A stretch of DNA of 64,000 nt, taken from Bacillota bacterium (GTDB lineage: Bacteria; Bacillota; Sulfobacillia; JACIYH01). The notes beneath the pieces were generated by a model. The model made no database searches and was not told where the DNA came from. It saw only the letters and a program-made list of their open reading frames with translations. The translations under genes were made by a program, and so were the position numbers. Location of the stretch: contig JBFLXJ010000023.1 in assembly GCA_040757085.1 (NCBI GenBank), forward strand, positions 190,457 to 254,456, read 5' to 3'. Position 1 is the stretch's first letter; each line of letters starts with the position of its first letter. Positions 1 to 64,000 of this stretch are shown piece after piece.

Positions 1-1833
1 CAGGAGCAGATACGCAAGGGGATCAAGGAGCATCGCCTGGACCGGGTGGTGGTGGCGGCCTGCTCGCCCCGCATGCATGAGAACACCTTCCGGCGCACGG
101 TGGAGTCGGCCGGCCTCAACCCCTACCTCCTGGAGATCGCCAACGTGCGGGAGCACTGTTCGTGGGTGCACCGGGACCGGGAGGAGGCTACCGCCAAGGC
201 CATCGACCTGGTGCGCCGGGCGGTGGCCAAGGTGGTGTTCAACCGGCCCCTCCAGAAGGCCTCCATCCCCGTGGAGAAGCGAGCTCTCGTGATCGGCGGG
301 GGCATCGCCGGCATCCAGGCAGCCCTTGACATCGCTGACGCCGGCCACGAGGTGTGGCTGGTGGAGAAGGAGCCATCCATTGGGGGGCGCATGGCCCAAC
401 TGGACAAGACCTTCCCCACCCTGGACTGCTCCCTGTGCATCCTCACCCCCAAGATGGTGGACGTTGCCCAGCACCCCAACATCCGCCTGCTCACTTATTC
501 CCAGGTGGAGCAGGTGTCGGGCTATGTGGGCAATTTCGAGGTCACCATCCGCAAGAAGGCCCGCTCCGTGGACGAGTCCAAGTGCACCGGTTGTGGTTCC
601 TGCTGGGCCAAGTGCCCCCATAAGGTGCCCTCGGAGTTTGACCTGGGGCTGGGCCAGCGCAAGGTGATATACGTCCCCTTCCCCCAGGCCGTGCCCAACA
701 AGCCGATCATCGACCGGGAACACTGTGTTTATTTCAAGACCGGCAAGTGCCGGGTGTGCGAGCGGTTCTGCCCGGCAGGAGCCATCGACTTCAGTCAGGA
801 AGACGAGCTGATCACGCAACGCTTCGGAGCTATCGTGGTGGCCACCGGCTTCGACCTCTTCGACCACGCGCGGTACGGGGAATACGGGACGGGCCGGGAT
901 CCCGACGTGATCAGCGGGCTCCACTTCGAGCGGCTGGTGAACGCCTCCGGTCCCACCGAGGGGAAGATCAAGCGGCCGTCCGACGGCAAGGTGCCGCGCA
1001 GTGTGGTGTTCGTCACCTGCGTGGGCTCCCGCGATGACCGCAAGGGGATCAGCTACTGTTCCCGGGTGTGCTGCATGTACACGGCCAAGCACGCCATCCT
1101 GCTTTCCGAGAAAGTGCCCGGGTGCCGGAGCTACGTGTTCTACATGGACATGCGCACCCCCGGCAAGGGGTACGAGGAGTTCTACAAGCGTTCCCAGGAG
1201 ATGGGTACGCGGTACATCCGGGGACGGGTGGCCCGCATCTGGCGCGAGGGCGACCACCTGGTGGTACAGGGCGAGGACACCCTGCTGGGGCGCAAGGTGC
1301 GGGTGGAAGCCGACATGGTGGTGCTGGCCACCGGCATCACACCGCGCCGGGACGCCGGTGAACTGGCCCGCACCCTGGGGATTTCCTACGACCAGTACGC
1401 CTTCTTCAATGAGGCCCACCCCAAGCTGCGCCCGGTGGAAACCAATACGGCCGGTATCTACCTGGCCGGGTCGTGTCAGGGTCCCAAGGACATCCCGGAT
1501 GCCGTGGCCCAGGCCAGCGGGGCGGCGGCCAAGGTAACGGCCATGTTCTCCAGGGACACCCTGACCGCCGATCCCCTCATCGCCGCCGTCAACGAGGCCA
1601 TCTGCTCGGGCTGCCTGTGGTGCAAGCCCATCTGTCCGTACCGGGCCATCGACGAGAAGGTCATCACCGAGCGGGTGCGCGGACGCACGGTCAGCCGGCG
1701 GGTGGCCACGGTGAACGCCGGCCTCTGCCAGGGGTGCGGGGCCTGCACGGTGGCCTGCCGGGACGGTGCCATGAACCTCCTGGGATTCTCCAACGAACAG
1801 GTGCTGGCGGAGGTGGAAGCGCTATGTCGCTGA
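1..1833 (+). CDS. hdrA: HdrA-like flavin/iron-sulfur subunit (5' end outside window)
   Basis: Flavin subunit of a heterodisulfide reductase-like, electron-bifurcating complex in the cytoplasm. The frame is open from base 1 and already matches an internal HdrA segment (VVAACSPRMHE), so the N-terminus lies outside the window. Visible features in order are the FAD-binding motif GGGIAGIQAALD near visible residue 98, the HdrA signature DCSLCILTPK near 140, a ferredoxin-type cluster CTGCGSCWAKCPH near 196, CRVCERFC near 252, and two C-terminal [4Fe-4S] motifs (CSGCLWCKPICP, CQGCGACTVAC). It overlaps the next gene by 10 bases. The flxDCBA genes that follow indicate an NADH-linked version. No hdrB or hdrC is in the window; they may lie upstream. 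Confidence 0.93.
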   Translation, partial: QEQIRKGIKEHRLDRVVVAACSPRMHENTFRRTVESAGLNPYLLEIANVREHCSWVHRDREEATAKAIDLVRRAVAKVVFNRPLQKASIPVEKRALVIGGGIAGIQAALDIADAGHEVWLVEKEPSIGGRMAQLDKTFPTLDCSLCILTPKMVDVAQHPNIRLLTYSQVEQVSGYVGNFEVTIRKKARSVDESKCTGCGSCWAKCPHKVPSEFDLGLGQRKVIYVPFPQAVPNKPIIDREHCVYFKTGKCRVCERFCPAGAIDFSQEDELITQRFGAIVVATGFDLFDHARYGEYGTGRDPDVISGLHFERLVNASGPTEGKIKRPSDGKVPRSVVFVTCVGSRDDRKGISYCSRVCCMYTAKHAILLSEKVPGCRSYVFYMDMRTPGKGYEEFYKRSQEMGTRYIRGRVARIWREGDHLVVQGEDTLLGRKVRVEADMVVLATGITPRRDAGELARTLGISYDQYAFFNEAHPKLRPVETNTAGIYLAGSCQGPKDIPDAVAQASGAAAKVTAMFSRDTLTADPLIAAVNEAICSGCLWCKPICPYRAIDEKVITERVRGRTVSRRVATVNAGLCQGCGACTVACRDGAMNLLGFSNEQVLAEVEALCR

Positions 1834-2315
1834 ATGCCCAAAGCGCCCGGGCCACCCATGGCCCCGCGGCGGGGGCCGCCAACGACCCCGCGGCGGGGGC
1901 CGGTTGGGAGCCCCGGATCATAGGCTTCTGCTGCAACTGGTGTTCCTACGCGGGGGCGGACCTGGCCGGCACCAGCCGCCTGGAGTACCCCCCCACCATC
2001 CGGGTCATCAGGGTTCCCTGCTCGGGCCGGGTCAACCCCCAGTTCATCGTGCGTGCCTTCCAGAAGGGGGCCGACGGTGTCCTGGTGGCAGGGTGTCACC
2101 CGGGGGATTGCCATTACTCCACTGGCAACTACTTCACCCGCCGGCGCCTGCAGGTGGCCCGTCGCTTCCTGGAGTACCTGGGGATAGACCCCCGGCGGCT
2201 GCGGGTGACCTGGGTGTCGGCGTCCGAGGGCCAGAAGTTCGCGGACACGGTGCGGGAGATGACGGAAGAGATCAGGGCCCTGGGGCCCAACCGCGTGATG
2301 AGGGATGAGCCATGA
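1824..2315 (+). CDS. flxD: MvhD/FlxD-type iron-sulfur electron-transfer subunit
   Basis: A 163-residue protein of the MvhD/FlpD/FlxD family, which passes electrons from a hydrogenase or NADH arm to HdrA, probably through a [2Fe-2S] cluster. Conserved cysteines are visible in GFCCNWCSYAGADLAG near residue 34, VPCSGR near 63 and VAGCHPGDCHY near 85. The ATG overlaps the hdrA stop by 10 bases, so the two are likely translationally coupled. The first 30 or so residues are an Ala/Gly-rich extension encoded partly by a perfect 17-base direct repeat. Its place between hdrA and the FlxC/B/A genes favours FlxD over a hydrogenase MvhD; no hydrogenase genes are present. Confidence 0.88.
   Translation: MSLNAQSARATHGPAAGAANDPAAGAGWEPRIIGFCCNWCSYAGADLAGTSRLEYPPTIRVIRVPCSGRVNPQFIVRAFQKGADGVLVAGCHPGDCHYSTGNYFTRRRLQVARRFLEYLGIDPRRLRVTWVSASEGQKFADTVREMTEEIRALGPNRVMRDEP
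1862..1902 (+). repeat. 17-base direct repeat inside flxD
   Basis: The 17-base unit CCCCGCGGCGGGGGCCG occurs at 1862-1878 and again at 1886-1902 (period 24 bases, so the frame is kept). It encodes part of the Ala/Gly-rich N-terminal extension of FlxD. Each unit is itself nearly palindromic (CCCCGCGGCGGGG), so slippage or hairpin-driven duplication is a plausible origin. Confidence 0.7.
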
Positions 2316-3280
2316 GCGGGGAAATGCGGGCCACAAACGGGGAACTGCGGGAGAAGGTGGCCGGCCTGCTGGCGGCTGGGCAGGTGAGGGTTTTTCTGGG
2401 GTACCGGGCGGGGCGCACGCCCCTGCGGGTGAGGCCTCACCACGTGCTGGGGCCCGAGCAGGCTGATGATCTGGTGTGGAATGAGTTCTGTGCCCCCTCC
2501 CTGGCCAAGTACCTGCTGGACGAGCAGGAGGACGAAGGTCGGGTGGGGGTGCTGGTGAAAGCGTGCGACCTCCGGGCCACGAGGCGCCTGGTGGCTGACC
2601 GCCGCCTGGACCGCGAGCGCGTCCTCCTGGTGGGGGTAGCGTGTCCAGGGATGGTGGACGCCCGGAAGGTGGAATCGCTGCACCCGGGTCCCATAGTGGA
2701 GGCGGGGGTGAGGGACGGGAAACTGGTGCTCCAGACCAGCACCGGCGAGGTGAAGGAGCTCCCGCGGGAGGAGTACCTGCTGGATCGCTGCCTGCACTGC
2801 GAAGATCCCAACCCCCGGGATGTGGACCTGGTGGTGGGCCCCGAAGTCGCCCCCCGGCCGGCCCGTACCCGGGACTACGCTGAGGTAGCGGAGATACTGG
2901 CCATGCCGCTGGCAGAGCGGGCGGCGTACTGGGACCGGCAGTTCTCCCGTTGCGTGCGCTGCTTTGCCTGCCGCAACGTGTGCCCGGCGTGCAGTTGCCG
3001 GGAGTGCTGCTTCGACGTCTGGGAGCCCATGTGGCTCAGCCGCGAGGTCAGTGTGTCCGAGCAGTACATGTTCCACTTCACCCGGGCCTTCCACGTGGCG
3101 GGAAGGTGCGTGGATTGCGGGGAATGCGAGCGGGTGTGCCCGGTCGGGATCCCGCTCATGAAGCTCAACCGGGCCCTGCAAAAGGAAATCCAGGAACTGT
3201 TCGGGGTCGAGCGGCCCTGGGATCCCGACGAGAAGGAACCCCTGGCCATGTACGCACCCGGCGACCCCGACTTCCACTGA
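2312..3280 (+). CDS. flxC: FlxC-like 4Fe-4S dicluster protein
   Basis: A 322-residue cytoplasmic iron-sulfur protein of the kind found between FlxD and FlxB in NADH-heterodisulfide reductase modules. The N-terminal half has an FrhB/HydB-like region (VLVKACDLRATRRL near residue 85; CLHCEDPNP near 167). The C-terminal half carries two ferredoxin-like clusters: CVRCFACRNVCPACSC-type cysteines near 214-230 and CVDCGECERVCPVG near 267-280. ATG overlaps the flxD stop by 4 bases (ATGA). Known homologues relay electrons from the FlxA flavin to HdrA. The C/B letter is assigned by gene order, not by a decisive motif. Confidence 0.78.
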   Translation: MSGEMRATNGELREKVAGLLAAGQVRVFLGYRAGRTPLRVRPHHVLGPEQADDLVWNEFCAPSLAKYLLDEQEDEGRVGVLVKACDLRATRRLVADRRLDRERVLLVGVACPGMVDARKVESLHPGPIVEAGVRDGKLVLQTSTGEVKELPREEYLLDRCLHCEDPNPRDVDLVVGPEVAPRPARTRDYAEVAEILAMPLAERAAYWDRQFSRCVRCFACRNVCPACSCRECCFDVWEPMWLSREVSVSEQYMFHFTRAFHVAGRCVDCGECERVCPVGIPLMKLNRALQKEIQELFGVERPWDPDEKEPLAMYAPGDPDFH

Positions 3281-3293
3281 GGGGGGTGGGCTG

Positions 3294-4319
3294 ATGAGGC
3301 GCCTTGATCGTAAGGACCTGCGTGCTTTCCTGGACAAGTTGGCCTCCACCGCTTCCCTGGTGGCTCCAGTGCGGGAAGACGGGGTGGTGGTGTTCCGGCC
3401 GGTGTCGTCCGGTGAGCAAGTGATATTCGACTACGTCAACCCGGTGCGTTCCGCCAAGGAGCTGTTCTTCCCCCAGAGTGAGGTCATGTTCCGGTTCCAG
3501 CCTTCCCCGGCCGCCACCATCGTGCCCGTCCAGCCCGAGCAGCAGGTGGTCCTGTTCGGGATACGGCCGTGCGATCTGGCGGCCCTTTCCCTGCTGGACC
3601 GGGTATTCCTGGGGGGCGACTACCGGGACGCTTACTGGGGCAAGCGCCGGGATCTCACCACCCTGGTGGGGGTGGCCTGCCAGCAGCCGGACGAATCCTC
3701 CTGCTTTTGCACCGCCTTCGGCATCACCCCCGGCACGGGCGAGGGCGCCGACGTCATGCTCTACCCGGCCGAGGAGTGGCTGGGAGTGGAGGTGCTCACC
3801 CCGCGCGGCCAGGCGCTGCTGGAGCGGGCCGGGATGTCCCTGGGGGAAGCAGGGGACGAGGGCGAGCGCCTGAAGCAGGAGTACCTTGGCAAGACCGTGC
3901 CCCTGGGCGACCGGATAAGCCCGGACCAGCTCTGGAAGGCACTGGACGACCGCTTCGATGATCCTTACTGGCAGGAGGCATCCCGGCGCTGCCTGGGCTG
4001 CGGGATCTGCACCTACCTGTGTCCCACCTGCCACTGTTTCCTGGTCACCGACGTGGCCAAAGGGGAAGACGGGGTCAGGCTGCGTTGCTGGGATAGCTGC
4101 CAGTTCAGGGACTTCCTGCTCATGGCCGGGGGACACAACCCCCGTCCCACCAGGAAGGAGCGGACCCGCCAGCGCTTCATGCACAAGCTCGTTTACTTCG
4201 TGCAGCGGTACGGGCAGTACCTGTGCACGGGGTGCGGGCGCTGCGTGGCCCACTGTCCGGTGGGACTCGACATGGCCACCGTGATCGCTGACCTGCGGGG
4301 GGTGACTCAGCATGCCTGA
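3294..4319 (+). CDS. flxB: FlxB-like 4Fe-4S dicluster protein
   Basis: A 341-residue iron-sulfur protein resembling the A subunit of anaerobic sulfite reductase and hydrogenase beta subunits. The N-terminal half contains GIRPCDLAALSLLDRVF near residue 91, typical of this family. The C-terminal half has CLGCGICTYLCPTCHC near 235 and CTGCGRCVAHCPVG near 310, giving two [4Fe-4S] sites. It starts 13 bases after flxC behind GGGGGGTGGG and overlaps flxA by 8 bases. Expected role is electron relay between the NADH-oxidising FlxA and FlxC/FlxD/HdrA. Classification rests on motifs and on the operon. Confidence 0.8.
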   Translation: MRRLDRKDLRAFLDKLASTASLVAPVREDGVVVFRPVSSGEQVIFDYVNPVRSAKELFFPQSEVMFRFQPSPAATIVPVQPEQQVVLFGIRPCDLAALSLLDRVFLGGDYRDAYWGKRRDLTTLVGVACQQPDESSCFCTAFGITPGTGEGADVMLYPAEEWLGVEVLTPRGQALLERAGMSLGEAGDEGERLKQEYLGKTVPLGDRISPDQLWKALDDRFDDPYWQEASRRCLGCGICTYLCPTCHCFLVTDVAKGEDGVRLRCWDSCQFRDFLLMAGGHNPRPTRKERTRQRFMHKLVYFVQRYGQYLCTGCGRCVAHCPVGLDMATVIADLRGVTQHA

Positions 4320-5196
4320 TGCCACGTTGCCGGCTGGGGCCGTGCCGGACAAAGACGCCGGTGCGGCGATGAATCCCATGATGCCCCACCTGGCCACCAT
4401 CGAGGAAATCATCCCCGAGACGGCATCCGGAGACGTGAAGACGTTCCGGGTTAACTTCTCTGACCCCGGGGTGGCGTTTTCCCACCTGCCGGGCCAGTGT
4501 GCCATGGTCTCCGTGTTCGGGGTGGGGGAGGCGATGATCTCCATCAGCTCCAGCCCCACCCGGCCCCGTCCCCTGGAACTGGCCGTCAAGCAAGTGGGAC
4601 GGCTCACCACCCGCCTGCACGAGATGGAGCCGGGGGATGTGATCGGCATCCGCGGGCCCTACGGCAACCACTTCCCGGTGGAAGAGATGAAGGGCAAGGA
4701 TCTCCTGTTCATCGGGGGCGGGATCGGCCTGGCCCCTCTGCGCTCGCTGATCAATTACGTTCTGGACAACCGCGCCCAGTACGGTAAAATAGACATTATC
4801 TACGGGGCCCGCTCCCCGGGGGACCTGTGCTTCAAACGGGAGCTGTACGACGTATGGCCCTTTGCGCCCGACACCAGGGTGCTCCTGACCGTGGACCGCG
4901 GAGACGAGGAGTGGAAGGGAGCAGTGGCCCTGGTCCCGCACTTCCTCGAGCAGGTTCATCCCGAGCCGGAAGGCAAGATCGCCATCACCTGCGGGCCGCC
5001 CATCATGATAAAATTTACCCTGGAGTCCCTCAAGAAACTGGGATTCTCTGATGAGCAGATTATCACCACGCTGGAACTCAAGATGCAGTGCGGCATCGGC
5101 AAGTGCGGGCGGTGCAACATCGGCTCCCGGTACGTATGCCTGGACGGGCCCGTGTTCACCCTGGCTCAACTCAAGACGATGCCCGCCGAATACTGA
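4312..5196 (+). CDS. flxA: FlxA-like FAD/NAD(P)-binding oxidoreductase
   Basis: A 294-residue ferredoxin-NADP reductase-fold protein, the likely NADH-oxidising entry point of the Hdr/Flx complex. An FAD-binding barrel is followed by a nucleotide-binding domain with GGGIGLAPLRSLI near residue 141 and TCGPPIMIKF near 227. The C-terminus has the PyrK/sulfite-reductase-B type [2Fe-2S] motif CGIGKCGRCNIG...C near 262-278. The known family partners are FlxBCD and HdrABC. The ATG lies within the end of flxB. A PyrK (dihydroorotate dehydrogenase) role is the main alternative, but no pyrD is nearby and the Hdr neighbours argue against it. Confidence 0.85.
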   Translation: MPDATLPAGAVPDKDAGAAMNPMMPHLATIEEIIPETASGDVKTFRVNFSDPGVAFSHLPGQCAMVSVFGVGEAMISISSSPTRPRPLELAVKQVGRLTTRLHEMEPGDVIGIRGPYGNHFPVEEMKGKDLLFIGGGIGLAPLRSLINYVLDNRAQYGKIDIIYGARSPGDLCFKRELYDVWPFAPDTRVLLTVDRGDEEWKGAVALVPHFLEQVHPEPEGKIAITCGPPIMIKFTLESLKKLGFSDEQIITTLELKMQCGIGKCGRCNIGSRYVCLDGPVFTLAQLKTMPAEY

Positions 5197-5209
5197 GGTG
5201 GGTGAAACA

Positions 5210-6235
5210 GTGGAGGCCAGCGCTGCCACGGGGAGTGCCCCTGCTCTCCCCCGTAATCCATTGCGTGTGCCTTTCCGGGGTGCCCGGTGGGCGTTCCTCG
5301 CCCGGGAGATGGAGATGGTGCATGAGTGGATCCGGGTCACCCTGGAGAGTCCCCAGGGGCTGATGGGGGAAGCGGGGCGGCATCTCCTGCGGGGGGCGGG
5401 CAAGCACCTGCGCCCCGGGCTGGTCCTCCTGTGTGCCCGGCTCGGTAAGTACCACCCCCGGCGGGTGATCCCTGTGGCGGCGGCCGTGGAGCTGGTTCAC
5501 ATGGCCACCCTGGTGCACGACGACGTCATCGATGGTTCTCCCCGGCGCCGGGGGTGGCCGACCGTGCACGTGACCTGGAACGATCGGGTGGCGGTGCTCC
5601 TGGGCGATTATCTTTTCTCCCGTGCCCTCACCCTGGGATCCCGCTACGGTGGCCAGGAGGTGGTGGACCTCCTGGCCAGCGCGGTGGAAGAGATGTGCAA
5701 GGGGGAGATGGATCAGGAAGCCCACCGCTTCGATCCCGAGCAGAGCGAGGAGCAATACCTGGCCCGCATCGGCCGCAAGACGGCCCGCTTCATCGCCGAC
5801 TGCTGCCGCGCCGGGGCGATGCTGGGACAGGCTCCTGCCGCTGTTGTGGATGCGGTGGGGGAATACGGCTACAGCCTGGGCCTTGCTTTCCAGATCGTGG
5901 ACGACGTCCTGGACTTCACGGGGTCGGGCGCCGAGATGGGCAAGCCGGCGGGCAGCGACTTGCGCGAGGGTGTGCTCACCCTGCCGGTCATATATGCCCT
6001 GGCCGGAGAGCATGGGCCCTGGATAACAGAGGTGATCCGGGCGCGGCGGTTTGGGGAGGAAGAATTGAGTCGGTTGAGAAATATCCTTCAAGAAGGTGGT
6101 CACCTGGAACGGGCCCGTGAACTGGCTCGCTCCCTGAAGGAAGAGGCCCTGCAGGCACTGAGATGCCTGCCCCCCGCACGGGTTACCGCGCTCCTCGGGG
6201 AAGCGGCCGAATTCGTGGTTGAGCGGAGGTTTTAG
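5210..6235 (+). CDS. Polyprenyl diphosphate synthase (HepT/octaprenyl type)
   Basis: Trans-isoprenyl diphosphate synthase that elongates farnesyl or geranyl diphosphate to a long chain for quinone or lipid-carrier synthesis. Both aspartate-rich Mg-binding motifs are present: LVHDDVIDGSPRRRG (first DDxxD) near residue 103 and QIVDDVLDF (second) near 229. GTG 5210 was chosen because GAGGTGGG lies just upstream and it follows the flxA stop by 13 bases. At 341 residues it is slightly longer than the usual 320-330. The chain length cannot be read from the sequence; no partner HepS is seen. Its gap to rex is 4 bases, so flxA, this gene and rex could share a transcript. Confidence 0.88.
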   Translation: MEASAATGSAPALPRNPLRVPFRGARWAFLAREMEMVHEWIRVTLESPQGLMGEAGRHLLRGAGKHLRPGLVLLCARLGKYHPRRVIPVAAAVELVHMATLVHDDVIDGSPRRRGWPTVHVTWNDRVAVLLGDYLFSRALTLGSRYGGQEVVDLLASAVEEMCKGEMDQEAHRFDPEQSEEQYLARIGRKTARFIADCCRAGAMLGQAPAAVVDAVGEYGYSLGLAFQIVDDVLDFTGSGAEMGKPAGSDLREGVLTLPVIYALAGEHGPWITEVIRARRFGEEELSRLRNILQEGGHLERARELARSLKEEALQALRCLPPARVTALLGEAAEFVVERRF

Positions 6236-6239
6236 GAAG

Positions 6240-6893
6240 ATGGGTAACAGGTCTCCCGACCTGCGCATCCCGGAAGCCGCCATCAGGCGGCTCCCCGTGT
6301 ACCTGAGGGTGCTGGAGGAACTGGCAGAAGACGGGGTGGACGTGGTTTCTTCAGCCGATCTGGCCGCCCGGGTGGGCGTCACTCCGGAACAAATCCGCAA
6401 GGACCTGGCCTACTTCGGGGCTTTCGGTACCCGGGGGGTCGGGTACGATCCCGTTCTGCTGGGGCGCAAACTCAAGCGCATCCTGGGCCTGACCGCCGAG
6501 GTGCCGGTAGCCCTGGTGGGGGCGGGCAACCTGGGAACGGCCCTGGCCCGGCATAACCTGGCCCGGCACAAGGAAGTTCGTATCACCGCCATTTTCGACC
6601 GGGACTGGGATAAGGTGGGTAAGTCCATAGCCGGCGTGGAAATTCTCCCTCTGGAGGATATGGAGAAGGAAATCCGGGCGCAGGGCATCAAGATGGCCAT
6701 CATCGCCGTCCCCCCTGGCGAGGCCCAGGCGGTGGCGGATCGGCTCATGGACGCCGGGATAGAGGCCATCCTGAATTTCTCTCCGGCCAAGCTGCAGGCC
6801 CGGCCGGGCACGTATATCCAGAACATCGACCTGATGACCGAACTGCAGGCGCTGGCTTACTACACCACCCTGCGCGACGCAGGGGAAGGGTGA
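6240..6893 (+). CDS. rex: Redox-sensing transcriptional repressor Rex
   Basis: A 217-residue homodimeric repressor that senses the NADH/NAD+ ratio and controls fermentative and respiratory genes. The N-terminal winged-helix domain contains the family signature RKDLAYFGAFGTRGVGY near residue 50. The Rossmann NAD(H)-binding domain has VGAGNLGTAL near 92 and IIAVPPGEAQAVAD near 152. ATG 6240 follows GGAGG. It sits just downstream of the NADH-linked flx operon and upstream of cdaA, so it probably shares a transcript with both. No convincing palindromic Rex operator was found in the intergenic regions by eye. Confidence 0.95.
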   Translation: MGNRSPDLRIPEAAIRRLPVYLRVLEELAEDGVDVVSSADLAARVGVTPEQIRKDLAYFGAFGTRGVGYDPVLLGRKLKRILGLTAEVPVALVGAGNLGTALARHNLARHKEVRITAIFDRDWDKVGKSIAGVEILPLEDMEKEIRAQGIKMAIIAVPPGEAQAVADRLMDAGIEAILNFSPAKLQARPGTYIQNIDLMTELQALAYYTTLRDAGEG

Positions 6894-6899
6894 GGGGTA

Positions 6900-7700
6900 T
6901 TGGCATCTCCCCTGTGGCTGGTGTCGGCTTCCTGGGTAGACTGGCTGCGCTACCTGGTGGACATCGCCGCCGTCGCCGTCATCTTTTACTGGGGGTTCCG
7001 CCTGGTGCGGGGCACCCGGGCAGTCCAGCTCATCAAAGGCATGGTGGTACTGTTCGTGGCAGGAGCTGTTTCTGACTGGTTGGAACTGACCACCCTCAAG
7101 TGGCTGTTCGACCAGGCGCAGATCGCTCTGCTGGTAGCCCTGCCCGTGGTGTTCCAGCCCGAGTTGCGCCGGGCCCTGGAGCAACTGGGCCGGGGCAGCA
7201 TTTTCGGGCGCGACTGGTTCGTGCACTCGTACAGCAGCCGGGCTCTGGATGAAGTGGCCAAAGCGGTGGGGGTGCTCTCCCGGGAGAAAGTGGGTGCCCT
7301 CATCGTGCTCGAGCGAGCCACCCGGCTGGGGGAATACGTGGAGACGGGCATCCGCCTCGACGCCGCGGTGTCGTCGGAGTTGCTGGTGAACGTCTTCATC
7401 CCGAACACTCCCCTGCACGACGGGGCGGTGATTGTTTCCGGCGACCGGGTGCTGGCGGCTGCGTGCTTCCTGCCCCTGGCGGAGGCCACTCGCCTGGGGA
7501 CGGAACTGGGGGCGCGTCACCGGGCGGCGGTGGGGATCAGCGAGCGCTCCGACGCGGTGGCGGTGGTGGTGTCGGAGGAAACCGGGCAGGTGGCGGTGGC
7601 CGCGGAAGGGAAGCTGGTGCGGAACGTGGATCCCGCCGGCCTGCGCGAGATGCTGGATGCGTTTTTCCCGTCTGAGCCGCGCTTCTTGCGCCGTCCCTGA
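6900..7700 (+). CDS. cdaA: Diadenylate cyclase CdaA (DisA_N family)
   Basis: Membrane-anchored enzyme that condenses two ATP into cyclic di-AMP, which controls potassium and osmotic homeostasis and the cell wall. It has three N-terminal hydrophobic segments (roughly residues 15-90) followed by the DAC domain with the catalytic DGA motif (PLHDGAVIV near 176) and the RHR motif (GARHRAAVGISE near 207). Length of 266 residues is typical. It starts with TTG 7 bases after rex, behind TGAGGGG. The order cdaA-cdaR-glmM-glmS is the conserved Gram-positive cluster in which CdaR and GlmM modulate CdaA. Confidence 0.96.
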   Translation: MASPLWLVSASWVDWLRYLVDIAAVAVIFYWGFRLVRGTRAVQLIKGMVVLFVAGAVSDWLELTTLKWLFDQAQIALLVALPVVFQPELRRALEQLGRGSIFGRDWFVHSYSSRALDEVAKAVGVLSREKVGALIVLERATRLGEYVETGIRLDAAVSSELLVNVFIPNTPLHDGAVIVSGDRVLAAACFLPLAEATRLGTELGARHRAAVGISERSDAVAVVVSEETGQVAVAAEGKLVRNVDPAGLREMLDAFFPSEPRFLRRP

Positions 7701-7726
7701 CCGGGCGCTGACCCGAGGTGCTGGTG

Positions 7727-8920
7727 GTGAACAGCATCGATCGCTGGCTGGAAAAAGACGTGACCTTGAAGATCCTGGCGGTGGTGCTCGCTCTCCTCCT
7801 CTGGGTACGGGTGGGTTCCGGGCAGAGTCCGGCGGTTTCCGTGACCCTGTCCGGGGTGACTCTGCGTGCCACCGGGGTGCCGGGCGAGCTGGCGGTGGCG
7901 GAGATCCGCCCGCAAAGGGTGGACGTCACCGTGCGCGCCCCCCGCACCATGCTCGACCGCCTGGACCCCGATGCCCTGCGAGCCGAAGTTGACCTCACCG
8001 GGGCGGGGGCGGGGCAGTTTTCCCTGCCCGTGACAGTCAAGGTTCCCCGGGGGGTGCAGATAGTCGAGGTATCCCCCACCTATGCCCGGGTCACGGTGGA
8101 CTACCTGGCAGAACGCCGGGTACCCGTGCAGGTGCACGTGGTGGGCGTGGTGGGCGAGGACTACCGGGTAGAGTCCCCCCTGCCCAGCCCCGCAGAAGTA
8201 CTGGCCTGCGGTCCCCGGGGGCAGGTGCTGCAGGTGCGTTACGCCCTGGGCGAGGTTGACGTGACGGGAGCCACTGCCGACTTTTCTCGCACGGTGAGCC
8301 TGCGGCCTGTGGACGCCCAGGGTCGGGAAATCACCGGGGTGGCGCTGAAGCCGGCCGGGGTGGATGTGCGGTTCAGCCTGGTCAGGCTTCCCCCGGCCAA
8401 AGAAGTACCTGTGCAGGCGGACATCCAGGGGCAGCCTCCGCTGGGGTACCGGCTGCGCGAGGTGGTGGTGAGTCCTTCCCGCATCAGGGTACGGGCCCCC
8501 CAGGAGCGGCTGGATGCCCTGGAATGGGTGAGCACGCGCCCGGTTTCTCTGGAAGGGCTGAGCGGGGATACCGAGCGGGAGGTCGCGGTAGCCCTGCCCG
8601 CGGGCGTGGTGATGGCCGACCCCCCGACCGTGCTGGTCTACCTGCAGATAGTGGAAGACGTGGGTGACAAGGAATTCCCCGGCCTGGGCGTGGCCGTGCG
8701 CAACCTTCCCCAGGGGATGACGGCCTCCTGCCAGCCTGCCCAGGTGAAGGTCACCGTGCGCGCGCGCAAGGACCTGCTGGAGGGCCTGAGCCCCAAGGCC
8801 TGGGTGGACGGCAGTGGCGAAGCCGGGGAACGGCGAGTAACCGTGCAGGTGGAGGTACCCCCGGGTGTGGAAATCATGGGGGTGGACCCGGCCGAGGTGA
8901 CCCTCACCACCACAAGGTAG
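7727..8920 (+). CDS. cdaR: CdaR, YbbR-domain regulator of CdaA
   Basis: A membrane-tethered extracytoplasmic protein that binds CdaA and modulates c-di-AMP synthesis. One N-terminal transmembrane segment (LKILAVVLALLLWVRV, about residues 12-27) is followed by about four YbbR repeats of 75-85 residues, visible from recurring RVxVxAP/VDLTG-type strands (for example VDVTVRAPRTMLDRL near 65). GTG 7727 is preferred because GAGGTG lies 6 bases upstream; GTG at 7718 or 7724 are alternatives. Its position between cdaA and glmM supports the name. Confidence 0.88.
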   Translation: MNSIDRWLEKDVTLKILAVVLALLLWVRVGSGQSPAVSVTLSGVTLRATGVPGELAVAEIRPQRVDVTVRAPRTMLDRLDPDALRAEVDLTGAGAGQFSLPVTVKVPRGVQIVEVSPTYARVTVDYLAERRVPVQVHVVGVVGEDYRVESPLPSPAEVLACGPRGQVLQVRYALGEVDVTGATADFSRTVSLRPVDAQGREITGVALKPAGVDVRFSLVRLPPAKEVPVQADIQGQPPLGYRLREVVVSPSRIRVRAPQERLDALEWVSTRPVSLEGLSGDTEREVAVALPAGVVMADPPTVLVYLQIVEDVGDKEFPGLGVAVRNLPQGMTASCQPAQVKVTVRARKDLLEGLSPKAWVDGSGEAGERRVTVQVEVPPGVEIMGVDPAEVTLTTTR

Positions 8921-8948
8921 TAGCCGGATGCATCGCCGCGTGCACGGG

Positions 8949-8994
8949 GACGCGGGGTCTGCTTGCGCGACGCGGGGCATCTGCGCGGACGCGG
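8949..8994 (+). repeat. Degenerate short repeat in the cdaR-glmM gap
   Basis: The heptamer GACGCGG recurs at 8949, 8969 and 8988 within GC-rich context, a spacing of 20 and 19 bases. The copies diverge after the shared core. It may be simple G+C-rich drift; no function is visible. Confidence 0.35.
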
Positions 8995-9071
8995 CGCTGT
9001 GAGGGAGGCCCCCGTGACCGGCAACGCAATAGGTTGGTGAATATTATGGAGGAAGAAGCGAGGGGGTCTGG

Positions 9072-10412
9072 TTGCTCTTCGGAACTGACGGGGTGCGCGG
9101 GATAGCGAATGTGGAACTCACTCCGGAGCTGGCCTTCCGCGTGGGGCGGGCGGCCGCGGCCGTACTGGCGGGAGGAGGCCGTCCCCGTTTCGCGGTGGGA
9201 AGGGACACCCGCCTGTCGGGGCACCTCTTGCAGAGTGCCCTGGTGGCCGGTATGCTTTCCGCGGGAGCGGACGTGCTGGACCTGGGGGTGATCACCACCC
9301 CCGGGGTGGCATACCTCACCCGGCACCTGGGTTGCCAGGGCGGAGCCGTGGTTTCCGCTTCCCACAATCCCGCCGAGTACAACGGGATCAAACTCATCTC
9401 GGCTGAGGGGTACAAGTTCCCCGATGAGGTGGAGGAGAAGATCGAAGCCCTCGTCCTGGGTGCGGACAGTCTGCCCCGCCCGGCCGGAAGCGGAGTGGGC
9501 CGGCTGGAAGATGCGCGCGCGGCGCGCGGGCAGTACATAGAGTACCTGGTGGGTACTGTCCCGGGAGCTTTGCCCGCCCTGCCGGTGGTGGTGGATTGCG
9601 CCAACGGGGCCACTGCGGACCTGGCTCCGCAGGTGCTGGGGCGGGTGGGCGCCCGGGTGACGGCCATCAATGTGGAGCCGGACGGGCTGAACATCAATGC
9701 GGGATGCGGCTCCACCCACCCGCAGGGCCTGGCGCGCGAGGTGGTGGAGCGGGGGGCTCAGGCGGGGGTGGCCCACGATGGCGACGGTGATCGCACCATC
9801 GCCGTGGATGAGAAGGGCCAGGTAGTGGACGGGGATGCCATCATGGGCATCCTGGCCCGGGCGTTGCAGCGGGAAGGACGCCTGCGCGGCGGAGCCGTGG
9901 TGGGGACGGTGATGTCGAACCTGGGCCTGGAGGTGTTCCTGCGCCAGGCGGGGCTGGGCCTGGTGCGCACCCCCGTGGGCGACCGCTACGTCCTGGAGGA
10001 GATGCTGCGGGGCGGGTACAGCCTGGGCGGTGAGCAATCGGGCCACATCATCTTCCTGGACCACGCCACCACCGGTGACGGCATGCTCACGGCCCTGCAA
10101 CTTCTGTGGGCCCTGGCTCGCTCGGGTGAGAGCCTCTCTGCGCTGGCGGGGCGCATCCCCCGTTACCCCCAGGTGCTCCGCAACGTGAGGCTGCCCAACG
10201 GGATGCGCTATCGCCCCACGCCTCGCATCGAGGAGGCCCTGCGGGAAGCCAGGGAGGCACTGGGGGAACGCGGAAGGGTCCTGGTCCGTCCTTCTGGGAC
10301 GGAGCCCCTGGTGCGTATCATGGTCGAGGGCGTGGACGGGGAGGAGGTGGCCCGGGCGGCAGGCATGCTGGAGGAGGTGATCGCCGGGGAACTTCTGAAC
10401 AGCACAGCGTGA
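9072..10412 (+). CDS. glmM: Phosphoglucosamine mutase GlmM
   Basis: Converts glucosamine-6-phosphate to glucosamine-1-phosphate for UDP-GlcNAc and peptidoglycan synthesis. The start LFGTDGVRG is the family N-terminus. The phosphoserine loop is SASHNPAEYNGIK near residue 97, the Mg-binding loop is DGDGDR near 236, and the C-terminal phosphate-binding loop RPSGTEPLVRIMVE is near 407. TTG 9072 follows GAGGGGG with 5-base spacing. Length of 446 is standard. It is followed directly by the glmS ribozyme, which acts on the next step backwards in the same pathway. Confidence 0.96.
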   Translation: MLFGTDGVRGIANVELTPELAFRVGRAAAAVLAGGGRPRFAVGRDTRLSGHLLQSALVAGMLSAGADVLDLGVITTPGVAYLTRHLGCQGGAVVSASHNPAEYNGIKLISAEGYKFPDEVEEKIEALVLGADSLPRPAGSGVGRLEDARAARGQYIEYLVGTVPGALPALPVVVDCANGATADLAPQVLGRVGARVTAINVEPDGLNINAGCGSTHPQGLAREVVERGAQAGVAHDGDGDRTIAVDEKGQVVDGDAIMGILARALQREGRLRGGAVVGTVMSNLGLEVFLRQAGLGLVRTPVGDRYVLEEMLRGGYSLGGEQSGHIIFLDHATTGDGMLTALQLLWALARSGESLSALAGRIPRYPQVLRNVRLPNGMRYRPTPRIEEALREAREALGERGRVLVRPSGTEPLVRIMVEGVDGEEVARAAGMLEEVIAGELLNSTA

Positions 10413-10436
10413 TAGCCATGATTGGTGCAGGCCAGG

Positions 10437-10577
10437 AGCGCCAGGGCTTCCCACTCCGGGAAGTCGACGAGGATGGGGTTGATCGAAAGGTTCGGCGGAT
10501 GCCCCACGGTTGACCACGACCGATAGAGGCCTCACAAATCCCAGGAGCGATCCCGGGGACAAAAGGGCCGGGTGGTG
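10437..10577 (+). ncRNA. glmS ribozyme (GlcN6P-activated self-cleaving riboswitch)
   Basis: The whole glmM-glmS gap matches the glmS ribozyme. The cleavage site A^GCGCC is at 10437/10438. It is followed by a P2 region, then GACGAGGATGGGG (10475 on), TTGATCGA, TTCGGCGGATGCCCC (the P2.1/core pseudoknot strand) and CGACCGATAGAGGCC before the glmS RBS. GGGGT and TGCCCC can form the P2.1/P2.2-type core pairing. ACCAC near 10513 can pair with GTGGT near 10572, as in the long-range P3 of other examples. In known cases glucosamine-6-phosphate is the cofactor for cleavage, and the cleaved mRNA is degraded. The 3' limit is approximate. Confidence 0.9.
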
Positions 10578-10590
10578 AAAGGAGAAGAGG

Positions 10591-12507
10591 ATGTGTGGAA
10601 TAGTGGGCTACGTGGGCCCGCGGCCCGCGTTGCCTGTGCTGTTGCATGGACTGGCCCGCCTGGAGTACCGGGGATATGATTCGGCGGGAGTGGCGGTGCT
10701 GGACAGGGGTACGGTGCGAACCTGCAAACGGGAGGGCAGGCTTTCCCACCTGGAGGGGGCACTTCAGCCCTACCTCAAGGAGTTATCCGCCGGGCGGGAC
10801 GGTGAGCGAGTACAACTGGGCATCGGGCACACGCGGTGGGCTACCCACGGTGTTCCCTCGGACGAAAACGCCCATCCCCATGGGGACTGCAGCGGACGTT
10901 TCTGGGTGGTCCACAACGGGATCATCGAGAACTACCGTGAGTTGAAGGCAGAACTGGAAGCGCAGGGACACGTATTCCGTTCCCAGACGGACACCGAGGT
11001 GGTTCCCCACCTCATCGAGAGTTTGTATGAGGGCGACTTCCCCCGGGCGGTGGCGGCTGCTGCCCGCCGCCTGCGGGGGTCTTACGCCCTGGCCGTCATG
11101 TCGGCTCTCCACCCCGGCATGCTGGTAGGGGTGAGGCAGGAGAGCCCCCTGGTGGTGGGGCTGGGGGACGGCGAGAACTTCCTCGCTTCCGACGTCCCCG
11201 CGCTGCTGGAGTACACCAGGCGTACCTACATCCTGGACGAGGGGGAGATGGCGGTACTGACCCCCACCGGGGTGGAGGTAACCGATCACAGCGGGCGGCG
11301 GCTGACCAAGGAAGTGTTCCAGGTAACCTGGGACGCCAGCATGGCCCAGAAAGGTGGCTACCCGCACTTCATGCTCAAGGAGATTCACGAGCAGCCCCAG
11401 GCCCTGCGGCAGACGCTGGCCTCCCGCCTGGGCGAGGACGGGGAAGTGCGCGCCGAAGAGGAGGCCCTCGATCCCGCCTGGCTGGGGAAGTTCCGCCGCG
11501 TGCATCTGGTGGCGTGCGGCACTGCCTACCACGCGGGGCTGGTGGGCAAGTACCTGCTCGAGGGGTTGGCCCGCCTGCCGGCCGAGGCCGAACTGGCTTC
11601 TGAATTCCGTTACCGCCAGCCCCTGGTGGACGGGGATACGCTGGTGGTGGTCATCAGCCAGTCCGGTGAGACCGCCGACACCCGGGCTGCCCTGCGGGAG
11701 GCCCGCGCCCGGGGGGCGGGCGTCCTGGCCATCGTCAACGTGGTGGGGAGTTCCATCGCGCGGGAAGCGGAGCGGGTGCTGTACACCTGGGCGGGGCCGG
11801 AGATAGCGGTGGCGTCCACCAAGGCGTACTCCTGCCAGGTGGCGGCGCTCACCCTCCTGGCCCTGCACCTGGGCCACCTGCGCGGCACCTTGTCGCCGGA
11901 CGAGGTGCGGCGTCTGGGCAGGCTCCTGCGCAGCCTGCCCGCGCAGGTCGAGGAAGTGCTGGCCGGCGCCGGCCGCGTCGAGCAGGTGGCCCGCCAGGTG
12001 GCCGGGCACCAGGATGTGTTCTTCATCGGCCGGGGCCTCGATTACGCCGTGGCCCAGGAAGCGCAACTGAAGCTGAAGGAGATCTCCTACATCCACGCCG
12101 AGGCGTACGCGGCCGGGGAACTCAAGCACGGTACCCTTGCCCTGGTGGTACAGGATACTCCCGTGGTGGCCCTTGCCACCCAGCGTGCCCTGTGGGCCAA
12201 GACCATGTCCAACGTGGAGGAGGTGCGTGCTCGGGGCGCCCGCGTGTATCTCTTCACCCCCGCTCCCCTGGCCGCCCAGGCGGCCGCACTCCATGAAACC
12301 CAACCTGCTGGATCGGGCGGTCCTCCGGGGCAGGTGGCACAGCCGGGACACGGTGTCGAGGTGGTGCCGCTGCCGCCGGTCGACGAATGGCTGGCTCCCG
12401 TGGTGGCTGTCGTCCCTATGCAACTTTTGGCCTATCACGCGGCGGTGGCCCGCGGCTGCGACGTGGACAAACCCCGCAACCTGGCCAAAAGCGTCACCGT
12501 GGAATGA
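10591..12507 (+). CDS. glmS: Glutamine-fructose-6-phosphate aminotransferase GlmS
   Basis: Makes glucosamine-6-phosphate from fructose-6-phosphate and glutamine. The N-terminal nucleophile Cys follows the initiator Met (MCGIVGYVG), and the glutaminase domain carries GIGHTRWATHG near 74. Two SIS sugar-isomerase domains follow, with VACGTAYHAGL near 305 and ISQSGETADT near 354. The C-terminus is KPRNLAKSVTVE, the usual family end. At 638 residues it is about 30 longer than common forms, because of a Gly/Pro/Gln-rich insert near residues 565-590. ATG follows AAAGGAGAAGAGG. Translation is expected to be controlled by the ribozyme immediately upstream. Confidence 0.96.
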   Translation: MCGIVGYVGPRPALPVLLHGLARLEYRGYDSAGVAVLDRGTVRTCKREGRLSHLEGALQPYLKELSAGRDGERVQLGIGHTRWATHGVPSDENAHPHGDCSGRFWVVHNGIIENYRELKAELEAQGHVFRSQTDTEVVPHLIESLYEGDFPRAVAAAARRLRGSYALAVMSALHPGMLVGVRQESPLVVGLGDGENFLASDVPALLEYTRRTYILDEGEMAVLTPTGVEVTDHSGRRLTKEVFQVTWDASMAQKGGYPHFMLKEIHEQPQALRQTLASRLGEDGEVRAEEEALDPAWLGKFRRVHLVACGTAYHAGLVGKYLLEGLARLPAEAELASEFRYRQPLVDGDTLVVVISQSGETADTRAALREARARGAGVLAIVNVVGSSIAREAERVLYTWAGPEIAVASTKAYSCQVAALTLLALHLGHLRGTLSPDEVRRLGRLLRSLPAQVEEVLAGAGRVEQVARQVAGHQDVFFIGRGLDYAVAQEAQLKLKEISYIHAEAYAAGELKHGTLALVVQDTPVVALATQRALWAKTMSNVEEVRARGARVYLFTPAPLAAQAAALHETQPAGSGGPPGQVAQPGHGVEVVPLPPVDEWLAPVVAVVPMQLLAYHAAVARGCDVDKPRNLAKSVTVE

Positions 12508-12526
12508 CTCGCCGGCAGCGGCGAGT
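12507..12526 (+). terminator. Stem-loop directly after glmS
   Basis: A perfect 8-bp stem ACTCGCCG / CGGCGAGT with a GCAG loop begins at the last base of the glmS stop codon. No T-run follows, so it may stabilise the mRNA 3' end or be a weak terminator rather than a classical intrinsic one. Confidence 0.45.
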
Positions 12527-12560
12527 TGCAGCGCAGAAACCAAGCCCAGGCGCAAATCGA

Positions 12561-12591
12561 GGGGGCGGCAGCCAGCCTGGTTGCCGCCCCC
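12561..12591 (+). terminator. GC-rich hairpin between glmS and acpS
   Basis: The arms GGGGGCGGCA (12561-12570) and TGCCGCCCCC (12582-12591) form a 10-bp stem around an 11-base loop. It is strong in G+C but lacks a following T tract. It may attenuate or terminate transcription between glmS and acpS. Confidence 0.45.
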
Positions 12592-12648
12592 GCACCTGCC
12601 GGCACCCGGGCGAAGGAAAAAGGGGTGGGGGGGAAGAATAACCAGGGG

Positions 12649-13044
12649 ATGCTGGGTATAGGCCTTGACGTGGTCCGGGTGGGGCGGTGGCGTCGCCTGC
12701 TCCGGCGGTACGGGGAACGTATCATATCGCGCCTTTTCACCCCCGAGGAGCTGGACCAGTGCCGCGGCCGCCGTGCCGCCGAGCGTTTGGCCGGGCGGTG
12801 GGCGGCCAAGGAAGCTGTAGCCAAGGCTCTTGGTTGCCGTCCCGGACCCTGGCGCGACGTGGTGGTGTTGCGTGGTCGCGACGGCGTTCCCCGGGCGGTG
12901 CTCCGGGGGGCGTGGGAGCGAGCGGCGCGAGAGCGGGGGGTCAGATCTTTGCGGATTTCGCTTAGCCACGAGGAGGATGTGGCAGTTGCGGTGGCCCTGG
13001 CGCTCGCCGAGCCCGGCGATACCCGTGCGGTGAAGGAGCAATGA
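12649..13044 (+). CDS. acpS: Holo-[acyl-carrier-protein] synthase AcpS
   Basis: Transfers the 4'-phosphopantetheine arm of CoA to acyl carrier protein. The N-terminus GIGLDVVRVGRW holds the metal-binding Asp (IGxD), and the second signature WAAKEAVAKALG is near residue 47. Length of 131 is normal. ATG 12649 is chosen because it lies immediately before the conserved GIGLDV; the frame is open further upstream but that part is not conserved. It overlaps nnr by 4 bases (ATGA). The acpS-nnr-alr-EndoAI-EndoA order resembles the Bacillus arrangement. Confidence 0.93.
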   Translation: MLGIGLDVVRVGRWRRLLRRYGERIISRLFTPEELDQCRGRRAAERLAGRWAAKEAVAKALGCRPGPWRDVVVLRGRDGVPRAVLRGAWERAARERGVRSLRISLSHEEDVAVAVALALAEPGDTRAVKEQ

Positions 13045-14651
13045 AGGCGGTCACCGGCGCCGAAATGCGGGAAATCGACCGGCTCGCCCAGGAAGAGGCC
13101 GCCATCCCGGGCCTGGTGCTGATGGAGAACGCAGGCCGGGCGGTTTTTGGACAGGCCCGGGAGATGCTCGGGATTCTGCCGGGGCGCCGGGTGCTGGTGC
13201 TGTGCGGCAAGGGCAACAACGGCGGGGACGGTCTGGTGGTGGCCCGGCACCTTTGCCATCACGGGGCGGAAGTGAAGGTCCTGGTAAGCGCCCTCCCGGA
13301 CGAAGTCAAAGGGGATGCCGCTGCCAACCTGGCCATGGCGCGGGCGGAACAGGCGCTGGCGGGGAGCCATCTCAGTCTGGGTTTTCTGTCCGGGTCGGGA
13401 TGGCAGGACGAGTTGGCGGGCGAGCTGGCTAGAGCGGACCTGGTGGTGGATGCCCTGCTGGGGACTGGCATCCAGGGGGGCGCCCGCGGTCCCGTGGCCC
13501 AGATCATCGAGGCGGTGAACCGGGCCGGGCGCCCGGTACTGAGCGTGGACGTGCCTTCCGGCCTGGATGCCGATACGGGGGCGGTGAGCGGGCCCTGCGT
13601 GAGAGCCCGGGTAACCGTGACCCTGGGCCTCCCCAAGGTGGGCCTGCTCGTCTACCCGGGGGCGGAGTATGCCGGCCGGGTGGTAGTTGCCGACATCGGT
13701 ATCCCCCCCGGGCTGATAGACCGAGTGCACCCTCAGGTGGAACTGCTGGAAGAGGAGCAGGTGGCCGCCTGGTTGCCCCCGCGTCCTGCGGCCGCCCACA
13801 AGGGCACCTTCGGACACCTGTGGGTGGTGGCAGGTTCCCAGGGGATGGTGGGGGCGGCAAAGATGGCCGCCATGGCGGGTTTGCGCGGGGGTGCAGGGCT
13901 GGTGACCCTCGCCCTGCCCGTGAGGCAGCAGCCGGTGGTGGCGGCAGGGTTGTCCGAAGTCATGACCCGGGGTTTGCCGGAGGAAGAGGGGATGCTCAGC
14001 GCTTCCGCCCTGGAGGTGCTCATGGAAGCCGGCCGGGGAGTGGAGGCATGGGCCATAGGCCCCGGGCTGGGGCGTTCCCCCGGGGTGGCCACCCTGGTGC
14101 GCGATTTCGTGCGCTGGTGCCCGGCCCCCCTGGTGATCGACGCCGACGGGCTCTGGGCCCTGGGCTCTGACCTGTTGCTCCTGCGGGAGAGGGAACACCC
14201 CACCGTGCTCACGCCCCACCCGGGGGAGATGGCCCGCCTCCTTGACACCACGGTGGCCCAGGTCCAGGCCGATCGCGTCCGGGCGGCGCGGGAGGCGGCC
14301 CGGCGTTCCGGAGCCGTGGTCGTCCTCAAGGGGGCCCGTTCCCTGGTGGTGACGCCGGCCGGTCAAGTTTACATCAACCCCACCGGCAACGTGGGTATGG
14401 CCACCGGGGGTTCCGGTGACGTCCTCACCGGTCTGGTGGGTGCTTTCCTCGCTCAGGGGCTGCCCGCGGAGCGGGCAGCGTGCGTGGGCGTGTTCCTGCA
14501 CGGGCTGGCCGGTGACATGGCCGCGGAGCGCAGGGGGCGCCTGTCCCTGGTGGCGGGCGACATCCTCGCCTGCCTGCCCCGGGCGGCCCGGCGGCTCGAG
14601 CTGGCCGGGCGCCACCGGGCACGGGAGACCGCGGATATGTCCCGGGCGTGA
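13041..14651 (+). CDS. nnr: Bifunctional NAD(P)HX epimerase/dehydratase Nnr
   Basis: Repairs hydrated NAD(P)H. The N-terminal YjeF_N domain epimerises S/R-NAD(P)HX (LCGKGNNGGDGLVVARHL near residue 54; DVPSGLDADTG near 171). The C-terminal ribokinase-like domain is the ADP-dependent dehydratase (GPGLGRSPG near 340, IDADGLWALG near 366, LTPHPGEMARLL near 389, GNVGMATGGSGDVLTG near 450). All catalytic motifs are present and the 536-residue length is usual for the fused form. ATG overlaps the acpS stop. Confidence 0.95.
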   Translation: MKAVTGAEMREIDRLAQEEAAIPGLVLMENAGRAVFGQAREMLGILPGRRVLVLCGKGNNGGDGLVVARHLCHHGAEVKVLVSALPDEVKGDAAANLAMARAEQALAGSHLSLGFLSGSGWQDELAGELARADLVVDALLGTGIQGGARGPVAQIIEAVNRAGRPVLSVDVPSGLDADTGAVSGPCVRARVTVTLGLPKVGLLVYPGAEYAGRVVVADIGIPPGLIDRVHPQVELLEEEQVAAWLPPRPAAAHKGTFGHLWVVAGSQGMVGAAKMAAMAGLRGGAGLVTLALPVRQQPVVAAGLSEVMTRGLPEEEGMLSASALEVLMEAGRGVEAWAIGPGLGRSPGVATLVRDFVRWCPAPLVIDADGLWALGSDLLLLREREHPTVLTPHPGEMARLLDTTVAQVQADRVRAAREAARRSGAVVVLKGARSLVVTPAGQVYINPTGNVGMATGGSGDVLTGLVGAFLAQGLPAERAACVGVFLHGLAGDMAAERRGRLSLVAGDILACLPRAARRLELAGRHRARETADMSRA

Positions 14652-14686
14652 GGCCGTCGACCGGAAAGGGGTGAGCGGCCGCGAGC

Positions 14687-15916
14687 TTGCGGGCGGTACT
14701 GGAACGCAACCTGAGGCCCACCTGGGCGGAAGTAGACCTGGATGCCCTGGCCGCCAACGTCCGGGAACTGGTGCGGGTGGCCGGGGGCAGTCAGGTCATG
14801 GCCGTGGTCAAGGCGGACGGATACGGTCACGGGGCCGTGGCGGTGTCCCGCACCGCCGTGGAGGCGGGGGCGCGCTGGCTGGCAGTGGCCTGCCTGGAAG
14901 AAGGATTGCATCTGCGCCGGCACGGCCTCACGGCACCCACTCTCGTGCTGGGTTATGTTCCTCCCGAGGAAGCTCGGGCGGCGGTCGAGGCCGACATCGC
15001 CTGCTGCGTTTTCGGGGACGAGACGGCGCGTGCCCTGGCCCAGGCCGGCAGCCGGGCGGGCCGGCGGGCTCGGGTGCACGTCAAGGTGGACACCGGGATG
15101 GGACGTCTGGGGGTTCGCCCGGAGGAAGCAGTGGGCTTCGTGCGCTGGCTGAAGGGGATTCCCACCCTGGAGGTAGAAGGGATATTTACGCACCTGGCCA
15201 CCGCCGACGAGGAGGATCTTTCTTTTGCTCGGACCCAACTCGACGCTTTTTCCGCGGTCCTGGCTGCGCTGGAGCGGGAACAGCTGCATGTGCCCTACCG
15301 GCATGCGGCCAACAGCGCTGCCCTGTTGCGGCTTGCCCCGGCCAGGTTCAACCTGGTGAGGCCCGGCCTGGCCATGTACGGGGTGTACCCGGCCGCGGGG
15401 CTGGAGAAAGTGGCATCGTTGCGGCCGGTGCTTACCTGGAAAACGCGCGTGGCCCAGGTCAAGGTGATGCGGTCCGGAGAGACGGTGGGCTACGGGCGTA
15501 CGTGGCAGGCCCGGGGGGGCGAGGTGGTAGCCACCCTGCCGGTGGGGTATGCCGACGGGTACCGCAGGGTGCTGTCCGGACGCGGAGAGGTGCTGGTGCG
15601 GGGGCGACGGGCCCGGGTGGTGGGCCGGGTTTCTATGGACCAGGTGACCGTTGCTCTCCCGGCGGGATTTGAAGCGACCACTGGAGAAGAGGTGGTCTTG
15701 CTGGGATGGCAGGGTGAAGAATCGATTTCGGCCTGGGACCTGGCCCGGGCGGCGGAAACGATTCCGTACGAGGTGCTGGTGGGGATAGGGTGGCGGGTGC
15801 CGCGAGTTTACCTCAGAGATGGTGCGGTCGCCCATGTGGAGGCGGGCAGGCGCACGGTTGCCCAAAGGGAAGCAGGAACGGATGATTTTGCCGGAAGGGG
15901 TGAAGGTAATGGGTGA
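14687..15916 (+). CDS. alr: Alanine racemase
   Basis: PLP enzyme that interconverts L- and D-alanine for peptidoglycan. The PLP lysine lies in AVVKADGYGHGAVAV near residue 39, the active-site region VGRVSMDQVTVAL near 314, and the substrate-side segment NLVRPGLAMYGVYP near 222. The TTG start at 14687 is placed just before the conserved PTWAEVDLDAL strand; the nearest Shine-Dalgarno (AAAGGGG) is about 15 bases away, so the start is less certain than the identity. Its last 8 bases overlap the antitoxin gene. Confidence 0.94.
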   Translation: MRAVLERNLRPTWAEVDLDALAANVRELVRVAGGSQVMAVVKADGYGHGAVAVSRTAVEAGARWLAVACLEEGLHLRRHGLTAPTLVLGYVPPEEARAAVEADIACCVFGDETARALAQAGSRAGRRARVHVKVDTGMGRLGVRPEEAVGFVRWLKGIPTLEVEGIFTHLATADEEDLSFARTQLDAFSAVLAALEREQLHVPYRHAANSAALLRLAPARFNLVRPGLAMYGVYPAAGLEKVASLRPVLTWKTRVAQVKVMRSGETVGYGRTWQARGGEVVATLPVGYADGYRRVLSGRGEVLVRGRRARVVGRVSMDQVTVALPAGFEATTGEEVVLLGWQGEESISAWDLARAAETIPYEVLVGIGWRVPRVYLRDGAVAHVEAGRRTVAQREAGTDDFAGRGEGNG

Positions 15917-16196
15917 AGCGCGCAGGATAACCATCACCTTGCCGGCGGATCTGCTGGATGCGGTTGACGGCATCGTGGCCCAGGAAAAGAGGAAGCGTAG
16001 CGAAGTCATATGCGACGCCTTGCGGGGTCACCTGGAATTGCGCCGCCGCCAGGTGCTGCGGCAGCAACTGGTGCGGGGGTATCAGGAGATGGCCCAACTC
16101 AACCTGCGCCTGGCCGAAGATGGCACTGCCTGGCCCGTGGAGGCGGCCTGGGGTGCGGGAGGTCCCTTGACGGGGACGGAGGGCGGGAGTCTGTGA
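15909..16196 (+). CDS. ndoAI: EndoAI-like ribbon-helix-helix antitoxin
   Basis: A 95-residue CopG/RHH-type protein that should neutralise the downstream EndoA toxin and repress the pair. The RHH DNA-binding segment is [19 protein letters not shown] at the N-terminus, followed by [16 protein letters not shown]. The C-terminal half is the expected toxin-binding tail. ATG 15909 has GGAAGGGG 8 bases upstream; in-frame ATG 15882 and GTG 15900 are alternatives. It overlaps alr by 8 bases and the toxin by 4. Clostridial and Bacillus genomes keep this pair next to alr. Confidence 0.88.
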
Positions 16197-16540
16197 TCAG
16201 GCGGGGAGACGTATTTTACGCTGACCTGAGCCCGGTTGTGGGTTCGGAGCAGGGGGGCGTTCGCCCGGTACTGGTCATCCAGAACGACATCGGGAACAAG
16301 TACAGCCCCACCACTATCGTCTCTGCCATTACCTCCCAGATCGCCAAGGCCAGGCTGCCCACCCACGTCGAGCTCCCGGCCCGGGATTCGGGCCTGGACC
16401 GAGACTCAGTCATCCTGCTGGAGCAAATCCGCACTATTGACAAGCGCCGGCTCCGGCAGCGGGTGGCACATCTGGGCGATGAGATCATGGAAAGGGTCGA
16501 CGAGGCCCTCGCCATCAGCGTGGGGCTCAGGGAGATCTGA
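16193..16540 (+). CDS. ndoA: EndoA/MazF-family mRNA interferase toxin
   Basis: Sequence-specific endoribonuclease of the MazF/PemK family, 115 residues. It has the signature start [21 protein letters not shown] and the core [20 protein letters not shown]; the loop Arg near residue 25 and Thr in the SPTTIV/AITSQ region match catalytic positions of MazF toxins. GTG 16193 overlaps the antitoxin stop by 4 bases, so the two are translationally coupled. Because the same arrangement is very common next to alr in Bacillota, it is probably core rather than a mobile toxin-antitoxin module. Confidence 0.94.
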
Positions 16541-16567
16541 CGATATTCGCGGCAGGGGGGATGAAGA

Positions 16568-17548
16568 TTGCAGTTTGCCAGGCTGCCGCGCCTCCATCTT
16601 GCTCAATTGCCGACCCCTCTGGAAGAGGCAGGGCGGTTGGAGCACTTGTTTGGCGGAGTGCGCCTGTTCCTGAAGCGAGACGATCTCACCGGCCCCGCCC
16701 TGGGGGGGAATAAGGCGCGGAAGCTGGAGTTCTTGCTTGCCGATGCCCGGCGGCAGGGGGCGGATGTGGTGCTCACGGTGGGGGGGGCCCAGTCCAACCA
16801 CGCCCGCATCACCGCTGCCCTGGCCGCCCGCCTGGGGATGGACTGCGTCCTCGTGCTGGACGGTCCGGCTCCCTGCGAGAACCAGGGGAATCTGCTGCTG
16901 GACCGCCTGCTGGGGGCCGAGGTACGCTTTGCGGGCGCCCGGCCCGCCGAGGAGGTGATGGAAGAGCTCGCCGCCGGGTTGCGCGAACGGGGCCGGCGGC
17001 CTTACGCCATTCCCGTGGGGGGTTCCACCCCCCTGGGGGCGGTGGGGTACTGCCTGGCCATGCAGGAGATGCTGGCCCAGGCGAGCCAGATGGGATTCGT
17101 GGTGCACCGGGTTTATGTAGCCACGGGATCCGGGGGTACCCAGGCCGGCCTGTTGCTGGGGGCGAGGGTGCTGGATCCGTCTCTCCGGGTGATCGGCGTC
17201 AGTGTGAGCCGGTCGAGGGAAGAGTGCTGCCGGCGGGTGGCGGACCTGGCCACGGGGGCGGCGGCGCTGCTGGGCCTGCCCGTCGAGGTTGACCCCGCAC
17301 AGGTGGAAGTGCTGGACGAATACGTGGGACCGGGGTACGGTATTCCCACCGCCGCTTGCCTGGAGGCGGTCCGCCTGACCGCGAGGCGGGAGGGGGTGTT
17401 GCTGGACCCGGTGTACACGGGGAAGGCCATGGCTGCCCTGCTGGATCACCTGCGGTGTGGTGTCATCAAAGAAGGGGAAAACGTAGTATTCTGGCACACG
17501 GGGGGCTCTCCCGCTCTATTCGCATATACGCAATATCTGGAGGATTGA
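16568..17548 (+). CDS. PLP-dependent D-cysteine desulfhydrase / ACC deaminase family
   Basis: A 326-residue fold-type II PLP enzyme. The Schiff-base lysine is in GGNKARKLEFLLADA near residue 47, followed by GGAQSNHARITAALA near 74 and the phosphate-binding ATGSGGTQAGLLLG near 187. Members degrade D-cysteine to pyruvate, sulfide and ammonia, or act on L-cysteate or 1-aminocyclopropane-1-carboxylate; the sequence cannot separate these by eye. TTG 16568 follows AGGGGGGA with 6-base spacing. The next gene begins directly after its stop, so it is co-transcribed with a peptidase-like pair. Confidence 0.85.
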   Translation: MQFARLPRLHLAQLPTPLEEAGRLEHLFGGVRLFLKRDDLTGPALGGNKARKLEFLLADARRQGADVVLTVGGAQSNHARITAALAARLGMDCVLVLDGPAPCENQGNLLLDRLLGAEVRFAGARPAEEVMEELAAGLRERGRRPYAIPVGGSTPLGAVGYCLAMQEMLAQASQMGFVVHRVYVATGSGGTQAGLLLGARVLDPSLRVIGVSVSRSREECCRRVADLATGAAALLGLPVEVDPAQVEVLDEYVGPGYGIPTAACLEAVRLTARREGVLLDPVYTGKAMAALLDHLRCGVIKEGENVVFWHTGGSPALFAYTQYLED

Positions 17549-18265
17549 ATGGGATTGTTGCCATTGATAGGGATTACCAGCAGCGTCGACGAGGAGGACC
17601 GGGTGCAGGTTCCGTCAGGGTACGCGGCGGCTGTAGAAGCAGCAGGGGGCATACCCGTCGTCCTGCCGGTGCTTGCTCCGGAGAAGGCCGGGGAGGTACT
17701 GGCCCACCTCCAGGGCCTTTTGCTTTCGGGAGGAGTGGACGTTGACCCCTCTCACTACGGGGAAGACCCCCTGCCCGGCCTGGGGAGGGTCACACCGGAG
17801 CGGGACGCGTTCGAACTGGCCCTTGCCCGGGAGGCCCTGGCCCTGGGCGTCCCCGTGCTGGGGGTATGCCGGGGGGTGCAGGTGCTCAACGTGGCCGCGG
17901 GCGGGACTCTCTATCAGGACCTGGGTTCCCAGATGGGAAACGTGCTGAAGCATCGCCAGGAAGCACCCCGGTGGCATGAAAGCCATTCCGTGCGGCTGGA
18001 TCCCGGGAGCCGCCTGGCAGCCATCCTGGGTGTACCGGAGGTCCGGGTGAACTCCTTCCATCATCAGGCGGTGAGGGAGGTCGCCGGGGGACTGCGCGCG
18101 GTGGCCTGGGCACCGGATGGGGTCATCGAGGCCGTGGAAGCCACGGGCACGGACCACCGCTTCGCCCTGGGGGTACAGTGGCATCCCGAGGAGATGTGGA
18201 GGCGCCATCCCCTGCACCTCAAGCCATTTGCCGCCCTGGTGGAGGCAGCCCGTGCTCGCCTCTGA
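17549..18265 (+). CDS. Gamma-glutamyl-GABA hydrolase-like class I amidotransferase
   Basis: A 238-residue peptidase C26/PuuD-like protein. The Cys nucleophile is in VLGVCRGVQVLNVA near residue 110, and the catalytic His-Glu pair is in GVQWHPEEMW near 209. The family hydrolyses gamma-glutamyl bonds, for instance gamma-glutamyl-GABA. ATG starts immediately after the previous stop behind GGAGG and the 3' end overlaps the P1 peptidase by 14 bases. No puuABC genes are nearby, so the physiological substrate is open. Confidence 0.86.
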   Translation: MGLLPLIGITSSVDEEDRVQVPSGYAAAVEAAGGIPVVLPVLAPEKAGEVLAHLQGLLLSGGVDVDPSHYGEDPLPGLGRVTPERDAFELALAREALALGVPVLGVCRGVQVLNVAAGGTLYQDLGSQMGNVLKHRQEAPRWHESHSVRLDPGSRLAAILGVPEVRVNSFHHQAVREVAGGLRAVAWAPDGVIEAVEATGTDHRFALGVQWHPEEMWRRHPLHLKPFAALVEAARARL

Positions 18266-19409
18266 GCGTCCGCGCTTGCGGGACCTGGGATACCGGGTGG
18301 GAGAACTACCGGTCGGGCCGGGGAACGCCATCACCGATGTGGCCGGCGTGCTGGTGGGGCACGTTACCCTGTACCAGCCCGAGCTGGGAGTGTGCACGGG
18401 CGTCACCGCTTTGCGACCCCACCCGGGGAACGTGTTCCGGGAGAAGGTTGTTGCCGCCGTACACGTAATCAACGGTTACGGCAAGGCGATGGGATTGGCC
18501 CAGGTGGCCGAGCTGGGCACCCTGGAGACCCCGGTGGTGCTCACCAATACCCTGAGTGTGGGGACGGTCGCCGAGGGACTGGTGCGCTGGATGCTGGAAC
18601 AGGACCCCGGGATCGGGGGAAGTGCCGGTACCGTCAACCCGGTGGTCATGGAGTGCAACGACGGATACCTCAATGACATCCGTCTTTTGGCGGTGCGCCC
18701 CGAACACGTGCGGCAGGCCCTGGAGGTGGCCGCGTCCGTTCCCCCCCGGGAGGGTGCGGTGGGGGCGGGCACCGGCATGGTGTGTTACGGCTTCAAAGGC
18801 GGCATAGGGACCGCCTCCCGGGTGGTGATGGGGGAGGCAGGCACCTTTACCCTGGGGGTACTGGTGCTCGCCAACTTCGGCCGGCGCCGGGATCTCACTA
18901 TCCTGGGCTTCCCCGTGGGCCTCCGCCTCGGGGTTGATGCGGCAGGGGCTGGCACGGCGGATGCGAGGGGTGCTGCGCCGGGCGGGGCAGAAGCGGGGTG
19001 TGCGGTGGCGGGGGACAGGGGTGGTTCGGTGATTGTCGTGGTGGCCACCGATGCGCCCCTCACCTCGCGGCAACTGGGGCGCCTGGCCCGGCGAGCGGTG
19101 GTGGGGCTGGCTCGCACCGGCTCCTATGTGGGCCACTCCAGCGGAGACTTCGTGCTCGCCTTCACCACCGCCACCCGGTACTGCCACGACGCCTCCGACG
19201 GAGTGTACTGGGCGGGGTTCCTGCCCGACCACGGGGGAACGTTTTCCGGTCTGAGCCGGGCGGTGGTGGAAGCCACCGAGGAGGCGGTGCTCAACGCCCT
19301 CTTCCGGGCCACCACCACCCGTGGCCGGCTGGGTCGGGTGGTGGAGGCCGTGCCAGTGGAAAAAGTTCTGGCCATGTTAAGGCAGGGTGGGTCGTATTTG
19401 AAAAATTGA
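18252..19409 (+). CDS. P1 (DmpA/S58) family aminopeptidase
   Basis: A 385-residue N-terminal-nucleophile hydrolase. The precursor is expected to self-cleave before the serine of GGSVIVVVATDAPL (Ser near residue 259), as in DmpA. The N-terminal chain has PGNAITDVAGVLVGHVTL near 23 and TVNPVVMECNDGYLND near 130. DmpA relatives release N-terminal D- or L-amino acids or beta-peptides. GTG 18252 lies 6 bases after GGAGG. An Ala/Gly-rich stretch near 236-255 (AGTADARGAAPGGAEAG) precedes the cleavage site and looks like a linker. Confidence 0.88.
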   Translation: MLASERPRLRDLGYRVGELPVGPGNAITDVAGVLVGHVTLYQPELGVCTGVTALRPHPGNVFREKVVAAVHVINGYGKAMGLAQVAELGTLETPVVLTNTLSVGTVAEGLVRWMLEQDPGIGGSAGTVNPVVMECNDGYLNDIRLLAVRPEHVRQALEVAASVPPREGAVGAGTGMVCYGFKGGIGTASRVVMGEAGTFTLGVLVLANFGRRRDLTILGFPVGLRLGVDAAGAGTADARGAAPGGAEAGCAVAGDRGGSVIVVVATDAPLTSRQLGRLARRAVVGLARTGSYVGHSSGDFVLAFTTATRYCHDASDGVYWAGFLPDHGGTFSGLSRAVVEATEEAVLNALFRATTTRGRLGRVVEAVPVEKVLAMLRQGGSYLKN

Positions 19410-19468
19410 AGGTCCGGGAGGCAGGAACGGGTATACGAAGGCCGAATATAATTTACGAGTTGAGGCCA

Positions 19469-19903
19469 ATGACGGAGGAACGGGAGACGCTGGAGTGGAC
19501 TGTCGTGCTTTTTGCCCGCCATCCCGGCCGCGGTGCGGTGGCGGTCGTGGCAGTGTTGGGTTCTGCCGCCCTTGCCTGGTGGTGGCTGCACGATGCGTGG
19601 GTAGTGGTGACTGCCGTGGTGGTCATGGCGGGTGCGCTGGCACCCTACCTGTTCCCCATCAGGTATCGCCTTGACAGGAAGGGAGTGAGGCTGAAGAACG
19701 GGTTGTTCTGGGATTTCCGCCCCTGGGAGAAGTTCTTCGATTACCGCGTCTTCCCCGATGGCGTGCAACTATATTTCGACCAGAGGGAGTTGCGGGGACG
19801 AATCCTGAAGGGACACCTTCTGTTTTTCGACCGGGAGGGGTTGCTGAAGGATCGCATAGTGGAGATGGTCGGCCGGAAGATAGGTGTTAAAAAGGGGGGT
19901 TAG
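19469..19903 (+). CDS. Two-TM membrane protein, first gene of MutL cassette 1
   Basis: A 144-residue protein without a recognised family. Two hydrophobic segments (about residues 22-40 and 44-62) are followed by a soluble C-terminal domain of about 80 residues that reads like a small beta-rich PH-type domain (YRLDRKGVRLKNGLFWDF, then FPDGVQLYFDQREL). ATG 19469 lies after TGAGG. Only 1 base separates its stop from the next ATG, so it is very likely co-expressed with MutL-A. A TATAAT hexamer sits at 19447-19452 just upstream, but no matching -35 was found. Confidence 0.75.
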   Translation: MTEERETLEWTVVLFARHPGRGAVAVVAVLGSAALAWWWLHDAWVVVTAVVVMAGALAPYLFPIRYRLDRKGVRLKNGLFWDFRPWEKFFDYRVFPDGVQLYFDQRELRGRILKGHLLFFDREGLLKDRIVEMVGRKIGVKKGG

Positions 19904-19904
19904 A

Positions 19905-21806
19905 ATGAGTCGGAGCAGGCCACGGACCATCCTCGCCACGGACGTGGGGAGCACCACCACCAAGGCCATCCTTATTGAGGACCAGGGGGGCGAGTACCGC
20001 CTGGTGGGAAGAGGGGAAATGCCCACTACGGTGGAAGCGCCCTGGGAAAACGTCATGATCGGAGTCCGCAAATCGATACGGCGTCTCGAGGAGCTTCTTG
20101 AACGCCGTTTTTTGGATTCCTCCGGGCGTCTCATCAGACCGGCCGCGGCCAAAGAAGGGGTGGATTACTACGTATCCACGTCCTCCGCGGGGGGCGGGTT
20201 GCAGATGATGGTGGCCGGGCTGGTATCCAGTATCAGTGCGGCTTCTGCTCACCGGGCTGCCCTGGGGGCCGGGGCGGTGGTGCTGGACGTCATCGCGGTG
20301 GACGACGGGCGCTCCACCTCGGAGCAGATCAGCCGCATCACCGAACTGCGTCCGGACATCATCCTTATGTCAGGCGGCGTGGACGGGGGATCGGTGTCGT
20401 ACATCGCTGCCATCGCGGAAACCATCGTGCAGGCCAACCCCCAGCCCCGCTTCGGTGCCACCTACAAGCTGCCCCTGGTGTACGCGGGGAACCGGGATGC
20501 CCAGGACCTGGTCATGGGGGTGGCCGGTTCTGAACTGGACGTGCACCTGGTGGAGAACCTGCGCCCCCGTCACGACGTGGAGAACCTGGGCCCTGCCCGG
20601 GAGGCCATCCACGAACTGTTCATGAACCACGTGATGGCCCAGGCCCCCGGGTACGCGGAGTTGATGGAATGGGTGGACGTGACCATCATGCCCACCCCGG
20701 GTGCCGTGGGCCGCATCATCAGCGTGATGGCCCAGGAGTACGGGGCCAACATCATCGGGGTGGACATCGGGGGTGCCACCACGGACGTATTCTCCAGCTT
20801 CGAGGGCACCTTCACCCGCACCGTGAGTGCCAACCTGGGCATGTCCTATTCCATCTGCAACGTCCTGGAAGAGGCCAAATTCGAGAATATCCTGCGCTGG
20901 GTCCCCTTCGGGGTGGATGAGGTCAAGCTTTCCAACTGGATCGCCAACAAGATGGTGCGTCCCACCACCATCCCCATGACCCTGGAGATGCTGGTGCTGG
21001 AGCAGGCGCTGGCCCGGGAGGCGTTGCGCCTCTCCTTTGCCCACCACAAGAGCCTGGCCCGCAAGGTGGAGAAGGAGGAGGCACGGGCGGCCTGGCACAG
21101 CGCCCGGCAGGAGATATTCCGTGCCGCCGGCCGGGAAATCATCGACATGAAGAAGCTGGACATGCTGGTGGGATCGGGCGGCGTCCTCTCTCACGCCCCC
21201 CGGCGGCAGCAGGCGGCCATGATGCTCATCGACGCTTTCCAGCCCGAAGGCGTCACCCAGTTAGCGGTTGACTCCATCTTCATGATGCCTCACCTGGGCG
21301 TGCTTTCCACCACCTACCCCGAGATAGCCGCGGAGGTGTTCGACAAGGACTGTCTCGTCCGCCTGGGCACCTGCATCGCGCCGGTGGGGAAGTTGCGGGA
21401 GGGGCAGCCCGCGCTGACGGTGCGGGCGCACCTGCCCGGGGGCACGGTGGAAGCACGGCTGGCATTTGGCGAGATCAGGCGGCTTCCCCTGGAGGTAGGG
21501 CAGACGGCAAAGGTGGAGGTTATCCCGGTCGGCGCGCTGGACGCCGGTGCCGGTAAGGGCCGCAGGTTGGAGGCTACCGTGCACGGGGGCCTGGCGGGGA
21601 TCATCATCGACGCGCGAGGGCGGCCCCTGGAACTGCCGGCGGACCCCGCCCGCCGGGTGGAGAAGTTGACCGAGTGGATCGCGGCCATGGACCTCTATCC
21701 GCTCGACCTGCTCAAGAAGTACCAGGCCTGCCATCCGGTGGGGAAGGCAGTTGCGGCCGGCAAGCCCGAGGGAGGGGAGAAGCGTGGCGGTTTCTGGCGT
21801 CGCTGA
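19905..21806 (+). CDS. MutL-like ASKHA ATPase A (glutamate mutase MutL family)
   Basis: A 633-residue actin-like ATPase of the family named after the glutamate mutase accessory protein MutL, unrelated to mismatch-repair MutL. Motifs: phosphate-1 DVGSTTTKAILIE near residue 12, SSAGGGLQMMVAG near 95, phosphate-2 VDIGGATTDVFSS near 285, adenosine motif GSGGVLSHAPRRQQ near 423. ATG follows AGGGGGG. No mutS/mutE-type mutase genes are present, so a mutase-reactivating role is unsupported here. It overlaps its barrel-sandwich partner gene by 23 bases. Two further homologues with the same motifs lie at 23556 and 48363. Confidence 0.88.
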   Translation: MSRSRPRTILATDVGSTTTKAILIEDQGGEYRLVGRGEMPTTVEAPWENVMIGVRKSIRRLEELLERRFLDSSGRLIRPAAAKEGVDYYVSTSSAGGGLQMMVAGLVSSISAASAHRAALGAGAVVLDVIAVDDGRSTSEQISRITELRPDIILMSGGVDGGSVSYIAAIAETIVQANPQPRFGATYKLPLVYAGNRDAQDLVMGVAGSELDVHLVENLRPRHDVENLGPAREAIHELFMNHVMAQAPGYAELMEWVDVTIMPTPGAVGRIISVMAQEYGANIIGVDIGGATTDVFSSFEGTFTRTVSANLGMSYSICNVLEEAKFENILRWVPFGVDEVKLSNWIANKMVRPTTIPMTLEMLVLEQALAREALRLSFAHHKSLARKVEKEEARAAWHSARQEIFRAAGREIIDMKKLDMLVGSGGVLSHAPRRQQAAMMLIDAFQPEGVTQLAVDSIFMMPHLGVLSTTYPEIAAEVFDKDCLVRLGTCIAPVGKLREGQPALTVRAHLPGGTVEARLAFGEIRRLPLEVGQTAKVEVIPVGALDAGAGKGRRLEATVHGGLAGIIIDARGRPLELPADPARRVEKLTEWIAAMDLYPLDLLKKYQACHPVGKAVAAGKPEGGEKRGGFWRR

Positions 21807-23127
21807 TTACGTCGTCCAGCGCGTGCGCAAAGTGCGCAAGCTGCCCCTGCCCGGGGAAGTGCTGGTCGGGCAGGGTGACAGGGTGGAACCCGACACCCCG
21901 GTTGCCCGCATCAGCCTGCGGCCGGGTATCCCGTGGGTGTTGCCGGTAGCCCGCCTGCTGGGGATCGAGCCCGCCGACCTGGACAAAGCCATGCTGGTCA
22001 AGGTAGGGGACCAGGTCAAGACCAAGCAGGTGATTGCCATCGCGGAAAAGGGGCTGTACGGCCGTAAGGAATACGAGTCACCCACGGACGGCGTGGTGGA
22101 GGACATCTCCACCGCTTCCGGGCGGGTGATCATCCGGGAAGAGTTCGGCCGGGAGGAGCCTCCCGTGCAGGTGGACGTGGCTTTCGAGCTGGGGTGCCGT
22201 CCCCGCGACGTGCCCCGGTACATGATCACCCCGGTAGGCAAGGAAGTCAAGAAGGGCCAGATGATCGCCAAGAAGGGCGAGCAAGCAGCGTTCTTCACCA
22301 AGACCTGCCTGGCCCCGATCTCGGGTGTGATCGCGGAGGTCAACGCCCAGACCGGCATGGTGACCATCGCCCGGCCGTTCAAGGAAGTGGTGGTGAAGGC
22401 CTACATCAGCGGGGTGGTGACCCAGGTGCTGCCCCGCCGGGGCGTGGCTGTGGAGACCCCGGCCGTGCGCCTGACCGGTATCTTCGGGCTGGGCCGGGAG
22501 ACCCACGGTCCCATTCACGTGGTGGCATCCCGTCCCGACCAGACCCTCACCGCCGATCTGATCGACGAAAGCTGTGCGGGAAAGATCGTGGTCGGGGGTG
22601 GCTACGCCACCAACGAGGCCCTGGTGAAGGCACTGGAAGTGGGTGCCCGGGGGGTAGTGACCGCCACCGCCAACTACCTGGACCTGGTGCGCTCCCTGGG
22701 GGTGCGGCTGGGGGTGGGGATCACCGGCCAGGAAGATATCAACATCACGGTGATCCTCATCGAGGGCTTTGGCGAGCTGCAGATGCGCGAGCACGTCTTC
22801 CGGGCTCTCAAGGCCCTGGAGGGACGGCCGGCTTCCATCAATGGTGCTACCCAGATCAGGGCGGGTGCTATCCGACCGGAGATCGTGGTTCCCTTCCCCG
22901 ATTACCAGGGCGCGGTGGTTGAGGAGCAGGTAGCGGACGAGGAACTGTCCCTGGGGCAGCGTGTGCGGCTGATCACCGACCCTTACTTCGGCCGTCTGGG
23001 TCACATCGTCGACATCCCCCGCCTTCCCATGGTGGCGGAAACCGAGGCGCGGGTGCCCATGGTGGAAGTGGAACTTGATGGAGGAGAGCGGGTGGTGATA
23101 CCCCGGGCCAACGTAGAACTGTTCTAG
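21784..23127 (+). CDS. Barrel-sandwich/KOW protein A, MutL-A partner
   Basis: A 447-residue soluble protein. Two barrel-sandwich-like units are visible: the first from LPLPGEVLVGQGDRV near residue 21 to YESPTDGVVEDIS near 98, the second from ITPVGKEVKKGQMIAKKG near 150 to APISGVIAEVNAQTG near 178. A central core follows (VVGGGYATNEALVKAL near 271, VGITGQEDINITV near 312, SINGATQIRAGAIRPEIV near 350), then a C-terminal KOW/SH3-like domain (RVRLITDPYFGRLG near 394 to VVIPRANVELF). No signal peptide and no EAMKM-type lysine motif is seen, so covalent biotin or lipoate is unlikely. GTG 21784 follows GAGGGGAG. Function unknown. Confidence 0.8.
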   Translation: MAVSGVADYVVQRVRKVRKLPLPGEVLVGQGDRVEPDTPVARISLRPGIPWVLPVARLLGIEPADLDKAMLVKVGDQVKTKQVIAIAEKGLYGRKEYESPTDGVVEDISTASGRVIIREEFGREEPPVQVDVAFELGCRPRDVPRYMITPVGKEVKKGQMIAKKGEQAAFFTKTCLAPISGVIAEVNAQTGMVTIARPFKEVVVKAYISGVVTQVLPRRGVAVETPAVRLTGIFGLGRETHGPIHVVASRPDQTLTADLIDESCAGKIVVGGGYATNEALVKALEVGARGVVTATANYLDLVRSLGVRLGVGITGQEDINITVILIEGFGELQMREHVFRALKALEGRPASINGATQIRAGAIRPEIVVPFPDYQGAVVEEQVADEELSLGQRVRLITDPYFGRLGHIVDIPRLPMVAETEARVPMVEVELDGGERVVIPRANVELF

Positions 23128-23230
23128 CCGGCCCTCGCGGAGGAGGCAGCACCGCCCGGAGCATGCGAGGACCGCCGGGAGGGGTAGGCGCCTCTCGGGG
23201 GGAAAGTGCCGGCCGGGGGAGGGACCCAGG

Positions 23231-23566
23231 GTGCCGCGCTGGCTGGATAACTGGATGATATACGAGATCACGCCTCAGGAGCGGGACGAGCTCATCGAGA
23301 AGCTGGCCCGCCTGGTGCAGCGGTTCGGCATGTACACTCCGGCCATATTCTTGCTGGAGACGGGGAAAGACCTGAGCTGGCTGGGCAGCCAGTTCATGCA
23401 CCTCTTTTCTCCCGTGATCACCGTGATCTGGAACGACTTTGAGAAGCTGGCTTTCCTGCTGGAAGACAAGCAGAACGTGGAGCGTCTGATCCAGCGCATC
23501 GAGGAACTCTCCGAACAGGAGAAGAAACAGGCCGCCAAGCGGAGGGAGAAAAGCCGTGCCCGCTGA
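23231..23566 (+). CDS. Small amphipathic/helical protein in MutL cassette 1
   Basis: A 111-residue protein of unknown function. It opens with a Trp-rich amphipathic stretch (RWLDNWMIYEITPQERDEL), has a moderately hydrophobic middle (YTPAIFLLETGKDLSWLG, then LFSPVITVIW) that could sit at the membrane surface, and ends in a charged probable coiled coil (VERLIQRIEELSEQEKKQAA). GTG 23231 follows GGAGGG. It overlaps MutL-B by 11 bases, so it is tightly linked to that ATPase. No domain name can be given. Confidence 0.7.
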   Translation: MPRWLDNWMIYEITPQERDELIEKLARLVQRFGMYTPAIFLLETGKDLSWLGSQFMHLFSPVITVIWNDFEKLAFLLEDKQNVERLIQRIEELSEQEKKQAAKRREKSRAR

Positions 23567-25373
23567 GATCACATCGGTGCTGGCCACCGACTGCGGCAGT
23601 ACCACCACCAAGGCCATCCTGATCGAGAAGATGGGTGACGAGTATCGGCTGGTGGTGCGGGGGGAAGCCCCCACCACGGTGGAGCGCCCCTTCGAGGACG
23701 TGACCATGGGGGTGCGTAACGCTGTCCGCGAGGTGGAGGAACTCACCGGTAGGAAGATCCTCTCGGAAGAGGGGATCATCAGCCCCCGGCAGCCGGACGG
23801 CAGCGGGGTGGATCTGTATCTTTCCACCTCCAGTGCCGGGGGCGGCTTGCAGATGATGGTGGCCGGAGTGGTCAAGAGCATGACCACCGAGAGCGCCCAG
23901 CGCGCCGCCCTGGGGGCGGGGGCCATCGTCATGGATGCGGTGGCCATCGACGACGGGCGCAAGACCCACGAGAAGATCGCCCTCATCCGCCACCTGCGCC
24001 CGGACATGATCCTCCTTTCGGGAGGGGTGGACGGGGGCACGGTCGCCCACGTGGTCCAGATCGCCGAGCTTATTGCCGCCGCCGAGCCCAGGCCCCGCCT
24101 GGGGATCGGCTACCGGCTGCCCGTCATCTACGCCGGTAACCGGGACGCGCGCCCGTACATGGAGCGCATCCTGGGGGAGCGATTTGACCTGCGGATGGTA
24201 GACAACCTGCGCCCGGTGCTGGAGAAAGAGGTGCTGGGACCGGCGCGGGAGGAAATCCACAACCTGTTCATGGAACACGTGATGGCCCAGGCACCCGGCT
24301 ATAACAAGCTGATGGCCTGGACCCACGCGCCCATCATGCCCACTCCCGCGGCGGTGGGGCTGGGCATGCAGACGGCGGCCCGGGAATACAGCCTGAACGT
24401 GATCGGGGTGGACATCGGAGGGGCGACCACCGACGTGTTCTCGGTGTACGGGGACCGTTTCGTGCGCACGGTTAGCGCCAACCTGGGCATGTCCTATTCC
24501 ATCTGCAACGTGCTGCTTGAGGCCGGGCTGGAGAACATCGTGCGCTGGATTCCCTTCGCCGTGGATGAGGCCGACATCAGGAACCGCATCCGCAACAAGA
24601 TGATCCGGCCCACCACCATCCCCCAGACCCTCGAGGAGCTGGCGATCGAGCAGGCCCTGGCCCGGGAAGCCCTGCGGCTGGCTTTTGAGCACCACAAGAC
24701 GCTGGCCGTCGGCCTGAAGGGGGTGCAGAGGCAGCGCACCATCGATGATACCTTCAGCCAGGCCGGAGCGGAGACGTACATCGACCTCATGGAACTGGGT
24801 CTCCTCATCGGTTCCGGCGGGGTGCTTTCCCACGCTCCCCGCCGGGTGCAGGCGGCCCTCATGATGCTGGATGCTTTCCTCCCCGAAGGCGTTACCCGCC
24901 TGGCGGTGGATTCCATCTTCATGATGCCCCAGTTGGGCGTGCTGTCCACGGTGCACGAGAAGGCAGCTGCCCAGGTTTTCGACCGGGACTGCCTGATCCA
25001 CCTGGGGACGGCGGTCGCCCCCGTGGGGCAGGGGAGGGAGGGCGAGCCCTGTCTGGCGGTGACCCTGCACCTGCCGGGGGGAAAGGTAGTCAGAGAAGAG
25101 GTGGCCTTCGGAGAGATCCGTCGCCTGCCGCTGGACGTGGGGCAAGAGGCAGAAGCGGAGATCCATCCCGCCCGGGGTTACGACGTGGGGCGGGGAAGGG
25201 GGCACGCCATGCGTACCACCCTGCACGGGGGAGTGGTGGGGATCATCCTGGATTGCCGGGGCAGGCCGCTGGCACTGCCGCCGGAGCCGGCGCGCCGGTG
25301 GCAGAAGCTCAGGGAGTGGGCCTTGGCCGTCGATCTCTACCCCCCTCAGTTCCTGGAGAAGCTGTCCGGTTAG
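23556..25373 (+). CDS. MutL-like ASKHA ATPase B
   Basis: A 605-residue paralogue of the ATPase at 19905 with the same motif order: DCGSTTTKAILIEKMG near residue 11, SSAGGGLQMMVAG near 94, VDIGGATTDVFSV near 284, GSGGVLSHAPRRVQ near 418. Long stretches match copy A almost residue for residue (VSANLGMSYSICNVL; EGVTxLAVDSIFMMPxLGVLS), implying a duplication with retained function. GTG 23556 lies inside the end of the small upstream gene. A barrel-sandwich partner follows 12 bases after its stop. Confidence 0.88.
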   Translation: MPAEITSVLATDCGSTTTKAILIEKMGDEYRLVVRGEAPTTVERPFEDVTMGVRNAVREVEELTGRKILSEEGIISPRQPDGSGVDLYLSTSSAGGGLQMMVAGVVKSMTTESAQRAALGAGAIVMDAVAIDDGRKTHEKIALIRHLRPDMILLSGGVDGGTVAHVVQIAELIAAAEPRPRLGIGYRLPVIYAGNRDARPYMERILGERFDLRMVDNLRPVLEKEVLGPAREEIHNLFMEHVMAQAPGYNKLMAWTHAPIMPTPAAVGLGMQTAAREYSLNVIGVDIGGATTDVFSVYGDRFVRTVSANLGMSYSICNVLLEAGLENIVRWIPFAVDEADIRNRIRNKMIRPTTIPQTLEELAIEQALAREALRLAFEHHKTLAVGLKGVQRQRTIDDTFSQAGAETYIDLMELGLLIGSGGVLSHAPRRVQAALMMLDAFLPEGVTRLAVDSIFMMPQLGVLSTVHEKAAAQVFDRDCLIHLGTAVAPVGQGREGEPCLAVTLHLPGGKVVREEVAFGEIRRLPLDVGQEAEAEIHPARGYDVGRGRGHAMRTTLHGGVVGIILDCRGRPLALPPEPARRWQKLREWALAVDLYPPQFLEKLSG

Positions 25374-25385
25374 GGAGGGATGGGC

Positions 25386-26585
25386 ATGGCGCACGCGTAC
25401 ACTCCGGGTCTGAAAGTCTCTGAATATGTGGTCATACAACGGCAGCGACGGTTGCCCATCCCGGGTCGGGTGCTGGTGGAGCAGGGGCAGGAGGTACGCC
25501 CCGACACGGTGGTGGCAGAGGCTTCCCTGCCCGGCAACCCCAATACCGTGAACGCTGCCGGCATGCTGGGTGTGGATCCTTCCGATTTGCCCCGGCTCAT
25601 GGTGAAGAAGGTGGGGGATGCGGTCAGGAAGGGCGAGGTGATCGCCCGCTACCGGGCCCTGCTGGGGCTGGTCTCAGGTACCTGCACTTCTCCCGTGGAT
25701 GGGACCATTGAGGCGGTGTCGGAGGTAACCGGGCAGGTGATCGTCCGGGAGCCACCCATCCCCGTCCAGATGAGGGCGTATCTGGAGGGCGTGGTGGCGG
25801 AAGTGATGCCCCGGGAAGGGGTGGTGGTGGAGGCGGAAGGGGCGTTCATCCAGGGGATTTTCGGGGTGGGGGGAGAGACGTATGGAGAGATCCAGGTGGT
25901 GGTGTCCCATCCCGAAGAGGTTCTGGATGCCGCCGCCATCGTGCCTGCCCACCGGGGCAAGGTGCTGGTGGGTGGTTCGCTGGTCACCGGGGCTGCCCTG
26001 CGGCGGGCCGTGGAGGTGGGAGCCCGGGGGGTAGTGGCGGGTGGCGTCATCGACCGGGACCTCATCGGCTTCCTGGGCCACGACATCGGGGTGGCCATCA
26101 CCGGTCATGAGGACATCGGGATCACGGTGATCGTGACCGAGGGCTTCGGCAAGATGGCCATGGCCCACCGCACCTTCGAACTGCTGCAGTCGCTGGAAGG
26201 CCGCATGGCTTCCATCAACGGCGCCACCCAGATCCGGGCGGGTGTGATGCGTCCCGAGATAGTGGTGCCCACCGGCAGCCGCCGCCCAGCGAAAACGGCA
26301 GCTCGGGCTGCTGGCGCCTCCGGCGAAGCTGCTCCTGCCTCGAGCCAAGCGGCCGGGCGCGCAGACAAAGCCGATGCGGGAGTGGTTTCTCAGGGCCTGG
26401 TGCCGGGGACCCGCGTCCGTATCATCCGGGAACCTTACTTCGGGCGCCTGGCCTACGTGACGGAGTTGCCTCCGGAATTGCAGGTGATCGAGACGGAAGC
26501 GAAGGTGCGCATCCTGCGGGCCCGCCTCGATTCGGGCGAAGTGGTCACCGTCCCCCGCGCCAACGTGGAGATCATCGAAGAATAG
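25386..26585 (+). CDS. Barrel-sandwich/KOW protein B, MutL-B partner
   Basis: A 399-residue homologue of protein A with only one barrel-sandwich unit (LPIPGRVLVEQGQEV near residue 22 to SPVDGTIEAVSEVTG near 101). It keeps the core (LVGGSLVTGAALRRAVEVG near 197, VAITGHEDIGITVI near 237, SINGATQIRAGVMRPEIV near 275) and the C-terminal KOW-like domain (RVRIIREPYFGRLA near 340 to VTVPRANVEII). An Ala/Ser-rich linker of about 40 residues (roughly 297-335) separates core and KOW. ATG 25386 is chosen because GGGAGGG lies 6 bases upstream; ATG 25380 overlaps that motif. Confidence 0.8.
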   Translation: MAHAYTPGLKVSEYVVIQRQRRLPIPGRVLVEQGQEVRPDTVVAEASLPGNPNTVNAAGMLGVDPSDLPRLMVKKVGDAVRKGEVIARYRALLGLVSGTCTSPVDGTIEAVSEVTGQVIVREPPIPVQMRAYLEGVVAEVMPREGVVVEAEGAFIQGIFGVGGETYGEIQVVVSHPEEVLDAAAIVPAHRGKVLVGGSLVTGAALRRAVEVGARGVVAGGVIDRDLIGFLGHDIGVAITGHEDIGITVIVTEGFGKMAMAHRTFELLQSLEGRMASINGATQIRAGVMRPEIVVPTGSRRPAKTAARAAGASGEAAPASSQAAGRADKADAGVVSQGLVPGTRVRIIREPYFGRLAYVTELPPELQVIETEAKVRILRARLDSGEVVTVPRANVEIIEE

Positions 26586-26715
26586 GGCGGGACATGCTGG
26601 CGAAAAAGGGGCCGGCCGCTTGCACGCCACCCGGCGCAGGAATTCGCCTCTCAGGGGTAGAAAGCCTCGTCGGAGACTCGACTTATGGCTGTGAGGGGAT
26701 GGGGGGTGGCGGGCC

Positions 26716-27585
26716 GTGGTCGGGCCGGCGATCTCGGAGACACTGGTGCGCGATCTGCTGCGGGACGAGGCGGTGCTCGATCGGGTCAAGGTGGAGGACC
26801 TCCTGCCCGTTGCCGCGGGCGCCCGTCCTGCTGCCCTGATCGTCCTGCCTGCCGATCTCCCGGACGCCTATTCGCTGGGCGGTTCCATCGATGCACTGGT
26901 GCACCGGCGCGGGGGAGCGCGCTGGCAGGTACCGCTTCCCCCTCGGGCCAGGCTGCGCCGGCAGGCGCAGGTGTTGCGGGATGCATACTCGGACGTGGTG
27001 GAGGAATCCACCACCTACCGGGCCCTGATGGGCTGGGTGGAGCGGTTGGGCCTGCGGGCGTGGCATCTGGAAGTAAGGCCGACCGTACGCTACCTGGTCG
27101 TGTACCGCGACCCCGCAGCCGTCGAGGCGCTGGTGGAACTGGGAGAGATGCTGACCGAGCATCGGAAAAAGGTGGCGGGCTGGGCGGAAACCGACCCCCG
27201 TTTTGCCGAACTGCTGGGGAAGTTGTTGGGGTACCCGGCCTGCTGTCTGGAAAACTACGTGCGCCACCTGGCCGGCGGAACGCCGCGCGAAGACAGCCTG
27301 GCTGCCCAGCTGGCGGCTCAGGTGGCGCGGGGGGAAGGGCTGCAGGAGTTCGTCTTTTTCGCCTCAGGCTTCCTCCCCTGCGACCCGGGGTGCCCTGCGG
27401 CTCGAGAGGTTGCCGAGGGCATCTTGCGGGCTCTGACAGGATGCCTGCCCCAGGCGGGGGACGTCTACCGGCAGGTGTGCCGTGAGAACCTGGCCGAGGC
27501 GGCCCGGCCCCCCGCGGAGCGGCGGCGTTACGTCGAGGTACTGGAACGGACGAGGAGGCTTTTGGGCGGATATGACGAAGCGTAG
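26716..27585 (+). CDS. DUF483-like protein with conserved Cys
   Basis: A 289-residue cytoplasmic protein. The segment LLGYPACCLENYVRHL near residue 173 and the later FFASGFLPCDPGCPAAREV near 214 recall the DUF483 family, whose hallmark is a GYPxCC motif and a second Cys pair. The four cysteines could bind a metal or an iron-sulfur cluster. The N-terminal half (ALIVLPADLPDAYSLGGSID) has no recognised motif. GTG 26716 is the first plausible start after a 130-base gap. It overlaps the UDG gene by 14 bases. Function unknown; the family name is from memory of motifs. Confidence 0.6.
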   Translation: MVGPAISETLVRDLLRDEAVLDRVKVEDLLPVAAGARPAALIVLPADLPDAYSLGGSIDALVHRRGGARWQVPLPPRARLRRQAQVLRDAYSDVVEESTTYRALMGWVERLGLRAWHLEVRPTVRYLVVYRDPAAVEALVELGEMLTEHRKKVAGWAETDPRFAELLGKLLGYPACCLENYVRHLAGGTPREDSLAAQLAAQVARGEGLQEFVFFASGFLPCDPGCPAAREVAEGILRALTGCLPQAGDVYRQVCRENLAEAARPPAERRRYVEVLERTRRLLGGYDEA

Positions 27586-28387
27586 CAGGATCGGGCAGGG
27601 GGTTCCCCATGCCCGGCAGCAGACTTTTTCTTTCCTGGAAGGACCGGCAGGGGGCCCATTGGCCGCGGGGGCGACGGACCCCGGTACCGCCGCCGCCTCA
27701 GGTGCCGACGGCTTTGATAGCGCCGGTACGAGCGGGCGGCCGTGGGCGGCGGAAGCCTGGCCCCTGGACGGGGGAATACTGGCAGAGGGTGATTCCTTCC
27801 TGGGCGAACTGGAGGCTGCTTCTGCCCTGGAAGAGCTGGACCGGGTGGCCCGGGGATGCCGGCGTTGTCCCCTCCGGGAGGGGTGCCGGGGGGTGGTGTT
27901 CGGAGAAGGAGACCCGCGCGCCGTGATGATGTTCGTGGGTGAGGGTCCCGGTCAGACCGAAGACGAAATGGGACGACCCTTCGTGGGGAGAGCCGGGCAA
28001 TTGCTGGACCGCTGGATCGGGCTGCTGGGGCTGAAGCGCCAACAGGTATACATAACTAATGTGGTCAAGTGCCGTCCGCCGGGGAACCGTACTCCTCTGG
28101 CGGAGGAGATGCGTTCCTGCTGGCCCATCCTCCGCCACCAGATCCGCCTGATCCGGCCCCGGATCCTGGTCTGCCTGGGGTCACCGGCCCTACAGGCCCT
28201 GGTCCACCCCGGGGCCCGCATCACCCGCCTGCGGGGGAGCTGGCTGGAACGGGGAGGCATCAGGATCCTGGGCACTTTTCACCCGGCCGCCGTGCTGAGG
28301 GATCCCACCAAAGAGCGGGCCGTACATGAGGACCTGCGCCGGTTGCGGGCGGAGTACCTGCGCATCGCCCCGCGGGGGGGCGACTAG
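27572..28387 (+). CDS. Family 4 uracil-DNA glycosylase (4Fe-4S)
   Basis: Removes uracil from DNA in base-excision repair. After a roughly 85-residue Ala/Gly-rich N-terminal extension the UDG fold starts with the iron-sulfur cysteines CRRCPLREGC near residue 96, the motif GEGPGQTEDEMGRPFVGRAG near 123, NVVKCRPPGNRTP near 162, a fourth Cys (SCWPILRHQI) near 182, and the C-terminal motif GTFHPAAVLRDP near 232. The long low-complexity extension is unusual (271 residues against about 200). ATG 27572 lies within the end of the previous gene; a start nearer the domain cannot be excluded. Confidence 0.88.
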   Translation: MTKRSRIGQGVPHARQQTFSFLEGPAGGPLAAGATDPGTAAASGADGFDSAGTSGRPWAAEAWPLDGGILAEGDSFLGELEAASALEELDRVARGCRRCPLREGCRGVVFGEGDPRAVMMFVGEGPGQTEDEMGRPFVGRAGQLLDRWIGLLGLKRQQVYITNVVKCRPPGNRTPLAEEMRSCWPILRHQIRLIRPRILVCLGSPALQALVHPGARITRLRGSWLERGGIRILGTFHPAAVLRDPTKERAVHEDLRRLRAEYLRIAPRGGD

Positions 28388-28388
28388 C

Positions 28389-28931
28389 GTGGTGCCCGAA
28401 GTGCAGGGGGAATCGGCGGTCCGCCGGGTGCGGGCCCTGAGCCGGTCGCCCGGCCAGACCCGCGGGCTCGGTGCTCGTCTGGGAGGCATGATGCAGAGGG
28501 GCGACGTGGTAGCCCTGGTGGGGCCTCTGGGGGCTGGGAAGACCACCCTGGTGCAGGGGATCGCGGAAGGCCTGGGTTTTGCCGGTCGGGTCCGCAGCCC
28601 TTCTTTCACCCTGATGAACGAGTACCCTACCCCGCGGGGTAACCTGTATCACCTGGATCTCTTCCGGTTGGATTCCGCCACGGAGGCCGAACAGGCCGGG
28701 CTGGACGAGTTCCTTCCCGGCGATGGCATGGCGGTGGTGGAGTGGGCGGAGAGAGCGGGCGATCTCCTCCCGTACGAGCACCTCGAGATTTCTCTGGCGA
28801 TGGGAGCGGGAGAAGAGGAGCGCCTGTTGACGCTGGCTGCCCGGGGAGACAGGTACTGCCGCCTCCTGGCCGCCCTCGCCCATGCCCTGGAGCCGGCCCG
28901 TGAGGATGCGGGGAGGCGCGGGCAGTGCTGA
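28389..28931 (+). CDS. tsaE: tRNA t6A ATPase subunit TsaE
   Basis: P-loop ATPase of the TsaBDE complex that makes N6-threonylcarbamoyladenosine on tRNA position 37. Walker A is GPLGAGKTTLVQGIAEGLG near residue 45, followed by SPSFTLMNEYP near 71, LYHLDLFRLD near 88 and VVEWAERAGDLLP near 119. At 180 residues it carries slight extensions at both ends. GTG 28389 (or 28392) lies just after the UDG stop. It overlaps tsaB by 7 bases. Confidence 0.94.
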   Translation: MVPEVQGESAVRRVRALSRSPGQTRGLGARLGGMMQRGDVVALVGPLGAGKTTLVQGIAEGLGFAGRVRSPSFTLMNEYPTPRGNLYHLDLFRLDSATEAEQAGLDEFLPGDGMAVVEWAERAGDLLPYEHLEISLAMGAGEEERLLTLAARGDRYCRLLAALAHALEPAREDAGRRGQC

Positions 28932-29680
28932 CCCTGGGATTGGAGACGGCGACGCGCTTCACGTCGGCGGCCCTGGTGGACGGCGATGAGTTGCTGGCCG
29001 AGTACACCTACTGCGGCCCGTCCCGGCCTTCCCAGGTGCTCATGACCATGGTGGACAGGCTGTTCCGCGACGCCGGCCTCGACCGGAGCAGGCTGGCGGC
29101 GGTGGCGGTGGGAGCCGGTCCGGGATCGTTCACGGGTTTGCGCCTGGGGCTGGCCACCGCGCAGGGGTTGGCGTACGCCCTGGGCATCCCCGTGGTCGGG
29201 GTCAGTACCCTGGAAGCCATGGCTTTCCCCTGGCTCGGTACCGGACGCCTGGTGGTGCCGGTGCTGGATGCCCAGCGAGGGCGGGTGTACGCCGCCGGGT
29301 ACCCGGGCAGCGGCGTGAGCCCGGCCGGTGCGCCGGGGGGCTTCATCCCCCGTACTGTGGAGTGGGAGATCCTGCTGGATCACCTGGCGGGCGAGTTGGC
29401 GCAACGTGCCGTGGACGATCGGGGACTGGTGATCCTGGTGGGGGAGTGGGCCTGGGCGCACAGGGAGGAGGTTGTCTCCCGATTGGGCCCGCGCGCCCTG
29501 GTGGTGGAGCCGCAACTTGCCTACCCGCGGGCGGCGGTGGTGGCGCGCCTGGGAAGGGCAGCCCTGCAAGCGGGCGACAGGGGCGATCCCTTTGCCCTGC
29601 GGGCGCTGTACCTGCGCAGATCGGAGGCCGAAGAGCTGTGGGAAAAGAGACAGTCCGGGACGTCGACCGGGTTTATATAG
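28925..29680 (+). CDS. tsaB: tRNA t6A protein TsaB
   Basis: An ASKHA-fold partner of TsaD in the t6A complex. The N-terminal strand LTLGLETATRFTSAALVDG and the motif VGAGPGSFTGLRLGLATAQG near residue 62 are diagnostic. Length of 251 is usual. GTG 28925 overlaps the tsaE end. The C-terminus overlaps rimI by 43 bases, which keeps the three genes translationally linked. Confidence 0.94.
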   Translation: MLTLGLETATRFTSAALVDGDELLAEYTYCGPSRPSQVLMTMVDRLFRDAGLDRSRLAAVAVGAGPGSFTGLRLGLATAQGLAYALGIPVVGVSTLEAMAFPWLGTGRLVVPVLDAQRGRVYAAGYPGSGVSPAGAPGGFIPRTVEWEILLDHLAGELAQRAVDDRGLVILVGEWAWAHREEVVSRLGPRALVVEPQLAYPRAAVVARLGRAALQAGDRGDPFALRALYLRRSEAEELWEKRQSGTSTGFI

Positions 29681-30126
29681 ATCAGATGACGCTGGCCGAC
29701 CTGGATGGCGTGATGGCGGTGGAGGAAGTTTCCTACCTTACGCCCTGGTCGCGGCGGGCCTTCGTCAGCGAACTCACTGAGAACATCCACGCCCACTACA
29801 TCGTGGCCCGCCTGGGGCGGGAGGTGGTGGGATACGCCGGCATGTGGGTGATCCTGGACGAGGCTCACGTCACCAACATCGCCGTGCATCCGGACTGGCG
29901 GCGGCGAGGGCTGGGTGAACGTTTGCTGCGGGAACTGATTTCTCGGGCCCGCGCCCGAGGGGCCACGAGGGTGACCCTGGAGGTGCGCAAGTCCAACATG
30001 GTGGCCCAGCGCCTGTACACGCGCCTGGGGTTTGTCCCCCGCGGTATCCGCAAGGGATACTACTCGGATACCGGCGAGGACGCCATCATCATGTGGCTGG
30101 AGGACCTGGGGGCGGAAAACCTTTGA
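29638..30126 (+). CDS. rimI: RimI-like ribosomal protein N-acetyltransferase
   Basis: GNAT enzyme that acetylates the N-terminal Ala of ribosomal protein S18 in known cases. The acetyl-CoA loop is HPDWRRRGLGERLLRELI near residue 84, followed by TLEVRKSNMVAQRLYTRLGF near 113 and GIRKGYYSDTGEDAIIMW near the end, all typical of RimI. GTG 29638 is preferred over ATG 29686 because the first beta strand (DRVYIDQMTLADLDGVM) would be lost from the shorter form, although this implies a 43-base overlap with tsaB. It faces a reverse-strand toxin gene 39 bases downstream. Confidence 0.92.
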   Translation: MGKETVRDVDRVYIDQMTLADLDGVMAVEEVSYLTPWSRRAFVSELTENIHAHYIVARLGREVVGYAGMWVILDEAHVTNIAVHPDWRRRGLGERLLRELISRARARGATRVTLEVRKSNMVAQRLYTRLGFVPRGIRKGYYSDTGEDAIIMWLEDLGAENL

Positions 30127-30165
30127 GCGACAAGAGCCGGGCTGTGCGCCCTGCTGGACGGCGTG

Positions 30166-30564
30166 TCACGGCATGCAGGTGAAGCCCTGTTCCCGAAAGT
30201 GGGGATCAAACGTAAAGACGTTCTTCACACCCAGATCGCGCATGACTTCAAAGCTCACGCAGTCGACCAGGCTGAGGTTCCGACAGTTGGCGGCGAGCAA
30301 GGCAGCGACTCCCCTGCGGTGCAACTCCGAACCCACCCAGATAATACCGAGCAAGGGGAAGACGTCCTCAGAGAAACTCCGCACAGCCTCCATTCCGAGC
30401 CTATGTTGAACGAGAGTCCACGTTTCTACCAGGACATAGCTGCTCGAGATGAGCGGTGCCCTCTTGCTCAAGAGTGCTTCCCATACGCGCTTGGCGTGAC
30501 CGTGGTTCTGGTCGTCGGCATCAAGCACCGCAAGGAAAGCGGAAGTGTCTACGTAGACGGTCAT
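30166..30564 (-). CDS. PIN-domain toxin (VapC-like ribonuclease)
   Basis: A 132-residue PIN nuclease. Acidic metal-binding residues are visible in order: Asp in TVYVDTSAFLAVLDADD near residue 6, Glu in SSYVLVETWTLV near 46, Asp in LSLVDCVSFEVM near 100 and Asp in VFTFDPHF near 118. The start ATG overlaps the antitoxin stop in TAATG. The pair lies on the reverse strand between rimI and tsaD, interrupting an otherwise co-directional tsaE-tsaB-rimI-tsaD set. Cleavage target unknown. Confidence 0.9.
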   Translation of the reverse strand: MTVYVDTSAFLAVLDADDQNHGHAKRVWEALLSKRAPLISSSYVLVETWTLVQHRLGMEAVRSFSEDVFPLLGIIWVGSELHRRGVAALLAANCRNLSLVDCVSFEVMRDLGVKNVFTFDPHFREQGFTCMP

Positions 30565-30809
30565 TACCGATAGGCCTCCGCCAGGTACCTGTCGTGTTCC
30601 ACGGACAGATCCCGCAGACCTGACCTGAAGCGACCGGCCAGAGCGATTGCCCGGGAGACGCGCTCCTCAGCTGCGGTGCTCCAAGAACTGGCAATGACCA
30701 GGTCTACGCCTTTCCGGATCAAGTCGGCAACCGATTTGCCTTGCTCCGCGGCGAGCTTTTTCAACGCCCGCGCCTGCTCCTCGGTGAGTTGGACTTGCGT
30801 GCGTACCAC
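30564..30809 (-). CDS. Ribbon-helix-helix antitoxin of the PIN pair
   Basis: An 81-residue CopG/MetJ-type protein: beta strand RTQVQLTEEQARALKKLA, then helix EQGKSVADLIRKGVDLVI, with a C-terminal tail (SGLRDLSVEHDRYLAEAYR) that would wrap the PIN toxin. GTG 30809 is chosen because AGGAGGGG lies about 5 bases upstream on the minus strand; an earlier GTG at 30827 has no such signal. It probably represses its own promoter, seen just upstream at 30843-30871. Confidence 0.88.
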   Translation of the reverse strand: MVRTQVQLTEEQARALKKLAAEQGKSVADLIRKGVDLVIASSWSTAAEERVSRAIALAGRFRSGLRDLSVEHDRYLAEAYR

Positions 30810-30842
30810 GGTGACCCCTCCTGGCACAGCATGCTTAACTGG

Positions 30843-30871
30843 ATTTTAGCATTGTATCATTCCCGGGTCAA
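30843..30871 (-). promoter_or_regulatory. Sigma-A-type promoter for the PIN toxin-antitoxin pair
   Basis: On the minus strand TTGACC (30871-30866) and TAAAAT (30848-30843) are separated by exactly 17 bases, close to the TTGACA-N17-TATAAT consensus. The -10 element lies 33 bases before the preferred antitoxin GTG. The A+T content of this stretch stands out from the surroundings. Confidence 0.75.
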
Positions 30872-31183
30872 ACTGCCACATTGGTGTCGACGGCCACGGT
30901 GGGTCACGGCAAGGTTCTTTTCCCCGTACAGGTCGGCTCAGCTGAACGGCTCGGAGCCGAGCCGGAACCGGCCGAGCTTGGGCTTTGCACCGTGCGAGGT
31001 GAGGGCAAGTCCTGCACCGTAGCGCGGCTGCGGGTTTCAAGGGTGGTGGTTTGGGGGCCTGCTGGCGGGGAAGGACAACATACGGATTAAGGAGAACTGG
31101 TAACAGGTGCCGTCGGGGGACCTGCGGGGCGGATGGTCGCGCGCGGGCTCCGGGGCACCGGGCGTGGCGGGCAGGTGGCTGCG
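30872..31183 (+). other. Gap between toxin-antitoxin promoter and tsaD; possible leader ORF
   Basis: About 310 bases without a recognised gene. The only clear signal is AAGGAGAA at 31089-31096 followed by GTG 31107, opening a 26-codon frame whose TGA (31185-31187) overlaps the tsaD ATG. This could be a leader peptide coupled to tsaD or a chance frame. The rest (30872-31080) shows no repeat, hairpin with T-run or protein similarity that I can recognise. Confidence 0.4.
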
Positions 31184-32197
31184 ATGAGGGTACTGGGTGT
31201 GGAGACGTCGTGCGATGAAACCGCCTGCGCGGTGGTGGAAGACGGGCGGCACTTGCTGGGGAGCGTGGTGGCGTCGCAGGTGAAGCTGCACGAACGCTTC
31301 GGGGGTGTCGTGCCCGAGATCGCGTCGCGACGTCACCTGGAGATGCTGCTACCCGTGCTCGATCAGGCGCTGGCAGAGGCCGGCGTGCGCCTGGGGGACA
31401 TCGGTGCCGTGGCGGTCACTCCGGGGCCGGGGCTGGTGGGGGCGTTGCTGGTGGGGCTGGCGGCCGCCAAGGCCCTGGCATGGGCGCTGGACGTACCCCT
31501 GGTTCCGGTGCACCACCTGGAGGCGCACGTCTACGCTGCCTTCCTGGAATATCCCCACCTGGAGCCGCCCCTGCTGGCCCTGGTGGTGTCGGGGGGGCAC
31601 ACCGACTTCCTGTGGATGCCCCGTCACGGGCGCATGGAGCTGAAGGGGAGGTCGCTGGACGACGCCGCCGGGGAAGCTTTCGACAAAGTGGGCCGGCTGC
31701 TGGGCCTCCCTTACCCGGGCGGGCCCCACGTGGAAGCGCTGGCCCGGGAGGGCCAGCCCGCCATTCCGTTCCCGCGCGCCTGGATGGAGGGGACGCTGGA
31801 TTTCAGCTTCAGCGGCCTGAAGACGGCGGTGGCCGTGTACCTGCGTCGTCACGAGGGGCAGTATCGTCCGCAGGACGTGGCCGCCAGCTTTCAGGCGGCG
31901 GTGGTGGAGGTCCTGGCCGAGAAAGCGGCGTGTGCCTGCTCATCCCTGGGGGCTACCAGGCTGGTGGTGGCGGGCGGGGTGGCGGCGAACCGGGCCCTCC
32001 GGGAGGCTATCGAGGAACGTTGCCGGGCCCTGGGAGTGGAAGTGTTCATTCCCCGCCCGGCCTTCTGCACGGACAACGCTGCCATGGTGGCCAGCGCCGG
32101 GTATTACGCCCTGCGCGAGGGAAGACGGGCGGGGATGGACCTGAATGCCAGCCCCGCCCTGCCCCTGGAGGTTTTCGGACTGGCGGCTGGAGGATAG
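31184..32197 (+). CDS. tsaD: tRNA t6A threonylcarbamoyltransferase TsaD
   Basis: Transfers the threonylcarbamoyl group to tRNA A37. It starts with MRVLGVETSCDETACAVVEDG and has the metal-binding HxxxH in VPVHHLEAHVYAAFL near residue 110, VSGGHTDFLW near 136, and VAGGVAANRALREAI near 263. Length of 337 is typical. ATG 31184 has AGGTGG 5 bases upstream. It is separated from tsaE-tsaB-rimI only by the reverse-strand toxin-antitoxin pair and the 310-base gap. Confidence 0.96.
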   Translation: MRVLGVETSCDETACAVVEDGRHLLGSVVASQVKLHERFGGVVPEIASRRHLEMLLPVLDQALAEAGVRLGDIGAVAVTPGPGLVGALLVGLAAAKALAWALDVPLVPVHHLEAHVYAAFLEYPHLEPPLLALVVSGGHTDFLWMPRHGRMELKGRSLDDAAGEAFDKVGRLLGLPYPGGPHVEALAREGQPAIPFPRAWMEGTLDFSFSGLKTAVAVYLRRHEGQYRPQDVAASFQAAVVEVLAEKAACACSSLGATRLVVAGGVAANRALREAIEERCRALGVEVFIPRPAFCTDNAAMVASAGYYALREGRRAGMDLNASPALPLEVFGLAAGG

Positions 32198-32276
32198 CAG
32201 GCCTGAGGCGTGGTTCCGCCGCAAGAGGGGGCGGTCGAGTGAGGGGGGCGGGCCGGACGGGGGGAGGCCTGGGCCC

Positions 32277-32831
32277 GTGAGCGGAAGGCGGTTGCAGGTA
32301 CACCCGGTCGGTCCAGTGAATCCTATGGCCGGGTGGACCCGCCTTGTCAACCCGTGGCGGGCAGCCCTCAACTTCCTCGTTCTGTACCTCTGCCGGTTCC
32401 TGCCCTGGGTGGGAGTTAAGAGGTTCCTTTACCGTTGCCTGGGGATGAAGGTGGGCAGGGACGTGGCGGTGGGGCTGGGGGCCATGTTCGACATATTCTT
32501 CCCCCACCTGATCAGCCTGGGAGACAACTGCGTCATCGGGTACAACGCCACCATCCTCGCCCACGAGTTCCTGGTGCGGGAGTGGCGCACCGGACCGGTA
32601 GAGATAGGGCGGGACGTGCTGATCGGGGCCAACGCCACGGTGTTGCCGGGAGTGCGGATCGGGGATGGTGCCGTGGTGGCGGCAGGGGCGGTGGTGACCA
32701 GAGACGTACCCGCCGGGGCTTTTGTGGCCGGAGTCCCGGCGCGCGTGATGGCATCTCGAGGGAGGGGTGGTTTTGGAGGTCAGGGAGTTCCTGGAAAGGG
32801 TGACAGCGGCGGCGGGGGTGTCGGGATTTGA
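32277..32831 (+). CDS. Hexapeptide-repeat acyltransferase
   Basis: A 184-residue left-handed beta-helix O-acetyltransferase-like protein. Repeats are visible in VGRDVAVGLGAMFDIFFPH, ISLGDNCVIGYNATILAHEF near residue 80, and VEIGRDVLIGANATVLPGV near 103, with His in ILAHEF as a likely catalytic residue. The N-terminus (residues 20-45) is hydrophobic and basic and may touch the membrane. GTG 32277 follows GGGGAGG. The last 25 residues are Gly-rich and read 59 bases into the next gene, as if the natural stop had been lost. Substrate unknown. Confidence 0.82.
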   Translation: MSGRRLQVHPVGPVNPMAGWTRLVNPWRAALNFLVLYLCRFLPWVGVKRFLYRCLGMKVGRDVAVGLGAMFDIFFPHLISLGDNCVIGYNATILAHEFLVREWRTGPVEIGRDVLIGANATVLPGVRIGDGAVVAAGAVVTRDVPAGAFVAGVPARVMASRGRGGFGGQGVPGKGDSGGGGVGI

Positions 32832-33831
32832 GGGTCCGGTGGCGTCGCTCATAAGGGAAGCCTGGGGGCCGCTTACGGACGAGATCCGCACGGATGCTAT
32901 GGGAAGCCTCATCGCCCGGCGCGCCCCCCGGAACGGAGACCGGCCGCTGCGGGTGATGATGGCGGCCCACATGGACGAAATCGGGCTCATGGTGACCAGG
33001 GTCGAGGAGGGAGGATTCCTGCGCTTCACCTCCGTGGGAGGGTTCGACCGCCGGGTGCTGCCGGCCCAGGAAGTGGTGGTGCACGGGCGGCGGGATCTGC
33101 CTGGGGTGATAGGGGTGAAGCCGCCCCACCTGCTGCCGCGGGAAGAGGCGGAGAAACCCTACAAGATGGAGGACATGTACATCGACGTGGGCCTGGACGA
33201 GGACCAGGTTCGCGAACTCGTCCAGGTGGGAGATGCCATTACGGTGGGAGGCAGGTATGCATCCCTTCAGGGGGAACTGGCCAGCGGCAAAGCCATGGAC
33301 GACCGGGCCGGGGTGGCAACGCTGTATGCCTGCCTGCAGGAACTGGCCCGGCTGCAGCATCCCCACGACGTGTTCCTGGTGGCCACCGTTCAGGAGGAGG
33401 TTGGGCTGAAGGGGGCGGTGACCTCGGCTTACGGGATCGCCCCCGACGTGGCCGTGGCGGTAGACGTGGAGTTTGCCGAGCAGCCCGGCCTGCCCGAGGA
33501 CCAGACGGTGGAACTGGACAAGGGTCCCATGATCGCGGTGGGGCCCAACGTGCACCCCTACGTGTTCTCGGTGCTGGAGAAGGTGGCAAAGGATGAGGGG
33601 ATCCCTCACCAGGTGCGGGTGGTCCCGGGTCCCTCGGGGACCGACGCCTGGGCCATCCAGGTCACCCGGGAGGGCATTCCCACCGGGCTGGTGGGGATCC
33701 CGCTTCGCTACATGCACACGAGCGTCGAGGTGGTCTCCGTGGCGGACATCAAGCGGGCCGGACGCCTGCTGGCCCGCTTCGTCATGGCCCTGGACCCGGC
33801 CGCGCTCGCAGGCTGGAGGTGGGAAACATGA
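32773..33831 (+). CDS. M42 family metallo-aminopeptidase 1
   Basis: A 352-residue cobalt/zinc aminopeptidase of the M42 (FrvX/TET) family. Metal ligands and catalytic residues are in place: AAHMDEIGLMV near residue 65, MDDRAGVATL near 176, VQEEVGLKGAV near 208, AVDVEFAEQPG near 231 and YMHTSVEVV near 315. TTG 32773 lies 6 bases after GGAGGG; GTG 32767 is the alternative. First of three tandem M42 genes linked by ATGA and GTGA overlaps, which probably form one transcript and perhaps large TET-like particles. Confidence 0.9.
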   Translation: MEVREFLERVTAAAGVSGFEGPVASLIREAWGPLTDEIRTDAMGSLIARRAPRNGDRPLRVMMAAHMDEIGLMVTRVEEGGFLRFTSVGGFDRRVLPAQEVVVHGRRDLPGVIGVKPPHLLPREEAEKPYKMEDMYIDVGLDEDQVRELVQVGDAITVGGRYASLQGELASGKAMDDRAGVATLYACLQELARLQHPHDVFLVATVQEEVGLKGAVTSAYGIAPDVAVAVDVEFAEQPGLPEDQTVELDKGPMIAVGPNVHPYVFSVLEKVAKDEGIPHQVRVVPGPSGTDAWAIQVTREGIPTGLVGIPLRYMHTSVEVVSVADIKRAGRLLARFVMALDPAALAGWRWET

Positions 33832-34877
33832 TGAGCCCCGAGGAGACGGAACTGCTGCGGGAGCTGAGCGAGGCGGGCGGGGTGTCGGGATGGGAGGGGG
33901 AAGTGCGGAGCATCATTCGGGCTCGCCTGGAGCAGATGGGAGCCCGCTACCGCACCGACAATCTGGGCAACCTCATCGTGTACCGGGGGCCGGACGATGA
34001 AAGGGCCGGGCTGCGGGTCATGCTGGCCGCCCACATGGACGAGGTGGGCCTGGTGGTTTCCTCGATAGACAAGTCGGGCCTGCTGCGCTTCCGTAAGGTG
34101 GGGGGCATCGACGACCGGGTGCTGGTTTCCAAGAGTGTGCTGGTGGGCAAGGCCCGCGTGCCCGGTGTCATCGGGGCCAAGCCCATCCACCTGCAGCAAC
34201 CCAGGGAACAGGAGAACCCCTGCCGCAGCGAGGACCTGTACGTGGACATCGGCGCCAAAAGCAAGGAAGAGGCTGAGAAGGCGGTCAGGGTGGGGGACCC
34301 CATCGTGTTCGCCACCCGCTTCACCCGGCTGGGGGAGCGGCGGGCCCGCGGAAAAGCGTTCGACGACCGGGCCGGGTGCCTGGTGTTGCTGGGGGTGCTG
34401 CGGGAAACGTACCGGGTCCCGGTCTACGGCGTGTTCACCGTCCAGGAAGAGGTGGGGCTGCGGGGGGCCCAGGCAGCCGCCTATGCCATCGAACCGGGCC
34501 TGGGCCTGGCCCTGGAGGGCACGGTGTGCTCAGATACGCCTGGTTCCGACGAACACGCCCAGGGAACACGGTTGGGACACGGTCCCGCCATCTCGGTGAT
34601 GGATGCCGCCACCATCCACAACCGGCACGTGATCGAGCGCCTGGTGGAGGTGGCCCAAAAGGCCGGCATCCCGTACCAGATGCGGCGTACCACGAGCGGG
34701 GGGAACGATGCCGGGCGCATCCATCTGGCGCGGGCGGGGGCGGCGGCGGGGGGACTGTCGGTGCCATGCCGCTACATCCATTCGCCCGCTTCGGTACTGG
34801 ACCTGGAGGACCTGGCCAATACACGCCGGCTCCTGGTGGAATTCCTGCACAGCCTGGAGGAGGGGTGGACCCCGTGA
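33828..34877 (+). CDS. M42 family metallo-aminopeptidase 2
   Basis: A 349-residue member of the same family with ligands AAHMDEVGLVV near residue 67, FDDRAGCLVLLG near 180, VQEEVGLRGAQ near 205, LALEGTVCSDTPG near 228 and YIHSPASVLD near 313. The metal-binding Asp found in copies 1 and 3 is Glu here (ALEGT), a substitution known in one M42 subgroup. ATG overlaps the previous stop (ATGA). Divergence from copies 1 and 3 suggests a different residue preference rather than recent duplication. Confidence 0.9.
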   Translation: MMSPEETELLRELSEAGGVSGWEGEVRSIIRARLEQMGARYRTDNLGNLIVYRGPDDERAGLRVMLAAHMDEVGLVVSSIDKSGLLRFRKVGGIDDRVLVSKSVLVGKARVPGVIGAKPIHLQQPREQENPCRSEDLYVDIGAKSKEEAEKAVRVGDPIVFATRFTRLGERRARGKAFDDRAGCLVLLGVLRETYRVPVYGVFTVQEEVGLRGAQAAAYAIEPGLGLALEGTVCSDTPGSDEHAQGTRLGHGPAISVMDAATIHNRHVIERLVEVAQKAGIPYQMRRTTSGGNDAGRIHLARAGAAAGGLSVPCRYIHSPASVLDLEDLANTRRLLVEFLHSLEEGWTP

Positions 34878-35911
34878 AAGAGGAGACGCGCGAACTCATC
34901 CGGAGCCTGACGGAGGCATTCGGTCCTTCCGGCCAGGAGGACCAGGTGCGCGAGATAATCGCCTCCCTGGTGCGGCCCCATGTGGACGAGGTGCGCACCG
35001 ACGCCCTGGGCAACCTCATCTGTACCCGGCACCCCCGGCCGGGGGCTGCCACCGCCCCGATGGCCGGGGCTGAGGGTAAAAAGGTGGTGCTGGCCGCCCA
35101 CATGGACGAGATCGGCATCATGGTGACGCACATAGACGACAAGGGCTTCTTGCGCTTTGGGGTCATCGGGGGCGTCAATCCTTACCGTTGCGTGGCCGAA
35201 AGGGTGGTGTTCGCCAACGGAACGGTGGGCGTGGTGGGTGTTGAGAAGCTGGACGACATCAAGGACCTGCGCGTGGAGAAGCTGTTCGTGGATATCGGTG
35301 CTCCCTCTCGCGACGAGGCCCTCAAGAAGGTGAACGTTGGGGACGCCGCCGCGTTCACCCGTCCCCTCCTGAGGGCGGGCAACCGGCTGGTGGCCAAGGC
35401 CATGGACGACCGCATCGGCTGTGTGGTGCTGGTGGAGGTGGCCCGGCGCCTGGCCGCCTGTCCACACCAGGTTTATTTCGTGTTCACCGTGCAGGAGGAA
35501 GTGGGACTACGGGGCGCTCGCACGTCGGCGTTCGGGCTGGCTCCCGACGTGGCCATAGCCGTCGACGTGACGCTGACGGGGGACACCCCCAAAGGCGAGG
35601 TCATGGAGGTGAGCCTGGGCAAGGGGGCCGCCATCAAGGTCAAGGACGCCAGCCTGATTTGCCACCCCGGCCTGCGCCGCCTGCTGGTGGAGACTGCCCG
35701 CACCCACGGCATAGCCTACCAGTTGGAGGTCCTGGAGCGGGGCGGGACGGACGCCGGGGCCATGCAACTCGTGCGCGAGGGCGTTCCCGCGGGGGTGGTG
35801 TCGGTCCCCTGCCGGTATGTCCACACCGCCTCCGAAATGGTGGACGAGGGAGACGTGGAAGCCTGCATCGAGCTTCTGGTCAGGACTCTGGAGGGACCGC
35901 TTTCGTGGTAA
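34874..35911 (+). CDS. M42 family metallo-aminopeptidase 3
   Basis: A 345-residue third copy: AAHMDEIGIMV near residue 74, MDDRIGCVVLVEVA near 177, VQEEVGLRGAR near 206, AVDVTLTGDTPKGE near 230 and YVHTASEMVD near 315. A short Pro/Ala-rich insert (HPRPGAATAPMAGAEG, near 53-68) lies in the N-terminal region. GTG 34874 overlaps the previous stop; GTG 34865 is possible. Followed with a 7-base overlap by the ThiE-like gene. Confidence 0.9.
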   Translation: MKEETRELIRSLTEAFGPSGQEDQVREIIASLVRPHVDEVRTDALGNLICTRHPRPGAATAPMAGAEGKKVVLAAHMDEIGIMVTHIDDKGFLRFGVIGGVNPYRCVAERVVFANGTVGVVGVEKLDDIKDLRVEKLFVDIGAPSRDEALKKVNVGDAAAFTRPLLRAGNRLVAKAMDDRIGCVVLVEVARRLAACPHQVYFVFTVQEEVGLRGARTSAFGLAPDVAIAVDVTLTGDTPKGEVMEVSLGKGAAIKVKDASLICHPGLRRLLVETARTHGIAYQLEVLERGGTDAGAMQLVREGVPAGVVSVPCRYVHTASEMVDEGDVEACIELLVRTLEGPLSW

Positions 35912-36513
35912 GTCTCCCCATCCTGGTGGTGTCTGACCACCGCCTTTTCCCGGGGGATCCCGAGGGGATGGTGCAAGCCCTTTCGGCGTGCCTGCGGGGT
36001 GGCGCACGGGGTATCGAGCTGGGTGACTCGGATCTAACCGGGCACGACATGCTGGCCCTGGCCCTGCGGCTGCGCGAGACAACCAGGCAGGCGGGCGCCC
36101 TCCTGCTGGTGGCGGAAAGGGCAGACGTGGCCCTGGCGGCGGGGGCGGACGGGGTCCACCTGGGGCGGGGTTCCCTTCCCGCTCCCGCCGTGCGGCGGCT
36201 GGCCCGGCGGCTCACGTCGCGGTTCCTGGTCGGCCGCACCGCCCTGACCGTCGAGGAAGCTGCTCTGGCCCAGCTGGAGAACGCCGATTTCCTGGTTTTC
36301 GCTCCCGTGTGGCCGGAGCCGGGGCTGGAGCCCCTGCGCGCCGTGGTGGCGTCGGTGCGCCGGCCGGTGCTGGCGGGAGGGGGAGTGACACTCGAGCAGG
36401 TCCCGGCCCTGCGGGAAGCGGGGGTGTCCGGCCTGGTGCTGGGTGCAGAGGTGCTGGCCGCCCCCGATCCCGAGCAGGCGACCGCTCGCTTCCTGGCTGC
36501 CTGGCAGGGCTGA
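35905..36513 (+). CDS. ThiE/TenI-like TIM-barrel protein
   Basis: A 202-residue TIM barrel of the thiamine phosphate synthase superfamily: ILVVSDHRLF at the N-terminus, GADGVHLGRG near residue 86, FLVFAPVWPEPG near 129, RPVLAGGGVTLEQV near 154, SGLVLGAEVL near 175. The TKT-type pyrophosphate-binding residues expected after the FGPVFPT-like strand in true ThiE are missing (PEPGLEPL instead), so a TenI-like aromatase or another role is as likely as ThiE. No thi neighbours or TPP riboswitch are seen. GTG 35905 follows GGAGGG. Confidence 0.75.
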   Translation: MVSLPILVVSDHRLFPGDPEGMVQALSACLRGGARGIELGDSDLTGHDMLALALRLRETTRQAGALLLVAERADVALAAGADGVHLGRGSLPAPAVRRLARRLTSRFLVGRTALTVEEAALAQLENADFLVFAPVWPEPGLEPLRAVVASVRRPVLAGGGVTLEQVPALREAGVSGLVLGAEVLAAPDPEQATARFLAAWQG

Positions 36514-36579
36514 CAGGCCGGCCCTGGTGTAACCGGCGTCCGGCAGGAGCGACGTTGCGACTGTGAGTGTGCATGGAGA

Positions 36580-37149
36580 ATGGGGGGTGGCAGGTTGACG
36601 GGCGGGGATGCGCTGGCAGGTGGTGCCGGGCAGACCCGGTGGCCGTTTGGTGCGCCGGTGGTGGATCCCACGGTTTTCGTGGCGCCGGGAGCCCAGCTGA
36701 TCGGGAACGTGATCGTGGGGGCGGACTCCTCGGTCTGGTACGGGGCCTGCCTGCGCGGGGATGAGAACTACGTGCGGGTGGGCCGGGAGTCCAACATCCA
36801 GGAGGGTGCCGTGCTGCACCCCACGGGGGAGCACCCGGTGGAGGTGGGTGACCGGGTTACGGTCGGGCACGGTGCCATCCTGCACGCCTGCACGGTGGAA
36901 GATGATTGCCTGATCGGCATGGGAGCCATCGTGCTGGATGGTGCCCGCGTCGGCAGGGGGTCTTTGGTGGGGGCAGGCACCCTGGTGCCCCCCGGGAAGG
37001 AGATACCGCCGGGAAGCGTGGTGCTGGGGGTGCCCGGCAAGGTCGTGCGCCCGGCGGGGGAAGGGGATGCGGCCCAGATCGCCTATTCGGCCGCCCGCTA
37101 CGTGGAACTCACCCGCATTTACCGCGAGCAGGCGAACTCGCCCCCGTGA
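36580..37149 (+). CDS. Gamma carbonic anhydrase-like hexapeptide protein
   Basis: A 189-residue left-handed beta-helix protein of the gamma-CA/YrdA family. The metal-ligand histidines are visible in GAVLHPTGEHPVEVG near residue 83 and VTVGHGAILHACTV near 96, with SVWYGACLRGDENYV near 50 giving the Arg/Asp pair of the family. Typical length is about 175, so the first 15-20 residues may be extra; TTG 36595, which has GGGGGGTGG upstream, is an alternative start. It may act as carbonic anhydrase or as a metal-dependent acyltransferase-like scaffold. Confidence 0.85.
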   Translation: MGGGRLTGGDALAGGAGQTRWPFGAPVVDPTVFVAPGAQLIGNVIVGADSSVWYGACLRGDENYVRVGRESNIQEGAVLHPTGEHPVEVGDRVTVGHGAILHACTVEDDCLIGMGAIVLDGARVGRGSLVGAGTLVPPGKEIPPGSVVLGVPGKVVRPAGEGDAAQIAYSAARYVELTRIYREQANSPP

Positions 37150-37256
37150 CCGCATTGCGGGCGAGCGGGTGAGGGAACTCTACCAGGGCGGGGATGGGGA
37201 GCGCCCGGCGTGAGTACCCCCGGCCTGGGCCGGTGGGCGGGTGGGGTTCTTTGCAG

Positions 37257-37700
37257 ATGATGGCCCTGGTGGCCGCCGCCCTTAGCGGGGCGGCCATGAC
37301 CGTACATGCGGCTGTGAACGGGGCGCTTTCGAAGGCGGTGGGGCTGGTGGCCGCCACCTTCGTGGTGCAGGCGGTGGGACTGGCCGCCAGCGGCCTGGTG
37401 CTGCTGGGGGCCGGCTCGCTCCGCCACCTGGGCGCCATGTTGGGCGTGCCCCTGGTGCTGTGGACGGGCGGCCTGCTGGGGGTATTCATCGTGTTCACCA
37501 TGGCCTTCACCGTGCCCCGCACGGGGGCAGGCCTGGCGGTGGCGGTGGTGCTGACCGCCCAGTTGATCGCCGCCCTCATCTTTGATCATTTCGGCCTTTT
37601 GGGCGTGCCCAGAGCCCCTGTCACCTGGGTCCGTCTTCTGGGAGCGGGACTGCTGCTCGCAGGTGCCTGGCTGGTCAAGGCCGCCACCCCCGGCCGGTAG
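37257..37700 (+). CDS. DMT-superfamily membrane protein (DUF606/YdcZ type)
   Basis: A 147-residue integral membrane protein with about five hydrophobic segments (ALVAAALSGAAMTVHAAVNG at the start, then LVAATFVVQAVGLAASGLVLL, VPLVLWTGGLLGVFIVFTMA, GAGLAVAVVLTAQLIAALI and LLGAGLLLAGAWLV). Length and the VNGALSK motif fit the DUF606 half-size transporter family. ATG 37257 is preferred; TTG 37251 is closer to GGTGGGG. Substrate unknown. Confidence 0.8.
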   Translation: MMALVAAALSGAAMTVHAAVNGALSKAVGLVAATFVVQAVGLAASGLVLLGAGSLRHLGAMLGVPLVLWTGGLLGVFIVFTMAFTVPRTGAGLAVAVVLTAQLIAALIFDHFGLLGVPRAPVTWVRLLGAGLLLAGAWLVKAATPGR

Positions 37701-39269
<1,569 letters not shown>

Positions 39270-39270
39270 C

Positions 39271-39555
39271 ATCCGGTTCGTACGGCCGGGAGAGGCCTAT
39301 CTGGGCGGGATGCGTATTGATCCCGACCTGCAGGGGCGGGGGCTGGGCACCGAGTTCGCCCGCTTCCAGATCGAGGAGTGCTGCTCCCTGGGTGCCAGGG
39401 TGGTCCGCCTGCTCACGTCCTGGGGCGGGCTGGGGTGCCTGGCGTACAGCCTGCCCGGAAACCTGGAGTGGGTGCTGAGGCGGGCCGTGACCCTGGGCTG
39501 CAACGGGAAGAAGAATTGGAGCGAATGGTTCTTGCTTTATGAGATCCGCTTGTGA
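39271..39555 (+). pseudogene. GNAT acetyltransferase remnant lacking its N-terminus
   Basis: Directly after the guaB stop an open frame reads IRFVRPGEAYLGGMRIDPDLQ and then GRGLGTEFARFQIEE, the acetyl-CoA-binding loop of a GNAT enzyme, and continues to TGA 39555. The only ATG (39310) lies inside what should be the middle of the fold, and no Shine-Dalgarno precedes it. About 50-60 N-terminal residues are missing, as if guaB or a deletion had cut the gene. It may instead be expressed as an 81-residue fragment, but an active enzyme is unlikely. Confidence 0.6.
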
Positions 39556-39683
39556 CCGGGAACTGCTGCGGCAGGAATTTTCCATACGACGTTGAATAAG
39601 GGGTATGTGGAGCCGGCATCTTCCTACGCGGGTGCCGGCGAGGAGTCGGCCCAGGTTAACAACGGCAAGGAGGTGAACAGCTC

Positions 39684-40496
39684 GTGTATTACCAGCTGGC
39701 GGCGGAACCGTACCTCGGCATCTTCGTAAAAGGCTCCTTTGTAGCGCTCATCATCTTCATCATCTACGCTATCCTGGTTTACTTCTTCATCCAGCGGGCC
39801 CGGGCGGGGTTGCCCATCCCCACCATCCGCAAGATCGCGGGCCTGGAAGCGCTGGACGAGGCCATCGGCCGCGCAACGGAGATGGGGCGCCCGGTGAACT
39901 ACGTGCCCGGCATCGCTGGATCTTCCAACATGCAGACCATCGCTTCTTACGCCATGCTCGGCCACGTGGCCAAGCGTACGGCCCAGTACGACACCCGCTT
40001 CATCTTCACCTGCGCTGACCCCATCGTGCTGCCCATCGCCGAGGAGATCATCCGGCAGTCCTACCTGGAGGCCGGGCGGCCCGACGCTTACAACCCGGAC
40101 GACGTCAGGTTCCTCTCGGACTGGCAGTTCGGGTACTGCTCGGGGGTGCTCGGTATCTACCATCGGGAGCGGCCCGCGGCCAACATCCTGTTCGGTGCCT
40201 TCTGGGCGGAGTCCCTGATCTTCGCCGAGGAGGGAAACCGCACCGGGTCCATCCAGATCGGGGCCACCGCGAACATGCACCAGATCCCCTTCTTCGTGGC
40301 CGCCTGCGACTACGCCCTGATCGGCGAGGAGATGTACGCGGCCTCGGCGTACCTGTCCAAGGAACCCGTGCTGTACGGGACCGTGGTCTCCCAGGACTGG
40401 ATGCGCATTGGCTTCTTCGCCGTGATCATCGTCGGTACCATATTCCAGCTGATCCAGGGGAAGGCCAACGTCATCACCAGCATCTTCAGCAAGTAG
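39684..40496 (+). CDS. DUF6754-like membrane-anchored protein
   Basis: A 270-residue protein with one N-terminal transmembrane segment (FVALIIFIIYAILVYFFI, about residues 14-31), a soluble domain of about 200 residues (EALDEAIGRATEMGRPVNYVP near 54; SSNMQTIASYAMLGHVAKRT near 75; RTGSIQIGATANMHQIPFF near 186), and a C-terminal segment (IGFFAVIIVGTIFQLI near 240). Size and layout recall DUF6754; the name is from memory. GTG 39684 follows a perfect AAGGAGGTGA. First gene of a four-gene membrane operon of unknown function. Confidence 0.68.
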   Translation: MYYQLAAEPYLGIFVKGSFVALIIFIIYAILVYFFIQRARAGLPIPTIRKIAGLEALDEAIGRATEMGRPVNYVPGIAGSSNMQTIASYAMLGHVAKRTAQYDTRFIFTCADPIVLPIAEEIIRQSYLEAGRPDAYNPDDVRFLSDWQFGYCSGVLGIYHRERPAANILFGAFWAESLIFAEEGNRTGSIQIGATANMHQIPFFVAACDYALIGEEMYAASAYLSKEPVLYGTVVSQDWMRIGFFAVIIVGTIFQLIQGKANVITSIFSK

Positions 40497-40523
40497 GGCT
40501 GGCCCGAGAAGGGAGGTGTGGGA

Positions 40524-41144
40524 ATGCGTAAAGAGTTGCCGACCATCATATGCATCGTCATGGCCGCGGTCGTGGTCCTGTCCATGTATATCTTCCCGAT
40601 CAACAAGCTCGAATGGATGGACATGTTTGACAAATGGAATAACCTGCTGTATTACCTGGCCATGGGCCTCGGCCTGGTCAACCTGACCCGTATCCACGTG
40701 ATGGCGGTGGTCAAGCGGCGTCCCAACTGGGCCTACAGCATCTGGCTGCTCCTGTTCATGTGGGGCTACATGATCCTTGCTCTTATCCAGACCGTGGACG
40801 GCCCCCAGGCGGACTGGGTTTTCAAGAACTTCATCACCCCCATCGACTCTACCGTGTTCGCCCTGCTGGCGTTTTACATCACCTCGGCTTCTTTCCGGGC
40901 CTTCCGGGCCAGGACGCTGGAGGCCACCCTGATGCTGCTCACGGCCTTTATCGTCCTCCTGGGCGTGTCGCCCCTGGGCGACCTCATCATCCCGGGCTGG
41001 GGGGCTTTCAAGGACTGGCTGCTGAGCTACCCCAACGCTGGTGGGCAGCGGGGCATCACCATCGGTATCTATCTGGGTACGCTGGCGGCGGCCCTGCGCG
41101 TGATGCTGGGCCTGGAGCGGGCGTACCTGGGTGGCGCGCGGTAA
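40524..41144 (+). CDS. Multi-TM membrane protein of the DUF6754 operon (gene 2)
   Basis: A 206-residue hydrophobic protein with about six transmembrane segments: LPTIICIVMAAVVVLSMYIF, NLLYYLAMGLGLVNLTRI, YSIWLLLFMWGYMILALIQ, TVFALLAFYITSASF, TLMLLTAFIVLLGVSPLG, and ITIGIYLGTLAAALRVMLG. No catalytic motif is apparent. ATG 40524 follows GGGAGGTG with 5-base spacing. It stands 27 bases after the first gene of the operon. Function unknown. Confidence 0.75.
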   Translation: MRKELPTIICIVMAAVVVLSMYIFPINKLEWMDMFDKWNNLLYYLAMGLGLVNLTRIHVMAVVKRRPNWAYSIWLLLFMWGYMILALIQTVDGPQADWVFKNFITPIDSTVFALLAFYITSASFRAFRARTLEATLMLLTAFIVLLGVSPLGDLIIPGWGAFKDWLLSYPNAGGQRGITIGIYLGTLAAALRVMLGLERAYLGGAR

Positions 41145-41174
41145 CAGTGCTGCCGGGAGAGGAGGTGCATTACC

Positions 41175-41993
41175 GTGAGGGCACTGGTAGATCTGGACCG
41201 GCGGTGGATATTTCTGGCAGTGTTCGTCCTGATCGCCATCGTGGTGATCTTCCCCTTGGGATTGCCCGTGCGTGTTACCCCCATGACCAAGGCCATGTAC
41301 GACTACGTCGACAAGCTCCCCCCCGGGTCGGTGCTCTGGCTGGGGCTTGACTACGGGCCCAGCGTGGCCGGAGAACTGAATCCCCAGCTGGAAGCCGTGG
41401 TCCATCACGCTTTCCGCAAGAACCTCCGCATCATCACGTACACCATGTGGAACACCCAGGGGACCCTGGGAAGAAACATCATCCAGAAGCTGATGAAGGA
41501 GTATAACAAGGAGTACGGTAAGGACTGGGTGGACCTCGGGTTCAAGCCCGGTGGTGATACCAACTTGCGGCTCATGACTTCCAGCATCAAGGAGGCGGCT
41601 GCGGGGGTCGATTATCAGGGCAAGTCACTGGACGAGTTCCCGCTCACCCGGGAAGTGAAAGCCCTCGATAAGCCGTACGTGGCATTCATCATCGACTTCC
41701 CGGCCGGTTCTCCTGGCGCCCCCCAGTACCTGGCCATCGTCACCGAGGTCAAGGGCGTGCCCATGGGCGTGGGCCAGATCCAGATGTCGGTGGCCGACTC
41801 CATGCAGTTCGTCCATTCGGGGCAGTATAAGGGCATGATCCCCGGCCTGCGGGGCGCGGCCGAGTACGAACAACTGGTGGGGAAGCCAGCGGCGGCGGTG
41901 CGGGCCATGGACGGGCAGACCCTGGCCGCGGGCCTGGTGGGCCTGCTCATCATCCTGGGCAACGTCATTTACTTGACCACCCGGAGCCGTTAG
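41175..41993 (+). CDS. Bitopic extracytoplasmic-domain protein of the DUF6754 operon (gene 3)
   Basis: A 272-residue protein: N-terminal transmembrane anchor (WIFLAVFVLIAIVVIFPLG, about residues 11-29), a central domain of about 200 residues, and a C-terminal anchor (LAAGLVGLLIILGNVIYLT near 250). Recognisable but unassigned stretches include LPPGSVLWLGLDYGPSVAGE near 49, IITYTMWNTQGTLGRNIIQK near 80 and VAFIIDFPAGSPGAPQYLAI near 174. GTG 41175 follows GGAGGTG. The repeated start-anchor and end-anchor layout resembles gene 1. Function unknown. Confidence 0.75.
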   Translation: MRALVDLDRRWIFLAVFVLIAIVVIFPLGLPVRVTPMTKAMYDYVDKLPPGSVLWLGLDYGPSVAGELNPQLEAVVHHAFRKNLRIITYTMWNTQGTLGRNIIQKLMKEYNKEYGKDWVDLGFKPGGDTNLRLMTSSIKEAAAGVDYQGKSLDEFPLTREVKALDKPYVAFIIDFPAGSPGAPQYLAIVTEVKGVPMGVGQIQMSVADSMQFVHSGQYKGMIPGLRGAAEYEQLVGKPAAAVRAMDGQTLAAGLVGLLIILGNVIYLTTRSR

Positions 41994-42023
41994 GCGAGGC
42001 TGGGCAGGTAAGGAGGTGAATTC

Positions 42024-42626
42024 ATGTCCACCGACGTGGGTGTCTGGTTGCAGGTGATATGCACCATCGGCGTCCTGACTTACCTGTACAAGGAAAACTG
42101 GTTCTGGCGTATCTTCGAGTACGCCATCGTGGCCGGTTACACCGGGTACAGCATCGCCTACGGCTACCACAACTACATCAAGCCCTTCATCGCCGACAAG
42201 ATGATCAAGGAAGGGCAGTGGTCCTTCCTGATCCCGCTCATCCTGGGCATCCTGCTGTACACCCGGTTCATCCCCGGATGGGGCTGGCTGGGCCGGTACG
42301 CCATGGCCTACATGATCGGATATGGCGCCGGCTACTCGCTGGGTTTCGACATCAAGCCTTTGCTGGGGCAGATCAGGGCCAGCTTCGTCAGCCTGAACAG
42401 CTTCAACAACCTTATCCTGTGGCTGTTCGTCCTCACCTCGCTGGCCTACTTCTTCTTCACCGTGAGCAAGGAGAGCCGCGGTATGAAGGGCCTGAGCACG
42501 GTGGGCAAGTGGGCCATCATGATCGCCCTGGGTGCCTCATTCGGCAACACCATCCTGTACCGCTACAACCTGCTTTATCCCCGCATGAAGCTCATCTTCA
42601 ACACCTGGCTGGGGTTGGGAGGCTGA
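42024..42626 (+). CDS. Multi-TM membrane protein of the DUF6754 operon (gene 4)
   Basis: A 200-residue protein with about six hydrophobic segments: VWLQVICTIGVLTYLY, IFEYAIVAGYTGYSIAYG, WSFLIPLILGILLYT, YAMAYMIGYGAGYSLGFD, FNNLILWLFVLTSLAYFFF, and KWAIMIALGASFGNTILY. The glycine-rich repeats (GYGAGYSLG) suggest tight helix packing. ATG follows AAGGAGGTG. Last gene before a strong intrinsic terminator, which makes genes 1-4 a single transcription unit. Function unknown. Confidence 0.75.
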   Translation: MSTDVGVWLQVICTIGVLTYLYKENWFWRIFEYAIVAGYTGYSIAYGYHNYIKPFIADKMIKEGQWSFLIPLILGILLYTRFIPGWGWLGRYAMAYMIGYGAGYSLGFDIKPLLGQIRASFVSLNSFNNLILWLFVLTSLAYFFFTVSKESRGMKGLSTVGKWAIMIALGASFGNTILYRYNLLYPRMKLIFNTWLGLGG

Positions 42627-42641
42627 CGGGAGAACCTGGCA

Positions 42642-42670
42642 GGGGCCGCCCGGTGACGGGCGGCCCCTTT
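42642..42670 (+). terminator. Intrinsic terminator after the DUF6754 operon
   Basis: A perfect 11-bp stem GGGGCCGCCCG / CGGGCGGCCCC with a GTGA loop is followed by TTT. This is the clearest intrinsic terminator in the window and separates the four-gene membrane operon from the ABC transporter genes downstream. Confidence 0.88.
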
Positions 42671-42761
42671 GCTCATGTGCGCCCTTCGCGCGCGACTGTG
42701 CGCAGGGGAAGCATGGGTCGGTCTGCGAGAGGGGCGGCACGGACATCGAGGAGGTGCTCAG

Positions 42762-43493
42762 GTGCCTGACTTGCTGCTGCGGGGGGTGAACCTGCGCCGG
42801 GTGTTCGTTCAGGGGCGGCGCGTGGTGCACGCCCTGGCCGGGGTCAGCCTGGCGGTGGCAGCGGGTGAGTTGCTCGTCATCACCGGGCCTTCGGGTTGTG
42901 GCAAGACCACCCTGCTTAACATCCTGGCGGGGATGGACCGTCCCTCCGCAGGCGAGGTGGTACTGGGTGACGTAGCCTACGGTAGCCTGTCCGAAGACGA
43001 CTTGTCCGCCCTCCGCAGGCAGCGCATAGGATACGTGTTCCAGTTCTCCAACCTGCTGCCCCACCTCAACGCCGTGGAAAACGTGGCCCTGCCCCTGCGC
43101 TTCCGGGGATGGAACCGGGACCGGGCCACCCGGCGCGCCCGCGAGATCCTGGAAGAAGTGGGCCTGGGAGCCCGCTGGCGGCACCGGCCCGGTGAGCTCT
43201 CCGGAGGGGAGCAGCAGCGGGTGGCCATCGCCCGCGCCGTGGCGGGTGATCCCGACCTGGTGCTGGCCGATGAACCGACCGGGAACCTGGACTCCCGCAC
43301 CGCCGCCCAGGTGGCGGACTTGTTCGAGCAGATCAACCGGCGGGGGCGTACCCTGGTGGTGGTCAGCCACGACCGCGCGCTGGTGGAGAGGGCGACTCGG
43401 GTGCTGGTCATGCGGGACGGCACCATCGCGGGCCCGGCCGGTCGAACCGGAGGGGCGCGGGACGGTGAAATGGCTGGCGGGGTCGGGGTTTAG
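42762..43493 (+). CDS. ABC transporter ATP-binding protein (LolD/MacB-like) 1
   Basis: A 243-residue ABC ATPase: Walker [17 protein letters not shown] near residue 42, Q-loop [13 protein letters not shown] near 93, signature [15 protein letters not shown] near 146, Walker [14 protein letters not shown] near 165 and switch His VVSHDRAL near 199. Sequence style matches LolD/MacB-type exporters that work with FtsX permeases. GTG 42762 has GAGGAGGTG upstream. A divergent barrel-sandwich gene separates it from a second ATPase, an unusual order. Confidence 0.9.
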
Positions 43494-43524
43494 GAGCTGT
43501 TGGGTGGGTTGAGGAGGTCAGGTG

Positions 43525-44652
43525 GTGCCGGTGATGCGGGTGGAGAGGGTGTGGGGTGCGGGCGGTCGGGCGGTCTGCCGCCCCGGGGACGACGTGGAGC
43601 CGGCCAGCGTGGTGGGCTACCGGCCTGCCCCCCCGCCCCGGGCGGTGCTGCTGGAGACGGACCAGGGGCAGACGGTCGCCACCCTCCTGCACCAGGTGGG
43701 TGACCGGGTGGCGCGGGGGGAGCCCCTGGCCTTCTATTCTTTCATGTTTGGGCTGGGTTACCGGGAATTCGTTTCCCCGGTGGACGGCGAGGTGGTGGCC
43801 ATTGAAAGCGGCCGGGTCATGGTGCAGCCCTTCCCGCCCGCGGTGAAGGCCCTGGTCAGGGGCCGGGTGGAAGAGGTCAGAGGTGACCGTGCCGTCATTT
43901 CTGCGGAGGGTATCCCTCTGCTGGGGAGAGCCGCCTGGGGACCGGCCCGGGGAGGAGACCTGGTGGTGCTACCCAATGGCGAAGTCTCTCCCGCCCGGCT
44001 GGGTCATGAGCATACGGGGCGGGTGGTGGCCGGGGGCTGGGCGGACCGGGAAGCCGTAGAGCGGGCATTTGCGCTGGGAGTGGCGGCCCTCGTCCTGGGC
44101 GGGGTGGCGCAGGCGGCGGTGGAGTGGCTCCAGAGGGTGCGGGCCGGCATGTCCCCGGACGAGTACCTGGCCCGGGTGTACGAGGGCCCGCGGGGGGCGG
44201 CGGGAGAGCCGCTGTGGCAGGACCAGGATGGCCTGCCCCTGAGCCTGGTCACCATGGGAGGATTCGGCCCGGTGCCGCTCTCCCGGGACGATTACGGCGC
44301 TCTCGTCGCGGCCCAGGACAAGTGGTGTTACGTGAGCGGGGAGGAATGCACTCCTCCCTGGGTGGGCATTGCGGGGGCCCGGAGCGGGACCGGGCCTGAC
44401 CACGGTAAGACGGAGATGACATTCGCGACCGGGGGACAGGTGGCCCGTGGATGCCGGGCCGATGTGGTGCCGGGGGCCAGAGTGTGCCTGACAGGCCTGC
44501 GTCGGGCCGGGCAGGAAGGCACGGTGGTGGAGGTCTTACCCGAGCCGGTGGTGCTCCCGACCGAGGTGCCGGTGCCAGCCGCCCGGGTCAGGTTGAACGA
44601 TGGAAGCCTGGTGATCGTGCCCCTGTCCAACCTGGAGTTGCTGCCCGGGTAG
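43525..44652 (+). CDS. Divergent barrel-sandwich/KOW protein D between two ABC ATPases
   Basis: A 375-residue homologue of the MutL partner proteins at 21784 and 25386, though more diverged. One barrel-sandwich unit (HQVGDRVARGEPLAFYSF near residue 57; FVSPVDGEVVAIESG near 82) is followed by a core with VVAGGWADREAVERAFALG near 168 and TMGGFGPVPLSRDDYGALVA near 243, and a C-terminal KOW-like domain (ARVCLTGLRRAGQEGTVVEV near 320 to LVIVPLSNLELL). The SINGATQIRAG motif of the others is not conserved. GTG 43525 follows GAGGAGGTCA. No signal peptide. Function unknown; it probably works with the ABC genes around it. Confidence 0.72.
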   Translation: MPVMRVERVWGAGGRAVCRPGDDVEPASVVGYRPAPPPRAVLLETDQGQTVATLLHQVGDRVARGEPLAFYSFMFGLGYREFVSPVDGEVVAIESGRVMVQPFPPAVKALVRGRVEEVRGDRAVISAEGIPLLGRAAWGPARGGDLVVLPNGEVSPARLGHEHTGRVVAGGWADREAVERAFALGVAALVLGGVAQAAVEWLQRVRAGMSPDEYLARVYEGPRGAAGEPLWQDQDGLPLSLVTMGGFGPVPLSRDDYGALVAAQDKWCYVSGEECTPPWVGIAGARSGTGPDHGKTEMTFATGGQVARGCRADVVPGARVCLTGLRRAGQEGTVVEVLPEPVVLPTEVPVPAARVRLNDGSLVIVPLSNLELLPG

Positions 44653-44675
44653 CCGAGCGCGGGGGTGGGGCGGCG

Positions 44676-45374
44676 GTGGCCGTACTTGAGGCGCGGGGTC
44701 TGTCGCGCAGATACATGCTGGGAGAGGAAATATGGGCGGTAAGGGATGTGGACCTGGCTGTCGCCGCGGGCGAACTGGTGGTGGTGGCGGGTCCTTCTGG
44801 CTGCGGCAAGACCACCCTGCTCTCCCTCCTGGGGGCCATGGACCGTCCCACCGGCGGCGAGGTGTACCTGCAGGGTCGCGCGTACTCCCGCCTGGGGCCT
44901 GGAGGTCTGGCCCGGCTGCGGCGGCGATACATAGGTTTCGTGTTTCAGGGGTTTCACCTGATCTCCCACCTGCGGGCCTGGGAAAATGTGGCCCTACCCC
45001 TGCGGATGGCGGGGGTGAGGGGGCGGGCGGCCCGCAGGCGGGCCATGGAACTGCTGGAGAGCGTGGGACTGGCTGCCCGGGCCCAGCACCTGCCCGGGGA
45101 GCTTTCCGGAGGCGAGCAGCAGCGCGTGGCAGTGGCCCGGGCCCTGGCCAACCGGCCCCTGGTGGTGCTGGCCGACGAGCCCACCGGCAACCTGGATGCC
45201 GCTTCCGGCCGGGCCATAGCGGCTCTCTTCGATCGTTTCCGCCGGGAAGGGATAGCCTTCCTGGTGGTAACCCACCACCGGGAAACCTTCCTGCCGTACG
45301 CCTCGCGGGTCCTGGACATGCGGGACGGGCGGCTGTACGGCCCTGCCTCCGGGGGGGACGGGGATGCACCGTAG
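44676..45374 (+). CDS. ABC transporter ATP-binding protein (LolD/MacB-like) 2
   Basis: A 232-residue ABC ATPase with Walker [17 protein letters not shown] near residue 39, [19 protein letters not shown] near 90, signature [16 protein letters not shown] near 143, Walker [13 protein letters not shown] near 162 and switch His VVTHHRETF near 195. GTG 44676 has GGGGGTGGGG 5 bases upstream. It overlaps the first permease by 11 bases. Two distinct ATPases and two distinct permeases suggest a heteromeric exporter-type complex. Confidence 0.9.
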
Positions 45375-46779
45375 GCCGGATTACCCGATGACGGCTAACC
45401 TGGGGGAAGAAATCGGGCTGGCGCTGGGCAACCTGTGCCGCTGGTGGTGGCGGTACCTGCTGACCGCCCTTGTGCTGGGGGCGGGCATGGCGGTGCTGGT
45501 GCTGAGCCTCGCCTATATTTCCGCCCACGGGCGGCTGCTGGGACGGGAATGCCCTCGTATCCGCCTTCCCTGCGACCTGGTGCTGCGGGTACCGCCGGCG
45601 GTACGGGTGCTGGTGGACCCCGGTCAGCCCGAGAACAACATCCCTCCCACCTACCGCTACGACAGCGTGTTCGGGGGGGATCTGGCCCGGGCAGTGCAAA
45701 AGGCGAATGTGGCCTGGATGGAGGGGGCGGCAGCGGTGCCCCTCCTCACGGGTCCCCTGGGGCAGGGGGAAGTGTGGTACGTGGTGCCCGGCGGGCGTTT
45801 GGTCTCTGCCCTGGCGTGGGAAGCCGGCGGGCCCCCCCGGGGGACGGGAGAGGTCGGACTGCCTGCCCAGTGGGCCGGGCGGGCCGGCGTGGGGGTGGGA
45901 GACGAGATAGAACTGGGGTTCATCGATCCCGGCACAGGCTTTTTGCGCGTTCAGACGTGCCGGGTAGCGGGAATATACAGCGGAATCGATCCCGTTCTGG
46001 CCGTGCCCCTGTTGCCCCTGGGTGATCTGGAGGAGCGCGATTATGCCGGGGAATTGCGGGAAAAGGGAGAGGTAGCCTGGCCCTACGCGAATACGCTCCT
46101 GGTCAGTTTCCGGGAAGAGGCAGATGCCGCCCTCTTCTGGCGGATTCTTAACAATTCGGAATATCAGGTGTACGAAATCGTGCAGGCGGAGACGCCACGG
46201 GAAATGGTGGCCGCTCTCACCTGGCACATGTACGGGCCGGTGCAGTCCCTGTTCCCCCTGCTGTTCGTCTTTGCCGGCCTGGGTGTGTTCGCCAGCACCC
46301 TGCTGGCCGTGCTCGACCGCCGCCGGGAACTGGCCATCTTGAAAGCGGTGGGCATCCCTGGCCGGGAAATCGGTCGCATCCTCACTCTGGAGGCCCTGGC
46401 CGCTGGCCTCCTGGGATGCGGGCTGGGTTGGGCCGGGGCGGTCCTGATGCGACCCTGGCTGGGGGGACCTGGGGGAGCGTCGCTGATCATCTCCTCGGGG
46501 ATGGTGCTGGGCGCAGCGCTGGCGGTGCTGGTGACGGCGACCCTGGCCGCGGCGGGACCGGCGGCTATGGCGCGGGCCGCCACGGTGAGCGAACTCCTGC
46601 ACGGACGTACCATCCGCCTGTGGCACCAGCGCATCGGCACCCCTCGGCCGGCCTGGCCGCAGGTAAGCGGCGCGGCGCGGGGCCAACACCAGGCAGGCGG
46701 CATTCCCTCCAGGGGCTTCGGCCGCCCGGTGGGCGACGTGCCGCCTCCGGGTGGCGGGCAGCGCGGTGGGGGTGGGTGA
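45364..46779 (+). CDS. FtsX-like ABC permease 1
   Basis: A 471-residue MacB/FtsX-type permease: TM1 about residues 30-52 ([20 protein letters not shown]), a large extracytoplasmic domain (about 55-285), and three C-terminal TMs ([21 protein letters not shown] near 294, [19 protein letters not shown] near 338, [19 protein letters not shown] near 375). [20 protein letters not shown] near 318 is the usual inter-TM motif. A Gly/Pro-rich cytoplasmic tail of about 50 residues ends the protein. Substrate unknown. Confidence 0.85.
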
Positions 46780-46782
46780 GAC

Positions 46783-48276
46783 GTGTTCCTGCTGCTTGGG
46801 TTCGTGAACGCCTGGCGCAACCTCTCCCGCAGTGCGGTTGCCCTCATTGGGGTGGGGCTGGCAGCGGCGGTTTTCACCGCTTCTCTCTCCCTGGGGACGG
46901 GGTACCCTGCGGCAGCCGGGCTGGAGTACCGCTTCGTGCTGGGGGGAGACATCGTCCTGTTTCCGGCCCGCTACTGGTTCGCGGATCGGGGCGGTGAGAT
47001 GAGGCTGCAAAAGGCGAACCCCGACCTGATCTTTCCCCTGGGCTATTTCCAGCCGGGGGCCTTCACCCGGGGATTTGTCGCGCCTGCCGATATGCCCGGG
47101 CTCGTCGAAGCCGGGGAGCTCGCTGCCGTGACGGGAGAGGCGGTCGAGGGCGTGGTGCCCTACTGGCTGCTGCCGGCGCGGCTGATCCGGCAGGTGGTAG
47201 ACGAGCAGGGCCGGGTGGCATGGTTGGGTGAACCGGTGGCCCTCCGGGGGAGGGATGTGGTGAAGGACCTGGCCTGGTGGCGGTGTGAGGAAATGGTGTT
47301 GGAGGGGCGCTACCTGGAGCCCGGTGACGAGGGACGCCCGGTGGCGGTGGTGTTCTCGGGTGCTGCACGGGTGGGTGACACGCTGACGGTGTGGGTGCCG
47401 GCCTTGCGCCAGGATGGCGAGGACCTGCGGGCTGACGACCGCGGGGGCCGGGAGTACCGGTTCCAGGTGGTGGGCGTGCTTAAGCTGCCCGGGCGGGTGG
47501 TCACGGTGAGCCGAGAGGGAGACACGCCGGTCACCGTGCCGGTATCGTGGCAGCCCGGGGAAATCTTCGTACCCGCCCGCACCCTGGAGGGCATTTACCG
47601 GGAGGTGACCGGCCGGGAACTGGACCGGGCACCGGCCGCCCTGGTGCGCCTGACCTCGGTGGCATACCTGGAGGAGGTAGCGGCCGCCCTGGGGCGGCGT
47701 TACCCCCAGTGGGCGGCAGTAAGTGTCCCGCGGTTGCTCCACGAGGGGGTCGGTGACGGGCTGGTCCTCCCGGAGGAGTGGCGCCGCGGGCTCGTCGGCC
47801 TGCCCTACGCCGGGGCAGGGGGAATTAGGCTGGCGGGAAAGGGAACGGTTGCCCCTCCGCCGCCCCCCCAGGCCGTCATCCCCGTGGATCCGGGCCGGTC
47901 GGGGCTCTACCTCGTGTACGCGGTGGCGGGGATGCTGGTAGCGGTGAACATGCTGGTGCTGGTGTCGGGTCGGCAGGAGGAAATCGGCGTGCTGCGGGCC
48001 CTGGGGGCGCGCGGGCACGAGGTTATGGCCATGGTGCTGGGCGAGTGCCTGGCGGTGAGCCTGGTCGGGAGCGGGGTGGCCTTTGGCTTCATCCACCTGC
48101 TGGGCACCTGGAACCTGGTATCCAACCGCATGCCCTGGCTGGAGGTGGCGGTGCGCACGCTGGATCACCTGGTCCAGGTGTTGTTGCTTTCCGCCCTCAT
48201 GGGCGTGCTGTTTGGCCTCATCCCGGCCTGGCGTGCCCTGCGGCGCAGCCCGGTGGACCTCCTCAAGGGCCTCTGA
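46783..48276 (+). CDS. FtsX-like ABC permease 2
   Basis: A 497-residue permease with TM1 (SAVALIGVGLAAAVFTASLSL, about 16-36), a long extracytoplasmic domain, and C-terminal TMs (LYLVYAVAGMLVAVNMLVLV near 375, LGECLAVSLVGSGVAFGFI near 415, VQVLLLSALMGVLFGLIPAW near 468). QEEIGVLRALGARGHEVMAM near 396 and the end RRSPVDLLKGL are FtsX-family features. GTG 46783 follows GGTGGGGGTGGGTGAG by 2-4 bases and lies 3 bases after the first permease stop. Confidence 0.85.
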   Translation: MFLLLGFVNAWRNLSRSAVALIGVGLAAAVFTASLSLGTGYPAAAGLEYRFVLGGDIVLFPARYWFADRGGEMRLQKANPDLIFPLGYFQPGAFTRGFVAPADMPGLVEAGELAAVTGEAVEGVVPYWLLPARLIRQVVDEQGRVAWLGEPVALRGRDVVKDLAWWRCEEMVLEGRYLEPGDEGRPVAVVFSGAARVGDTLTVWVPALRQDGEDLRADDRGGREYRFQVVGVLKLPGRVVTVSREGDTPVTVPVSWQPGEIFVPARTLEGIYREVTGRELDRAPAALVRLTSVAYLEEVAAALGRRYPQWAAVSVPRLLHEGVGDGLVLPEEWRRGLVGLPYAGAGGIRLAGKGTVAPPPPPQAVIPVDPGRSGLYLVYAVAGMLVAVNMLVLVSGRQEEIGVLRALGARGHEVMAMVLGECLAVSLVGSGVAFGFIHLLGTWNLVSNRMPWLEVAVRTLDHLVQVLLLSALMGVLFGLIPAWRALRRSPVDLLKGL

Positions 48277-48362
48277 CCCCCGCCCCTGTCGGTTTCGGGG
48301 TGGGCGCCGTCGAGGGCCCGTCAAAAGCGCGGCACGGGAGCTTCAGGGATGGAGGTGGGGGC

Positions 48363-50195
48363 GTGAGCCGTTTGATCCTGGGTCTGGACGTGGGGAGCAC
48401 CACCACCAAAGCCACCCTCTTTGAAGAGGGGCCGGAGGGATGGCGTCTGGCCGGGCAGGCCAATGCCCCCACCACGGTGGAAGCCCCCCTGGAGGACGTA
48501 ATGGTGGGGGTGAGGGAGAGCCTGCGCCGGCTCGGGCAGGTCACGGGGCGCGTTCTGCTGGACGAGAGGGGCGAATTGATCCGCCCCCGCCAGGGTGACC
48601 GGGGGGTGGACGTGGTGGCGGCCAGTTCCAGCGCGGGGGGCGGACTGCAGATGCTGGTGGCGGGCGTGATGCGCGAGCTCACGGCAGAGAGCGCCGAGCG
48701 GGCTGCCCTGGGAGCAGGTGCCATCGTGGTGGACGTGCTCGCCATCGACGACGGGCGCTCGCCCGTGGAGAAGGTGCACGCCGTCCGTGCCGTCCGTCCC
48801 GACATGGTACTCCTGTCCGGAGGTACGGACGGGGGCGGGGTGTCCCACGTGGTAGCCCTGGCCGAGTGCCTGCGGGCGGCCCAGCCCCGGCCCCGGTTCG
48901 GGGAAGGTTACCGCCTGCCCGTGGTGTACGCGGGAAACGTGCGCGCCCGCCCCCACGTGCAGGAGCAACTGGGCGAGCATTTCGTCGTCTCCATGGTGTC
49001 CAACCTGCGCCCCGTGCTGGAGAGGGAGGAACCGGAGCCGGCGCGACAGGAAATCCTCCGGCTCTTTCTGGAACATGTGATGAAGCATGCCCCCGGGTAT
49101 CCCCGGCTCCTGGAGTGGACGGGGGGCAGGATCCTCCCCACTCCGGTGGCGGTCGGCACGGCCGTGCGCCTTCTGGCGGAGAAATGGCGGGGCAATGTGC
49201 TGGCGGTGGACATCGGAGGAGCCACCACCGACGTGTTTTCCGTGGTGGGGGGAGTGTTCAACCGCACGGTGTCCGCCAACCTGGGCCTTTCCTACAGCAG
49301 CCCGCATGTTTTCGCCCAGGCCAGCTTCGCCAACCTGGCGCGCTGGCTGCCCTTTGCCGTGTGCGAGGACGAATTGCGCAACTGGATCGCGAACAAGATG
49401 ATCCGGCCCACCGTGTTGCCCGAAACCGTGGAAGAACTCATGGTGGAACACGCCCTCGCCCGGGAAGCCCTGCGCCTTTCTTTTCGCGAGCACCTGCGCC
49501 TGGCCAGGGAACTCAAGGGGATCCAGTTACAGCGCACCATCGCGGACATCTTTTCGCCTAAATCGTCCGGGGCTCCCCTGGTGGAGATGCGCACCGTGGA
49601 CGCCATCGTGGGTGCCGGTGGGGTGATATCCCATGCCCCCCGGCCCCAGCAGGGACTTCTCATCCTCCTGGACGGGCTCCAGCCCGAGGGGGTAACGGAG
49701 CTTTATTGGGACCGGGGCTTTCTGCTCCCCCACCTGGGAGCCCTGGCCGAATCCGACCCGGAACTGGGCCTGCGCCTGCTCCAGGAGAGTCTGGTCCACC
49801 TGGCCACCGTAATCGCCCCGGTGGCACCGCGGACTCGCCCCGGCGCTCGAATCGCGGAAATGGTAGTGAGTCGGCAGGGGACGGTGGGCCGGGAAATTAT
49901 CCGCCAGGGAGACTTCCGCATCTTCCCCTGGTACCGGGGGGAAGTCCTGGAGGTGGAACTGCGCCCGGCCCGGGCGGTGGACGTGGGGGCCGGACCCGGG
50001 AAACTGGTGCGTACCCGGCTGGAAGGGGGCCAGTACGGCGTGATCCTGGATGCCCGGGGACGGCCCCTCTCCCCTCCCGAAGACGAGGCTGCCCGCCGCG
50101 ACTGGCTGCTGGGCATCATGCAGTTCCTGGACGCCTATCCCAGGGAGGCTCTTACAGCGTGCCAGGGGCGCGGGGCCGAGGGGGGTCGGAATTGA
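48363..50195 (+). CDS. MutL-like ASKHA ATPase C
   Basis: A 610-residue third homologue of the ATPases at 19905 and 23556: LDVGSTTTKATLFEEG near residue 8, SSSAGGGLQMLVAG near 92, VDIGGATTDVFSVVGG near 281, GAGGVISHAPRPQQG near 416. It is more diverged than A and B are from each other (SANLGLSYSSPHVF in place of SANLGMSYSICNVL), yet all nucleotide-binding motifs persist. GTG 48363 follows GGAGGTGGGG. Its stop and the partner ATG share one base (TGATG). Again no mutase genes are near; the neighbours are ABC permeases. Confidence 0.88.
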   Translation: MSRLILGLDVGSTTTKATLFEEGPEGWRLAGQANAPTTVEAPLEDVMVGVRESLRRLGQVTGRVLLDERGELIRPRQGDRGVDVVAASSSAGGGLQMLVAGVMRELTAESAERAALGAGAIVVDVLAIDDGRSPVEKVHAVRAVRPDMVLLSGGTDGGGVSHVVALAECLRAAQPRPRFGEGYRLPVVYAGNVRARPHVQEQLGEHFVVSMVSNLRPVLEREEPEPARQEILRLFLEHVMKHAPGYPRLLEWTGGRILPTPVAVGTAVRLLAEKWRGNVLAVDIGGATTDVFSVVGGVFNRTVSANLGLSYSSPHVFAQASFANLARWLPFAVCEDELRNWIANKMIRPTVLPETVEELMVEHALAREALRLSFREHLRLARELKGIQLQRTIADIFSPKSSGAPLVEMRTVDAIVGAGGVISHAPRPQQGLLILLDGLQPEGVTELYWDRGFLLPHLGALAESDPELGLRLLQESLVHLATVIAPVAPRTRPGARIAEMVVSRQGTVGREIIRQGDFRIFPWYRGEVLEVELRPARAVDVGAGPGKLVRTRLEGGQYGVILDARGRPLSPPEDEAARRDWLLGIMQFLDAYPREALTACQGRGAEGGRN

Positions 50196-51295
50196 TGCAG
50201 GTGACGCTGATCCGGCGGGAACGGCGGCTTCCTTTTCCCGGGGAAGTGCTGGCGGAGCCGGGCCAGATTGTCGAGCCCCACACGGTGGTGGCGCGCGCCA
50301 CCCTGGTGCCCGGGATGCCCTACGTGGTGGAGGTGGCCCGGGAGCTGGGGGTTGAGCCGGCTGAAATACGGCGACACGTCCTGAAGGTACCCGGGGAAAG
50401 GGTGGGGACCGGCGAGGTGCTGGCTCGGGTGGACAAAGGGTTGGGTGGCGTGCGGGAATGTCGCAGCCCCTGCGACGGGGTGGTGGAGGCCATACTGACC
50501 GGTCACGGGCAGGTGCTGGTGCGGGAGGACGCCCGCAAGGCTGCCCCCGTGGTGTGGGTGGATGTAGCCCGCCGGCTGGACGTACGCCCGGAGCGGATCC
50601 GGGCTTTCCTGCGGGTCAAGGAGGGAGACGAGGTACAGGCGGGTGAACTGATCGCTCAGGGCCTGGAAGGACTCATGGCGGCCCGGGTATATGCCCCGGT
50701 GTCCGGGGTGGTGGAAAAGGTGGATGCCCGCACGGGCGGGCTGGCCATCCGCCGTCCCCACCGTCCCGCAGAGGTGGATGCCTACCTGGCGGGACGGGTG
50801 GTGGAGGTGTTCCCCGAGTGGGGAGCCGCCATCGCTGCCCTGGGCCACGAGGTCACCGGGGTATTCGGCATCGGGGGGCAGGCCTACGGGGCGCTGCGGG
50901 TGGCCGTCTCCGGTCCGGAGGAGGTACTGGACGTGGGGTCGATCGGCGATGATGACTCGGGGAGGGTGCTGCTTGGCGGGTCGCTCGTGACCCTGGATGC
51001 TCTGCGCCGGGCGCGGGAGGTTGGGGTGCGCGGGATCATAACTGGCAGCGCCAACCAGGGTGACCTGGTCGCCTTCACCGGCAAAGAGATGGTGGTGGGG
51101 ATCACCGGGCAGGAGCCGGGACCCACGGTGGTGCTGATGTCCGGATTCGGGCGCCGGGCCATGGATTCCAGTCTCTTCGGGGAACTGGCGTACCACCAGG
51201 GTCGCACGGTTTCCCTGGACGGTACCACCCAGGTGCGGGCGGGCGCTGTCCGCCCCGAGGTGCTCATCCCTCTCGAGCCCGCTCCCTCTCCCTGA
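50195..51295 (+). CDS. Barrel-sandwich protein C, MutL-C partner (no KOW domain)
   Basis: A 366-residue homologue with two barrel-sandwich units (LPFPGEVLAEPGQIV near residue 11 to RSPCDGVVEAILTG near 90; VKEGDEVQAGELIAQG near 142 to APVSGVVEKVDARTGG near 167) and the conserved core (LLGGSLVTLDALRRAREVG near 258, VGITGQEPGPTVVLMSGFG near 301, SLDGTTQVRAGAVRPEVL near 339). It stops right after the core (LIPLEPAPSP), so the C-terminal KOW-like domain of the other three is absent. ATG 50195 overlaps the MutL-C stop. Confidence 0.78.
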   Translation: MQVTLIRRERRLPFPGEVLAEPGQIVEPHTVVARATLVPGMPYVVEVARELGVEPAEIRRHVLKVPGERVGTGEVLARVDKGLGGVRECRSPCDGVVEAILTGHGQVLVREDARKAAPVVWVDVARRLDVRPERIRAFLRVKEGDEVQAGELIAQGLEGLMAARVYAPVSGVVEKVDARTGGLAIRRPHRPAEVDAYLAGRVVEVFPEWGAAIAALGHEVTGVFGIGGQAYGALRVAVSGPEEVLDVGSIGDDDSGRVLLGGSLVTLDALRRAREVGVRGIITGSANQGDLVAFTGKEMVVGITGQEPGPTVVLMSGFGRRAMDSSLFGELAYHQGRTVSLDGTTQVRAGAVRPEVLIPLEPAPSP

Positions 51296-51357
51296 CGCTG
51301 TGTGGACGGCCAGTTGATCGTGGTCGACGGGGTACCCTTTAGTGTGGTCAGCCGAAG

Positions 51358-51774
51358 ATGACGAGGGCGCAAAGACTGGGCGTGGTTGCCATATGTGCCT
51401 TTGCCGCGGCCGAGGTACTCTGCGACCTGGCCCAACTGGCCTGGTCGGGGATGCCGGGGTTTGTGCGCCTGCTGGCTCTGGTCCTCATCACCAGGCTGGC
51501 CGGTGATCTTTCCTACTGGCGCCTGGAACCCCGCCGGCGCACCTGGCTTTACTGGGACGACTATCTTGCCCACCACCTCTTCCCCCACTTCCTGTGGGGC
51601 GTTCCCCTGGCGGTGGCCCAGGCCCTGATGACCATGTGGTTTTACGACGTGTTCTGGGTGCACCTGGTGGCCATGAGCGCGTTGCCGGCCACCCTGCTCT
51701 ATGTGGTGACCCGCTACCTCGACGAGGTTGCCCAGGACCGCGGCCATCGGCCGGGCCGCCGCCTGGAGCCCTGA
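51358..51774 (+). CDS. Small three-TM membrane protein
   Basis: A 138-residue membrane protein with three or four hydrophobic segments (LGVVAICAFAAAEVLCDL, FVRLLALVLITRLAG, LWGVPLAVAQALMTMWFY, VHLVAMSALPATLLYVVTRYL). The motif YLAHHLFPHFLWG with its histidines is notable. Upstream, TTGATC (51314-51319) and TTTAGT (51338-51343) with 18-base spacing could form a weak promoter very close to the ATG. Family not recognised; it may belong to the preceding cassette or stand alone. Confidence 0.7.
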   Translation: MTRAQRLGVVAICAFAAAEVLCDLAQLAWSGMPGFVRLLALVLITRLAGDLSYWRLEPRRRTWLYWDDYLAHHLFPHFLWGVPLAVAQALMTMWFYDVFWVHLVAMSALPATLLYVVTRYLDEVAQDRGHRPGRRLEP

Positions 51775-51952
51775 GCGACCGCTGGCACGGCGCCACGGCA
51801 CCAGCGGAGTGGAGCCGCGGGCACGGCGTGCTGCGGAAGGGTGGGGTGCTTTGCGGCCGTGGCGTGGCAGGGCGGTACAGGCAGGAGGCGGTGGGGCAAG
51901 AAGCGAATTAGCCAGTGTCTGAGCGCCCGGTCAGGAAACGGAGGAGTCGTCC

Positions 51953-53794
51953 ATGCTCGGTCTGGAGGAGTTTTCCCGGCGGCGGCAGCAGCTCATGGCA
52001 GAGAGGACGCGTTCCCCCGGGCTCGAGATATACGTGGGAATGGGGACGTGCGGTCTGGCGGCGGGGGCTCAGGCTGTTTGGGACAGGGTGGAGGAAGAGC
52101 TGGGCCGGCGTGGTATCCCGGCCAGGATGGTGCGGACGGGATGCATCGGCATGTGCGAGTCCGAGCCCCTGCTCGATGTGATCCGCCCGGGTGAGCCCCG
52201 CATCACCTACGGACACGTGTCACCCGAGGTGGTGCCCGATATCGTGGAGAAGCACGTGCTCGAGGGGCACCCGGTGGAGGAACACCTGGTGGGGCGAATT
52301 ACCGACCCCGCTCAACCCTACCGCGAGCTTCCCTTCTATGCCAAGCAGCGCCGGCTGGTGCTGGCCCGCTGCGGCTTCATCGATCCCCGCAGCATCGAGG
52401 ACTACCTGGCCTGGGGCGGATACGGGGCCCTGCTAAAGGTCCTGACCGGGATGACACCAGAGCAGGTGATCGACGAGGTGCTGCGCTCGGGACTGCGTGG
52501 GCGGGGGGGTGCCGGTTTCCCCACCGGGCGCAAGTGGGAGGCCACCCGCCGGGCCAACGGCAGGAAGAAGTACGTGGTGTGCAACGGTGACGAGGGCGAC
52601 CCGGGTGCCTTCATGGACCGCAGTGTGCTGGAGGGCGATCCCCACTCGGTCCTGGAGGGCATGATGATCGCCGCCTATGCCATCGGGGCCGACGAAGGCT
52701 ACCTGTACGTGCGGGCCGAGTACCCCCTGGCGGTGAAGCACCTCAAGCTGGCCATCGAGCAGGCCCGTGCGTGGGGGCTGCTGGGTGACCACGTGCTCGG
52801 CACCGATTTTTCCTTCGATCTGCATATCAAGGAGGGCGCCGGCGCCTTCGTCTGCGGTGAGGAGACGGCGCTTTTGGCTTCCATCCAGGGGGAACGGGGG
52901 ATGCCCCGTCCCCGGCCTCCCTTTCCCGCCCAGTCGGGTCTGTGGGGCCAGCCCACCAACATCAACAACGTGGAGACTTACGCCAACGTCCCCGCCATCA
53001 TCACCCACGGGGCGGACTGGTTCGCCTCCGTGGGCACCGAGCGCAGCAAGGGGTCCAAGGTGTTCTCCCTGGCCGGCAAGGTGGCCCGCACCGGGCTGGT
53101 GGAGGTCCCCATGGGCCTCACGCTGCGGGAACTCATATTCGATGTGGGCGGGGGCATCAAAGAAGGCAAGCGCTTCAAGGCGGTGCAGATCGGGGGGCCA
53201 TCCGGGGGCTGTCTGCCCGAAGCCCTGCTGGACACCCCCATCGACTACGACTCCCTGACGGCCACGGGCGCCATCATGGGTTCCGGTGGCGTGGTGGTCC
53301 TGGACGAAGACAGTTGCATGGTGGACATCGCCCGCTTCTTCCTCAACTTCACCCAGAGCGAGTCCTGCGGTAAGTGCACGCCCTGCCGGGAGGGCACCAG
53401 GCGCATGCTGGAGATCCTGACCCGGATCTCCGAGGGCAAGGGAGACCCCGAAGATCTCGATCGGCTGGAGCAGCTGGCCCGGGTGGTCAAGGACACTTCC
53501 CTGTGCGGGCTGGGCCAGACCGCTCCCAATCCGGTGCTCACCACGCTCCGCTATTTCCGGGACGAGTACCGCGCCCACGTCGTGGACAAGCGCTGCCCCG
53601 CCCGGGTGTGCGCGGGATTGCGCGACTACCGCATCGATCCCCAGCTTTGTCGGGGATGCTTGCTCTGCAAGCGCTCCTGCCCGTCGGGTGCCATCTCGGG
53701 AGAGAGGCGGCAGCCCCACGTCATCGATCCGTCCCTGTGCATCCGTTGTGGTGCCTGCGAGGCCACCTGCCCCTTCGGCGCCATCAGCCACTGA
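51953..53794 (+). CDS. NuoF/HydB-like NADH-oxidising subunit
   Basis: A 613-residue fused flavoprotein of an NAD(P)H-linked formate dehydrogenase or hydrogenase. An N-terminal thioredoxin-like [2Fe-2S] domain (GMGTCGLAAGAQAVW near residue 31; TGCIGMCESEPLLDV near 63) precedes the NuoF core: GLRGRGGAGFPTGRKWE near 181, the NADH/FMN-binding CNGDEGDPGAFMD near 209, GAGAFVCGEETALLASI near 297 and the [4Fe-4S] motif SESCGKCTPCREG near 470. Two C-terminal ferredoxin clusters follow (CRGCLLCKRSCPSG near 564, CIRCGACEATCPFG near 594). ATG 51953 follows CGGAGGAG. Confidence 0.93.
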   Translation: MLGLEEFSRRRQQLMAERTRSPGLEIYVGMGTCGLAAGAQAVWDRVEEELGRRGIPARMVRTGCIGMCESEPLLDVIRPGEPRITYGHVSPEVVPDIVEKHVLEGHPVEEHLVGRITDPAQPYRELPFYAKQRRLVLARCGFIDPRSIEDYLAWGGYGALLKVLTGMTPEQVIDEVLRSGLRGRGGAGFPTGRKWEATRRANGRKKYVVCNGDEGDPGAFMDRSVLEGDPHSVLEGMMIAAYAIGADEGYLYVRAEYPLAVKHLKLAIEQARAWGLLGDHVLGTDFSFDLHIKEGAGAFVCGEETALLASIQGERGMPRPRPPFPAQSGLWGQPTNINNVETYANVPAIITHGADWFASVGTERSKGSKVFSLAGKVARTGLVEVPMGLTLRELIFDVGGGIKEGKRFKAVQIGGPSGGCLPEALLDTPIDYDSLTATGAIMGSGGVVVLDEDSCMVDIARFFLNFTQSESCGKCTPCREGTRRMLEILTRISEGKGDPEDLDRLEQLARVVKDTSLCGLGQTAPNPVLTTLRYFRDEYRAHVVDKRCPARVCAGLRDYRIDPQLCRGCLLCKRSCPSGAISGERRQPHVIDPSLCIRCGACEATCPFGAISH

Positions 53795-53812
53795 GAGGAT
53801 GGTGAGCACCCG

Positions 53813-56521
53813 GTGAATGCCACGCAAATCGTCACTTTGACCATAGACGGGCGGCAGGTGAACGTTCCCGCCGGTACCACGGTGTTCGAGGCCGCCCGGG
53901 CGGCTGGGGTCGAGATCCCGCATCTGTGCCACCATCCCTGGTTGAAACCCAGCGGGGCGTGCCGGCTGTGCGTGGTCGAGATCGAGGGCGCCCGCGGGCT
54001 CCCCACCTCGTGCACCACTCCGGTGGCGCCCGGCATGGTGGTGCACAGCGAGTCCGAACGGGTGGTGGAGGCGCGTCGGGTGATCCTGGATCTCATCCTG
54101 GCCAACCACTCCGCCGAGTGCCTCACGTGCGAGAAATGCGGCGACTGCACCCTGCAGGAGTACGCTTACCGGTACGGGGTGGCGCGCACCAGTTACGATG
54201 GTGAGCGGCGGGACTACCCGCCCGACGAGTCCAACCCCTTTTTTTACCGGTTCCACGACAAGTGCATCATGTGCGGGCGTTGCATCCGGGTGTGCGACGA
54301 GGTGATGGCGGTTAACGCCATCGACTACGCTTACCGGGGGTTCCGCACCAAGGTGGCCACCGCCTACGAGGTGGGCCTGGAGGACAGCCCCTGCGTGTTC
54401 TGCGGTAACTGCGTGGCCGCGTGCCCTACCGGGGCCCTGCAGCCCAAGCTATCGGTGGGACAGGGCCGGCGCTGGGAGATCCGCAAGGTGCGCACGGTAT
54501 GCCCGTACTGCGGTGTGGGTTGCTCCCTCGACCTGGAAGTCCGCGATGGCCGCAACGGCCGCGGGGGGCGCGTGGTGGGGGCCAGCGGCGGGGATGGCCC
54601 CACCAACGAAGGGCTGCTGTGCGTCAAGGGCCGCTTCGGCTGGGACTTCCTCCACAGCCCCGACCGGCTCACCCGGCCCCTTATCCGGGAAGGCGACACC
54701 TTCCGGGAGGCCACCTGGGACGAGGCCCTGGACCTGGTGGCGCGTCGGCTGGGCGAGATCAAGGAAAAGTACGGGTCCGACAGCCTGGCGGGCCTGTGTT
54801 CGGCCAAGTGCACCAACGAGGAAAACTACCTGTTCCAGAAACTGGTGCGGGCGGTGTGGGGCACCAACAACGTGGACCACTGCGCCCGCCTGTGTCACGC
54901 CTCCTCCGTGGTGGGACTGGGGATGGCGTACGGCAGCGGGGCCATGACCAACTCCCTGGCCGACCTGGAGCAGGCCAGCCTGTACTTTGTCATCGGCTCC
55001 AACACCACCGAGGGCCACCCCGTGCTGTCCCTGCGGGTGAAGCGGGGGCTGCGGGCGGGGGCAAGGCTCATCGTCGCCGATCCCCGCCGCACGGAGCTGG
55101 CGGAGCGGGCTGACATTTTCCTGCAGCACCTGCCCGGCACTGATGTAGCCCTCCTGGGGGCCATGATCCACGTCATCCTTGAGGAGGGGTTGGAAAACAG
55201 GGATTTCGTGGCCGAGCGCACCGAGGGGATCGAGGATCTGCGTGCCTCGGTAGCGGGGCTCACGCCCGAGTACGCCCAGGAGGTCACCGGAGTCCCCGCC
55301 GGCCTCATCCGCCAGGCGGCACGTGAGTACGCGCGGGCGGAACGGGCCGCCATCCTGTACGCCATGGGGATCACCCAGCACACCACCGGCACCGATAATG
55401 TGCTGGCCATCGCCGCCCTGGCGGCCATCTGCGGTCAGGTGGGCCGGGAGGGCACGGGGGTCAATCCCCTGCGTGGCCAGAACAACGTGCAGGGCGCCTG
55501 CGACATGGGCGGCCTGCCCAACGTCCTGCCCGGATACCAGTCCTACCGGGACGAAGGGTTGCGCCAGAAGTTCGAGGCCGCCTGGGGACGGTCCCTCCCC
55601 ACCGGGGACGGCCTCACCGTGGTGGAGATGATGGAGGCGGCTTCCCGGGGCCGCATCCGGGGCATGTACATCATGGGGGAGAACCCCATGCTGTCCGACC
55701 CCGACCTGGGCCACGTGGAAGAAGCCCTCCGGTCTCTCGAGTTCCTGGTGGTGCAGGACATCTTCCTCACCGAGACCGCCCGGTTGGCCCACGTTGTGCT
55801 GCCCGCCGCTGCCTTCGCCGAGAAGGAAGGCACCTTCACCAACACCGAGCGGCGGGTGCAAAGGTTGCGCCGGGCCATCCTGCCGCCCGGGGAGGCGCTG
55901 CCCGACTGGGAGATCATCTGCCGCATTTCCACCCGGATGGGATATCCCATGCATTACGGGTCCCCGGCCGAGATCATGGACGAGATCGCCCGCCTGGTGC
56001 CCAGCTACGGCGGCATGGGGTACCCGTACCTGGGGGAGGACGGCAAGCAGTGGCCGTGCCCGCACCCCGGCCATCCGGGGACGCCCATCCTGCACCGGGA
56101 GAAGTTCGCGCGCGGCAGGGCCCGGCTGTTCCCCCTGGAGTTCCGTCCTCCCGCCGAGGTCCCCGATTCCGAATATCCGCTCTACCTGACCACGGGCCGC
56201 ATCCTGTTCCACTACCACACCGGTTCCATGACCCGGCGGTCCCGGGGCCTGCAGGCCATCCGGCCCCACCCCTACGTGGAGGTGCACCCGGAGACGGCTG
56301 CCCGCCTGGGCGTCCGGGACGGGGATATGGTCGAGGTCACCTCTCGCCGGGGCTCCATCTGCCTGCGGGCGCTGGTGACGGATCGCACCGCCCCCGGGGT
56401 GGTGTTCATCCCCTTCCACTACGCCGAGGCGGCGGCGAACGTGCTCACCAACCCGGCCCTCGACCCCCGGGCCCGCATCCCCGAACTCAAGGTGTGTGCC
56501 GTGCGCATCCGCCCCGCCTGA
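53813..56521 (+). CDS. fdhA: NAD-linked formate dehydrogenase catalytic subunit (Cys form)
   Basis: A 902-residue Mo/W-bis-MGD enzyme that interconverts formate and CO2. The N-terminus is NuoG-like: [2Fe-2S] CHHPWLKPSGACRLC near residue 39, His/Cys cluster CEKCGDC near 104, ferredoxin clusters CIMCGRCIRVC near 150 and CVFCGNCVAACPTG near 194. CPYCGVGCSLDLEV near 231 marks the catalytic domain. The active-site segment reads CARLCHASSVVGLG near 360, with Cys (codon TGT) where many homologues have selenocysteine, then the catalytic His. GSGAMTNS follows. It stands between NuoF-like and NuoE-like genes. Confidence 0.93.
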   Translation: MNATQIVTLTIDGRQVNVPAGTTVFEAARAAGVEIPHLCHHPWLKPSGACRLCVVEIEGARGLPTSCTTPVAPGMVVHSESERVVEARRVILDLILANHSAECLTCEKCGDCTLQEYAYRYGVARTSYDGERRDYPPDESNPFFYRFHDKCIMCGRCIRVCDEVMAVNAIDYAYRGFRTKVATAYEVGLEDSPCVFCGNCVAACPTGALQPKLSVGQGRRWEIRKVRTVCPYCGVGCSLDLEVRDGRNGRGGRVVGASGGDGPTNEGLLCVKGRFGWDFLHSPDRLTRPLIREGDTFREATWDEALDLVARRLGEIKEKYGSDSLAGLCSAKCTNEENYLFQKLVRAVWGTNNVDHCARLCHASSVVGLGMAYGSGAMTNSLADLEQASLYFVIGSNTTEGHPVLSLRVKRGLRAGARLIVADPRRTELAERADIFLQHLPGTDVALLGAMIHVILEEGLENRDFVAERTEGIEDLRASVAGLTPEYAQEVTGVPAGLIRQAAREYARAERAAILYAMGITQHTTGTDNVLAIAALAAICGQVGREGTGVNPLRGQNNVQGACDMGGLPNVLPGYQSYRDEGLRQKFEAAWGRSLPTGDGLTVVEMMEAASRGRIRGMYIMGENPMLSDPDLGHVEEALRSLEFLVVQDIFLTETARLAHVVLPAAAFAEKEGTFTNTERRVQRLRRAILPPGEALPDWEIICRISTRMGYPMHYGSPAEIMDEIARLVPSYGGMGYPYLGEDGKQWPCPHPGHPGTPILHREKFARGRARLFPLEFRPPAEVPDSEYPLYLTTGRILFHYHTGSMTRRSRGLQAIRPHPYVEVHPETAARLGVRDGDMVEVTSRRGSICLRALVTDRTAPGVVFIPFHYAEAAANVLTNPALDPRARIPELKVCAVRIRPA

Positions 56522-56585
56522 ACCCGCCCCGGTCGGCCGGTGCCCGACGAGACCTGCGCCCCAGGCATGAGGAGGTGTTCCCGCT

Positions 56586-57065
56586 GTGGCTGCCGTTGCC
56601 CCCAGGCCCCAGGAACTGAAGCAAAGGCTGGAGCCCATCCTGCGTCGTCACGGGACGGCCCCTTCCAGACTCATTCCCATCATGCAGGACATCCAGGCCG
56701 AGTTCGGCTACCTCCCCCGGGAGGCGGTGGAGGAAGCCGCCCGCTGGCTGAAGATTCCCCTCAGCAAGGCGTACGGGGTTATCACCTTTTACGCCCAGTT
56801 CCACCTCAAGCCGCGGGGCAAGTATGTCCTCCGGGTCTGCCTGGGGACGGCCTGTCACGTGCGGGGCGGAGAAAAGGTGCTGGAGGCCGTGAGCAAGGAA
56901 CTGGGGATTGCCCCCGGGGAGACCACGCCCGACCTGAAGTTCACCCTGGAGCGGGTAGCCTGCCTTGGTTGCTGTGGCCTTGCCCCCACCATGATGGTGA
57001 ACGACCAGACATTCGCCCGCCTCAACCCCCAGAGGGTCAAGGAGGTGCTGGCCCAGTTTGCCTGA
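56586..57065 (+). CDS. NuoE-like [2Fe-2S] subunit
   Basis: A 159-residue thioredoxin-like ferredoxin subunit that pairs with NuoF to oxidise or reduce NAD(P)H. The four cluster ligands are in CLGTACHVRGG near residue 86 and ACLGCCGLAPTMMVND near 126. The N-terminal helix bundle (LIPIMQDIQAEFGYLPREAV, ITFYAQF) is standard. GTG 56586 follows GAGGAGGTG by about 10 bases. Together with the two previous genes it forms a trimeric NADH-dependent formate dehydrogenase. Confidence 0.94.
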   Translation: MAAVAPRPQELKQRLEPILRRHGTAPSRLIPIMQDIQAEFGYLPREAVEEAARWLKIPLSKAYGVITFYAQFHLKPRGKYVLRVCLGTACHVRGGEKVLEAVSKELGIAPGETTPDLKFTLERVACLGCCGLAPTMMVNDQTFARLNPQRVKEVLAQFA

Positions 57066-57102
57066 TGACCCTACCGCCGAGGACGGGGGGTGGGGATTGG
57101 CT

Positions 57103-57891
57103 GTGGAACCAGTAATGGCGGTGGTAGTCCGCCGCATACGAGGCGGGTCGGAGGAGGAAGTGGGTGACCGGGTGGCCCAGGAGTACCCTGTCACCCTGGT
57201 GTGCCAGGGCCGGGAACTGGCCACCCTCATGTGTACACCGGAGCACCTGGACGAACTGGCCCTCGGATTCCTTTACACCGGGGGCCTCATTTTGTCGCCG
57301 GACGAAGTACGGGACCTGAAGGTGGAAGCGGAACCGGGTGCCGGGCGGGTGGAGGTTACCCTGGCCGCGGGGGCAGAGGCTCGCCTGACTGGCTGGCAGG
57401 CGGCGCGCCTCGTCCCCACCGGTTGCGGCCAGGCTTTCCCAGAACGCCAATCGGAGCTCCCCACAATTTCCGGTAACCTGTGCGTAACCGTGGCGGAGAT
57501 AATGGACTTGCTGGCCGGCCTCACCCGGGCCCCGGTGCACCGGGTGACGGGCGCGACGCACGCGGCCGCTCTGGCACAGCGAGGGGGGATCCTCTGCCTG
57601 AGGGAAGACGTAGGCAGGCACAACGCCATCGACAAGATCGCCGGATGGTGGCTCACTCGCCGCGCAGCCGGGCCGCAGAGTGCGCAGGGCCTGGTGGTGC
57701 TCACCACGGGGCGCCTGTCGTCGGACATCGTCCTCAAGGTGAGTCGCCTGGGGGCTCCCGTCCTGGTATCGCGGGCGGCGCCCACCTCCCTGGGTATCCG
57801 GCTGGCTTACCTGACCGGCCTCACCCTGGTGGGGTTCGCCCGGGCGGGTCACCTCAACGTGTACACGTTTCCCGAGAGAGTGATGGCTTGA
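57103..57891 (+). CDS. fdhD: Formate dehydrogenase accessory sulfurtransferase FdhD
   Basis: Delivers sulfur to the Mo/W-bis-MGD cofactor of formate dehydrogenase. The catalytic Cys is in VPTGCGQAF near residue 107, of the single-Cys type seen in Gram-positive FdhD; the cofactor-binding segment LREDVGRHNAIDKIAGWWL is near 166, and SRLGAPVLVSRAAPTSLG near 210. GTG 57103 is preferred because GGGGTGGGGA lies 6 bases upstream; ATG 57115 and TTG 57058 are alternatives. Its position after the FDH genes supports the role. Confidence 0.92.
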   Translation: MEPVMAVVVRRIRGGSEEEVGDRVAQEYPVTLVCQGRELATLMCTPEHLDELALGFLYTGGLILSPDEVRDLKVEAEPGAGRVEVTLAAGAEARLTGWQAARLVPTGCGQAFPERQSELPTISGNLCVTVAEIMDLLAGLTRAPVHRVTGATHAAALAQRGGILCLREDVGRHNAIDKIAGWWLTRRAAGPQSAQGLVVLTTGRLSSDIVLKVSRLGAPVLVSRAAPTSLGIRLAYLTGLTLVGFARAGHLNVYTFPERVMA

Positions 57892-57917
57892 ACCCAAACA
57901 TGCGGGGGGGAGAGCAG

Positions 57918-59102
57918 ATGCAGGAAACGGTAATAGTGAGCGGATGCCGGACCCCATTCGGTAGCTTCGGAGGCAGCCTGAGAGATATTGCCGCGGCCGA
58001 ACTGGGGGCACTCGCCATCCGCGGGGCGCTGGGCAGGGCGGGGATATCCGCCGAGCAGGTGCAGTACGTGCTGATGGGGATGGTGGTGCAGGCGGGGGCG
58101 GGACAGAGTCCGGCCCGGCAGGCTGCCATCAAGGCGGGGATACCGCATCACGTCCCCAGCGATACCATCAACAAGGTCTGTGCGTCGTCACTGCGCTGTG
58201 TGAACATAGCCGATGCCCTCATCCGGGCCGGCGACCTGGAGATCGCGGTGGCCGGCGGGATGGAGAACATGAGCCGCAGCCCCTACCTGGTTCCCGGCGC
58301 CCGCTGGGGTTACCGGCTTTGGAACCAGACCCTGGTGGACGCCACGGTGAACGACGGGCTGTGGTGCGCTTTCCACGACGTCCACATGGGGGTCCATGCC
58401 GACCGGGTGTCGCGCCAGTACGGGATCGGCCGCGAAGAGCAGGACGCTTGGTCGTACCGCAGCCACGTGCGGGCGCTGGACGCCATCCGGGCGGGGCGCC
58501 TGAAGGAGGAGATCGTGCCGGTGGAGGTTCCCCAGCGCAAGGGGCCGCCGGTGGTATTCGATACCGATGAATCCCCCCGGCCGGACACCTCCCCCGAGAA
58601 GCTGGCTTCCCTCAAGCCGGTGTTCTTGCCCGACGGCACCATCACCGCCGGCAACGCACCCGGGATCAACGACGGCGCCGCTGCCCTGGTGCTCATGTCC
58701 GGGCGCAGGGCGAAGGAATTGGGGTTGAAGCCCCTGGCCACCATCGTGTCCCAGGGCTGGGTGTCGCGGCCACCGGAGGAGTTTCCCCTCACCCCCTATC
58801 CGGCCGCGCAGGCTGCCCTGCAAAAGGCGGGACTTACCTTCGCCGACGTGGACCTGATCGAGGTGAACGAGGCGTTTGCTGCGGTAGCACTGGTGAACAT
58901 GAAGCTGGGCGACTGGCCCGAGGAGAAGGTGAACGTCAACGGTGGGGCGGTGGCGCTCGGGCATCCCATCGGGGCGTCGGGGGCGCGTATCCTGCTCACT
59001 CTGGCCTTCGAACTGCGCCGGCGGGGAGGCGGCCTGGGGGTGGCCTGCCTGTGCGCGGGCGGGGGCCAGGGCGAGGCCACCGTCATCCGCGTCGAGCCCT
59101 GA
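57918..59102 (+). CDS. Acetyl-CoA acetyltransferase (thiolase)
   Basis: A 394-residue thiolase that condenses two acetyl-CoA to acetoacetyl-CoA or the reverse. The acylated Cys lies in TINKVCASSLRCVNIA near residue 89, with IEVNEAFAAVALVN near 314, GGAVALGHPIGASGAR near 342 and CLCAGGGQGEATVI near the C-terminus, which holds the second catalytic Cys. ATG follows GGGGGGGAG with 5-base spacing. The hbd gene downstream suggests a four-carbon acyl-CoA pathway. Confidence 0.93.
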   Translation: MQETVIVSGCRTPFGSFGGSLRDIAAAELGALAIRGALGRAGISAEQVQYVLMGMVVQAGAGQSPARQAAIKAGIPHHVPSDTINKVCASSLRCVNIADALIRAGDLEIAVAGGMENMSRSPYLVPGARWGYRLWNQTLVDATVNDGLWCAFHDVHMGVHADRVSRQYGIGREEQDAWSYRSHVRALDAIRAGRLKEEIVPVEVPQRKGPPVVFDTDESPRPDTSPEKLASLKPVFLPDGTITAGNAPGINDGAAALVLMSGRRAKELGLKPLATIVSQGWVSRPPEEFPLTPYPAAQAALQKAGLTFADVDLIEVNEAFAAVALVNMKLGDWPEEKVNVNGGAVALGHPIGASGARILLTLAFELRRRGGGLGVACLCAGGGQGEATVIRVEP

Positions 59103-59206
59103 GGCGCCGGGGTGGCGCTGGCGGATCAATCCTGGGTGTATGATGTCGCCCGGCAGGGTGGAAGCGCAGGCGGGCACGGTACCCGTGCAGAAGGGAGGGG
59201 ACTGGT

Positions 59207-60055
59207 ATGGAAGTACGGAGGGTTTTCGTGGTGGGAGCAGGCCAGATGGGCTCCGGCATAGCGCAGGTGGCAGCCCAGGCCGGTCTGCAGGTAACCATGC
59301 GGGATATCGCCCCGGAATTCACCGAGAAAGGAATGGCCACCATCCGCCGCAACCTGCAACGCAGCGTGGAGAAGGGCCGCATCACGCCCGAGGAGCAACA
59401 GGCTATCCTGGACCGGCTCCAGACCACGCTGGACCTGGACGGGGCCGCGGATGCCGACGTGGTCATAGAGGCGATAGTCGAGAATCTACAGGCCAAGAAG
59501 GACCTGTTCGCCGAACTGGACCGCATCTGCCCGGCGGCCACCATCCTGGCATCGAACACCTCGTCGCTGCCCATCACGGAACTGGCGTCGAGTACCCGGC
59601 GTCCGGACCGGTTTATAGGCATGCATTTTATGAACCCGGTCCCGGTTATGCAACTGGTGGAGATCGTGCGCGGCCACCTGACTTCCGACGAGACCCACCG
59701 GGTGATCCGCGACCTGGCCGTGCGTATGGGGAAGACCCCGGTGACAGTGCAGGACTATCCGGGATTCGTGGCCAACCGGGTTCTGTTCCCCATGATCAAC
59801 GAAGCCATCTACTGCCTGATGGAAGGTGTGGCTTCGGCCGAAGACATAGACACAGTGATGAAGCTGGGCATGAACCATCCCATGGGGCCCCTGGCCCTGG
59901 CTGATCTGATCGGCCTCGATACCTGCCTGGCCATCCTGGAGACGCTGCACCGTGGCCTGGGTGACCCCAGGTACCGGCCCTGTCCCCTGCTGCGGCGCAT
60001 GGTAAGTGCGGGTCTGCTGGGGCGCAAGACGGGCCGCGGCTTTTACACCTACTGA
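59207..60055 (+). CDS. hbd: 3-Hydroxybutyryl-CoA dehydrogenase
   Basis: NAD(P)-dependent reduction of acetoacetyl-CoA to 3-hydroxybutyryl-CoA. The N-terminal Rossmann motif is [19 protein letters not shown], followed by [14 protein letters not shown] near residue 119, the catalytic His in [19 protein letters not shown] near 140, and the C-terminal helical domain with [19 protein letters not shown] near 220. Length of 282 is typical. ATG follows AGGGAGGGGA. Together with the thiolase it would make 3-hydroxybutyryl-CoA. Confidence 0.95.
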
Positions 60056-60226
60056 AGTGGTGGCCAGGCAGGCGATCCTGGAGGTATAGTGCTCCGTGGG
60101 GTCGAAATACCTGCCTGAGCATAACGGTGGCGTTCCAGAGAGAGCGCGAACGCTTGCTGCGGCAGTCAGGCATAAGACTTGCTTGCCGGGGCAGGCGATG
60201 CTGGCAGAGGGCGGAGGCTGAACTGC
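60056..60226 (+). other. Structured intergenic region before the Mo-cofactor genes
   Basis: This 171-base gap has several pairing segments: CAGGCAGG (60065-60072) with CCTGCCTG (60110-60117), an inner GGAG/CTCC pair, and GCGTTC with GAACGC around 60133-60156. A near-repeat of GGCAGGCGAT(C/G)CTGG occurs near 60067 and again near 60190. The layout suggests a leader RNA, but it does not match a riboswitch consensus I can recall with confidence, including the Moco motif. Confidence 0.4.
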
Positions 60227-60421
60227 ATGACGGAACGCGAGCATGGTGAACTGGATCAGGCGGCACGGTCGGTGCGGGAGGCAGCCCGGGACGGACGGCT
60301 CCCCTGTGCCCGGGCCCTGGAGTTGGCCCGGGAACTGAAGATTCCGCCGGCCCGCGTGGGCGAACTGGCCGATCGCCTGGGTATCAAGATAGTTGCCTGT
60401 CAACTGGGATGCTTTAAGTGA
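60227..60421 (+). CDS. Small helical protein ending in a CxxxC motif
   Basis: A 64-residue protein with a short acidic start (TEREHGELDQAARSVRE), a helix-turn-helix-like middle (CARALELARELKIPPARVG, then ELADRLGIKIV) and the C-terminal ACQLGCFK. ATG 60227 has GGAGG 9 bases upstream. Its place just ahead of two moeA genes suggests a regulatory or metal-binding role in molybdenum or tungsten cofactor metabolism, but no family is assigned. Confidence 0.65.
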   Translation: MTEREHGELDQAARSVREAARDGRLPCARALELARELKIPPARVGELADRLGIKIVACQLGCFK

Positions 60422-60507
60422 GGGGACGGTCATACTGTTCGGGGCAGTAGGATGGTCGCTGGCGTGGGGCAGCAGGTGCCGTTGGCAGTCAGGGCGGTGA
60501 GGCGGTT

Positions 60508-61773
60508 TTGTTCTTCAAGGTGGTGACAGTGCGGCAGGCACAGGAGAAAATCCTGGCCACATTGGCGGCTCCGCCGTCGGGGGGGGCTGGGGCGCCCGGG
60601 CACGCCCGGGCGGTTGAGTTGGTGGGGCTGGAGGAAGCCCTGGGCAGGGTGCTGGCTGCGGACCTGGTGGCGCGCGAGGACGTGCCCGGGTTTGCGCGTT
60701 CCACGGTGGACGGGTATGCGGTGCGGGCCCAGGATACCTTCGGCGCCAGCGAATCTCTGCCCGCGTACCTGACGCTGGCGGGAGAACTGCGCATGGGGCA
60801 GGCGGCGGAGCGGCACCTGGGAGACGGCGAGTGCATGGCCGTGGCCACCGGGGGGGCGCTCCCCGCGGGCGCCGATGCGGTGGTCATGCTGGAGCACACC
60901 GAGACGCCCGGGGACGGCACGGTGGCCGTGATGCGGCCGGTTTCCCCGGGGGAGAACCTGGTGCGTCCCGGGGAGGACGTGGCTGCGGGCCAGGTGGTGA
61001 TCCGGCGGGGCCGCGTCCTGCGGGCGCCGGACCTGGGGGTGGCCGCCGCCCTGGGATATACGGAATTGCCGGTGTTCGTGCGTCCCCGGGTGGCCATCGT
61101 CTCCACGGGGGACGAACTGGTGCCTCCCGGGGAGACGCCGGGTCCGGGCCGGGTCCGGGACGTGAATTCTCATACTCTGGCGGCGGCGGTGCAGGCCGAG
61201 GGAGGGAACCCCCGCCTGCTGGGGATCGTGCCCGACGACCGTCCTGCCCTTGACCGTGCGCTGCAGGAAGGATTGCGGGCCGACTGCCTGCTGGTGTCGG
61301 GCGGTAGCTCGGTGGGTGCTCGCGACCTGGTGGCCCAGGCCATCGCTTCCCTGGGGGAACCCGGCATCCTGGTTCATGGCGTGGCCGTGAGGCCGGGCAA
61401 GCCCGTCATCGCCGCCGTTGCGCGCAGCAGGCCCATCTTCGGGTTGCCCGGCCATCCCGTATCCGCCCTGGTCACCTTTTACCTGCTGGTGCGCCCGGTG
61501 CTGCGATTCCTGGCGGGGGCAGAACCTTTCCCGGTGGAGGCAACCGTGCGTGCCCGTCTGGGGCGCAACCTGGCCTCCCGGCCGGGGGTGGAGGAGTACG
61601 TGCGGGTGAGTCTGTGCCGGGACGGCGGGGTGCTGGTGGCCCATCCCGTCCTGGGGAAGTCGGGGCTGATTTCCACCCTGGCGCGGGCCTGGGGGCTGGT
61701 GCGCATCCCGGCGGAGGCCACCGGCCTGGCCCAGGGTGAAGAGGTGGAGGTAATGCCGATCCTGCCCGTTTAA
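60508..61773 (+). CDS. moeA: Molybdopterin molybdenumtransferase MoeA (copy 1)
   Basis: Inserts molybdate or tungstate into adenylylated molybdopterin. Motifs in order: FARSTVDGYAVRAQDT near residue 63, VATGGALPAGADAVVMLEHT near 112, [19 protein letters not shown] near 197, VSGGSSVGARDLVAQA near 265, RPGKPVIAAV near 295 and GLPGHPVSALVTFY near 311, then a MoeA C-terminal beta domain. Length of 421 is normal. TTG 60508 follows GTGAGGCGG; GTG 60523 is an alternative. Followed by a second, fused MoeA. Confidence 0.93.
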   Translation: MFFKVVTVRQAQEKILATLAAPPSGGAGAPGHARAVELVGLEEALGRVLAADLVAREDVPGFARSTVDGYAVRAQDTFGASESLPAYLTLAGELRMGQAAERHLGDGECMAVATGGALPAGADAVVMLEHTETPGDGTVAVMRPVSPGENLVRPGEDVAAGQVVIRRGRVLRAPDLGVAAALGYTELPVFVRPRVAIVSTGDELVPPGETPGPGRVRDVNSHTLAAAVQAEGGNPRLLGIVPDDRPALDRALQEGLRADCLLVSGGSSVGARDLVAQAIASLGEPGILVHGVAVRPGKPVIAAVARSRPIFGLPGHPVSALVTFYLLVRPVLRFLAGAEPFPVEATVRARLGRNLASRPGVEEYVRVSLCRDGGVLVAHPVLGKSGLISTLARAWGLVRIPAEATGLAQGEEVEVMPILPV

Positions 61774-61838
61774 GAGAGGAGCCAGGGGGGGTACCATCCC
61801 TTCGTGGTGACCGCGGCTGGCGTGCTGGAGGTTGGAAA

Positions 61839-63764
61839 GTGTTGCGGAAGGACGTCTACCTGAAAACGGTGGCCTGGCAGGAGGCACAGGAGGTGTTCCT
61901 GGACGCCGTGCTGGGGCCGGGGCGCCAGGGGCGCACCGAGGGGGAACTGGTACCCACCGGCCGCGCGGTGGGCCGGGTCACCGCGGCGCCGGTGTTCGCT
62001 GCAGTCTCCTGGCCTCATTATCACGCCGCCGCCATGGACGGCGTGGCCGTGTCCAGCCGGGACGCGGCAGGGGCCAGCGAGTCTCATCCCGTGGTTCTCA
62101 GCCCGGACCGGTACGACCCGGTGGACACGGGTGACCCCCTGCCCCCCGGGCGCGACGCGGTCATCATGAGCGAGGATCTGCACCTCCTGCCCGACGGTCG
62201 CCTGGAGGTGATCGCCTCCGTGCCCCCCTGGGACAACGTGCGTCCCGTGGGGGAGGACGTGGTGGTCGGCGAGATGGTGGTCCCGGCCGGACACCGGTTG
62301 CGCCCCGTCGACGTGGGGGCGTTGCTGGCGGCAGGGGTGACCCAGGTACCGGTGCGGCGTCGTCCCCGGGTGGCCATCGTGCCTACGGGAGACGAACTGG
62401 TGCCCCCCGGCGAAGCCATGGCGCCGGGGCAGATCCCCGAATTCAACTCGGCTATCCTGGCCGGAATGCTGGCCGAGTGGGGAGCGGATCACGTGGTGTA
62501 CCCGCCGGTTCCGGATGACCCCGGGACCGTGCGGGAAGCCATGCTGCGGGCGGCGGGGGAATGCGACCTGGTGCTCACCATCGGGGGTTCCTCGGCCGGC
62601 TCGGGCGACTATACCGCCCGGGCCATGGCAGAGTGCGGCGAGGTGCTGGTGCACGGGGTCAACACCCGGCCGGGCAAGCCGGTAGTGTTGGGGAAGGTGG
62701 ACGGCAAGGCGGCGGTGGGTATCCCCGGGTACCCGGTGTCGGCCGTGCTGGCCATGGAACTGTTCGTGCGGCCCCTGGTGCTTGCCTGGCAGGGGCTTCC
62801 GCCCCCCGCCCGTGAGGTGGTGCGCGGGCGGCTGACCCGGCGCCTGGCCTCCAGTGCGGGAGTGGAGGAATTCGTGCGGGTGCGCGTGGGCCGGGTCGGG
62901 GATGAACTGGTGGTGACGCCTTTGCCCCGCGGAGCGGGAGTGACCACCAGCCTGGTGCGGGCCGATGGCTGGCTGGTGGTGCCCGCAGGGGTGGAAGGGT
63001 TCCCGGAGGGCCATGGGGTGGAGGTGCAGCTCCTGCGGAGCCGGGAGGAAATAGAGGGCCGCCTGCTGGTGACGGGAAGTCACGATCCCGCCCTGGACGT
63101 GGTGAGCAGCCTCATGAGTGAGCGGTTCCCCGGACTGGGACTGAGTTCCGCCAACGTGGGTAGCCTGGCCGGCCTGGTAGCTCTGGGGCGAGGGGAGTGC
63201 CATGCGGCGGGATGTCACCTGCTCGACCCCGAAAGCGGCGAGTACAATGTTGCCTACGTGCGGCGATTGCTTCCCGAACGCAGGGTGATCCTGTTTCCCC
63301 TGCACTTCCGGCAGCAGGGGATCATGGTGGGGAAGGGAAACCCCAAGGGGATCCACGGGATTGAAGATCTTGCCCGCCCGGATGTTACCTTTGTGAACCG
63401 CCAGCGGGGGTCGGGGACGCGGGTCCTGCTGGACTGGCTGCTCGGCCGGAAGGGAATCTCTCCCCGCCAGGTGAACGGTTATGCGCGGGAACTGTTCACC
63501 CACGCTCAGGTGGCCGTGGCCGTTGAGAGCGGGACGGCCGACGCTGGCCTGGGGGTGCTGAGCGCCGCCCGCGCCCTGGGGCTGGAGTTCATCCCGGTGG
63601 CCGAGGAGCGGTACGACCTGGCTTTCCTGCCCGAGACGTTCGGCGACGAGCGCGTCCGCGCCCTGGTGGAGGTGGTGCGGAGCGATGCCTTTGCCCGCGC
63701 CCTGGAGGCCATGGGCGGCTATCGACCGGCCGACGGCGACGGGCAGGAGGTCGGCCCGCTGTGA
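61839..63764 (+). CDS. MoeA fused to a periplasmic-binding-like (PBP/LysR-substrate) domain
   Basis: A 641-residue fusion. The MoeA part (residues 1-405) has [16 protein letters not shown] near 62, [20 protein letters not shown] near 183, [16 protein letters not shown] near 248 and [15 protein letters not shown] near 291. The C-terminal part (about 415-630) is a type 2 periplasmic-binding-like domain without a signal peptide ([20 protein letters not shown] near 436; [16 protein letters not shown] near 518). Known fusions of this kind are thought to sense or bind molybdate/tungstate or a cofactor intermediate. GTG 61839 has GGAGG 7 bases upstream. The two-MoeA arrangement may separate Mo from W insertion. 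Confidence 0.9.
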
Positions 63765-63780
63765 GGGGGGGGCGACGGGG

Positions 63781-64000
63781 GTGCGGGATGCCTTCGGCCG
63801 GGAGATTAATTACTTGCGGGTCTCGGTGACCGACCGCTGCAACCTGCGCTGCCGCTACTGCATGCCCGAGGAGGGCGTGGAGTCCATCGCCCATGCCGAT
63901 GTCCTCCGCTACGAGGAGATCGAGCGGCTGGTGCGGGTGGCGGCGCGGCTGGGCTTCTGGCGGGTGCGGGTGACGGGCGGGGAGCCACTGGTGCGCAAGG
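63781..64000 (+). CDS. moaA: GTP 3',8-cyclase MoaA (3' end outside window)
   Basis: Radical-SAM enzyme that starts molybdopterin synthesis from GTP. The visible 73 residues contain the family N-terminus with the [4Fe-4S]/SAM motif [13 protein letters not shown] near residue 20 and [12 protein letters not shown] near 62. GTG 63781 lies 8 bases after GAGGGGGGGG. The gene continues past the window. It follows the fused MoeA by 16 bases, so the Mo-cofactor genes form one unit. Confidence 0.93.

Follow-up and report, generated by a model that had tools for sequence, protein, structure and literature searches.

A recurrent four-gene membrane unit tied to a MutL-type ATPase and a barrel-sandwich protein: what looks like an undescribed transport machine

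Modular transporters of the ECF type combine many specific membrane units with few common energising modules. MutL/GlmL (PF13941) is described, in the excerpted text of PMC4682846, as a chaperone that reactivates glutamate mutase, and RnfC and NqrA contribute a barrel-sandwich domain to membrane redox pumps. DUF6754 (PF20539) is a catalogued family whose entry carries no function. Relatives of these last three meet around a four-gene unit, g1–g4, in the window, i.e. the whole 64-kb stretch of DNA analysed here; our literature search found no paper on this unit, which is linked to MutL-type and barrel-sandwich (BSH) partners and has the look of a membrane transport machine not yet described. 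Its genes are:

39684..40496, + strand: g1, DUF6754 protein; TM, conserved and probably cytoplasmic domain, TM (PF20539, E 1.1e-98)
40524..41144, + strand: g2, protein of ~6 TM segments, without family
41175..41993, + strand: g3; TM, variable and probably extracytoplasmic Rossmann-type domain, TM; without family
42024..42626, + strand: g4, protein of ~6 TM segments, without family

A sequence-only reading had called this a four-gene membrane operon of unknown function, which holds as far as the conserved four-gene set is concerned but needs amending for g1, by its sequence a clear member of the functionless DUF6754 entry (329.9 bits against a curated cut-off of 27) with three constant partners that have no family. 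Its topology was borne out: averaged hydropathy places hydrophobic segments at residues 8-42 and 229-265 of g1 and 3-37 and 241-272 of g3, with ~190-200 residues between them and the AF2 model of g3 consistent, and a manual count on the same kind of profile gives ~6 segments each for g2 and g4. Following the positive-inside rule, g1 and g3 probably expose their soluble domains to opposite faces of the membrane, that of g1 probably in the cytoplasm and that of g3 probably outside it; across 113 units the mean pairwise column identity is 0.50 for the g1 domain and 0.30 for that of g3.

The four genes are a real, constant set that spans several bacterial phyla, with copies in Bacillota, Planctomycetota, Zixibacteria, GN15 and one Myxococcales MAG. 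We found 111 distinct g3 proteins, 96 of which sit in consecutive same-strand g1–g2–g3–g4 runs with median intergenic gaps of 25, 22 and 15 nt. For the 15 outside called full units, a six-frame search completed four more units, one broken unit (L101) accounts for two g3 rows, four (L123, L141, L152 and L163) are read as cut off where a contig or locus ends, and five are lone g3 genes, an observation that sits against the transport reading given below. Three of the four subunits are without family and yet the set recurs across phyla, reaching a maximum of 29 g3 matches in one genome, a recurrence and copy number that suggest a major point of contact between uncultured fermenters and their environment.

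Family searches beyond g1, where all 33 diverse members matched PF20539, were uninformative. Pfam gave nothing usable for g2–g4, either with single proteins or with 23, 24 and 39 diverse members (DUF5366 appeared below cut-off in 1 of 24 g4 members), PDB profiles gave nothing usable for g1–g4, and NCBIfam gave nothing for the unit, a crotonase match to g3 (E 0.026) being dropped as faint; profile comparison ruled out that g2 and g4, or g1 and g3, are duplicates. The AF2 model of g1 (pLDDT 63 only) was too weak and its Foldseek matches meaningless, so that a fold assignment was dropped. That of g3 is better (pLDDT 76.9, pTM 0.76), with a best structural match of Z 8.8 (rmsd 3.3 Å, 147 residues aligned) in a common arrangement, and a best Foldseek E of 8.5e-4 (TM 0.31). 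Ribose-binding protein (Z 7.8) and LuxP (Z 7.5) also match g3, but short-chain dehydrogenase (SDR) and CODH-epsilon rows score higher, so this likeness is not distinctive and the idea of g3 as a binding protein of the classical kind was rejected. None of the four subunits has sequence similarity to a known transporter and the folds found are generic, both of which weigh against transport.

The unit is not self-contained but part of a wider, broadly distributed system with MutL, a soluble MutL/GlmL-type ASKHA ATPase, and BSH, a soluble RnfC/NqrA-like barrel-sandwich protein. Two regions of the window, 19.5-26.6 kb and 43.5-51.3 kb, encode three copies of MutL and four of BSH, with two small companions:

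19469..19903 (start uncertain), + strand: c9, small 2-TM protein that precedes g1 in relatives (own profile, E 2.7e-36)
19905..21806, + strand: MutL 1, ASKHA ATPase (PF13941, E 4.4e-122, whole profile)
21784..23127, + strand: BSH 1 (RnfC_N, E 5.7e-8, 33.1 bits against a cut-off of 25.6)
23231..23566, + strand: c6, small conserved protein (own profile)
23556..25373, + strand: MutL 2 (own MutL profile, 1069 bits; PF13941, E 2.4e-127)
25386..26585, + strand: BSH 2 (A3 profile, E 2.4e-165)
43522..44652, + strand: BSH paralogue (A3 profile, E 4.5e-107)
48363..50195, + strand: MutL paralogue 3 (PF13941, E 1.1e-116)
50180..51295 (start approximate), + strand: BSH paralogue (A3 profile; RnfC_N, E 2.7e-7)

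Both adjacency and presence/absence tie the unit to these partners. MutL lies immediately 3' of g4 in 13 fetched loci and divergent to tandem units in GN15 (L198) and Zixibacteria (L201), and BSH lies immediately 5' of g1 in the Myxococcales MAG. Among 299 genomes of the phylum, DUF6754 occurs in 25 and strong BSH in 24, with both in 23 (Fisher p 5e-31), and among 61 relatives BSH is present in all 25 that bear g3 versus 4 of the 36 without it (p 3e-13). DUF6754 is found without BSH in G078, G152 and a Planctomycetota MAG (G351), a further observation on the side against transport. In multi-copy genomes the units outnumber MutL–BSH pairs: Ca. Fermentithermobacillus has 14 DUF6754 matches, two rows of which are fragments, versus ~5 BSH proteins, Zixibacteria 6 matches versus 1 and GN15 5 versus 1.

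The MutL consensus contains DVGSTTTKA and GVDIGGATTDVFS, which we take to be the ASKHA phosphate motifs, and the linked copies match the entire MutL/GlmL profile, but they are ~600-640 aa long, with a C-terminal ~150 aa that has no Pfam match, and are paired with BSH and g1–g4. BSH has the barrel-sandwich domain in common with RnfC and NqrA, BSH 1 above the RnfC_N cut-off; no NADH, flavin or iron-sulphur domain was found in BSH, and Pfam detected no RnfA/B/D/E/G or NqrB-F subunit in g1–g4. In contrast to ECF systems, the ATPase is ASKHA-type rather than ABC-type, there are four specific subunits rather than one, and no sequence relation was found. The conserved unit also differs from ABC and TRAP importers in having no ABC ATPase (no ABC_tran in g1–g4 by Pfam; among the loci read, ABC genes lie 3' of g4 only in this genus and L094), no separate binding protein (neither g3 nor its partners match an SBP family, and SBP_bac_5 occurs in only 2 of 133 nearest neighbours) and no DctM-type subunit (no DctM/DctQ-type Pfam match for g2 or g4 at the E limits used, DctQ appearing only at E 0.1 in one g1).

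We give roughly an even chance to the reading that this is a new multi-subunit small-molecule transport system, in which many units depend on one common ATPase–adaptor pair. What we infer is that g1–g4 would be the four subunits of one membrane complex that carries a small organic molecule through the cytoplasmic membrane, with import the more likely direction. The path would be formed by g2 and g4, the variable outer domain of g3 would select the substrate, and the conserved inner domain of g1 may be the common docking site for MutL and BSH, which would drive or reset the complex through ATP hydrolysis. One or few MutL–BSH pairs could then serve many units, as the shared energy-coupling modules of ECF systems do. 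We know of no transporter whose ATPase has the ASKHA fold, and if the unit transports, its ATPase partner would have a fold new to transporters. The stronger proposal, that primary active transporters of a new class are at hand, in which a four-subunit module is powered by an ASKHA (actin/Hsp70-fold) ATPase via a barrel-sandwich adaptor and which fermentative bacteria have expanded to tens of copies, each with its own substrate, is put forward tentatively, as something we think unlikely.

The relatives of MutL, as the excerpt of PMC4682846 presents them, are reactivating chaperones and not energisers, which tells against transport and suits another reading, that g1–g4 form a membrane-bound enzyme complex for redox or group transfer, which MutL–BSH would reactivate or load with cofactor in an ATP-dependent manner, the part that GlmL plays for glutamate mutase. 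The similarity of BSH to RnfC_N/NqrA_N, as in membrane redox pumps, and the strong conservation of the g1 domain, with its faint IF-2B similarity (3 of 33 members, best E 1e-4), agree with such an enzyme. However, g1–g4 showed no recognisable cofactor motif or set of catalytic residues, and many divergent paralogues beside unrelated pathways, together with a poorly conserved outer domain, better suit varied substrates; we consider an enzyme complex fairly unlikely.

Transport of varied small molecules draws on gene context, since units often lie beside genes for small-molecule breakdown or salvage, as ABC and TRAP importers likewise lie with catabolic enzymes and regulators. In Ca. Fermentithermobacillus the neighbours of units without MutL or BSH in the locus include the thiamine-salvage kinases ThiD and ThiM, a creatininase with an RpiR regulator, IclR with DUF1028, M20, and an alcohol-dehydrogenase and aminotransferase-family pair, read as threonine dehydrogenase/KBL. 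Around such units in general, Amidohydro_3 accounts for 14 of 133 nearest neighbours versus 4 of 135 control genes drawn at random from 290 (p 0.012; the scan covered 133 of 135 neighbours, a residue cap having excluded one of 1253 and one of 1270 aa), an enrichment that is modest and for a family chosen once the counts were known, and so noted against transport; M20, M24 and beta-lactamase-fold proteins also occur there. The creatininase, ThiD–ThiM and D-aminoacylase-type contexts provide ready-made substrate guesses. Many-unit genomes also have ordinary SBP_bac_5 proteins of the peptide type (G015 has 20 matches, G029 7, G048 9 and G007 5), counts that do not support a simple replacement of peptide ABC importers by the units. 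This coexistence, and an apparent oligopeptide ABC set that follows the L094 unit by eye, are again noted against transport.

Upstream of g1 lies a candidate promoter:

39572..39600, + strand: sigma-H-type promoter, -35 AGGA, 17 nt, -10 GAAT

Sigma-H promoters are defined in the excerpted text of PMC12456013 by AGGA and GAAT with a 17-18 nt spacer, and the spacer here is 17 nt. With the pattern used, it is the single such site in the window; the box is also present in the G001 and G002 loci, AGGA-N17/18-GAAT precedes 17 of 100 g1 genes versus 18 of 585 control genes, and the source genome carries sigH. A sigma-H promoter probably drives the window unit, which would then be transcribed under nutrient limitation. 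Such a promoter, like the IclR and RpiR regulators that adjoin some units, would fit g1–g4 as a membrane receptor or scaffold in which g3 senses outside ligands and g1 recruits or switches MutL–BSH, in signalling linked with sigma-H and with starvation; a domain that varies outside and one that is conserved inside are also compatible with this. Yet ~16 TM segments over four proteins exceed a receptor's need and neither g1–g4 nor MutL nor BSH has an output domain, which makes a receptor quite improbable.

Downstream, the single unit in the window adjoins MacB-type ABC genes, not catabolic enzymes, a context that also sits against transport of the kind proposed:

42762..43493, + strand: ABC ATPase (PF00005, E 9.7e-35 on the longer ORF 42669-43493)
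44664..45374 (start uncertain), + strand: ABC ATPase (PF00005, E 1.4e-30 on the longer ORF 44451-45374)
45364..48276, + strand: two FtsX/MacB-type permeases (45364-46779 and 46783-48276; PF02687)

That in this genus the unit serves this MacB-type system, e.g. in export or cell-envelope work, the wider contexts being incidental, has in its favour these ABC and FtsX-type genes 3' of g4 and their clustered homologues in G001 and G002, but is very improbable given that beside most other units no ABC/FtsX genes were seen and that the conserved core is g1–g4 with MutL–BSH.

Two further elements flank the coding region:

39667..39676, + strand: g1 Shine-Dalgarno, AAGGAGGTGA
42642..42667, + strand: terminator-like hairpin, arms 42642-42652 and 42657-42667, 11 bp, GTGA loop, then TTT

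A structured 5' leader was rejected: sequence near 39613-39640 is conserved across three species, but the folding energy of the hairpin there is ordinary in all three (z -0.5, -0.7 and -1.2). Rfam gave only sub-threshold chance matches over 39200-42800. The claim of a near-perfect Shine-Dalgarno before each gene stood up, the longest matches to TAAGGAGGTGA being 10 nt for g1, 7 nt for g2, 8 nt for g3 and 11 nt for g4. Nor is this strength due to chance, since across fetched loci a match of at least 8 nt precedes 215 of 415 g1–g4 genes versus 25 of 363 other genes with a homologue among those loci, with starts from our own gene caller. The closing 'strong terminator' is plausible rather than established, because the T-run is short and the pattern scan did not list the hairpin. 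Its 11-bp stem followed by TTT was confirmed; it folds with z = -4.3 and is kept in two congeneric genomes, where one C-to-T change leaves a G-U pair while loops differ and flanks diverge.

The four membrane genes described by the sequence-only reading, g1–g4, were borne out by gene calls, as was, by averaged hydropathy, its topology of a soluble domain (approximately 190–200 residues) with a transmembrane (TM) anchor at either end in g1 and g3, and of around six TM segments each in g2 and g4. g1 belongs to DUF6754 (PF20539, E 1.1e-98), and g2, g3 and g4 have no family in Pfam or NCBIfam. Positive charge follows the first TM segment of g1 (K/R 3.1 versus 0.1 before it) and thus suggests that its soluble domain is cytoplasmic; the charge pattern of g3 is weaker, and an N-terminal LDRR together with a basic C-terminal tail points to a domain on the extracytoplasmic side. 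For g3, structure prediction (pLDDT 76.9, pTM 0.76, 7 sequences) gave an alpha/beta domain of Rossmann type flanked by two helices, with no specific relative in structural comparison; the g1 model was weak.

Of the 61 relatives searched with g3, 25 gave matches, as many as 29 in a single genome, some of them partial. Six loci turned up in a single scan of named genomes, distributed over Bacillota, Planctomycetota, Zixibacteria, GN15 and Myxococcales MAGs. The order g1–g2–g3–g4 surrounds 96 of 111 distinct g3 proteins (median gaps 25, 22 and 15 nt) and four further ones from a six-frame search, and tandem units occur. Pairwise identities covary across the subunits (Spearman 0.52–0.60, 6314 pairs), as expected for a shared history or a complex. 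Five solitary g3 genes (L082:8573-9496, L089:7997-9043, and those of loci L136, L159 and L160) lie in loci where no g1, g2 or g4 was found; the first two each have a long protein from the same cluster nearby. At L101:2994-4956, g3 is split across two frames and no g1 was found, the unit probably being a decaying copy or an assembly error.

The unit is linked to MutL, a MutL/GlmL-type ASKHA ATPase (PF13941), and BSH, a soluble RnfC/NqrA-like barrel-sandwich protein. MutL directly follows g4 in 13 of the fetched loci, usually with BSH next and, in several, with a second block, made up of c6 (a small conserved protein), MutL and BSH, further downstream. In a Myxococcales MAG, BSH directly precedes g1, and GN15 and Zixibacteria have tandem units with MutL divergent. 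Across 299 genomes, DUF6754 and BSH occur together in 23, DUF6754 alone in two (G078, 78% complete, and G152), BSH alone in one (G068) and neither in 273 (p 5e-31), with BSH presence set at E below 1e-60 and nine genomes with rows near 1e-4 left out of the count. Among the relatives, 25 have both g3 and BSH, none g3 only, four BSH only and 32 neither. The MutL Pfam family is broader (above cut-off in 120 of 299 genomes); among the matches listed, all 14 MutL rows in the E range 1e-126 to 1e-130, whose frames measure 611–635 aa, come from DUF6754-positive genomes. MutL keeps its phosphate-binding motifs. No paper naming DUF6754 was found in the open-licence PubMed Central literature, and a broader search there gave none that names DUF6754, PF20539 or PF13941 among the matches listed; print beyond it may differ.

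Where the fetched locus holds no MutL or BSH, the nearest neighbours of units (n=133) include Amidohydro_3 (14), Amidohydro_1 (13), M20 (5), Beta-lactamase2 (4), Beta-lactamase (3) and M24 (3). Amidohydro_3 is commoner there than among control genes (4 of 135, p 0.012), which also gave M20 (3) and radical SAM (6). Candidatus Fermentithermobacillus, with 14 DUF6754 matches, has units beside M20 and amidohydrolases, an ADH-family and aminotransferase-family pair, ThiD and ThiM kinases, a creatininase with an RpiR regulator, IclR with DUF1028, and a beta-lactamase-fold protein. Peptide and amino acid fermentation and sporulation are predicted for it in passages of PMC10215811 that do not mention the unit.

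By analogy, g1–g4 with MutL–BSH most likely works like a modular transporter, which it resembles in having many units per few ATPase–adaptor pairs: few MutL–BSH copies would serve many divergent membrane units, each located next to the genes or the regulator of a different small-molecule pathway. The conserved inner domain of g1 would contact the shared partners and the variable outer domain of g3 the varied substrate, which the conservation split (0.50 versus 0.30) fits. We infer complex formation, transport, its direction and ATP coupling alike. Against the transporter reading stand ordinary neighbours at many units, peptide-type binding proteins that persist in genomes with many units, an ABC set seen by eye after one unit (L094), DUF6754 without detected BSH in three genomes, and the window context of the unit, which is MacB-type and not catabolic. 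The main rival, an enzyme complex that MutL–BSH would reactivate, is retained, given that PMC4682846 presents GlmL as a reactivating chaperone.

Within the window, the genes fall into two regions:

19469-26585 (19.5–26.6 kb): c9 (a small 2-TM protein), MutL, BSH, c6, MutL, BSH
39.7–51.3 kb: g1–g4 with BSH, MutL, BSH and MacB-type genes

Relatives carry g1–g4 between c9 and MutL (e.g. L088, L095 and L096), and in the window these two genes abut (19903/19905); the unit therefore seems to have been relocated by some 20 kb, probably having been moved out or re-copied. At 42762-51295, BSH and MutL paralogues are interspersed with a pair of ABC ATPases and a pair of FtsX/MacB permeases, a layout partly common, among the loci seen, to the congeneric genomes G001 and G002.

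The strong Shine-Dalgarno sites of the sequence-only reading proved a family-wide trait: a match of at least 8 nt precedes 215 of 415 g1–g4 genes, compared with only 25 of 363 other genes that have a homologue, and with 4 of 53 genes for MutL or BSH. The hairpin 3' of g4 is conserved, and upstream of g1 lies a box conserved in two congeneric genomes:

39572-39600: promoter-type box, AGGAATT...GTTGAATAA

AGGA-N17-GAAT or AGGA-N18-GAAT, with A or T required after AGGA, lies at most 300 nt upstream of 17 g1 genes out of 100, against 18 of 585 controls (p 8e-7). Independent events number fewer than 17 because some g1 genes are close relatives. Spacing 17 alone accounts for 14 g1 and 9 control genes, and other spacings for between zero and three g1 genes. 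Sporomusa SigH promoters have AGGA and GAAT with 17–18 nt spacers, according to PMC12456013, and sigH is above cut-off in the source genome and in 14 of 16 genomes tested. The g1 leader contains an inverted repeat (GCCGGCATC...GGGTGCCGGC, 39613-39640) that is conserved across three species and might serve as an operator or form a leader hairpin. An 81-aa ORF at 39310-39555 resembles, by eye, the end of a GNAT acetyltransferase; it has no Pfam match and is probably a remnant, since a longer ORF occupies the same place in G002 (L031). By eye, two small genes on the minus strand (30166-30809) resemble a PIN-type toxin–antitoxin pair.
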